A stretch of 32,177 nucleotides of DNA, taken from NCBI GenBank assembly GCA_017435525.1, contig JAFSEW010000008.1:1-32177 (forward strand), given 5' to 3'. This DNA comes from Oscillospiraceae bacterium. Its GTDB lineage: Bacteria > Bacillota > Clostridia > Oscillospirales > Oscillospiraceae. A program made the translations under genes and the position numbers. Positions 1-32,177 of the stretch are shown in pieces (position 1 is the stretch's first letter; each line of letters opens with the position of its first letter). The notes beneath the pieces are model-generated. The model saw nothing but the letters and a program-made list of their open reading frames with translations. It was not told where the DNA came from and ran no database searches.

Positions 1-236
1 CCACATACCGTAAGACACCACCAAAAGGGCGGTGCCTCAGACTGTCGAAAAACTCTGCTCATATGAATGTAGGGGCCGGTGACTACACCGGCCCATGGGT
101 AAAATCTTCAGATTTTACCCATATTTCTATAGATTTCGCAACATTCACGAAAGGGCCGATGTGGTCATCGGCCCCTATAAACAACTTTTTTGACACGCTC
201 AGGCACCACCCAAAGGGCGGTGCCTGCTTTCATTAT
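1..236. repeat. Composite intergenic hairpin element (MITE/REP-like)
   Basis: No gene is supported here. The stretch is a chain of inverted repeats: a GGTGG-type hairpin at about 14-36, GGGCCGGTG/CACCGGCCC at 73-94, GGGTAAAATCT/AGATTTTACCC at 97-120, GGGCCGATG/CATCGGCCC at 153-174 and GGCACCACCC/GGGCGGTGCC at 202-224. The outer parts mirror each other: the left hairpin followed by a GACTGTCGAAAAA-like segment matches, in reverse complement, the TTTTTTGACACGCTC segment followed by the right hairpin. That is the organisation of a small non-autonomous repeat. The two short ORFs in this interval are repeat sequence and are not called. Confidence 0.6.
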
Positions 237-240
237 GGAC

Positions 241-372
241 GAGGAGATTCGAAAAATTAAATGCGGCGCGGATGAGCGCCGCCGGCGACGGCTGGACGGA
301 GCCGAACATCAATTCAACGAATCTCCTCAAGTCCAAGCCGCCTTCGGGCGGCTTTCCCTATTGGTGGACTTG
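241..372. repeat. Second nested inverted-repeat cluster
   Basis: GAGGAGATTCG (241-251) pairs with CGAATCTCCTC (318-328) and encloses the GCGGCGC/GCGCCGC hairpin (263-282). Directly after it, CAAGTCCAA (328-336) partly pairs with the TTGGTGGACTTG segment (361-372), enclosing AAGCCGCC-TTCG-GGCGGCTT (335-354), a UUCG-capped hairpin. No coding signal is seen. This is either a structured RNA remnant or a second repeat element. Confidence 0.5.
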
Positions 373-386
373 CTAATAGGATATTA

Positions 387-424
387 CCAACGCCCGGTTC
401 AGCTATAGCTGAACCGGGCGTTGG
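387..424. terminator. Perfect 38-nt palindrome downstream of the dockerin gene
   Basis: Positions 387-424 form a perfect palindrome (CCAACGCCCGGTTCAGCT arm) with no loop. It starts 19 bp beyond the stop of the leftward gene that ends at 443, where a transcription terminator would be expected. There is no T-run on either side, so it is not a textbook intrinsic terminator. It could be a 3' stabilising hairpin or another repeat unit. Confidence 0.45.
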
Positions 425-442
425 ATGCTGATCGTATAGAAA

Positions 443-3400
443 TTATGCGGGGAAAGGTTTGCCGTTGACATACTGCAGAAGCATCAGCACATCGCGCAGG
501 GTGATGCCGCTCTTCTGGTCGATCTCACAGGCTGCCAGATTCACTTCGGCATCGGTTCTGCTCTTGTTGACATACTGCAGAAGCAGCAGCACATCCCGCA
601 GATTTATCTGTGTGTTGCCGTCTATATCGCCCCGGACCGTTTCAGAGGCACCGCAGATGCTGCAAACGCCGTCTGCGAAGCTGTGACCCCAGGCATCTAC
701 ATAGTTATCCACATGGCTGTCGCCGCAGATCTCGCAGGTGTGGGTGGTGAAACCTTCCTGTGTGCAGGAGGGAGGCGTGATAACGGCATCATAGATGTGC
801 CGGTGGACGCTGTGATAGCCGTTTTCGTCGGTTCCGATGCCAAAGCCGTCAGCAAACCAATCTTCGGAAATGGGATTCTGGAACTTGCCGCCGGAAATGG
901 CGATGGTGCCTTCCTCGTTCTGAATTTCGCCGTTGACGGTGCTGCCTTCTTCAATGGTCGCAGTACCGCAGTTGACGATACCGTTCAGGGTGCCGCCCTT
1001 TACCTGCAGCTGTGCAAAGTTCCAGACGGGGGAAGCAATGCTGAGGGTGTCCTGAATGGTAAGGATACCAAAGTTGATCACAGTAACCTCATCCTCATGG
1101 ATGATGCTGCCTTCACCCATCAGGGTAAGGTCGCCTTCTTCCAGAACCTGAATGGCGCTGCGTACATCCATACTGTCTGCGGGATCTTCCACAGGCAGGA
1201 GTATGGTCTTGCCGCCCAGATCCAGAACGATCTTTTTATTCACAGCCAGAGGTTCTGCCAGAATCACATCTTCCAGAAGAACAATGGTGTCTTCTTCCGT
1301 TGCTGCTTCCAGGGCCTGGGACAGATCCACAAACAGGGCATCACCGATCTGCGCTGCGGCTACCAGCGCGGGAATTTGTTCCTGGGCAGCGAGAATCTTG
1401 TTGCAGACGGCGCAGTGAGAACCTTCGGTCTTACCGGGCTTGCCAAAGTCGGGTGCCACATAGGAATCTACAACAGGTGCGTGCCCCGTGGCGGGGATTA
1501 CTTCCTGCTTGATGAGGGTTTCCTTACAGACGGAGCAATGTTTCCCCTCGGTCAGGCCAGTATCTGTGCAGGTGGCTGCAACAGCGGTATCAATTGCTTC
1601 GATATGGCCCTTGGCAGGAATCACTTCCTGCTTGACAAGAATTTCACCACATACAGCACAGTGGCTACCTTCGGTAAGACCCGGCTCCGTGCAGGTGGCG
1701 GGAACAGCAGCGTCAATGACAACAGTATGGCCGGTGGGAGGAATGACTTCCTGCTTAACAAGGACAACTTTGCAGACACTGCAGTGCTGACCTTCGGTCA
1801 GACCGGGCTTATTGCCGGTAGGAGCTACGGCTGCGTCGATGACAACGGTATGGCCCTTGGCGGGAATTACGGTCTGGGGGGTAATCACGGCGCTGCAGAC
1901 AGCGCAGTGGCTGCCTTCGGTCTTACCGGCATCGGTGCAGGTGGCAGGGACAGCCGCATCGGTGACCGGGGTGTGACCCTTAGCGGGAATCACGGCCTGG
2001 GGGGTAATCACGGCGCTGCAGACAGAGCAATGACTACCTTCGGTCTTACCGGCGTCGGTACAGGTGGCAGGGACGGCTGCATCGGTGACCAGGGTGTGGC
2101 CCTTGGCGGGAATTATGATCTGGGGGGTAATCACGGCGCTGCAGACAGAGCAGTGGCTGCCTTCGGTCTTACCGGCATCGGTACAGGTGGCAGGGACGGC
2201 TGCATCAGTGACCGGGGTGTGACCCTTGGCGGGGATCACAGCCTGGGGGGTAATCACGGCGCTGCAGACAGAGCAGTGACTGCCTTCGGTCTTACCGGCA
2301 TCGGTGCAGGTGGCGGGGACAACTGCATCGGTGACCGGGGTGTGGCCCTTGGCGGGAATCACGGCCTGGGGGGTAATCACGGCGCTGCAGACAGAGCAGT
2401 GACTGCCTTCGGTCTTACCGGCATCGGTACAGGTGGCAGGGACAGCCGTATCGATGACCGGAGTGTGGCCCTTGGCGGGGATCACGGTCTGGGGGGTAAT
2501 CACGGCGCTGCAGACAGCGCAATGACTGCCTTCGGTCTTACCGGCATCGGTACAGGTGGCAGGGACGGCTATATCGATGACCGGAGTGTGACCCTTAGCG
2601 GGAATCACGGTCTGGGGGACAATCACGGCATCGCACAGGGAACACTTCTTGCCCTCTGTCAGACCCGGCTCTGTGCAGGTGGCGGCTTTGCCGGGGAGAA
2701 TCTGCTCAGTATGGAAGCCTGCAGCGCAGCCGTCCATATTTTCTTCGGCATTGGGATCATAGTCTGTATTGCTCATAGGGTAGGCGGCGTAAAAAGAAGC
2801 GGTGCTGTATTCCGGATCCCGGTCGTGATCCGGGAAATTGTCGTTGCAGCGCAGGAAATGTTCATATTCCAGACCGGCCTGCGCCCAGGAGGAATCCCAG
2901 GTGGAGTCCAGATTGTAATACTTATTTCCCAGCTTCACAATATTCCAGGCGTGAGCGCCGCCGTTGCTGAAACCTGTGACCACGCGGTTGTCGATACCCA
3001 GTTCCAACAGCAGCCGGTACAGAAGCGTTGCATAGCCCTGACAGACAGAGGTTCTGTGGATTAATGCTGCGTAGGCGGTGTACTGCATCTTGTAAGTGGG
3101 GTTATTCAGATTGTCGTAATCGTAATAGATGTTGCCGGTCATCCAATCGTAGACAGTTTTCAGCGCGTCATAACGGTTGGCGGTGTTGGGCTGCAGCTGT
3201 GCCAGAAGTGTGGACACCGCGGCGTCCATTTCTGCTTCCTGCTGGGCTGTGGTGTAGTAGTCGATGGTGTAGGTGCAAGTTACATAGTAGCTGGTTCCGT
3301 CATGGTAACCGGATGTCTGACAACGCCAGTGACCATAATGGCAGCTCAGATAGTCGCCTTCGGTAGGATTACCGGTATGGACAAGCGCCTCATGAAAGAT

Positions 3401-3718
3401 GTGACGCAAGATTTCGTTGTCATATCGATCAAGTACCACTTGAAAAGAAACGGTTTCTACCCGCTGCTTCATTTGCTGGCGCAGATACTGCGCAGCCTCC
3501 TGTTCGTTGGCACAGGAGACAGTGGAGGTGGTCTGTGCATAGGTCTGCGCTTGTCCCGTATAGGTGATGTCCGGAATATTTGCGTGCAAGGGGTTGACAT
3601 AGGTTTCTGTTAAGGGCTCCAGCTGGATGTACTCTGCTGCCCGGACATGCAGCGCCGTGGCGGGCAGACAGGAAAACAGCAGTGCAAGCGTCAGGAGCAG
3701 CGACAATACTTTTTTCAT
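443..3718 (-). CDS. Secreted transglutaminase-like protein with 41-aa repeats and C-terminal dockerin
   Basis: 1091 aa. The N-terminus is a signal peptide (MKK, hydrophobic LSLLLTLALLFSCLPATA, then AxA-type cleavage near residue 28). A transglutaminase-like core spans about 180-300, with candidate triad Cys226 (SVCQGYA), His256 (HAWN) and Asp271 (LDSTWD). From about 348 to 786 there are eleven 41-residue repeats, most carrying CT(D/E)xGxTEG, HCxVC and IPAKGHTPV. A beta-rich stretch of glycine/valine repeats (about 800-950) resembles a right-handed beta-helix. The C-terminus is a type I dockerin: two Ca-binding loops (GDIDGNTQINLRD and EIDQKSGITLRD), each followed by a LLLQYVN or LMLLQYVN helix. 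In the families concerned, transglutaminase-like folds act as cysteine peptidases or cross-linkers, and dockerins bind cohesin scaffolds. The inferred role is a cell-surface or cellulosome-like attached enzyme. The start is supported by GGAGGAAGTATT before the ATG. Confidence 0.85.
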   Translation of the reverse strand: MKKVLSLLLTLALLFSCLPATALHVRAAEYIQLEPLTETYVNPLHANIPDITYTGQAQTYAQTTSTVSCANEQEAAQYLRQQMKQRVETVSFQVVLDRYDNEILRHIFHEALVHTGNPTEGDYLSCHYGHWRCQTSGYHDGTSYYVTCTYTIDYYTTAQQEAEMDAAVSTLLAQLQPNTANRYDALKTVYDWMTGNIYYDYDNLNNPTYKMQYTAYAALIHRTSVCQGYATLLYRLLLELGIDNRVVTGFSNGGAHAWNIVKLGNKYYNLDSTWDSSWAQAGLEYEHFLRCNDNFPDHDRDPEYSTASFYAAYPMSNTDYDPNAEENMDGCAAGFHTEQILPGKAATCTEPGLTEGKKCSLCDAVIVPQTVIPAKGHTPVIDIAVPATCTDAGKTEGSHCAVCSAVITPQTVIPAKGHTPVIDTAVPATCTDAGKTEGSHCSVCSAVITPQAVIPAKGHTPVTDAVVPATCTDAGKTEGSHCSVCSAVITPQAVIPAKGHTPVTDAAVPATCTDAGKTEGSHCSVCSAVITPQIIIPAKGHTLVTDAAVPATCTDAGKTEGSHCSVCSAVITPQAVIPAKGHTPVTDAAVPATCTDAGKTEGSHCAVCSAVITPQTVIPAKGHTVVIDAAVAPTGNKPGLTEGQHCSVCKVVLVKQEVIPPTGHTVVIDAAVPATCTEPGLTEGSHCAVCGEILVKQEVIPAKGHIEAIDTAVAATCTDTGLTEGKHCSVCKETLIKQEVIPATGHAPVVDSYVAPDFGKPGKTEGSHCAVCNKILAAQEQIPALVAAAQIGDALFVDLSQALEAATEEDTIVLLEDVILAEPLAVNKKIVLDLGGKTILLPVEDPADSMDVRSAIQVLEEGDLTLMGEGSIIHEDEVTVINFGILTIQDTLSIASPVWNFAQLQVKGGTLNGIVNCGTATIEEGSTVNGEIQNEEGTIAISGGKFQNPISEDWFADGFGIGTDENGYHSVHRHIYDAVITPPSCTQEGFTTHTCEICGDSHVDNYVDAWGHSFADGVCSICGASETVRGDIDGNTQINLRDVLLLLQYVNKSRTDAEVNLAACEIDQKSGITLRDVLMLLQYVNGKPFPA

Positions 3719-3756
3719 AATACTTCCTCCAAGCCATCATGGTAGTTACTGCAATT

Positions 3757-3785
3757 ATTTTATCATCAGCAGAAAGCGGTTTCAA
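3757..3785 (-). promoter_or_regulatory. Promoter of the transglutaminase/dockerin gene
   Basis: On the minus strand, TTGAAA (3780-3785), a 17-bp spacer and TAAAAT (3757-3762) form a good sigma-A type promoter. It lies upstream of the ATG at 3718, and its -35 box overlaps the 3' end of the flavodoxin-like gene. Confidence 0.55.
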
Positions 3786-5140
3786 TATTTTTGTGCATTC
3801 TTTCTGGCTTCTTCCAGCACTTTGTTGTAGGGCATCAGCATGCCGTCTGTCATGGCGCTGCCCATTTTGGCTTTCAGCTTTTTGCTGCTCATCAGGGCAC
3901 CCACACCGTACATGGCCAGCATCTTCGGCCACTGCTTCTGGGGGAAATCATACTGGCCATGGGCTCTATAGAACTTGTGATCGGCCTTCATCATGCCTTG
4001 CATCAGCCAGATCAGGTCCCGGAAGACTTTCATGCCGCCGATGCCGTAGAAATTCTGGGGCGGTACATACTTAGTTTCCAGGGCGTAAGTAAGCTTGGCG
4101 CAGAGCTGATCGATGGCGGCATCGGGATCCTGGGTATCCGTGGCGATGCCTGCCAAGTTGTTGGTGCCCACCTGTGCCCGGGCTTCCAGAATTGTCTGCA
4201 GATTCTGCTCCCGACTCAGGTCACCGCTGATCAGATAGCCAACGCTCATGCCGATGGTGACGGTGCGGTGGCCGTTACAGAACTGCCGGTCATCGTACAT
4301 TTTGAACCGGGCACCCATGGAGTGGTCCCGGATAGTAAAGGCATAGACGATGGCATCGGCGGTTTGAATCTGATTGCGCAGATAGTCATCGAAACCGTCG
4401 GTGTAGATACATTTGCCGGAAACCGCACAGTTGAAACAGCCCAGGCAGCCGCCCCGGAAGGGATACTCCCGGATATTGACTACGCGGGTCTTTCTGGGCA
4501 GCTTTGCCCGGAATCGGGCGATCATATTCCGCAGCTGGGTGTCGGCTTCACACAGATCCGCCACGATCACCACATCGCCGGACTTTTCTTCGACAGCTTC
4601 TTCGGGGACTGTCACAGGCAGGGAAGGTGCGGCAGGCGCTGCAATGGGCGCTGCTTCATAAATGTTTTGGCTTACACACCAACACAGATAGCGGAAGAAA
4701 TCATCTGCCTCCTTCCGGCCTTTTTGGGTGGTAAGATCGTCCATATCCGCGGAAAGGCCCCGGATATAGCGCAGCCCCAGATCCTGGCAGTTATCCTGGA
4801 TGTAGCGGTGGGCGGTCATATCGTAGAAATGCTTGGAGGTGGAGATCTGACTGGCGAATTTGCCGGAAAGATCCATGTTTGCCTCTTTCAGCAGCTCGAT
4901 AAACCGATGCAGCTGACAGGGGGCGATGAAGGTATAGACCGGGTAGGAAAACAGCAGCAGATCGGCCTTTTCGATGGCGGCAATGGCAGAGGAAAAGTCC
5001 TTTTCCAGAGCCTTGATGGTCTGGCCTGCGTGCAGGAGGGAAAAATCATGCTCCGGGTGCAGGATCTGCAGATAGTTGACAGTTTGCAGGGTAACGGAGT
5101 TCTTACCCTTGGGGCTGCCGTTAATCACTAGAATATGCAT
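3782..5140 (-). CDS. Tandem flavodoxin-fold NAD(P)H/FMN oxidoreductase with Cys-rich motif
   Basis: About 452 aa with two flavodoxin-like domains. The first (about 1-160) starts MHILVINGSPKGKNS, the phosphate-binding loop of NADPH-dependent FMN reductases. An Ala/Pro-rich linker (about 163-185) leads to a second domain (about 186-350) with GDVVIVADLCEADTQ and the Cys-rich stretch GGCLGCFNCAVSGKC. That stretch resembles the GCxxC...GxC(x)DD segment of iron-sulfur flavoprotein-like reductases. The C-terminal third (about 350-452) is helical and unassigned. The likely role is a cytoplasmic flavin-dependent electron transfer or reduction; the substrate is unknown. I prefer the ATG at 5140, 8 nt after GTGAGG; the ATG at 5146 is only 2 nt from it. 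The gene is monocistronic or followed by the transglutaminase gene after 63 bp. Confidence 0.8.
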   Translation of the reverse strand: MHILVINGSPKGKNSVTLQTVNYLQILHPEHDFSLLHAGQTIKALEKDFSSAIAAIEKADLLLFSYPVYTFIAPCQLHRFIELLKEANMDLSGKFASQISTSKHFYDMTAHRYIQDNCQDLGLRYIRGLSADMDDLTTQKGRKEADDFFRYLCWCVSQNIYEAAPIAAPAAPSLPVTVPEEAVEEKSGDVVIVADLCEADTQLRNMIARFRAKLPRKTRVVNIREYPFRGGCLGCFNCAVSGKCIYTDGFDDYLRNQIQTADAIVYAFTIRDHSMGARFKMYDDRQFCNGHRTVTIGMSVGYLISGDLSREQNLQTILEARAQVGTNNLAGIATDTQDPDAAIDQLCAKLTYALETKYVPPQNFYGIGGMKVFRDLIWLMQGMMKADHKFYRAHGQYDFPQKQWPKMLAMYGVGALMSSKKLKAKMGSAMTDGMLMPYNKVLEEARKNAQKY

Positions 5141-5173
5141 AAACATAGCCTCACTTTATTTGTGCTTGCTACC

Positions 5174-5202
5174 ATTATACATAAAAGAACGACCTTCGGC
5201 AA
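5174..5202 (-). promoter_or_regulatory. Promoter of the flavodoxin-fold gene
   Basis: Minus strand TTGCCG (5197-5202), a 17-bp spacer and TATAAT (5174-5179) lie about 35 bp before the start at 5140. Confidence 0.6.
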
Positions 5203-5204
5203 GA

Positions 5205-5232
5205 GGAAAAGCCCTGCCGTGGGGCAGGGCTT
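5205..5232 (-). terminator. Intrinsic terminator after trxB
   Basis: AAGCCCTGCC (5209-5218), loop GTGG and GGCAGGGCTT (5223-5232) form a 10-bp stem. On the minus strand it ends in TTTTCC, just after the trxB stop at 5238. Confidence 0.75.
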
Positions 5233-5237
5233 GGGGG

Positions 5238-6152
5238 TTATCTTACTGCCAGATAGCTTTCCGCACTGTGGGCGGCCATGGCGCCGTCGGCTACGGCAGT
5301 GACGATCTGCCGCAGTGCCTTGGTGCGGATATCGCCTACGGCATAGACACCGGGGATACTGGTTTCGGTGGATTCTCCTGCCACAATGTAGCCGCTTTCA
5401 TCCAGCTCCAGCAGCCCTTCCACCAGCTTCGTGGCCGGGGCTCTGCCAATGCTGACGAACAGACCGTCGCAGGAAATTTCCCTTTGCTCTCCCGTGAGAA
5501 GATTTTGGATTCTCACGCCGCTGAGCTTGCCGTTTTGCAGCAGCTCCGTGATGGCGCTGTTCCAGAAAAATTCAATGTTGGGGGCGTTCAGCAGGGAATC
5601 GTGATAGACCTTAGTAGCCCGGAGGGTATCTCTGCGATGGACTACAATGACCTTTTTTGCAATCCGGCTCAGGGTCAGGGCATCGGCTGCCGCGGTATTG
5701 CCGCCGCCCACAACCACTACCGTTTTGCCTTTGTAGAACATGCCGTCGCAGGCGGCGCAGTAGTTAACGCCTCTGCCCGTCAGTTCCCGCTCTCCGGGAA
5801 GTCCCAGCAGCCGGGGATTCGCGCCGGTGGCCAGCACCACCGTGCGGCTTTGGAAGCATCCTTCGGTGGTTTCCACATCTTTGATGCTTCCATCCAGCCG
5901 CAGGGCCGTTACTTCCGCCAGCTCCGTCACAGCCCCGAAGCGCTCTGCCTGCAGCTGCATGTTCTCGCCCAGGGTAAAGCCGTCGATGCCTTCCTGGAAG
6001 CCGGGGTAATTGTCGATCTGGTTGGTCAGGGCCATCTGGCCACCGGCGGAGAGCTTCTCCAGCACCAGCACGCTAAGCCCTGCCCGGGCGGCGTACAATG
6101 CCGCGGTATAACCGCCGGGACCGCCGCCAATCACAATCATATCATAGATCAT
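5238..6152 (-). CDS. trxB: Thioredoxin reductase
   Basis: 304 aa, the usual length for low-molecular-weight thioredoxin reductases, which transfer NADPH electrons through FAD to thioredoxin. Visible motifs are the FAD-binding GGGPGGYTAALYAARAG (about 9-25), the redox pair CAACDG (Cys132 and Cys135; CATC or CAVC are commoner), the NADPH-binding GGGNTAAADA (about 149-158) and the FAD motif GVYAVGDIR near the C-terminus. It starts 12 bp after the stop of the thioredoxin gene at 6165, so the two form an operon. The divergent upstream region carries the GTGA-N5-TCAC operator and suggests control by the neighbouring CRP/FNR-type regulator. Confidence 0.95.
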   Translation of the reverse strand: MIYDMIVIGGGPGGYTAALYAARAGLSVLVLEKLSAGGQMALTNQIDNYPGFQEGIDGFTLGENMQLQAERFGAVTELAEVTALRLDGSIKDVETTEGCFQSRTVVLATGANPRLLGLPGERELTGRGVNYCAACDGMFYKGKTVVVVGGGNTAAADALTLSRIAKKVIVVHRRDTLRATKVYHDSLLNAPNIEFFWNSAITELLQNGKLSGVRIQNLLTGEQREISCDGLFVSIGRAPATKLVEGLLELDESGYIVAGESTETSIPGVYAVGDIRTKALRQIVTAVADGAMAAHSAESYLAVR

Positions 6153-6164
6153 ACCGCTGCCTCC

Positions 6165-6485
6165 TTAATGTAAGTGTTCCTGAATAAATGCGTCGATAGC
6201 TGCCTTGGATTCCGGCGCAACGATGGAGCCCAGAGCCTTGCCGCCTTGATACAGCACCAGCGTGGGGATCACTTCAATGCGCTCCAGGTTGGCAAGCACC
6301 GGTTCCTCGTCGATATTTACCTTCACCACATCCAGACTCTGCGCATACTGTGCGGCCACCTTGTCGTAGGCGGGGCCGATGCGGCGGCAATAGCTGCACC
6401 AGGGTGCCCAGAAATCCACCAGAATTGCCTTACCGCTTTCCATTGCCTTATCAAACTGTTCTTTATTGATATTCATAGCTGCCAT
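6165..6485 (-). CDS. Thioredoxin family protein with CSYC active site
   Basis: 106 aa, standard thioredoxin size. The active site reads FWAPWCSYCRR (Cys30 and Cys33) instead of WCGPC, and the cis-proline loop is seen in VIPTLVLYQGG. In this family the two residues between the cysteines set redox potential and partner choice, so this may be a specialised thioredoxin fed by the TrxB encoded just downstream. AAAGGAG lies about 9 nt before the first ATG, which supports the start at 6485 over the Met at codon 4. It is transcribed from a promoter with the operator centred at about -41. Confidence 0.93.
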   Translation of the reverse strand: MAAMNINKEQFDKAMESGKAILVDFWAPWCSYCRRIGPAYDKVAAQYAQSLDVVKVNIDEEPVLANLERIEVIPTLVLYQGGKALGSIVAPESKAAIDAFIQEHLH

Positions 6486-6514
6486 AATTGCCAGCTCCTT
6501 TCTTTTTTTTCTTT

Positions 6515-6520
6515 AGTATA
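6515..6520 (-). promoter_or_regulatory. -10 box of the CSYC thioredoxin-trxB operon
   Basis: Minus strand TATACT. There is no good -35 hexamer at 17 bp (CGGAAA). The operator centre at 6549 falls at -41 relative to the predicted start at about 6508, the class II activator arrangement known for CRP/FNR proteins. Confidence 0.55.
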
Positions 6521-6538
6521 TCCGGCAGGCGGAAAGTT

Positions 6539-6557
6539 TTCCGTGATGTTGTCACAA
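6539..6557. promoter_or_regulatory. CRP/FNR-type operator 1
   Basis: TTCCGTGATGTTGTCACAA contains GTGA-N5-TCAC (6543-6555, centre 6549). The same sequence with one base different occurs at 8459-8475. It lies between the thioredoxin operon and the regulator gene, so it may also serve autoregulation. Confidence 0.65.
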
Positions 6558-6562
6558 AATAC

Positions 6563-6592
6563 TTGTACTTTTCTGCTCCGGTGCAGTATAAT
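6563..6592 (+). promoter_or_regulatory. Promoter of the CRP/FNR-type regulator gene
   Basis: TTGTAC (6563-6568), an 18-bp spacer and TATAAT (6587-6592) precede the ATG at 6619. The shared operator is centred near -50 of this promoter. Confidence 0.5.
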
Positions 6593-6618
6593 AAGAAAAA
6601 AAGAAAGGCGGCGGGGAA

Positions 6619-7278
6619 ATGGAATTTGCGGAATATCTTCCTTTCTGGAAAGAGCTGACAGCGCAGCAGCGAGAACGCATTGCCGGTGTAGTCGAATACC
6701 GGCGGGTAAAAAAAGGCGCGCACATCCACGACAGCAGTGCCGATTGCCTGGGCCTGGTGGCAGTGCATACAGGACAGCTGCGGGCATACATCCTTTCGGA
6801 GGACGGCCGGGAAATTACCATCGGACGGCTGTTCCCCTACGATGTGAGCCTGCTCAGTGCCTCCTGTGTCATGCCGGATATGCAGTTTAACATTATGATC
6901 GAGGCGGAGAAGGACAGTTCCTTCTGGAGCATTCCTGCGTGCCTGTTTAAGAATCTGGTGGACGAATCTCTGGCGGTGTCCAAATTCTCCCGGAGCCTGC
7001 TCAGCGGCAATTTCTCTGACCTGATGTGGCTCATGGAGCAGATCATGTGGAAGAGTTTTGACAAGCGGCTGGCGGCATTCCTGCTGGAGGAGACTGCCCT
7101 GGAGGAATCTCAAACCTTAAGGATGACCCACGAAAAAATCGCCAACCACCTGGGTACTGCCAGAGAAGTGGTGACCCGGATGCTGCGGTATTTCCAGAGT
7201 GAGGGCATGGTGAAGCTGACCCGGGGTGAAATCCAGATCACAGATGAAAAGAAACTGAAAGAAATCCGTGGAGAATAA
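6619..7278 (+). CDS. CRP/FNR family transcriptional regulator
   Basis: 219 aa, typical family length. An N-terminal cyclic-nucleotide-binding-like beta barrel (about 15-115) is followed by a long dimerisation helix (about 120-150) and a C-terminal winged HTH: THEKIANHLGTAREVVTRML (about 170-189), then EGMVKLTRGEIQI (wing). The recognition helix REVVTR has Arg-Glu-x-x-x-Arg in register with the RETVGR residues with which E. coli CRP reads GTGA, and two GTGA-N5-TCAC sites lie nearby. No FNR N-terminal four-cysteine cluster is seen; only Cys43, Cys83 and Cys108 are scattered. The effector is unknown. Its neighbours suggest a regulator of thiol/redox genes. GAAAGGCGGCGGGGAA precedes the ATG. Confidence 0.9.
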   Translation: MEFAEYLPFWKELTAQQRERIAGVVEYRRVKKGAHIHDSSADCLGLVAVHTGQLRAYILSEDGREITIGRLFPYDVSLLSASCVMPDMQFNIMIEAEKDSSFWSIPACLFKNLVDESLAVSKFSRSLLSGNFSDLMWLMEQIMWKSFDKRLAAFLLEETALEESQTLRMTHEKIANHLGTAREVVTRMLRYFQSEGMVKLTRGEIQITDEKKLKEIRGE

Positions 7279-7283
7279 AAGAA

Positions 7284-7319
7284 CCGCCGCAGCGCAAACG
7301 CGCTGCGGCGGCCCTTTTT
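7284..7319. terminator. Bidirectional intrinsic terminator
   Basis: A 12-bp GC stem CCGCCGCAGCGC/GCGCTGCGGCGG (7284-7295 and 7300-7311) with loop AAAC is followed by TTTTT on the plus strand and by TTCTTTTA on the minus strand. It ends both the regulator gene and the convergent thioredoxin gene. Confidence 0.9.
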
Positions 7320-7331
7320 GAAAGGAAGTAA

Positions 7332-7640
7332 TCAGGAAAGAAGTTCCAGAATTTGGGCTTTGGAGCGGGCGCCTACCACCTGCTGGGTAACAACGCCGTT
7401 TTTCATAACCACCAGGGTGGGAATGCTGTAAGTACGGAATTGCCGGGCAAGGGCTTCTTCCGTATCCACATTGACTTTGCCCACCTTAATGTGGGGATTC
7501 TCCGCAGCGATTTCCTCCAGAATGGGGGCAACCATCCGGCAGGGGCCGCACCAGGGTGCGTAGAAGTCCAGAAGGACGGGCTTTTCGGAATTCAGCACTT
7601 CCTCATGGAAGTTGGTTTCGTTGATGTGCATGGTTTGCAT
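7332..7640 (-). CDS. trxA: Thioredoxin
   Basis: 102 aa with the canonical active site FYAPWCGPCRM (Cys31 and Cys34) and cis-proline loop YSIPTLVVMKNG. It is a general disulfide reductase of the cytoplasm, presumably reduced by the TrxB encoded at 5238-6152. AAGGAGG lies 7 nt before the ATG at 7640. It follows the dehydrogenase gene by 16 bp, so both are read from the promoter at about 8435, which carries operator 2. Its pairing with a dehydrogenase and the duplicated operator link it to the other thioredoxin operon. Confidence 0.95.
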   Translation of the reverse strand: MQTMHINETNFHEEVLNSEKPVLLDFYAPWCGPCRMVAPILEEIAAENPHIKVGKVNVDTEEALARQFRTYSIPTLVVMKNGVVTQQVVGARSKAQILELLS

Positions 7641-7656
7641 AGTGAAACCTCCTTAA

Positions 7657-8403
7657 TCAGCTTCTGGCCATGCCGTCGACGCTGAGCACCACACCGGTGA
7701 TGTAGGATGCTTCGTCGCTGGCCAGGAATACGAATGCATTGGCAATGTCTTCCGGCTGACCCAGCCGCCGCAGGGGAATCCTGGCGATCATGGGTTCGAT
7801 CACCTCTTTGGGAACGGCTTTCATCATATCCGTTTCGGTAATACCGGGAGCTACCGCGTTGACCCGGATACCCTTGGGACCCAGCTCCCGGGCCAAAGAG
7901 ACGGTCAGGCCGTTAACGGCGAACTTGGATGCAGGGTAAGCAAATCCACTGGGCTGGCCGGAGATGCTCACCATAGAAGAGGTGGAGAGGATCACACCGC
8001 TGCCACGGGCTGTCATGCAGTCCGCAGCCACCCGGGTGGCATTGAATACGCCCTTGACATTGAGATCCATCACCTTGTCGAAAGTCTCTTCCGTGTATTC
8101 CATGAAGGGAGTGCTTTCGGAAATCCCGGCGTTGTTGACCAGAATGTCCACGCAGCCATATTGGGCGGTGGCGATGACAAAAGCATCTCGCACGGATTTC
8201 AGGTCAGCCAGATTGGGGCTGATGCCGACGACTGTGGAATTGGGATATTTTTCTTTCAGCTGTGCCACAGCTTTGTCCGCGGAGGACTGGGTGGATGCGG
8301 TGAGGATCACCTTGGCCCCTTCCCGCAGGAATGCATCCGCAGTGGCGTAGCCGATGCCACGGCTGCCGCCGGTGATGATGGCAACTTTATCTTTCAATCT
8401 CAT
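7657..8403 (-). CDS. Short-chain dehydrogenase/reductase (BaiA/FabG-like)
   Basis: 248 aa classical SDR. The cofactor motif TGGSRGIG spans about 11-18, NNAG 90-93, and the catalytic set is Ser143, Tyr156 and Lys160 (YPASK). No acidic residue follows beta-2 (VILTASTQ), which leans toward NADP(H) over NAD. From memory, the middle (QLKEKYPNSTVVGISPNL) and the end (ITGVVLSVDGMARS) look closer to BaiA-type 3-alpha-hydroxysteroid dehydrogenases than to FabG, but substrate cannot be assigned from sequence and many glucose 1-dehydrogenase-like SDRs look alike. AAGGAGGG lies 6 nt before the ATG. It is the first gene of a two-gene operon with trxA, preceded by operator 2 at -41. Confidence 0.9.
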   Translation of the reverse strand: MRLKDKVAIITGGSRGIGYATADAFLREGAKVILTASTQSSADKAVAQLKEKYPNSTVVGISPNLADLKSVRDAFVIATAQYGCVDILVNNAGISESTPFMEYTEETFDKVMDLNVKGVFNATRVAADCMTARGSGVILSTSSMVSISGQPSGFAYPASKFAVNGLTVSLARELGPKGIRVNAVAPGITETDMMKAVPKEVIEPMIARIPLRRLGQPEDIANAFVFLASDEASYITGVVLSVDGMARS

Positions 8404-8434
8404 AAGAAACCCTCCTTACTTGTTTTGTGGCTTT

Positions 8435-8440
8435 ATCATA
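8435..8440 (-). promoter_or_regulatory. -10 box of the SDR-trxA operon
   Basis: Minus strand TATGAT. The predicted start is near 8428, placing the operator centre (8469) at -41, exactly the geometry seen before the CSYC thioredoxin gene (operator centre 29 bp from the -10 outer base in both cases). Confidence 0.55.
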
Positions 8441-8458
8441 GCGTATTATCTGCGCAGA

Positions 8459-8477
8459 TTCCGTGATTTTGTCACCA
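8459..8477. promoter_or_regulatory. CRP/FNR-type operator 2
   Basis: TTCCGTGATTTTGTCACCA, with GTGA-N5-TCAC at 8463-8475. A 17-nt core differs from operator 1 at a single base. It lies between the divergent SDR and M20 genes. Confidence 0.65.
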
Positions 8478-8507
8478 TAGCCGGGAGAAATTTTTCCTGC
8501 AGAAACA

Positions 8508-8536
8508 TTGCAAACATGCAGGAATGCATGTATAAT
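8508..8536 (+). promoter_or_regulatory. Promoter of the M20 amidohydrolase gene
   Basis: TTGCAA (8508-8513), a 17-bp spacer and TATAAT (8531-8536). The predicted transcript starts near 8543, which rules out an ATG at 8508 and supports translation from 8568. Operator 2 is centred near -74, a position compatible with class I activation but not diagnostic. Confidence 0.65.
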
Positions 8537-8567
8537 AAAGCCATCAAAACAATTGGGAGGGTTTTCC

Positions 8568-9992
8568 ATGGAACACAGCGCACGGATTCAGCAGCTGCTG
8601 GCTGCCAAGAAAAAACTGTTTACCGACCTGAACGATGAGGTCTGGGGCTATGCGGAGCCCCGGTTTGCAGAGTATAAGTCTGCCGCTGCCCACTGCCGCC
8701 TGATGGAAGAGCAGGGCTTCCGGGTGAAGCTGGGTCTGGCGGGGGAAGAGACTGCCTTCATCGCCGAATACGGCAGCGGAAAGCCCGTGATCGCCATTCT
8801 GGGCGAATACGATGCCCTGGCAGGCCTTTCCCAGGAGGCGGACTGCACCGAACCCAAGCCCGTGGAAGTGGGCGGACAGGGCCACGGCTGCGGCCATAAT
8901 ACCCTGGGCGCTGCCGGTGCTGCCGCCATCACCGTGCTGAAGGATTATATGGAAGAAAATAATCTGCCCGGCACCATCCGCTTCTATGGCTGCCCCGCCG
9001 AGGAAAATGCCGGCGGCAAGGCTTTCCTGGTTCGGGATGGCTTCTTTGACGATGTGGATATTGCCCTGGCTTACCATCCCTCCAACCAGAACCTGGCTGA
9101 CCAGGGCGGTTCTCTGGCCAATTTCCGGGTGTTCTATACCTTTAGGGGCACTTCTGCCCATGCTTCCGGCGCACCCCACATGGGCCGCAGCGCCCTGGAT
9201 GCCTGTGAACTGATGAATGTGGGCTGCAACTACATGCGCGAGCACATGATCTCGGAAGCCAGAGTTCATTACGCCTACACCAATGTGGGCGGTACTGCCC
9301 CCAATGTGGTGCAGGCGGATGCCCAGCTGCTGTACGCCATGCGCGCCCCCACGGTGACCCAGGTGAAGGAACTGTACGACCGGCTGGAGAAGATCGCCAA
9401 GGGCGCTGCCATGATGACGGAGACGGAAGTGACCATCCGCCAGGTGGCGGCCTATGCCAATACCATTGCCAACGATGTCATCAATGCGCGGTTTGAGGCC
9501 TATCTGGATGAATTCCTGCCCCTGGACTACACCGAAGAAGAGATGGACTATCTGCGCAAGTTCCAGGCTGTGATCCCCGAAAGCGAAAAAAGGGGCGTGG
9601 CGGCCCAGGCCAAGCAGCTGTTCGGCAGAAGTGAAAAGGCCAAGGAAGCTGCGGAAATGCCTATCTGGAATTTCCATGCCAAGGGTCTTGTGGGCGGCAA
9701 GGGTTCCAATGATGTGGGCGATGTCAGTTGGGTTTGCCCCACCTCCATTATCCGCACCGCCTGCTACGCCGCCGGTACCACCGGCCACCACTGGCTGCGC
9801 ACGGCACAGGGCAAGTCCTCCGTATGCCACAAGGGTATGCTGCTGGCAGCTGCGGTTATGGCCTGCACTGCGGTGGATTTCCTGAAAGACCCCCAGCTGG
9901 TGGCCCAGGCCAGAGAGAACTGGCTGGACCGTCTGGGCGGCGAGACCTATCCCAACCCCCTGCCTGCCGACTGTAAGCCGGAAATCTGGTAA
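8568..9992 (+). CDS. M20 family amidohydrolase (AbgB-like)
   Basis: 474 aa. Metal-site motifs of the M20 amidohydrolase/AbgB family are visible: GEYDALAGLSQ (about 79-89), GHGCGHN (about 105-111), GCPAEENAGGK (about 141-151) and GTSAHASGAPHMGRSAL (the dimerisation or lid segment), and a late SNDVGDVSWVCPT motif. AbgB is the subunit of p-aminobenzoyl-glutamate hydrolase; related proteins hydrolyse other N-acyl or dipeptide bonds, so the exact substrate is open. No AbgA partner is visible in the window. Start chosen at 8568 because GGGAGGG lies 6 nt before it and the promoter -10 lies inside any longer version. No clear terminator follows; a repeat element starts about 10 bp after the stop. Confidence 0.92.
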   Translation: MEHSARIQQLLAAKKKLFTDLNDEVWGYAEPRFAEYKSAAAHCRLMEEQGFRVKLGLAGEETAFIAEYGSGKPVIAILGEYDALAGLSQEADCTEPKPVEVGGQGHGCGHNTLGAAGAAAITVLKDYMEENNLPGTIRFYGCPAEENAGGKAFLVRDGFFDDVDIALAYHPSNQNLADQGGSLANFRVFYTFRGTSAHASGAPHMGRSALDACELMNVGCNYMREHMISEARVHYAYTNVGGTAPNVVQADAQLLYAMRAPTVTQVKELYDRLEKIAKGAAMMTETEVTIRQVAAYANTIANDVINARFEAYLDEFLPLDYTEEEMDYLRKFQAVIPESEKRGVAAQAKQLFGRSEKAKEAAEMPIWNFHAKGLVGGKGSNDVGDVSWVCPTSIIRTACYAAGTTGHHWLRTAQGKSSVCHKGMLLAAAVMACTAVDFLKDPQLVAQARENWLDRLGGETYPNPLPADCKPEIW

Positions 9993-10001
9993 AGAAGATA
10001 T

Positions 10002-10092
10002 CATTCTGAGCCTGCCTTGGCAGGTGTGAGAATCTGTTTCCTAAGGAGAATTACGGATTGCCACGGGGCTTTGCCCCTGGCAATGACAGATA
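10002..10092. repeat. Interspersed repeat with two hairpins
   Basis: CATTCTGAG...GAGAATCTG followed by GGATTGCCACGGGGC...CAATGACA resembles, from memory, intergenic repeats common in Clostridia genomes. It contains CCTGCC-TT-GGCAGG (10011-10024) and an ATTGCC...GGCAAT hairpin (10057-10084). It may act as a processing or termination structure between the M20 and hydrolase genes. Confidence 0.4.
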
Positions 10093-10128
10093 AAAACAGA
10101 TGGCTTTGCTGTTACGAAAGGGAATGCT

Positions 10129-10851
10129 ATGGATCACAGGCCTTATATCCGAAAAACAGAATATGCCGATACCGCCGTGCTGATGATCCACGGCATCATG
10201 GGAACGCCCCGGCATTTTGACGGCTTTCTGCCCCTGATTCCGGAAAATTGGGATGTCTATAACATCCTGCTGGATGGCCATGGAAAAACCGTGAGGGATT
10301 TTAACGCCACATCCATGGGAAAGTGGAAAGATCAGGTGCAGGCATATTTCCGGGAACTGAGCAGCCGCTATGAAAAGATTTTCGTGATTGCCCATTCCAT
10401 GGGTACGCTGCTTTCCATGGAAGCGGCGCAGCTGTACCCGCAGAAGCTCATGGGCATGATTTTCCTGGCACCGCCGCTGAAAGTATTTGTGCGGCCTGTG
10501 ATGGCGAAATACGCTTCCAAAGTGGTATTCGGCTGTATCGACACAGGAAAGACCAGAGAGGCGGCCGTTGCTCAGGCCAACAGCGTCGCCCCGGAAAAGC
10601 GGGTGTGGCGGTATTTAGGGCATATCCCCAGGCTCGTAGAGCTGCTGCAGCTGAGCAGCCGCTGCCGCAGCTTACCGGTGCAGGTGCCGTGCCTGGTGTT
10701 CCTCTCCGGCAAGGATGAACTGGTAGCAGTCAGCAGCGGGAAATACCTCCCCGGCTGCGAAACGATCCTCCTGCCCCAATCCGGCCATTTCTACTACACC
10801 CCGGAGGAATGGCAGATGATCGCAGAGAAAACACAGAAAATTTTGCAATAA
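10129..10851 (+). CDS. Alpha/beta hydrolase (carboxylesterase/monoacylglycerol lipase-like)
   Basis: 240 aa. The oxyanion motif HGIMGTPRHF (about 21-30) and nucleophile elbow IAHSMGT (Ser90) are followed by a candidate acid in SGKDEL and a His in QSGHFYYTPEEW, completing a Ser-Asp-His triad. Size and HGIMGTP resemble Est30-type carboxylesterases and bacterial monoacylglycerol lipases. There is no signal peptide, so it is cytoplasmic. GAAAGGGA lies 5 nt before the ATG. It stands alone between two repeat elements; its stop is 3 bp from the inverted-repeat element. Confidence 0.9.
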   Translation: MDHRPYIRKTEYADTAVLMIHGIMGTPRHFDGFLPLIPENWDVYNILLDGHGKTVRDFNATSMGKWKDQVQAYFRELSSRYEKIFVIAHSMGTLLSMEAAQLYPQKLMGMIFLAPPLKVFVRPVMAKYASKVVFGCIDTGKTREAAVAQANSVAPEKRVWRYLGHIPRLVELLQLSSRCRSLPVQVPCLVFLSGKDELVAVSSGKYLPGCETILLPQSGHFYYTPEEWQMIAEKTQKILQ

Positions 10852-10854
10852 ACA

Positions 10855-11132
10855 TGCAGGGCGCTTTCTTGCTCCCGCCGCAAACCGGGTGGGAAATGCA
10901 ATTGCACCTACGAACAGCATGCAGATCATGAAGGGGCTGTCTCAAAATGATTTTTTGTAGGGACACCGCTCCTGCGGTGTCCACGAAAACATCAATAACA
11001 TAAAAAACCGGCACAATTTGTGCCGGTTTTTCCAGTAGGGACACCCCGGAGGGGTGTCCCTACGAGATGAAATGTGAGGTTTATGCCTTAATGAGACAGC
11101 TCCTTTCGGCGGGAGCAAGAAAGCGCCCTGCA
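10855..11132. mobile_element. MITE-like element with 26-bp perfect terminal inverted repeats
   Basis: The 26-bp segment 10855-10880 is repeated exactly in reverse complement at 11107-11132. A second, imperfect inner pair follows (GGGCTGTCTCAA near 10933, ATGAGACAGCTCC near 11091). Inside lie hairpins made of GTAGGGACACC units (about 10958-10984 and 11034-11066) and a terminator-like hairpin. No ORF with protein-like character is present. The left arm has about 50 extra bases (10881-10930) between outer and inner repeats that the right arm lacks. Fits a non-autonomous transposon or nested repeat; target-site duplications are not obvious. Confidence 0.65.
11002..11031. terminator. Symmetric terminator-like hairpin inside the MITE-like element
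   Basis: A6 then CCGGCACAA (11008-11016), a single-base loop, TTGTGCCGG (11018-11026) and T5. It is terminator-like in both directions and could end both the alpha/beta hydrolase transcript and the convergent GNAT operon. Confidence 0.7.
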
Positions 11133-11158
11133 AGGTTACTTGAAAGCTTTATAATTAT

Positions 11159-11587
11159 TTATTGAAGTTCTTTGGTAAAGCGAATCTGATTCTTTTGATT
11201 ATTGTATCCCATCGTCCTATAAAAGATGTGCGCTTCGCTTCGCATAGCGCCTGAGTTCAGACGAATTTTCTTAATTCCGCAAGATTTTGCCCAATCCTCT
11301 GCCGTATTTAACAAAGCTTTTCCAACACCGTGTCTTCTGTATGCTGCGGCTACAGCTATTCCAAGGATATTTACCATAGACTCAGCATAAAGAAGATTGT
11401 AGATTTCGGCATGAACATAGCCAACAACGATTTTATCTAGTTCAGCCACAAAAACGACTTCTCGTTTGCTGTCCAAGCTGTCCAGCCGTGCGGCAACGAG
11501 TTCGATTGAACAAGCATACCCCAAATCCTCATAGCTAATTTTACTGATTGCTATACTGTCGTTGCTGTTTGCGTTTCGTATTCTCAT
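11159..11587 (-). CDS. GNAT family N-acetyltransferase
   Basis: 142 aa with a GNAT fold: VVGYVHAEIYNL (beta-4), the acetyl-CoA loop AAAYRRHGVGKALLNTAEDWA (consensus Q/RxxGxG/A; RRHGVG) and a C-terminal YRTMGY. RimI-like in shape, but the acceptor is unknown. A weak AGAGG precedes the ATG. It is the last gene of the leftward operon, 23 bp after the epimerase gene. Visibly AT-richer than the GH genes upstream. Confidence 0.88.
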   Translation of the reverse strand: MRIRNANSNDSIAISKISYEDLGYACSIELVAARLDSLDSKREVVFVAELDKIVVGYVHAEIYNLLYAESMVNILGIAVAAAYRRHGVGKALLNTAEDWAKSCGIKKIRLNSGAMRSEAHIFYRTMGYNNQKNQIRFTKELQ

Positions 11588-11610
11588 GGTAATACCTCTA
11601 CTGCGAAAAG

Positions 11611-12513
11611 TTATTTTGCAAAATTTTCGTCTATATAGGCAGCATATGGCTTCTTCTTAACATTATCGGTATGATGGATGTACCAGCTAAAAGCCTCTTC
11701 CAATCCTTCACTTAACGGCTTTACATCTTCCATAAGTTCATATTGCGCTGATACATCGAGATAGTATTCATAATTGTAGAAGCTGAAATAGCTCCGCTGA
11801 TCGATGTCTTCGTAAACATTCTTGAAGGTAACTTCTTTTCCAGCAGCACGATAACAGAGTTCCACCCAGTGACGAACAGACACCGCTTCTCTATTTCCTA
11901 CATTGAAAATGCGGTTTTCCGGTTTGGAACGCAAAATCACATCAATGAACCGACAGAGATCATGCACATGGAAGAATTGCAGCTTCATACTGCCGTCTTT
12001 GGGCAAATAAAACACCCGGTCAGCCAGGGCGCAGTCAAAAACAAAAGCTTCCCGATAGACATTGTTCATAGGGCCGTAAAGGTAAGGAGGCCGGAGAATA
12101 TATGCATTGGGGTTTCTGCTAAGAAGCGCCTGTTCTGCTTCTATTTTATCCATTCCGTATTTTCCCCAATGCTTATTGACTGCAGGAGGGGTACTTTCTT
12201 TAAAGGGCTGCGGTGCATACTCAGGGTACACGGCACTGGAGCTGATGAGGAAATAATCCTGATAACTGCCTAAGGCATCCAGCAAAGCTTCCACATCGTT
12301 GGCGGAATAAGCAGTATCGATTACAATATCGAAATGGTATCCCCGCAGAACATCGCCGAGGTTATGACGGTCAGCTTCAATCAGGGTAACGCTGTCGGGT
12401 TGCGGCTTGGTGTTGCGGTTAAGCACATACACATCAAACCCTTTTTGCACATAATACTCTGCGATATAGCGGCTGACAAATACAGTACCGCCTGTAACAA
12501 GTACATTTGGCAT
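11611..12513 (-). CDS. NAD-dependent epimerase/dehydratase family protein
   Basis: 300 aa. N-terminal Rossmann motif NVLVTGGTVFVSRYIAEYY (TGGxxFxx with Ser for the last Gly), a conserved Asp in ADRHNL, the ISSSAVYPEY strand and YGMDK with the catalytic Tyr and Lys, then LRPPYLYGP, as in extended SDR sugar-nucleotide epimerases. The substrate is unknown. AAGGAG is 8 nt before the ATG and overlaps the stop of the preceding HAD gene, indicating one operon. Lower GC than the upstream GH13 gene. Confidence 0.88.
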   Translation of the reverse strand: MPNVLVTGGTVFVSRYIAEYYVQKGFDVYVLNRNTKPQPDSVTLIEADRHNLGDVLRGYHFDIVIDTAYSANDVEALLDALGSYQDYFLISSSAVYPEYAPQPFKESTPPAVNKHWGKYGMDKIEAEQALLSRNPNAYILRPPYLYGPMNNVYREAFVFDCALADRVFYLPKDGSMKLQFFHVHDLCRFIDVILRSKPENRIFNVGNREAVSVRHWVELCYRAAGKEVTFKNVYEDIDQRSYFSFYNYEYYLDVSAQYELMEDVKPLSEGLEEAFSWYIHHTDNVKKKPYAAYIDENFAK

Positions 12514-12525
12514 TCTGATTTCTCC

Positions 12526-13299
12526 TTATAAATTTTTCAGAATTTGTTGTTCTATAAATTTCGCAACACCGTCGCAATCATTGCTTTCTGCTACATAATC
12601 CGCAGCAGCTTTTACTTCGCCAATTCCGTTGGAAACAGCAATGCCCAATCCACACTGCTTGATCGGCTCCACATCGTCTTGGTCGTCTCCGAAATATGCT
12701 GCTTCTTTAGGAGAACAGCCGCAGATATCCAGCATGGCCTGGATGCCGTTCCATTTTGTGGCGGCTGTGCTCATAATCTGCAATAAATATCCATGGGCGA
12801 TGGTGTAATACAGATCGTCTGTCAGCTGTTCCTGGACAAAGGGGAGTATTTCCGCGTTATCGAGATGAACCAGAATTTTCAGCGCGCCTTCTTTCCGGGC
12901 AACACCAACCAAATCATCAGAAATAATGGTTTCGTAATCTTCTATGGGAAGATTGGAGTATGCCCGATCTCCCGTTTCGAGGGTAATGCGCAGACCGGGA
13001 TGGCGCGTCAACAAATTGAGCAAACCCACGGCACTTCTTTCATCAATACCGAAATTTGTTTGCTGATTGCTATAAAGGATTCTTGCGCCGTTGGAAACAA
13101 CCATGGCATCAAAATCAATTCTGTCACAATACTGCACTGTGGCACGCAGCGGTCTGGCGGTGGCCACCATGATTTTGATTCCGCGTTTCTTACATTCGTC
13201 AAGGACTTTGACGGTATACGCAGACAGCGTTTTATCCGTATGGAGCAGCGTCCGGTCTAAATCCACAATGATGGTTTTTGCATTTGCGGGATTTATCAT
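12526..13299 (-). CDS. HAD-superfamily Cof-type hydrolase
   Basis: 257 aa. Motif I IIVDLDRTLLHTD (Asp13 and Asp15), motif II MVATAR, and the late motif YFGDDQDDVEPI (GDDxxD) mark a Cof/YbjI-type HAD phosphatase, probably acting on sugar phosphates. The start is the ATG at 13299, which overlaps the stop of the upstream HAD gene as ATGA; a longer reading to 13473 gives only a basic, low-complexity sequence that is the other frame of that gene. GGAG is 10 nt upstream. An AT-rich gene. Confidence 0.88.
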   Translation of the reverse strand: MINPANAKTIIVDLDRTLLHTDKTLSAYTVKVLDECKKRGIKIMVATARPLRATVQYCDRIDFDAMVVSNGARILYSNQQTNFGIDERSAVGLLNLLTRHPGLRITLETGDRAYSNLPIEDYETIISDDLVGVARKEGALKILVHLDNAEILPFVQEQLTDDLYYTIAHGYLLQIMSTAATKWNGIQAMLDICGCSPKEAAYFGDDQDDVEPIKQCGLGIAVSNGIGEVKAAADYVAESNDCDGVAKFIEQQILKNL

Positions 13300-13955
13300 T
13301 GCCGGGACACTCCTTCTAATATACCCACCAGCTGGTGCATGGAATCCAGAACATGATGGCTCATGGCGCGGATGGTTTCGTCGGGTTGGACACAGTCGGG
13401 GATCAGGATGCGGTGCATACCGGCGGCGGTGGCGGCTTTGATATCGGCAGGGGTGTCGCCTACCACCAGGCAATCTTCCGCTTCGATGCCCAGAAGCTGG
13501 GCTGCTTTCAGGAAAATGTCCGGATTGGGCTTGCCGTGCTCCACCATGTCGCCGCCCACTACAGCATCAAAATAGTGCAGCAGCCCCGCGTGCTCCAGGT
13601 GCTCCGCGGTTTTTTCATAGCCGGTGGAGGAAGCCACCGCCATGGGACAGCCCTTGGATTTCAGAGCTTCCAGGGCTTCTTTCACCCCGGGCAGCAGAAG
13701 GTTGGTGCTTTGGGCAATCAGCGCCTCGGAGATGGCGGTGCGGACAGGGTGCAGGGCTTCATAATCAAAGGTCGGCCCAAGGGCTTCCTGAAAAATCTTG
13801 ATAGCGTCTGCCTTGTGGATGGCCCGGGTGCGCAGCAGCACATCCTGGGGCACATCGAAGCCTGCCTGGGCACCGGCCTCCTTCCAGGCCTGCATATAAA
13901 TCCGCTCGGTGTTCAGCAAAGTGCCGTCCACATCAAAAATCACAGCTTTTACCAT
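13296..13955 (-). CDS. HAD-superfamily hydrolase, beta-phosphoglucomutase/phosphatase-like
   Basis: 219 aa from the ATG at 13955. VKAVIFDVDGTLLNTE (motif I), VASSTG (motif II), a Lys in GKPNPDIF (motif III) and VVGDTPADIKAA (motif IV) place it in the subfamily that includes beta-phosphoglucomutase, phosphoglycolate phosphatase and sugar-phosphate phosphatases. With the glucosidase in the same operon, a beta-PGM-like or hexose-phosphate role is plausible but unproven. GAGGG lies 8 nt before 13955; the earlier ATG at 13970 overlaps the flavin reductase stop and has no ribosome binding site. Confidence 0.88.
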   Translation of the reverse strand: MVKAVIFDVDGTLLNTERIYMQAWKEAGAQAGFDVPQDVLLRTRAIHKADAIKIFQEALGPTFDYEALHPVRTAISEALIAQSTNLLLPGVKEALEALKSKGCPMAVASSTGYEKTAEHLEHAGLLHYFDAVVGGDMVEHGKPNPDIFLKAAQLLGIEAEDCLVVGDTPADIKAATAAGMHRILIPDCVQPDETIRAMSHHVLDSMHQLVGILEGVSRQ

Positions 13956-13966
13956 GGCAAATTCCC

Positions 13967-14494
13967 TCATTCAATAATATAGGCGCTGACGATTTCACCG
14001 TAGAACGCGGTGTGGAAATCATCGTGGATATTTTGGCTGTCAGCAGGATAGATTTTCCGGAATTTCTCACTGAGGAATGCTTCCGGCACCTGCTGCTGGG
14101 TATACACCACCCGGCATTCCAGTGTCAGAGGAAGCTCCCGGATGCCGGGGACGGAGATCACCTCCGGGTCTTCCGTGTGCAGCCCCAGGGCGGCGAATTT
14201 ATCGGTATCCCGGCCGGATTTGGTGCCGCAGAAGGTGAGAATCTTGGGATCGATCTCTCCCAGGGGGATATTCACGGTGAATTCCGGGTTCTTATCCAGC
14301 ATCCCCTTAGTGTGGCGGCAGCCACGGACAAAGGCGATGAAAATGGGCTTGCCCCACTGGATACCCAGGGTACCCCAGCCGATGGTCATGGTGTTTACCT
14401 GAGTGTCAGCCTTGGCGGTGAGCAGAACGCCATCGGGCTTTAAGGCCTTGGCGATGGTGCCGGCATAATCGAAGGGAGAAACAAAACGCTTCAT
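13967..14494 (-). CDS. Flavin reductase family protein (flavoredoxin-like)
   Basis: 175 aa. The NTMTIGWGTLGIQWGKPIF stretch and the CRHTKGMLDKNPEFTVNIP stretch are characteristic of the FMN-binding split-barrel flavin reductase/flavoredoxin family. It likely binds FMN and mediates NAD(P)H-dependent flavin or ferredoxin-linked reduction in the cytoplasm. AAGGAGG overlaps the stop of the GH13 gene and lies 7 nt before the ATG, so the gene is the second of the operon. Confidence 0.9.
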   Translation of the reverse strand: MKRFVSPFDYAGTIAKALKPDGVLLTAKADTQVNTMTIGWGTLGIQWGKPIFIAFVRGCRHTKGMLDKNPEFTVNIPLGEIDPKILTFCGTKSGRDTDKFAALGLHTEDPEVISVPGIRELPLTLECRVVYTQQQVPEAFLSEKFRKIYPADSQNIHDDFHTAFYGEIVSAYIIE

Positions 14495-14504
14495 AACAGC
14501 CTCC

Positions 14505-16160
14505 TTATTTGTTCCACAGGTAAACTCTTACCTCGTAGGGCTTCAGAAGATCGGTCCGGGGATTGTCCACATTGCCCAGGATCAGCTGTGCGGTGTTCAG
14601 ATCGAAGCCTTTGATAGAGCGGAAATTGGAATCCCGCTTGCAGAAGGAGCAGACCACCAGAATCTTCTGGGTGTCATCCTCCATGGAGTAGATGTAATGC
14701 TCGCCGGACAGCGGCCGGTACTCCTGATACACGCCGTGGCGGACGCAGGAAAGAGATTTGCGCAGGGCGATGGCCTTGCGGTAGAAGTGGAGAATAGAAT
14801 CCGGGTCTTCTTCCTGCTGGGCTGCGTTGAGCCAGGTGTAGTTGGGATTTACATTCATCCAGGGGGTCTCGGCGGTGGTGAAGCCTGCGTTATTTTCGCT
14901 GCTCCATTGCACCGGAGTGCGGGCATTGTCCCGGGCGGAGCGCCACTGGCGCTTCAGCCGCTCCTCTTCAGACTTATGCAGAGCGCTGTGGTGGTAATTC
15001 CAGATGGTCTGCACATCCCGGTACTCGTCGATGCTCTGGGGCTTCCAGTTGATCATGCCGATCTCCTGCCCCTGATACACGAAGGGGGTTCCCTGCTGGA
15101 ACAGATACATGGCGCAGAGCATTTTGGCGCTCTCTTTCCAGAAATCCTCGCTGCCGTACCGGGAGACAATCCGGGGATGGTCGTGATTTTCAATGTAGAG
15201 AGCGTTCCAGGCCCGACCCTTGAGCTTGTATTGCCAGCTGGAGAAGGCCTGCTTCATTTTCCGCAGGTCAAAGGGCGTGGGCAGATAATCGGTGAACAGG
15301 CAGTCGGCGCACTGACACTGGAACTGGATCATCATATCAATCTGGCCATTCTCTTCATCGATGTAGTCCAGGGCCAGCTTCGGCGATACCAGGGGCGCTT
15401 CGGCGATGGTGAAGCAATCGTAATGATCCAGCACATCCTCCTTAAATTCCTGGAGGTACTGGTGAATTCTGGGGCCGTGGTTATAGTTGGGCATGCCCTT
15501 GTAGATGGGGAAAAGATGGTCATCCGGCAGGCCGTCCTTCTTGGAGATATAGGTGATCACATCTTCCCGGAAGCCGTCCACGCCCATGTCCAGCCAGAAG
15601 CGCAGGATCTTCTTCACTTCCTCACGAACCAGCGGATTGTCCATATTCAGATCCGGCTGCTTGATGGCGAACAGGTGCAGGTAATATTCCTGCCGCACTT
15701 CGTCCCAGGTCCAGGCAGCGCCCTCAAAATTGGAATCCCAGTTGTTGGGCAGCTTGCCGTCAGGCCGGGCAGGCCGCCAGATATAGTAATCGGTGTAGGG
15801 TTCGATCCGCTGGCGACTCTTCTGGAACCATTCATGCTCGTCGCTGGTGTGATTCACCACCAGATCCATCACGATTTTCATGCCCCGTTCATGGGCACCA
15901 TCCAGCACCTTTTTAAAAGCTTCCATGCCGCCGAATTCCGGGGCAATGTCCATATAGTCGGCAATGTCATAGCCGCCGTCGGCACCGGGGGAGGGGTAGA
16001 TGGGGGAGAACCAGATGCCGTCGATGCCCAGATCCTTCAGGTAATCCAGCTTCTCATACACGCCCCACAGGTCACCCATGCCGTCACCGTTGCCATCCTT
16101 GAAACTCCGGGGCCAGATCTGATAAAACACCATGTCTTTATACCAGCGTTTGCGTTCCAT
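14505..16160 (-). CDS. GH13 alpha-glucosidase (oligo-1,6-glucosidase type)
   Basis: 551 aa, the usual length. (beta/alpha)8 barrel motifs: VVNHTSDEH (region I), GFREDVITYI with nucleophile Asp200, TIAEAP with acid/base Glu254, and ENHDHPR with Asp327. The residue after the nucleophile is Val201; in this family Val here goes with alpha-1,6 (isomaltose) cleavage and Ala or Thr with alpha-1,4. No signal peptide, so it acts on imported oligosaccharides. The start is the ATG at 16160, 7 nt after GGAG; a longer open frame to 17705 is antisense to the GH36 gene and is rejected. First gene of a six-gene operon and divergent from the GH36 gene. Confidence 0.93.
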   Translation of the reverse strand: MERKRWYKDMVFYQIWPRSFKDGNGDGMGDLWGVYEKLDYLKDLGIDGIWFSPIYPSPGADGGYDIADYMDIAPEFGGMEAFKKVLDGAHERGMKIVMDLVVNHTSDEHEWFQKSRQRIEPYTDYYIWRPARPDGKLPNNWDSNFEGAAWTWDEVRQEYYLHLFAIKQPDLNMDNPLVREEVKKILRFWLDMGVDGFREDVITYISKKDGLPDDHLFPIYKGMPNYNHGPRIHQYLQEFKEDVLDHYDCFTIAEAPLVSPKLALDYIDEENGQIDMMIQFQCQCADCLFTDYLPTPFDLRKMKQAFSSWQYKLKGRAWNALYIENHDHPRIVSRYGSEDFWKESAKMLCAMYLFQQGTPFVYQGQEIGMINWKPQSIDEYRDVQTIWNYHHSALHKSEEERLKRQWRSARDNARTPVQWSSENNAGFTTAETPWMNVNPNYTWLNAAQQEEDPDSILHFYRKAIALRKSLSCVRHGVYQEYRPLSGEHYIYSMEDDTQKILVVCSFCKRDSNFRSIKGFDLNTAQLILGNVDNPRTDLLKPYEVRVYLWNK

Positions 16161-16187
16161 ATCCATTCTCCTTTTGCGGTTTTTCTC

Positions 16188-16216
16188 ATTGTAGCACGGA
16201 TTTTGCTGCGCGTCAT
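16188..16216 (-). promoter_or_regulatory. Promoter of the GH13 operon
   Basis: Minus strand ATGACG (16211-16216), a 17-bp spacer and TACAAT (16188-16193), about 30 bp before the ATG at 16160. Confidence 0.45.
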
Positions 16217-16227
16217 TAAAAATCTCG

Positions 16228-16256
16228 TTGACAGAGGAAAATCCTGCCGATACAAT
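16228..16256 (+). promoter_or_regulatory. Promoter of the GH36-glycerate kinase operon
   Basis: TTGACA (16228-16233), a 17-bp spacer and TACAAT (16251-16256): near consensus. The predicted leader is only about 12 nt before the ribosome binding site. Confidence 0.75.
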
Positions 16257-16274
16257 GAATTCAACAAGGAGGCG

Positions 16275-18536
16275 ATGTGTGTGATTTCCTTTGAAAACGG
16301 CGTTTTCTCTCTGGGAACGGAGAATTTTTCCTATATGTTCCGCCTGACAGCCCATGGGCAGCTGGAACATCTGCATTTCGGCGCAACCGTGGCGATGACG
16401 GATGCCCAGGCTTTTGCCTGCAAGCCCGGTACCGGCTGGGGCAGCAGCGTCAATTATGATACCGACGGCACCTGCCTGGATATTCTGCCTCTGGAATGGA
16501 GCGGCAGCGGCCGGGGTGACTACCGGGAAAGCCCCATGGCGCTGGATATGGCTACGGACTTTGTGTATCAGAGCTATGAAATTTATGGAGGTCCTGCCCA
16601 GATGCTCTGCGGTCTGCCCCAGGCCCAGGATGTGACGGAAACTTTGGAGATTGTCATGGCGCATCCGGGCGGGCTGACGCTGAAGCTTTTCTACAGCTTG
16701 GTGGGAGAAGTGCTGCTGCGCCGCAGTGTGCTGGAAAACCGCAGCGAAGAAACGATAACGCTGCACAAGCTTATGAGTTTTTCCGTGGATCTGCCCGGCA
16801 GCTATGAAATGACCACCTTTGATGGCAGCTGGGATGCGGAAATGCGCAAAAGCAAGGTATCCGTGGGGGCTGCCAAGGTAGTCCATGAAAGTCTGACAGG
16901 CTTTTCCTCCAACCGGCACCAGCCGGGCTTCCTGCTCAGTGAGCCCGGGGCAGGGGAAGACCACGGCAATGTCTACGGCTTCAACCTGATCTATTCCGGC
17001 AACCATTATGCATCTTGCCAGCGCTCTTTCCAGGGACTGACCCGGGTAATGCAGGGCATCAACCCGGAGAACTTTACGAAAATTCTGACACCGGGGGAAA
17101 TCTTTGAGACCCCGGAAGCGGTGCTGTGCTGGGCTTCCGACGGCTTCAACGGCCTGTCTGGGAAACTCCATAGTTTTATCAACAGCCACATTGTGCCCAA
17201 ATACTGGCAGTACCGGGAGCGCCCGGTGCTCTACAATAGCTGGGAAGGGTGTATGTTTGACTTCAACCGGGGGCGGCTTCTGGATCTGGCATCCCGGGCC
17301 AAAAAGCTGGGCTGCGAGCTGTTCGTCCTGGACGACGGCTGGTTCGGTGCCCGAAACAACGATAAGGCGGGGTTGGGCGACTATGCTGTGAACCGCCGCA
17401 AACTCCCCGGCGGCCTGAAAGCTCTGGCAGACCGGGTCAACGCGTTGGGCATGGAATTCGGCCTCTGGTTTGAGCCGGAGGCGGTGAATCCGGACAGCGA
17501 TCTCTACCGGGCCCACCCGGACTGGGCATTGACCGATGATCTGCAGCCGGTGTACGGCCGCAATGAATTGCTGCTGGATCTGACCAGACCGGAAGTCCGG
17601 GACTACATCGTGGAAAATGTCTCCGCAACCCTGGACAGCGCCAATATCACCTATGTAAAGTGGGATATGAACCGCCACAGCGTGGCCCTGGGTGCCAAAG
17701 CCCATGCGTATATTCTGGGCCTTTACGATGTGCTGCGCCGGATTTTTGAACCCCGCCCCAATATTTTGCTGGAAAGCTGCTCCTCCGGCGGCAACCGGTT
17801 TGACCTAGGCATGCTGTGCTTCTCGCCTCAGATCTGGTGCTCCGATGATACCGACCCTGTGGAGCGGCTGGAAATTCAGAACAGCCTTTCCTATCTCTAT
17901 CCCCAATCCACCTTCGGTGCTCATGTTTCCGCGGCGCCCCATTCCCAGACCCTGCGCAATACGCCCCTGAGCACCCGGGGCAATGTTTCTTTCTTTGGCT
18001 GCCTGGGCTATGAGCTGGACCTGAAGCACCTGGTGCCTACGGAGGAAAAGGAGATCACCCACCAGATTGCGTTTTATAAAGACTATCGGCGGATCTTCCA
18101 GTTTGGTCGTTTCCGCAGGCTTTGGGCTCCGGAAGGGTTGGCCTGGCAGGTTAACGGCGGCAGTACCGTGCTGGCAGGATTGTTCCACAAGCTGGTGGCG
18201 GCAGCCCCGGGCTATGAGCAGCTGCGGCTGCAGGGACTACAGCCCCAGAGCCGCTACTGCATGACCAGCCGGGAGCAGCTGCTGCGGGTAGGGCAGTTTG
18301 GCGGCCTTGTAAAGCATATCGCTCCGGTGGCCCTGGACCCCAATGGCTTTGTGCTGCGCACGGCAGACCGGCTGTATCCCATGAATGATGGGGTGCAGAC
18401 CCTGGAAGCTTCCGGCAATGCCCTGATGTCCGGTGTGATGCTCAATGCCCGGTTTGCCGGTACCGGCTATGACCCCGGCAGCCGCAACCAGGGCGACTTC
18501 TGCTCCAATGTGTATACGGTGCAGGAAATGAAATAA
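16275..18536 (+). CDS. GH36 alpha-galactosidase
   Basis: 753 aa, typical GH36 length. An N-terminal beta-sandwich (about 1-320) is followed by the catalytic barrel: LDDGWFGARNNDKAGLGDY (about 352-370), FGLWFEPEAVNPDSDL, the nucleophile in YVKWDMNRH (Asp464), ESCSSGGNRFDLGM and the acid/base in WCSDDTDPVERL (about Asp524). It cleaves alpha-galactosides such as melibiose or raffinose in the cytoplasm (no signal peptide). AAGGAGG is only 2 nt from the ATG at 16275 but 8 nt from an in-frame GTG at 16281, so the true start may be the GTG. The longer open frame from 14697 is antisense to GH13. Twelve bp separate it from the downstream kinase gene. Confidence 0.94.
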   Translation: MCVISFENGVFSLGTENFSYMFRLTAHGQLEHLHFGATVAMTDAQAFACKPGTGWGSSVNYDTDGTCLDILPLEWSGSGRGDYRESPMALDMATDFVYQSYEIYGGPAQMLCGLPQAQDVTETLEIVMAHPGGLTLKLFYSLVGEVLLRRSVLENRSEETITLHKLMSFSVDLPGSYEMTTFDGSWDAEMRKSKVSVGAAKVVHESLTGFSSNRHQPGFLLSEPGAGEDHGNVYGFNLIYSGNHYASCQRSFQGLTRVMQGINPENFTKILTPGEIFETPEAVLCWASDGFNGLSGKLHSFINSHIVPKYWQYRERPVLYNSWEGCMFDFNRGRLLDLASRAKKLGCELFVLDDGWFGARNNDKAGLGDYAVNRRKLPGGLKALADRVNALGMEFGLWFEPEAVNPDSDLYRAHPDWALTDDLQPVYGRNELLLDLTRPEVRDYIVENVSATLDSANITYVKWDMNRHSVALGAKAHAYILGLYDVLRRIFEPRPNILLESCSSGGNRFDLGMLCFSPQIWCSDDTDPVERLEIQNSLSYLYPQSTFGAHVSAAPHSQTLRNTPLSTRGNVSFFGCLGYELDLKHLVPTEEKEITHQIAFYKDYRRIFQFGRFRRLWAPEGLAWQVNGGSTVLAGLFHKLVAAAPGYEQLRLQGLQPQSRYCMTSREQLLRVGQFGGLVKHIAPVALDPNGFVLRTADRLYPMNDGVQTLEASGNALMSGVMLNARFAGTGYDPGSRNQGDFCSNVYTVQEMK

Positions 18537-18548
18537 GGAGGCAAACCC

Positions 18549-19778
18549 ATGGAAATATATCGCGATGCGAAAGCCATTATGGATGCGGCTTTATGCGCTG
18601 CCATGCCCGATACCGCCGTGGAAAAGGCTTTGCAGAAGCTGCCGGAAGTTACCGGCAAACTGGTGCTGATTGCGGCAGGTAAGGCTGCCTGGCAGATGGC
18701 TGCGGCTGCTTACAAGACGTTAGGCGATAAGATCAGCGGCGGCGTGGTCTGTACCAAGTATGACCATTGCAAAGGGCCCATCGGCAATCTGATTCTTTCG
18801 GAGGGCGGGCATCCGGTGCCGGATGCCAATTCCTATGGGGGTACCCAGCTGGCCATCGATGCGGTGCAGGGTCTGGGAGAAAACGATCTGGTGCTGTTTC
18901 TCATTTCCGGCGGCGGCTCTGCGCTGTTTGAAAAGCCTCTGGTTCCGGAGGAAGAAATGGCGGATATCACCCGGCAGCTGCTGGCCTGCGGCGCCGATAT
19001 TGTGGAAATGAACACCCTGCGCAAGCGGCTTTCCGCTGTGAAGGGCGGCAAGTTCGCCAAGCTCTGCGCCCCGGCAAAGGTGTTTTCCATTATTCTTTCC
19101 GATGTGCTGGGTGACCCGCTGGATATGATCGCCTCCGGCCCTGCCTATCCCGATTCTTCCACCCGGGAGCAGGCTCTGGCAATTATTGAAAAATATCAGC
19201 TGCGGCTCAGCGATGCTGCTATGGCGCTGATGGAGCAGGAGACGCCCAAGACCCTTGCCAATGTGGAAAGCCATATCACCGGCTCTGTGAAGCAGCTGTG
19301 CGCTGCCGCCGCAGAAACTGCGGAAAGCCTGGGCTATAAGCCAGTGGTGCTTACCGCAAGCCTCAGCTGCGAAGCCAGAGATGCCGGAAGCTTCCTGGCG
19401 TCCATTGCCCAGTACCACAGAGCTTCCGGGGAGAAGCTGGCCTTCATTGCCGGTGGCGAGACCGTGGTGCATCTGACGGGTAAGGGCAAGGGTGGCCGCA
19501 ATCAGGAGCTGGCGCTGTCCGGTGCCAGAGGCATCGCCGGCATGGAAAATGCGGTGCTGTTCTCTCTGGGCTCCGACGGTACCGACGGCCCCACCGATGC
19601 CGCAGGCGGCATTGTGGACGGCACCACCAACCGGAAACTGGTGGAAAAAGGCATTTCCATCGATGCGGTGCTGAAAAATAACGATGCCTACCATGCTTTG
19701 CAGGCTGTAGACGGCCTTATCGTTACCGGCCCCACCGGCACCAATGTCAATGACCTCTCGGTGCTGCTGCTTGGATAA
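18549..19778 (+). CDS. gckA: Glycerate 2-kinase (GckA/TtuD-type, MOFRL domain)
   Basis: 409 aa. The N-terminal half carries IAAGKAAWQMA and SEGGHPVPDANS and the LISGGGSALFEKP loop; the C-terminal MOFRL part has GGRNQELALSGARGI and GSDGTDGPTDAAGG. These are hallmarks of the GK-II glycerate kinases that form 2-phosphoglycerate from D-glycerate and ATP. AAGGAGG lies 7 nt before the ATG, 12 bp after the alpha-galactosidase stop, so it is cotranscribed. A kinase of glycerate next to a galactosidase is not an obvious pathway; it may use a sugar-acid product. Confidence 0.92.
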   Translation: MEIYRDAKAIMDAALCAAMPDTAVEKALQKLPEVTGKLVLIAAGKAAWQMAAAAYKTLGDKISGGVVCTKYDHCKGPIGNLILSEGGHPVPDANSYGGTQLAIDAVQGLGENDLVLFLISGGGSALFEKPLVPEEEMADITRQLLACGADIVEMNTLRKRLSAVKGGKFAKLCAPAKVFSIILSDVLGDPLDMIASGPAYPDSSTREQALAIIEKYQLRLSDAAMALMEQETPKTLANVESHITGSVKQLCAAAAETAESLGYKPVVLTASLSCEARDAGSFLASIAQYHRASGEKLAFIAGGETVVHLTGKGKGGRNQELALSGARGIAGMENAVLFSLGSDGTDGPTDAAGGIVDGTTNRKLVEKGISIDAVLKNNDAYHALQAVDGLIVTGPTGTNVNDLSVLLLG

Positions 19779-19781
19779 TAC

Positions 19782-19817
19782 AAACCGCCGATGCACCTGT
19801 GTGCATCGGCGGTTTTG
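19782..19817. terminator. Bidirectional terminator between convergent genes
   Basis: ACCGCCGATGCAC, loop CTGT, GTGCATCGGCGGT with TTTTG after it on the plus strand and TTTG on the minus strand. It lies between the gckA stop and the GH2 stop. Confidence 0.85.
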
Positions 19818-21605
19818 TTATTCTTCGCAGGCGGCTTTACGGCGGTTGATGGCGGAGAGGATTGCTAGGTCGAACTTGGGAACTCTTCCTTCGTAGGTAA
19901 ACAGGCCGTTTTTCTCCTGCTCCACATCCGTCAGCTGGGTATAGCAGAAGCCGAAAATCTTCGGATTGTCCAGCAGGGCATCGGTGAGGCCTTTGTAGCG
20001 GGCATAGAATTCTTCGAAGCTTCTTGCGGCGTTGCCGTAGCTCCAGCTCTTTTTCCGCTGCGCGTCCGTCTCTACCTGGATGCCGATGCCGCCGTATTCC
20101 GACACATGCACCGGTTCACCCTGCCAGGTCTGGCGGGTTCCTTCGGTGCGGCCATTGTAGCGCCAGCGCAGGTGGTGCCGATCCCACAAGGTAGCTTCCG
20201 TCACCAGCTTATCGTAGTTGGCTTTGAAGATGGCAGGGTCCTGCTCATAGTCGTGGACATCGTAAATGTCGGTTTTTACATGGTAGTTGCCGCTGGTGTC
20301 CACACAGGGGCGGGTGGGGTCCAGCAGTTTGGTCTGCTCATAGATGAGGCGCACTACATCATTATTCTGCTCCACGCTCTGGCTTTCCGGGAAGTGGTGG
20401 CAGGTGTCCCAGGTTTCATTGAAGGGGCACCAGGTAATCAGCGCCGGATGGCTATAGTCCCGCCGGACGCTTTCCAGCCACTGGGGCAGGAAAATGGCCA
20501 CGGCGTCCAGGGTCGTGATGTCCATGCTCCAGCTGCCGTATTCCCCCCAAACCATGTAGCCCAATCTGTCTGCGTGGTAGAGATACCGGGGCTCGAAGAC
20601 CTTCTGGTGCATCCGGGCACCGTTGAAGCCCGCAGCCATGCCGCACTGAATGTCGCGAATCAGATCTTCTTCCGTGGGGGCGGTGATGATGCCTTCCGGG
20701 TAATAGCCCTGATCCAGGATCAGCCGCTGGAAAACCGACTTGCCGTTGAGATAGAATTTGCCGCCTTCCAGCCGGATGCTGCGCAGGCCGAAATAGCTCT
20801 TCACTTCGTCCTGAGCGAATTTCAGCACCAGGTCATACAGCCGCCCCTTACCCAGCTCCCAGGGATGGATCTCGGAAAGAGGAAGTTCCAGCTGCGCCGT
20901 GACGGATTTCTGCTTCTTGGTGGCGCTGCCCACCAGACGGCCTTCGTAATAGGCTTCGGCGGTGAAATCTCCGGTGCCGGCCAGCTCCGCGTCGATGCTC
21001 AGGGTGCCGTTTTCCAGGTCGGGAGTCAGCCGGGCGTAACGGATGTAGCTTTCGGGAACGATCTCATACCACACCGTCTGCCAGATGCCGGTGGTGCGGG
21101 TGTAGTAAGCCCGATAGGAATCGTACCGGGCGGACTGTTTGCCACCGGGCTGCTTGAAGGAGCGGATATCATCGTAAGCGGCTACGGTAATTTGGTTGCT
21201 GCCGGGCTGCACCCAGGGGGTGATGTCCAGGTCAATGGGGGTGTAGCCGCCCTTATGGGAAAAGCCGGTGCTGTGGCCGTTGATCCACACTTTTGTCTCA
21301 TAGTCGCAGGCGCCGATATGGAAAAGGATCCGGCTGCCCTGCAGGTCGGCTTCCGTCAGGAGGATCTCCTTCTTATACCAGACGCAGTTCATAAAATCCT
21401 TGTGTTCCACCCCGGATAGCTTGCTTTCCGGGCAGAAAGGCACGGTGATGGTGCCGCAAAGATGCTTTTCTTCCGGCAGGCCCCGCTCTTCACCGGAGCA
21501 GGAATGATCAATTTCAAATTCCCAGGTGCCGTTGAGATTTTTCCAGTGCTTCCGCTGCCACTGGGGGTTGGGATGCTCCGGCCGGGGAATCGGGCAGATT
21601 GCCAT
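19818..21605 (-). CDS. GH2 glycoside hydrolase (beta-galactosidase/beta-glucuronidase-like)
   Basis: 595 aa. Jelly-roll sugar-binding domain (about 1-185; NLNGTWEFEI, KVWINGHSTG), Ig-like domain (about 185-280) and a TIM barrel with acid/base Glu397 in WCPFNETWD and nucleophile Glu503 in VSEYGG. Shorter than LacZ (over 1000 aa) and near the size of beta-glucuronidases, but the NxK-type glucuronate motif is not evident, so the substrate is left open. Cytoplasmic. Start at the ATG 21605, 8 nt after GAGAGGAG; an in-frame TTG at 21623 overlaps that site and is rejected. It lies 43 bp after the small gene at 21649 and is probably cotranscribed with it. Confidence 0.9.
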   Translation of the reverse strand: MAICPIPRPEHPNPQWQRKHWKNLNGTWEFEIDHSCSGEERGLPEEKHLCGTITVPFCPESKLSGVEHKDFMNCVWYKKEILLTEADLQGSRILFHIGACDYETKVWINGHSTGFSHKGGYTPIDLDITPWVQPGSNQITVAAYDDIRSFKQPGGKQSARYDSYRAYYTRTTGIWQTVWYEIVPESYIRYARLTPDLENGTLSIDAELAGTGDFTAEAYYEGRLVGSATKKQKSVTAQLELPLSEIHPWELGKGRLYDLVLKFAQDEVKSYFGLRSIRLEGGKFYLNGKSVFQRLILDQGYYPEGIITAPTEEDLIRDIQCGMAAGFNGARMHQKVFEPRYLYHADRLGYMVWGEYGSWSMDITTLDAVAIFLPQWLESVRRDYSHPALITWCPFNETWDTCHHFPESQSVEQNNDVVRLIYEQTKLLDPTRPCVDTSGNYHVKTDIYDVHDYEQDPAIFKANYDKLVTEATLWDRHHLRWRYNGRTEGTRQTWQGEPVHVSEYGGIGIQVETDAQRKKSWSYGNAARSFEEFYARYKGLTDALLDNPKIFGFCYTQLTDVEQEKNGLFTYEGRVPKFDLAILSAINRRKAACEE

Positions 21606-21648
21606 AAACAACGCTCCTCTCAAAATGGAATAGGCTTATTGTGATGCG

Positions 21649-21876
21649 TCACAGTTCCGTAAACTCGTAGATGTAGGTCACGGTGCCGTTGCTGTAGGTG
21701 TAGACGGTTCGGCCGTCGTCCGGAGTTTCTTTTTGGAATTTATCAAAATCCTTGCCGTGTTTGGCGCGAACAAAATCATCGGTGCTGTCAAGCTCAGCTT
21801 CTTCAAAAAAAGTCTGGGGATGCGCAGCGCCTGCACAGCCGTTCAGAAATTTGGCGACGATCTCGTATTCTTTCAT
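21649..21876 (-). CDS. Small protein of unknown function
   Basis: 75 aa from the ATG at 21876, which has GGGAGG 6 nt upstream; a longer reading to 21930 lacks a ribosome binding site. The sequence (MKEYEIVAKFLNGC at the start, ending YTYSNGTVTYIYEFTEL) is soluble, with an acidic middle and a beta-rich tail. No family is recognised. Two cysteines would be needed for metal binding and only one is present. It precedes the GH2 gene on the same strand and has its own promoter (21931-21959). Confidence 0.7.
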   Translation of the reverse strand: MKEYEIVAKFLNGCAGAAHPQTFFEEAELDSTDDFVRAKHGKDFDKFQKETPDDGRTVYTYSNGTVTYIYEFTEL

Positions 21877-21930
21877 AAAGAACCTCCCGCGTGCTGATAA
21901 AAAGCAAATATTTTTGTTCAGTATGCGCAT

Positions 21931-21959
21931 AGTTTACCATAAAATTGATGGAATTTCAA
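21931..21959 (-). promoter_or_regulatory. Promoter of the small protein-GH2 transcript
   Basis: Minus strand TTGAAA (21954-21959), a 17-bp spacer and TAAACT (21931-21936). Confidence 0.5.
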
Positions 21960-21971
21960 GCAAAAACGCTT

Positions 21972-22000
21972 TTGAAAATTTTTCTCTTCCGCGCTATAAT
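21972..22000 (+). promoter_or_regulatory. Promoter of the CarD-like gene
   Basis: TTGAAA (21972-21977), a 17-bp spacer and TATAAT (21995-22000), about 38 bp before the ATG at 22039. Its -35 is 12 bp from the divergent promoter's -35. Confidence 0.75.
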
Positions 22001-22038
22001 ACATTCAGAAAACAGCCGGGAAGGGGAGGAAAACGGAA

Positions 22039-22542
22039 ATGTTTCAAATAAATGATGTGATTATCTATGGCGCGCAGGGCGTTTGCCGGATTGCGGCCAT
22101 GGAAGAGAAAAATATCAGCGGTGTGAAGAAGGAATTCTTTGTACTGAAACCGATCAACGATGCTACTGCCACAGTCTTCGTGCCTACCGACAAGGAAGCG
22201 GCTTTGAAAAAAATGCGCCGGATCTTAACGGAAAGCCAGATCCGGGGCCTGCTGGATGCCGCAGCAGCGGAAAGAACCACCTGGATCGCCCAGGACAATG
22301 CCCGTAAGGAACGCTATCGCCAGCTGCTGGCCGGGGGCGATCAGCTGGCCTTGATCTGCATGATAAAGAGCATCTATGAACATAAGAAACAGTGCGATGA
22401 AAAGGGTAAGCGCCTGCATATGATCGACGAACACTTTCTCAAAGAAGCGGAGCAAATGCTGTTTAACGAGTTTCAGTATGTGCTGAAGCTAAACACAAAG
22501 GAAGAATTGCGCCAGCGTATCCTGGCAGGCACAGAAGCATAA
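22039..22542 (+). CDS. CarD-like transcriptional regulator
   Basis: 167 aa. The N-terminal RNA-polymerase-interacting Tudor-like domain is evident (FQINDVIIYGAQGVCRIAAMEE, then FFVLKPINDATATVFVPTD), and residues about 70-165 are helical, as in CarD/CdnL and the TRCF N-domain. CarD proteins bind the RNA polymerase beta subunit and modulate initiation at rRNA and other promoters. The AEE/W-type DNA-contact residues are not easily identified, so it may be a divergent paralogue. GGGGAGGA is 8 nt before the ATG. Immediately downstream is the element boundary. Confidence 0.88.
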   Translation: MFQINDVIIYGAQGVCRIAAMEEKNISGVKKEFFVLKPINDATATVFVPTDKEAALKKMRRILTESQIRGLLDAAAAERTTWIAQDNARKERYRQLLAGGDQLALICMIKSIYEHKKQCDEKGKRLHMIDEHFLKEAEQMLFNEFQYVLKLNTKEELRQRILAGTEA

Positions 22543-22558
22543 GGCCATGTTACTGCTA

Positions 22559-22600
22559 TAAAAAACGCCGAAAACCTGCAACAGCAAGGTTTTCGGCGCT
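22559..22600 (-). terminator. Terminator of the truncated tRNA-Arg, now also after the CarD-like gene
   Basis: CGCCGAAAACCT (22566-22577) and AGGTTTTCGGCG (22587-22598) form a 12-bp stem. The T-run (TTTTTT) is on the minus strand, directly downstream of the tRNA 3' end at 22606, so it is read as the original tRNA terminator. On the plus strand it is followed by only CTGTTTA and works less well for the CarD-like gene. Confidence 0.75.
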
Positions 22601-22605
22601 GTTTA

Positions 22606-22650
22606 TGGCACTCCAGAAGGAACTTGAATCCCCGACCTTCCGCTTAGGAG
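22606..22650 (-). other. 3' half of a tRNA-Arg(CCU) gene: attachment-site scar of the ICE
   Basis: On the minus strand the sequence reads as a tRNA from the anticodon loop CTCCTAA (anticodon CCU, 22644-22650) through the variable and T arms (loop TTCAAGT with flanking GGGGA/TCCTT) to acceptor strand CTGGAGT, discriminator G and CCA (22606-22608). Upstream of the loop (22651 and higher) no D arm or ACTCCAG acceptor strand is found. A 3' half flanked by element genes is the classic product of tyrosine-integrase insertion into a tRNA gene. The missing 5' half lies on the element side, so the intact tRNA should be at the far end, beyond the window. Confidence 0.85.
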
Positions 22651-22785
22651 TATGACTTACCGTATACCGCACGGTCTGGATATAACTTTCCGATACTTTC
22701 TCACTCGCTCAATTATCTGTGGTACTCGATTTTTGTGTTGCAATTTGCACAAAATGCCGATGTCTGATGCTTGAATCTGAGCGTC

Positions 22786-22807
22786 AAATTAGCAGGAAAT
22801 TAGCAGG
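22786..22807. repeat. Tandem 11-bp direct repeats near the attachment site
   Basis: AAATTAGCAGG occurs twice back to back (22786-22796, 22797-22807), about 140 bp inside the element and about 80 bp before the excisionase start. One helical turn apart and beside an attachment scar, these look like arm-type integrase or excisionase binding sites. Confidence 0.5.
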
Positions 22808-22851
22808 AATCTTCCAAAAATCAAGTTGAAACCACAGAATTTTGCATGGCA

Positions 22852-22868
22852 TTCGTTAAAATAACGAA
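22852..22868. promoter_or_regulatory. 17-bp palindrome before the excisionase gene
   Basis: TTCGTTA-AAA-TAACGAA just upstream of the ribosome binding site. A repressor operator for the small HTH protein is plausible. Confidence 0.4.
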
Positions 22869-22888
22869 GCGAAATAATGGAGGTAATC

Positions 22889-23083
22889 ATGGAAACTATC
22901 GAAAAAAGCTATCCTGAGCGCCGGACCTATACGGTTGATGACATTGCAAGAATTCTGAATATCGGCCGTACTTCCGCATACATCCTCGTCAAGGAAGGAC
23001 ATTTCAAAATCGTGCGGATTGGCAACGCAATTCGGATCTCCAAGAAATCCTTTGATGCATGGCTGGATAGTTTGGAACTGTAA
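22889..23083 (+). CDS. Excisionase-family HTH protein
   Basis: 64 aa. YTVDDIARILNIGRTSAYILVKEG is an excisionase/MerR-like winged HTH (HTH_17 type), followed by RIGNAIRISKKSFDAWLDSL, a wing and a final helix. Such proteins bind attachment-site DNA and direct integrase toward excision or act as small regulators; here it is the first gene inside the tRNA scar. GGAGG is 5 nt before the ATG at 22889; an upstream ATG at 22877 overlaps that site. The tandem repeats at 22786 are candidate binding sites. Confidence 0.85.
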   Translation: METIEKSYPERRTYTVDDIARILNIGRTSAYILVKEGHFKIVRIGNAIRISKKSFDAWLDSLEL

Positions 23084-23091
23084 TATAGCAC

Positions 23092-23125
23092 AGAACGCCA
23101 TAGGCAGCGATGCCTATGGCGTTCT
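23092..23125. terminator. 15-bp perfect hairpin after the excisionase gene
   Basis: AGAACGCCATAGGCA, loop GCGA, TGCCTATGGCGTTCT. The stem is long and perfect, but neither strand shows a strong T-run after it, so it may be a 3' stabiliser rather than a full terminator. Confidence 0.6.
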
Positions 23126-23196
23126 TACCTGTAGTGGAGTTTCTACCAGACCGTCAGGTATACCTTTGAAAACTATGTCCAGGTGGTTTGGAAGTA

Positions 23197-26100
23197 TTAT
23201 CTATTCATTCTGATTGAAAGAGTTCGTTTCAATTCATGCAAATGAGCACGTTTTTGAAGTGGGAAGTAATAAGACAGTGCTGCAAAGAAATGAGCCAAAG
23301 AGTTGTTGACAGAAGAATCGACGTAGTAAACGGTTTCGACAGGGAACATACAAATGAATTCCTCCGAGTTGTTTGCAATGTCAGATAGAATGAATTCTGT
23401 AGCGATTTGGTATTCATTTAGATCTCCAGCTAGAATAGCGTCTTTGCAAATTTCCGTTGTTCGCTCGATGCAAGTTGAAATGTCTGGCAATCTTGAGAAT
23501 CCTGTTATTGCTTCCGGCTTTGCGTATTCTTTGTATGGAGCGAAACGTGGTGTCTTGAGTACCTCATTAAGGAGCATATTAGGTAGAGAAAGAACAAATC
23601 CAACAATTGCTATCTCTGCCCGCATCCTTAATGCGTTGGAATAGTTTGCTTCCTTCAAATCAATATCATCAAGTCTATTGACCAACTTTTGAGATGCTTT
23701 TTTCACAAGTTCCGGTGTCATACACCACGTAGCAAGTAAGTATGGTTCGATCCAACGAATATACTCCAGCTTATTCTCCTCAGGTATAGCAATAATGTTG
23801 GATATTAACATTAATTGCTGATCTACCAAATGATCTTCTGAAGAATTGCTTGATAGGCTAATATCACACATAAAATCGCCCAAATGTGTAAGCAACCAGT
23901 TAGAAGCGGCGTAGCGCCATTCATTAGGCTGATCTATGGACCATACTGACTGTAGAGTATCATTGAATGTCCTAAATAGCTCAGATGTATATCCTGCAAA
24001 TTCAGACACATTTGAGGCGCATATTCGATCCTTTCGAACACCAAAGGATTGGCTAAGCGCAAAAGCAACTGACCTACGAACATTGATAAGCTGGTCATAT
24101 TCCTCTAGGATTCCGTCTGCGTTGCACTGAGATAGTGACAATCTATTTACCAAATATTCAGAAGGTGGTACAAAAAAGCTATAGCCCATAGAAAGCATAC
24201 CATCGATCAAATTGTAGTATTCGCTGGTGTCGATTAGGTTGTCTCGATGAAGTGCAGAAACCAAATCAAAAGTTGTGAATACTCTACTTTTCTTTTTTCT
24301 GGAACCAATTTGATAATAACCGCTACATAAGCGATCATCCACTATAAACGTTACGGATGTGCCGATGGCTATGCTCAATTCGTCGTAGAGTAGTTGGATA
24401 TAGGGGTTGTCATCATGTCCTTTGGAAGCAACCACAGGTTTCAAACTTACTTTTTTGTCTTCATATAGAGTTGCTACAAGTTTACGAGACTCATCTAACC
24501 ACTGTGCAGCGTTTGAACGCTTCTCGTGAGCATCTGCCTTGTCGTGAATTGCTCTAGTCAGGCTCTCAGGCAAATAGATGTCAAATAGGGAAAATACAAT
24601 GCTAAGCGCATTGGCTTCCAGTAACTCAGTGAGGACTTGATTACCAAGAATCAGTTTACATTGTGGCTTGACTTGTGCAACAACATCATGATTTACTTTA
24701 GCGTCATCATAATCTGGATGCGGAAGGTGCAAAGTATCCAATGCCGCGTAGAAATCATGTGGTTGAAGATTATTGTCATCCCATTCAGAAGGAACTAGGT
24801 TGCCAGATATGCTACCAACAGGGTGATCCTCAACAATATATGCACCATTTGTTTTAGCACATTGTAGCATCAAATAATCGTATGGGGCATAGGGAATGTC
24901 GTCAGATATAGGTTCGAGCAACTGAAAATCGTTGAAGCTAAGCTCAAGCAGTGCTTTGGATAAGCGAATGTCCTTTTGCACAACACTCGTTTGTACATTT
25001 TTTAGCTTATTGATATCGCTAATCCAGATTTCAAAGAGGTGATTACTTAACCATATTGTTTTGAATGCCTCACATACTTTTTCAAACAAATTAAGTTTGC
25101 ACATTGTCAAGCAAGTTGTGTAATCCAAAAGCAATGGTAAATTATAGTCAATATGGAGGTCTTTATTGACGCCAAATCGACCGTAATAGGGTGATGCTCC
25201 TGTTTGAATAGACCAGAGGAAGCCGCCAAATACATTACTATCAGGATTCGTTACCATATGTATTGAGCATTCTAAACCTCTATAGCTTTCATCCAATCTC
25301 TCATTATGCTCCTGCTGTTCTCTCATTACTTCTTGGATCTCATCAAAAGTAGCAGCTCGGACGGCTCTACCTTCATTCATATCTTTGTAAAGAAGAGTAC
25401 TGAGATTCTGGGATAGGGCGGAGTGATCATGACCAGTCATAATTGCAACCATACCAGCAAATTTAGAAATCTGTTCATTTTCAGGATTGTGCTGATGTAA
25501 TAACAATGCGTAATGGTATGCCATATCTGGTCTATCACCTTGTATTAACTCAATGAGCAGCTGGTATACTTCTAAATCGTATAGATCCTGGTCTGCGTAG
25601 GAGCGAAGTACTTGAATTGCCTTTTGGGGTTGTCCCTCAGAAATATAAGTACGTGCCTGTACTACTGTTAGTCTGGCGTTCGTTGTCAGGTTTTCGAAAG
25701 AACTTGCTATCGTACGGGCATCTTCGAACTTCGCTAAGGCGATCAAAGAATTAAGCTTATGCTGACGGATATAAGTTGAACTATCGCCAAGTTCTTCGGC
25801 CTGCTCAACAACCTTCAGGCATTTTGGGAAATCATCTTTACAGTAATGCGCTTCTGCCAAATGCTCAAGAGCTGCCAATTCACCGGTTGCTCGCCACCAT
25901 TCTTTTGCTACTTTTATTATCTCAGTCCATTTATTATGTTTTCTGCAAATGATTATTGCATTACGGAAATCGACTGTCAATCTGGTTTGTAGCGCCAAAG
26001 TAATAGCTTTTTTCACAAGGGGATTAAAGACTCTGGAATTCGAGGCATTTTGGATGCCAATTTCATAGCGTTCTTTCCTGTCAGGAAGAAGTTGGATTTT

Positions 26101-27891
26101 CTTTATCATTTTTGCTGCGGATGAATATTCCTTGCAGTCAAGCAATAGCAACAATTCACACTCTTCAACCGAGAGGGCGACGTATGTAGCTATTAACTCT
26201 TTGTGATCATTAAAGAAAATCTTTGCTTGCTCAAATTCTCCCATTGAAGTCAGAAGTTCAAGCTTAGCAAATGCCCGCATTCCGGTTTTATCATCGGTGA
26301 CATCAAGTGCAATAAAGTCATCACACATTTTTTCAGGAATATTAATCTTATTGCTAACGCAATAAATAATATCAAGAGGATTTAAATAGCTGCATTTTCG
26401 AAAATTTGCTAACCAGAATTCTCTATCTTTCCCTGGGAGCGCATTACTTACAACAATCAAGGACCATGCAACCTTGGCACGCAAGGAGGGGTTTACTTCT
26501 GACGATTTTCTCTCATATACCTCTTCCAAAATGCCATAAGCAGCAAGTAAGTCCTCTTTCTGATTTTTATTCGGGTAAAAGTAGTAATTGGATACAAATG
26601 CGAAGCTCATCCTGTCTGCGTCAGGATATATTGAATTCATCGCACTCCAGTAATAGAGTAATGCATCAATAAGGGACAATTCGATGTCTAGTTTTATTCC
26701 GGAAGCTGCGGACTTAATATATTCATGTCCTTCTGCGAAGCAATCAGATTGAAGAGCAGCTAATGCAAGTAATCGATATGTATGCTTATCTAATGTTAAA
26801 CTGGTGGCATCTACGACTGCCTTTACAGTATTGAGTGAGGCTTTTTCGGTGGCTAAACATGTTAGGTAGGCATTGAGCTTCTGAGTCGAATCAATGGGTT
26901 TTATGATAGCCTTTGCGTCTTCAATTTGCCCTTTGTCGAGGAATAAATAAGCACGGTAAACGCTATCATCTAAGTGAGAATCTGCGTTTTTGGCTTCTTG
27001 GTAGTATTTCGCTGCTTCTTCCGGATGCCGATCTAGCAGCATCCAAATTGCTCCGATATAGTAAAACTCAGCCTTCTTTGCACCAGAACATGTTCTGTCT
27101 GGCAAGCGATTTAGAAAATCACGGAGTTCCTTTTGGCTTTTCAGAAGTTCGCCATTCTCTCGGTCATTCCGAATAGGTTCAAATAACTCGCTGAGTACAA
27201 TATCCATCTCGGATACATATACAGGATCAACTGCTTGTAAGGAAACAATCGGAGTATTTGGTGATTGGGCACTATTATCGTTTCTCTCGACAGTGCATTG
27301 AATTCCCAGGTTTGACAGAAGTGATCTAAAACGTAGACCACAAATACCATGCAATCTGTTTGCGGTCTTGTCTGCCTCAGTTTGTGACACAAGCATGCCA
27401 ACAACATGCCCGTTCAGGAAAATTGGCGCACCGGAGAAACCTTTGAAGGTACTGCGTCGTTCACCACTTGGATTGAATGCAGTATTGTATTGATCCTGCT
27501 CTACATCAGTATCATCAAAAGATCGTACGTGCGTTAATACGATACTATCCGCTTTCTGAGTATCAGAGGGGAAAAAACCATATGCGCGAGCAGTAATGCC
27601 TTCCGTAAAAGAATCATCACCAAACGTACACAAGGAAAGGTTTCGTTCATCAGGCATTTTCAAAAGTGCAAGCGGTCGGGTTGACTCACTAATAGAAGAA
27701 ATTACAGTGCAATTAATGGGATGGTCGTCTCCCTCAAATGCAACAGTAACAGGAGAATTAGAAATAAAGAAGGGTGTGACAACATGATCCACCGTCAGTA
27801 TTAAGTCTGGTGCAATTTGGATTCCACTGCCACGTTCGTCTCCGCACTGAATGCTACAAAGCAATTTATAGATTCCCTGCGTTTCGCTCAT
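23197..27891 (-). CDS. Trypsin-like peptidase fused to long helical/TPR repeats and a PIN-like region
   Basis: 1564 aa, AT-rich. Residues 1-200 are a trypsin-like fold: GSGIQIAPDLILTVDHVV with His36, and FKGFSGAPIFLNGHVVGM with Ser153 in a GFSGAP setting. The strand where the Asp normally sits reads STRPLALLKM, with Pro in its place. Residues about 230-850 are pairs of short helices of TPR type (e.g. AEFYYIGAIWMLLDRHPEEAAKYYQEA). Residues about 905-960 (LLLDYTTCLTM) and 1079-1200 (LILGNQVLTELLEANAL, FIVDDR) look PIN-like; 1200-1564 is helical and unassigned. No GxxxxGK[ST] P-loop was found. It is translated by an ATGA overlap from the MBL gene. Likely a sensor-protease effector in host defence, inferred from architecture. 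Confidence 0.8.
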   Translation of the reverse strand: MSETQGIYKLLCSIQCGDERGSGIQIAPDLILTVDHVVTPFFISNSPVTVAFEGDDHPINCTVISSISESTRPLALLKMPDERNLSLCTFGDDSFTEGITARAYGFFPSDTQKADSIVLTHVRSFDDTDVEQDQYNTAFNPSGERRSTFKGFSGAPIFLNGHVVGMLVSQTEADKTANRLHGICGLRFRSLLSNLGIQCTVERNDNSAQSPNTPIVSLQAVDPVYVSEMDIVLSELFEPIRNDRENGELLKSQKELRDFLNRLPDRTCSGAKKAEFYYIGAIWMLLDRHPEEAAKYYQEAKNADSHLDDSVYRAYLFLDKGQIEDAKAIIKPIDSTQKLNAYLTCLATEKASLNTVKAVVDATSLTLDKHTYRLLALAALQSDCFAEGHEYIKSAASGIKLDIELSLIDALLYYWSAMNSIYPDADRMSFAFVSNYYFYPNKNQKEDLLAAYGILEEVYERKSSEVNPSLRAKVAWSLIVVSNALPGKDREFWLANFRKCSYLNPLDIIYCVSNKINIPEKMCDDFIALDVTDDKTGMRAFAKLELLTSMGEFEQAKIFFNDHKELIATYVALSVEECELLLLLDCKEYSSAAKMIKKIQLLPDRKERYEIGIQNASNSRVFNPLVKKAITLALQTRLTVDFRNAIIICRKHNKWTEIIKVAKEWWRATGELAALEHLAEAHYCKDDFPKCLKVVEQAEELGDSSTYIRQHKLNSLIALAKFEDARTIASSFENLTTNARLTVVQARTYISEGQPQKAIQVLRSYADQDLYDLEVYQLLIELIQGDRPDMAYHYALLLHQHNPENEQISKFAGMVAIMTGHDHSALSQNLSTLLYKDMNEGRAVRAATFDEIQEVMREQQEHNERLDESYRGLECSIHMVTNPDSNVFGGFLWSIQTGASPYYGRFGVNKDLHIDYNLPLLLDYTTCLTMCKLNLFEKVCEAFKTIWLSNHLFEIWISDINKLKNVQTSVVQKDIRLSKALLELSFNDFQLLEPISDDIPYAPYDYLMLQCAKTNGAYIVEDHPVGSISGNLVPSEWDDNNLQPHDFYAALDTLHLPHPDYDDAKVNHDVVAQVKPQCKLILGNQVLTELLEANALSIVFSLFDIYLPESLTRAIHDKADAHEKRSNAAQWLDESRKLVATLYEDKKVSLKPVVASKGHDDNPYIQLLYDELSIAIGTSVTFIVDDRLCSGYYQIGSRKKKSRVFTTFDLVSALHRDNLIDTSEYYNLIDGMLSMGYSFFVPPSEYLVNRLSLSQCNADGILEEYDQLINVRRSVAFALSQSFGVRKDRICASNVSEFAGYTSELFRTFNDTLQSVWSIDQPNEWRYAASNWLLTHLGDFMCDISLSSNSSEDHLVDQQLMLISNIIAIPEENKLEYIRWIEPYLLATWCMTPELVKKASQKLVNRLDDIDLKEANYSNALRMRAEIAIVGFVLSLPNMLLNEVLKTPRFAPYKEYAKPEAITGFSRLPDISTCIERTTEICKDAILAGDLNEYQIATEFILSDIANNSEEFICMFPVETVYYVDSSVNNSLAHFFAALSYYFPLQKRAHLHELKRTLSIRMNR

Positions 27892-29090
27892 GATAGGTCA
27901 CCTCCATCATCAATTGAATCAGTTTGCAGAAGTGTTCGATAAGAATATTTACTTTCAGCCCAATCATTACGAAAAAGCCTATATACTGGGTTTTGATAGT
28001 TAAAGAATAAGGTTCGTAGAAAACTGGCTGGACGGGTTACGATTTTTGCAATCGTTTCTTTGTTTGGATGATCAAATTTACAGCCATCTGTGGAGATAAG
28101 AAAGAATCTGCTGTCAACCAAATCAAATAGTTTCATGCAATTGTGAGCCGAACCATGGTGAGGTAATTTAATGACCTCAAAGCATCCATCTTCACAGAAT
28201 TTCTGCATCCAGTCGTTGAGAGCGTTTGTCAAATCATTCTGTGTAGCATCTCCCGGGAATAAGAACTTTTTTCCATGATATCGTATGCATATTGCAATGG
28301 AAGAAGCATTTGTAATCGACGAGTCATTGCTAAAGCTGGTATTAGCCCATTTTTCAATGTCCTTGATATCGACTTTACTTTCAGAGATAGGCTCAATCCG
28401 TTCGATACAAGTATCCTCATCTAACAGAACGTTTTCAAATGCTGTTTCACCATCAGGAGTTATTGCAACAGACGTACCAAAAACAGCCTGATTCATTTTA
28501 ATGTGCAACTTTGTTTTGAGTTTTGACAGTGCTTCTTGCGTTGGCAGTAAGATGTCAATGAAGAACCCTGGTGATACTTGTATGGTGGATAATGTATTAG
28601 AAATTGCTACACCATCTATGAATCTATTGACGACTAACCCTCTTTTTTTCAGTAGTGTAGCCAAAGACTCGGCTTGTGTTGCACTAATTGGCCCCTCAAT
28701 GTCTTGGGTACTATGCCAATGCATGGCGTTTATTTTTCTAAATGCTTTTTCTTCCAAAATTGTTGCTTCTGCTGCATCATGGATAGCGACTTGCTGCAAT
28801 CCATTAAACCATACTTCTTTTACAAGGGCGCTATATGTAAGGTTGCTAAATAGCTTAAGAGCCCCACCAATATGATCCCCATCAATATGTGTAATAAGTA
28901 ATAGATCGATGCTTTTTCCTGCAGCGATTAAGTTATCTAGAAAAACTTTAAGTGATGTTTCCCAACTGGATATGGGACCACAATCTATAAGAATATTAAA
29001 CATTCCATTGTTATGTTTAAATTCAAGGAAAAAGCAATCACCGTCTGCGACAGGCAACATGGTTATTCTGTATTGATTCTGATTATCCAA
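27888..29090 (-). CDS. MBL-fold hydrolase (ComEC C-terminal type)
   Basis: 400 aa. ILIDCG, THIDGDHIGG (His68, Asp70, Asp72, His73), FPGDAT (Asp281), LPHHGSAHN (His311 and His312) and DGCKFDHPNKET (Asp340-Pro342) are the metal-ligand motifs of the MBL family that includes the ComEC/Rec2 soluble domain. No membrane helices, so this is a free cytoplasmic enzyme, possibly a nuclease or phosphodiesterase. The first in-frame start is a TTG at 29090, 12 nt after GGAGGGG, with a stop just upstream; an ATG at 29060 has no ribosome binding site. Its stop overlaps the start of the trypsin-repeat gene, so the pair is translationally coupled. Promoter at 29134-29162. Confidence 0.85.
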   Translation of the reverse strand: MDNQNQYRITMLPVADGDCFFLEFKHNNGMFNILIDCGPISSWETSLKVFLDNLIAAGKSIDLLLITHIDGDHIGGALKLFSNLTYSALVKEVWFNGLQQVAIHDAAEATILEEKAFRKINAMHWHSTQDIEGPISATQAESLATLLKKRGLVVNRFIDGVAISNTLSTIQVSPGFFIDILLPTQEALSKLKTKLHIKMNQAVFGTSVAITPDGETAFENVLLDEDTCIERIEPISESKVDIKDIEKWANTSFSNDSSITNASSIAICIRYHGKKFLFPGDATQNDLTNALNDWMQKFCEDGCFEVIKLPHHGSAHNCMKLFDLVDSRFFLISTDGCKFDHPNKETIAKIVTRPASFLRTLFFNYQNPVYRLFRNDWAESKYSYRTLLQTDSIDDGGDLS

Positions 29091-29133
29091 ATCTGAGATT
29101 CACCCCTCCAGCAAGAAGCATATTTTCCATATC

Positions 29134-29162
29134 ATTATACCCAAAACAGATATCCCTGACAA
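29134..29162 (-). promoter_or_regulatory. Promoter of the MBL/trypsin-repeat operon
   Basis: Minus strand TTGTCA (29157-29162), a 17-bp spacer and TATAAT (29134-29139), about 45 bp before the MBL start. Strong, so the pair has its own transcript independent of the ICE transfer genes. Confidence 0.65.
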
Positions 29163-29223
29163 GATGTTCTTGTTTTTCGAATACGGACAACAAAGAGATA
29201 TCTAATCACCAAGGAATGTGTCT

Positions 29224-29260
29224 AAAAGAGTGACTGTTAAGCTCAACAGTCGCTCTTTTT
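29224..29260 (+). terminator. Strong hairpin terminator insulating cargo from transfer genes
   Basis: AAAAGAGTGACTGTT, loop AAGCTC, AACAGTCGCTCTTTT with TTTTTG on the plus strand. No plus-strand gene lies just upstream; that one seems to be missing, which suggests the cargo replaced it. The rest of 29091-29415 (29261-29415) is leader for the initiator gene with no ORF or clear promoter that I can support. Confidence 0.75.
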
Positions 29261-29415
29261 GTATCCCAAAGGGTGAAAAATGAACCATTCTTTACTCTGT
29301 GTGCGGCGAAAATGGAGCCGTCCATATCTTTTTCCATTGGGAAAATTGAGAGGATACAGAGGGGCATATTCCACGAAAATCAACACTTATTCACGCAAGG
29401 AAGGAGGTTAACGAA

Positions 29416-30312
29416 ATGGCAGTTTTCCGCATTGAAAAGACCCGTGATTACACGGTCATGTCAAACCATCACCTTCGGAACTCAGATTTGTCCCTAAAGG
29501 CGAAAGGACTGTTATCCATGATGCTATCCCTCCCGGAAGAATGGAACTATACCACCAGAGGGCTTGCCGCCATCTGCAAAGAAGGTACGGACTGCATCGG
29601 TTCTGCACTCAAAGAGTTGGAACGGACAGGCTATATCGTCCGCAACCGCCTCCGGGACAATAAGGGCAAAATCGTGGATGTGGAGTATGTGATCTATGAA
29701 ACACCTCGAAAGCCAAATCTGGCTCGCCCACATGAGAGCTCGCCGGATGCGGATTGTCCAGATACGGAAAACCCGGATATGGAAAATCCAGGTCTGGATA
29801 ACCCGCCACAAATAAATATAGATAAATCAAGTAACTATCCATCAAAGAAAGATTTATCAAATACTTATGAATCAAATCCTATCCTATCAAATCCCCCTAC
29901 TCCCTCCGGAACAAGGATGGGATCGGATGGGATGGAAACCAGAGAAATCTATCGTGAGATTATTTTGGAGAACATCGACTATGAGATCCTTTGTCAAGAT
30001 CCGAAGGTGGACCGTGAACAACTGGACGAGATCACGGAGCTTATCGTTGATACAGTTTGCACCGCCCGGAAAACGGTACGCATATCCGGCGACGATTTCC
30101 CGGCGGAGGTGGTCAAGGCCCGGTTTCTGAAACTGGATGCATCCCACGTCCAGTATGTCATGGACTGCATGAGGGGCAACACTACCTATATCCGCAATAT
30201 CAAGAAATATTTGCTGGCAGCCCTATACAATGCTCCGGCCACTATCAACAGTTACTATTCCTCCCTGGTACAGCACGATATGTCCGGGGATGGCAAAAGG
30301 GGGCGGGAATAA
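29416..30312 (+). CDS. Replication-initiator-like (RepA_N / DUF6017-type) ICE protein
   Basis: 298 aa. The N-terminus (VFRIEKTRDYTVMSNHHLRN, then LSLKAKGLLSMMLSLPEEW and the HTH TTRGLAAICKEGTDCIGSALKELERTGYI) is the replication-initiator A N-terminal domain found on Firmicute plasmids and ICEs. A Pro/Asn-rich linker (about 105-160) with NPD/NPG repeats leads to a C-terminal domain ending in RGNTTYIRNIKKYLLAALYNAP, the DUF6017-type tail. ICEs use such proteins for circular-form replication or regulation. AGGAGG is 8 nt before the ATG. The downstream pcfB start is the next base after the stop, so they form an operon. Confidence 0.87.
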   Translation: MAVFRIEKTRDYTVMSNHHLRNSDLSLKAKGLLSMMLSLPEEWNYTTRGLAAICKEGTDCIGSALKELERTGYIVRNRLRDNKGKIVDVEYVIYETPRKPNLARPHESSPDADCPDTENPDMENPGLDNPPQINIDKSSNYPSKKDLSNTYESNPILSNPPTPSGTRMGSDGMETREIYREIILENIDYEILCQDPKVDREQLDEITELIVDTVCTARKTVRISGDDFPAEVVKARFLKLDASHVQYVMDCMRGNTTYIRNIKKYLLAALYNAPATINSYYSSLVQHDMSGDGKRGRE

Positions 30313-30792
30313 ATGCAGGAGGAAGTAACCGGCAAATCTGTTGCCCTGATTGTTGACGGTGCCAAAATGAGCGAGCAGGTGCTTGAAAAAGCATTGAAAG
30401 CCTATCTGGACGCCCAGAAGAATAAACAGCCGAAGATCTACCGGGGAAAACAATCCCTGAAACACCTTGCCCAGCAGAATGCGGGGCTGGCGAACATCGA
30501 GATCAGCGATAAGAATATCAAGGCATTTACCCAAGTGGCGAAAAAGTACCATGTGGACTTTGCCCTGAAAAAGGATACCACCGCAGAAAAGCCCAGGTAC
30601 CTGGTTTTCTTCAAGAGCCGGGATGCCGATGCAATCACGGCGGCGTTCCAGGAATTTACCGCTAAGAAGGTGCTTCGCAAGCATTCCATCCGAAAGCGTC
30701 TTGTTCTGGCAAAGGAAAAGACCAGGCAGCAGGAACACAGGCAACTTGACCGGGAGAAGGTCAAGACAAAGGATCGGGGTGTGGAGCTGTGA
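30313..30792 (+). CDS. pcfB: PcfB family conjugation protein
   Basis: 159 aa. DGAKMSEQVLEKALKAYLDA, GKQSLKHLAQQNAGLANIEI and the basic C-terminus (RKRLVLAKEKTRQQEHRQLD) match PcfB/DUF3801, a small partner of the coupling protein in enterococcal pCF10 and in many ICEs. GGAGGA lies inside the initiator gene's last codons, and the start follows directly on its stop. It overlaps the next gene as GTGA. Confidence 0.88.
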   Translation: MQEEVTGKSVALIVDGAKMSEQVLEKALKAYLDAQKNKQPKIYRGKQSLKHLAQQNAGLANIEISDKNIKAFTQVAKKYHVDFALKKDTTAEKPRYLVFFKSRDADAITAAFQEFTAKKVLRKHSIRKRLVLAKEKTRQQEHRQLDREKVKTKDRGVEL

Positions 30793-32177
30793 ACATCAAA
30801 AAGCTGATCCTCACAAACCTGCCCTATTTGCTGTTTGTCTATCCCTTCAATAAGGCGGCCCAGGCCTTCCGGCTGGCACCAGGGACGGACCTTTCCGCAA
30901 AGATCCTTGCCATTGGTGATGGCTTCGCTGCTGCTTTCTCTAGGATGGGGCTGAGTTTTGATCCCATGGATCTTCTGATTGGCATAGCCGGTGCGGTGAT
31001 TCTGCGCCTTGTAGTTTATATGCGAAGTAAAAACGCGAAAAAGTATCGTCACGGAGTAGAGTATGGCAGCGCCCGGTGGGGAACCGCCGCGGATATTGCC
31101 CCGTATATCGATTCCGATTTTTTCCAGAATATCCCCATGACCATGACGGAACGCCTGACGATGGCGAGCCGCCCGAAGCAACCGAAGTACGCCAGAAACA
31201 AAAATATCCTTGTGATCGGCGGCAGCGGTTCCGGCAAGACCCGGTTCTTCTGCAAGCCTTCGCTGCTTCAAGCTCATAGCTCGTATGTTGTGACCGATCC
31301 GAAGGGCACTCTTTTGCCGGAGATCGGCACTTTCCTTGCACGGAAAAAGTACCGAATCAAATGTCTGAACCTAATCAATTTCAAAAAATCCATGAAATAC
31401 AACCCCTTGGCCTATATCCGATCCGAGAAGGACATCCTAAAGCTGGTGAACGCTTTTATTGTGAATACCAAGGGCGAGGGTGAAAAAGCTGGCGAGGACT
31501 TTTGGGTGAAAGCGGAGCGGCTGTACTACACAGCCCTGATCGGCTACATCTGGTACGAAGCCCCGGAGGAAGAAAAGAATTTCATAACGCTGCTGGATCT
31601 TATCAATGCCAGCGAAGCCAGGGAGGACGACGAGACTTACCAAAGTCCCGTTGACCTCCTTTTTGCTGAACTGGAGGAAAAGGAACCTGACCATTTTGCG
31701 GTCAAGCAGTATAAGAAATTCAAAATGGCTGCGGGCAAAACCTTAAAATCCATCCTCATTTCCTGCGGTGCCCGGCTTGCTCCCTTCGATATCAAAGAGC
31801 TGCGGGATCTCATGGAATACGACGAGCTGGAACTTGATACCTTGGGCGACCAGAAAACCGCCCTGTTTGTAATACTGTCGGATACTGATTCGACCTTTAA
31901 CTTTGTGGCTGCGCTCATGTACAGCCAGTTATTCAATCTGCTCTGCGATAAGGCGGACGACTTCTATGGCGGGCGGCTGCCCGTCCATGTGCGCCTGATC
32001 CTGGACGAGTTTGCCAATATCGGTCAGATTCCGAACTTTGACAAGCTGATCGCCACGATCCGAAGTCGTGAAATATCGGCAGCGATCATTTTGCAGTCGC
32101 AGAGCCAGCTAAAGACCATCTACAAGGACGCGGCAGATACCATCGTCGGTAACTGCGACAGCACCTTGTTTTTGGGA
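30789..32177 (+). CDS. pcfC: VirD4/PcfC type IV coupling protein (3' end beyond window)
   Basis: At least 463 aa, open at the window end. GTG start at 30789 overlapping the pcfB stop. Two membrane segments (about 6-22 and 58-78) are followed by the Walker A NILVIGGSGSGKTRFF (GGSGSGKT at about 144-151) and Walker B RLILDEFANIG (Asp406 and Glu407), then SREISAAIILQSQSQL. This is the membrane ATPase that brings relaxase-bound DNA to the mating pore. The order initiator-pcfB-pcfC and the overlaps are those of Firmicute ICEs. Confidence 0.93.
   Translation, partial: MNIKKLILTNLPYLLFVYPFNKAAQAFRLAPGTDLSAKILAIGDGFAAAFSRMGLSFDPMDLLIGIAGAVILRLVVYMRSKNAKKYRHGVEYGSARWGTAADIAPYIDSDFFQNIPMTMTERLTMASRPKQPKYARNKNILVIGGSGSGKTRFFCKPSLLQAHSSYVVTDPKGTLLPEIGTFLARKKYRIKCLNLINFKKSMKYNPLAYIRSEKDILKLVNAFIVNTKGEGEKAGEDFWVKAERLYYTALIGYIWYEAPEEEKNFITLLDLINASEAREDDETYQSPVDLLFAELEEKEPDHFAVKQYKKFKMAAGKTLKSILISCGARLAPFDIKELRDLMEYDELELDTLGDQKTALFVILSDTDSTFNFVAALMYSQLFNLLCDKADDFYGGRLPVHVRLILDEFANIGQIPNFDKLIATIRSREISAAIILQSQSQLKTIYKDAADTIVGNCDSTLFLG

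Follow-up and report, generated by a model that had tools for sequence, protein, structure and literature searches.

A two-gene locus pairing a predicted gated MBL nuclease with a trypsin-TPR-double-PIN protein, a candidate antiphage module of an integrative element

Described systems and the two-gene locus

In the nuclease-protease pairs of AVAST-1, Lamassu, Hachiman and DRT systems, a pro-nuclease loses its gating loops to cleavage by a protease (Tuck et al. 2025, PMC12799240). Partner proteases of the characterised relatives cut at a gate Ile, the MBL relative HamM degrades DNA but not RNA, and the characterised pairs act on phage (PMC12799240). The MBL-trypsin pair is an already known exchangeable effector. 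A second group, the TPR-GreA/B-C-PIN conflict proteins, carries exchangeable N-terminal effectors, trypsin among them; these are mostly stand-alone genes, and the main text describing them mentions neither MBL nor lactamase (Kaur et al. 2021, PMC8195603). The main text of PMC12799240 does not use the term PIN and mentions TPR twice, for canu, with additional loci covered in its fig. S2C; the sensor chassis described below is not paired with a protease-activated DNase in the main text of either paper.

The stretch of DNA analysed here (32,177 nucleotides, hereafter the window) carries on its minus strand a pair of ORFs that we could confirm, coordinates included, as given in an initial annotation. 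A 400-aa MBL-fold hydrolase of ComEC type, predicted to be a gated pro-nuclease (27888-29090, minus strand, TTG start), lies directly upstream of a protease fused into a larger, 1564-aa trypsin-TPR-HTH-double-PIN protein (23197-27891, minus strand). The two ORFs share an ATGA overlap (junction on the minus strand: ...CTATCATGAGC...) and are uninterrupted across 5.9 kb. The pair is AT-rich, as previously noted, with a GC content of 39.9% against 54.7% in the left flank and 50.1% to the right of the cargo. As for the proposed own promoter, a promoter-like site lies upstream of the MBL gene (TTGTCA-17-TATAAT, 29162-29134, minus strand, identified by its 11/12 consensus match only), though the region shows no excess of such sites (12 against a mean of 18.9 in shuffles).

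The pair does sit, as suggested, between an attachment end and element genes. The order is a 3' part of a tRNA, read from the sequence and probably the attachment end of the element (around 22606-22655, minus strand), an 81-aa ORF (22856-23101, minus strand), the cargo, and two proteins of the element assigned by domain matches, DUF6017/HTH_36 (29416-30312, plus strand) and DUF3801 (30313-30792, plus strand). The 81-aa ORF has no Pfam match and resembles an excisionase (xis-like). ARAGORN found no whole tRNA at the attachment end. Short matches to window positions 22587-22652 occur in 8 of the genomes listed, and the cargo pair is absent among the matches listed in relatives. When the DUF6017 protein was searched against plasmids, the best rows came from gut Clostridia and Enterococcus, while most of the 222 matching records belonged to other genera and were weaker. 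Overall, the pair is probably a defence module that an integrative element carries as cargo. Its place at the element's end, beside transfer genes, would also fit a role in shielding the element from competing elements, or in addiction, instead of an antiphage one; the characterised relatives act on phage (PMC12799240), although the present evidence nowhere separates plasmid from phage targets, and we regard this explanation as decidedly improbable. It overlaps, as do the other alternatives weighed below, with the rest and with the favoured explanation, and their probabilities need not sum to one.

With the pairs of Tuck et al. 2025 (HamM/protease-HamA, Avs1a/Avs1b, the Lamassu hydrolase-protease and DRT) the window shares both enzyme classes and the marks of gated pairs, i.e.: MBL ligands, an insertion 1 with Ile, and protease His and Ser. 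It differs from them in the absence of the protease Asp and in its sensor, which is TPR/double-PIN instead of HamA/HamB, STAND, SMC or reverse transcriptase. AVAST type I (Avs1abc) agrees with the window in the order of MBL and trypsin-like protease and in the protease fusion, but the window proteins fall below the NCBIfam cut-offs for Avs1a and Avs1b, the Avs1b match stops at residue 205 without a STAND NTPase, and no Avs1c gene was seen among the ORFs of at least 80 aa, the next of these on the minus strand being the 81-aa xis-like one. With STAND NTPase and Avs1c both missing, membership in AVAST type I was rejected. Lamassu membership was rejected too: no SMC match, and hence no LmuB SMC-like protein, was found among the 20 window ORFs scanned, on a contig that ends at 32177. 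The canu caspase-nuclease systems have gated MBL nucleases related to the window MBL (PMC12799240); they differ in their caspase partner, in the F-G or M-G found at the gate position of the three caspase-linked MBLs aligned here, and in insertion 1, which is shorter in MBLs without a trypsin neighbour, many of them canu-type. Having neither a caspase partner nor a Gly gate site, the window was not placed among canu systems.

The MBL hydrolase and its predicted gating insertions

The MBL protein matches Lactamase_B in Pfam (2.5e-11), LmuA (hydrolase) and Avs1a in PADLOC (3.6e-76 and 5.9e-62), and Avs1a in NCBIfam with 273 bits, under that model's 420-bit cut-off. Its profile matches the ComEC nuclease structures 9ic4 and 9vc6, in agreement with its earlier designation as a ComEC-type hydrolase. 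Metal ligands H68, D72, H73, D281, H311 and H312 are invariant in 89/89 MBL rows (window included), and His68 and Asp70, singled out before, proved in the alignment to be part of the MBL motif. A nucleotide signal had been left as one option for this enzyme. A weak Apyc1 match in Pfam (E 0.004, 17 bits against a 50-bit cut-off) would agree with an MBL that degrades such a signal, in an anti-Pycsar-like manner, or another small molecule instead of DNA; yet the Avs1a and Lamassu hydrolase matches are far stronger, the structures matched are those of ComEC, and the relative HamM degrades DNA, not RNA (PMC12799240). The option gained no support, and we consider it highly improbable.

Insertion 1 (residues ~97-137; 28680-28802, minus strand) contains the predicted cut site I135, within P-I-S-A (codon at 28686-28688, minus strand). 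This stretch measures 41-45 aa in three TPR-double-PIN systems (the window and two others, L072/L073 and L153). Its median is 42 in class lamassu and 44 in class avs_stand, labels assigned from protease-protein length (480 aa), with a Pfam check for some only and with L063, L117 and L121 imperfectly labelled, and 15 in MBLs classed as without trypsin neighbour: the window MBL has an insertion of trypsin-class length. Of the 62 MBLs assigned to the trypsin-linked class, 53 have Ile at gate position 135, 7 have Val, and Thr and Lys occur once each; Ile also stands there in 3/27 of the MBLs assigned to the class without that link (L066, L089 and L117). The L066 and L089 loci end at, or at most 360 bp from, a contig end, and in L117 a trypsin ORF lies in divergent orientation. 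I135 is invariant in 7/7 aligned MBLs and at least 90% conserved in an alignment of 47. Insertion 2 (residues ~192-260; 28311-28517, minus strand) is also present, with I242 in V-D-I-K. The I242 column is not conserved, and because the alignment is loose in this stretch, the cut position in insertion 2 is uncertain. The initial annotation had proposed a protease-activated nuclease "or the reverse"; we favour the former because the MBL has the gating insertions and the Ile at which characterised relatives are cut by their partner proteases, while the reverse gained no support.

The protease domain and the TPR/double-PIN part

Residues 1-210 of the large protein (27262-27891, minus strand) form a trypsin-like protease domain, according to PADLOC matches and alignments: residues 11-205 correspond to positions 1-200 of Avs1b (1.9e-13), and residues 5-263 to a Lamassu LmuA model (9.7e-11). 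The protease alignment was built from trypsin matches with E of at most 1e-8 starting by residue 60; L153 is not among its rows. His36 and Ser153, the residues pointed out initially, both lie in conserved catalytic columns (His in 51/53 rows with 2 gaps, Ser in 53/53). At the usual Asp position the window has Pro73. Asp is found there in 39/53 rows and missing from 14 (one gap, one Glu), that is, from 13/52 besides the window; among these are L091 and L107, whose ORF layout shows their remaining Lamassu-type genes. The Asp is also missing in the L072/L073 proteases (alignment) and, by eye, in L153. None of the three systems shows it, hence the question whether these proteases work as Ser-His dyads. 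Pro73 weakens, without excluding, the claim of a function like that of gated nuclease-protease pairs. On a definition that requires the full triad, the window would be an uncertain member of these pairs in the strict sense; the text of PMC12799240 names neither the Asp nor the full triad as defining for gated pairs.

The domain is followed by a TPR-like helical region (residues ~270-830; 25402-27084, minus strand), the helical-repeat stretch proposed earlier, with TPR matches below Pfam cut-offs and an alignment with the L072 homologue, in which TPR_19 is above cut-off. Further on lies an HTH plus double-PIN homology region (residues 845-1345; 23857-25359, minus strand), which retains D923, D1185, D1186 and R1187. 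The "PIN-like" label thereby gained a firmer basis: this C-terminal part is homologous to the core named double PIN by Pfam in TPR-GreA/B-C-PIN conflict proteins (hhalign 99.7%). The window protein has no direct PF24407 match at E<=1 in Pfam, and the assignment goes through L003, a homologue with a PF24407 match at 2e-19. As initially observed, no P-loop is visible: the 1564-aa protein has no NTPase family at E<=1 in Pfam and, by eye, no GK[ST], and no STAND NTPase was found in it.

The window protein shares with TPR-GreA/B-C-PIN proteins an exchangeable N-terminal effector on a TPR plus PIN core, and differs from them in having an MBL partner gene and in lacking the GreA/B-C block. This block and the C-terminal region are held by L072, L153 and the aligned plasmid relatives; the block aligns in L072 and L153, although L072 has no PF24388 match. 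Because the block is absent, the sensor part would belong with these conflict proteins as a variant and not as a member. In Agrobacterium the same core is split into two genes near the boundary of the window's missing part; core and C-terminal parts are therefore separable.

These features bear on two further explanations. The PIN part could be the main weapon, engaging RNA polymerase or transcripts and cleaving RNA, with protease and MBL as a second line; such an RNA-cleavage role has already been proposed for TPR-GreA/B-C-PIN proteins (PMC8195603), and D923, D1186 and R1187 are conserved in 11/11 double-PIN sequences, with D or E at position 1185 in 11/11. By eye, however, the acids are incomplete in both PIN halves (conservation fails at the first-Asp position in the second, and the C-terminal acids are missing from the first), and the window protein lacks the GreA/B-C block that this model requires to reach RNA polymerase, so a main role as RNase appears unlikely. 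Alternatively, Pro73 and the missing C-terminal block, a loss at the end adjoining the xis-like ORF, could mean that the locus is decaying, i.e. that having lost the protease Asp and the C-terminal third of its sensor the system no longer works. But both ORFs remain open, the MBL ligands, gate Ile, His36 and Ser153 are kept, the Asp is equally missing from the other rows described above, L091 and L107 included, and the Agrobacterium split speaks for separable parts; we find decay quite unlikely.

Recurrence and proposed mode of action

The pairing is not confined to this locus: the same layout, with the MBL directly upstream, recurs in two more distinct loci, L072 (whose two genes are identical in DNA to those of L073) and L153. 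Because an MBL query retrieved L072, its MBL neighbour is expected by construction. In the 77%-complete genome to which the window belongs, neither a 16S gene nor rpoB turned up as a marker of its taxon. A plasmid search with the L003 double-PIN region gave 10 records, of which 8 loci were read (L003 and 7 others), the other 2 records being from species already covered; in 0/8 of these loci, which have other N-termini, does the stretch retrieved contain a match to MBL or trypsin. The double-PIN regions of the window, L072 and L153 form one clade (100/99), with long-branch warnings. In the MBL tree, computed without L073 and without MBL ORFs >600 aa, the window lies across a well-supported branch (98/95) from L072 and L153, yet grouping the three systems together is not rejected (p-AU 0.163 for MBL, 0.433 for MBL+protease and 0.405 for protease). 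That the three MBL-protease pairs arose only once is neither shown nor rejected by these trees.

The layout is rare in the genome samples searched. In single-protein searches, the large protein gave nothing in 398 phylum genomes beyond its own locus and a weak TPR match; it found one double-PIN relative among plasmids, and no relatives in viral contigs or phages. Profile A9 found only the window in 150 genomes of its family; across 295 genomes from the order to which G398 belongs, it found G398 alone, apart from weak TPR-range matches in three others. PF24407 gave 0 matches over the 398 phylum genomes, where the control likewise gave 0 everywhere, which makes this zero uninformative. A genome-contig scan with the double-PIN alignment returned 169 stretches that fit the pattern and 0 relatives by the tool's relatedness test; the scan with MBL alignment A5 returned at least 592 stretches and at least 531 relatives, the loci used here being the best 80 of those. 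Among viral contigs, the MBL-alone search and the scans with alignments A6 and A7 found nothing, and the scan with A5 found three loci in which a trypsin ORF follows immediately downstream of the MBL but a double PIN is absent. None of the homologues found is a housekeeping protein.

The coupled genes, the metal ligands, the insertions with I135, the protease His and Ser, the TPR-double-PIN homology and the recurrence in two loci, all read from the DNA, agree with the initial view of an Avs1-like two-gene module without STAND, with the sensor fused to the protease, carried by an element and probably defensive. We think it likely that this is an antiphage module in which a sensor-borne protease unlocks a gated DNase, probably of the death-or-arrest type. 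By analogy with relatives (PMC12799240), the MBL protein would be a DNase made locked, its active site covered by the two insertions. The second protein would be a TPR/double-PIN sensor with an N-terminal trypsin-like protease. Upon an infection cue the sensor would change state, most likely by oligomerising, and the protease would cut the gate after I135, perhaps also in insertion 2. The freed DNase would then destroy DNA and so stop the phage at a cost to the cell. The sensor role of the TPR/double-PIN part is purely our conjecture, and so is a cue in the form of a phage RNA, transcription or nucleic-acid intermediate. Tentatively, and with somewhat less than even confidence, we propose that the trypsin-bearing TPR-double-PIN branch is a dedicated sensor for a protease-gated DNase and not a stand-alone RNase: its two incomplete PIN halves would sense nucleic acid and drive oligomerisation of the protease, and the window copy, having no GreA/B-C, would represent a minimal version.

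The lock-and-key enzyme pair is known; its pairing with a different kind of sensor would be the new part. It joins two literatures, that on nuclease-protease effector pairs and that on TPR-PIN conflict proteins: the trypsin form of the latter gains a concrete, testable output, and the recently described effector pair gains a sensor without a recognised ATPase. If the dedicated-sensor reading is true, the nuclease-protease effector would have one more sensor chassis.

The gene pair and its predicted gate

The MBL hydrolase (400 aa; 27888-29090, minus strand) had been described as overlapping by ATGA with a 1564-residue protein (23197-27891, minus strand), and both genes and the junction that couples them were found as claimed. 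In PADLOC, the MBL scored highest for the Lamassu LmuA model (3.6e-76), with Avs1a at 5.9e-62, and a profile built with 46 relatives gave ComEC/competence proteins as its best solved-structure matches. The 1564-aa protein matched the first 200 positions of Avs1b with residues 11-205 and the LmuA model with residues 5-263. A family-model scan of this protein returned no NTPase family at E≤1, in agreement with the initial annotation, which had seen no P-loop. AVAST-1 was rejected as the identity of the pair for want of an NTPase match in the protease protein; Lamassu and canu were both rejected as well.

According to the part of PMC12799240 consulted, the MBL nuclease of Hachiman and AVAST is locked by two insertions, each bearing a conserved Ile that is cut by the partner protease, and Hachiman toxicity is triggered by protease oligomerisation. 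The first insertion of the window MBL (~97-137) has the length of the trypsin-linked type and ends C-terminally in P-I135-S-A. The I135 column holds Ile in 53/62 MBLs classed as trypsin-linked (Val in 7, Thr in 1, Lys in 1) and in 3/27 classed as not trypsin-linked. Two of these three loci are cut at or near contig ends and the third has a divergent trypsin ORF; some of the class labels are imperfect. The second insertion (~192-260) is also present and contains I242, in a column that is unconserved in the alignment.

In the protease domain, the His column is kept in 51 of 53 rows (the other two being gaps) and Ser in all 53, while the Asp column has Asp in 39 and Pro in 5, the remaining 9 rows showing Ile, Ala, Gln, Glu or a gap. 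Pro is found in the window, in the related systems L072 and L073, and in the Lamassu-type loci L091 and L107; the L153 protease also lacks the Asp by eye. The absent Asp is the main weakness of the proposed mechanism, although its repeated absence from loci in which everything else is retained may point to tolerance rather than decay. The window pair shares with nuclease-protease pairs the gene order, MBL ligands, first gate and protease His and Ser; its membership among them is tentative as regards the second gate with its unconserved Ile column, the absent protease Asp and the predicted biochemistry. On this sequence evidence, we consider it likely that the pair functions like a predicted protease-gated DNase pair.

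Genomic setting of the pair

Carbohydrate genes and a CarD-like gene lie to the left of the pair. Rightwards, a tRNA 3' part and a xis-like ORF precede the pair; on its other side come the DUF6017 and DUF3801 genes of the element and then a gene that reads as a VirD4-type coupling gene and runs past the contig end. The pair had been placed between an attachment site and transfer genes: the tRNA 3' part on the left, a probable attachment end, and the element genes on the right are consistent with this. No integrase was found among the window ORFs scanned. When 14500-32177 was used as a DNA query, 31 of 40 genomes matched, the window's own included, and among the matches listed only that of the window itself covered ~23130-29370. 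Since this stretch is absent from the other matches listed, the pair is probably variable cargo. Its GC is below that of both flanks, as the description of an AT-rich pair had it.

Elsewhere in the window, two long ORFs with strong Pfam scores, an alpha-amylase-family match (14505-17705, minus strand) and a GH36 melibiase-family match (14697-18536, plus strand), overlap on opposite strands, although the matched domains may not overlap. A protein with transglutaminase-like and dockerin matches is encoded at 443-3718 (minus strand).

Recurrence of the pair and the double-PIN region

A genome-contig scan with a seven-MBL alignment yielded 531 relatives, of which the best 80 were classified by local profiles. 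Two of these 80, L072 and L073 (titled Lachnospiraceae bacterium, DNA identical across both genes), carry the MBL with a 1928-aa trypsin-TPR-double-PIN protein that begins 10 positions past the MBL end; as both were retrieved by an MBL query, the presence of an MBL beside this protein follows from the design of the search. When the L072 protein was used to query 299 genomes from the family to which the L072 genome belongs, one more system emerged, L153 (genome G412), which is the independent case besides the window because it was retrieved with the sensor protein and not the MBL. Here the MBL is followed by a 452-aa trypsin-TPR ORF (4-bp overlap) and a 1591-aa TPR-double-PIN ORF (13-bp overlap), a split that is either native or a frameshift. 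The adjacency thus recurs outside the window, with the MBL directly upstream in all three distinct loci. No MBL or trypsin match was found inside the fetched stretch of the eight plasmid double-PIN loci with another N-terminus.

These eight plasmid relatives were analysed among 10 records matched. By tblastn the single plasmid relative was from Gloeocapsopsis dulcis (L003, 2134 aa), spanning residues 845-1337 of the window protein (6e-13 by pairwise BLAST), with Pfam matches to HTH_upst_double_PIN (2e-19) and, weakly and under cut-off, to Permuted_GreAB-C (0.0015). Pfam identified the N-termini of L053 and L054 as caspase and serine esterase; those of L003, L051, L052, L056 and L057 read as REase-like, despite Pfam naming no REase in L003 or L056, and that of L055 received no assignment. 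A profile of the window, L072 and L153 aligned with five plasmid relatives over 505 columns (99.7% probability, E 2e-26). D923, D1186 and R1187 are invariant in 11/11 double-PIN sequences, and the D1185 column has D in nine and E in two. In the second half, conservation is absent at the position of the first Asp, so both PIN halves look incomplete by eye; the double-PIN part could possibly form a composite site or have a role in sensing. Its putative PIN identity derives from the name of the Pfam family and from the consulted part of PMC8195603, and solved-structure profile searches with the sensor matched TPR regions alone and no PIN structure.

In the alignment, the double PIN of L072, L153 and 7/8 plasmid proteins runs on into a further block with a GreA/B-C region, where the window protein terminates; no continuation gene adjoins the pair among the ORFs listed for the window. 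The Pfam GreAB-C model matched just L003 and a second Agrobacterium gene (1e-7), with no match in L072 or L153 although the block aligns there. In Agrobacterium, the continuation is a gene of its own: the plasmid locus L054 (4058-10563) encodes an esterase-TPR-double-PIN protein with the GreA/B-C part in a second, overlapping gene. A full TPR-GreA/B-C-PIN protein was rejected for the window, which lacks that block. A trypsin-TPR-GreA/B-C-PIN architecture appears by name in PMC8195603, with no MBL in the main text as far as consulted, and PIN is absent from the main text of PMC12799240. Among the open-access papers listed, no further title or abstract opening described the MBL with trypsin-TPR-double-PIN pairing.

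History of effector and sensor

The MBL tree grouped L072 with L153 (96/96), and a branch of 98/95 parts the window from both, the window's surroundings being weakly supported. Holding the three MBLs together was not rejected (p-AU 0.163), and the protease and joint trees gave no resolution.

Other large trypsin proteins accompany related MBLs. Clostridial loci L083 (11159-13960), L087, L093 and L119 pair an MBL, near that of the window in the tree with weak support, with a ~930-aa trypsin protein without a P-loop by pattern; in L083, scanned by Pfam, NPHP3_N matched only weakly. L081 (9325-13173) has an MBL and a 1282-aa trypsin protein with no sensor domain matched. Within the window's phylum, the MBL neighbour is trypsin fused to an Avs2-like NTPase in L035 (6736-9675) and L036 (6683-9466, with an additional nSTAND3 match under threshold); in L037 (6765-9557), the region fused to trypsin matches ABC/dynamin/GTPase models weakly. 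These three fusions are possible further sensor chassis.

The double-PIN regions of the window, L072 and L153 form one clade (100/99), in a tree with warnings of long branches, of one join between two such branches, and of odd letter make-up; identity of the window region to the other two is ~20%. The sensor is common to the three systems, and the effector pair may have been gained once or several times.
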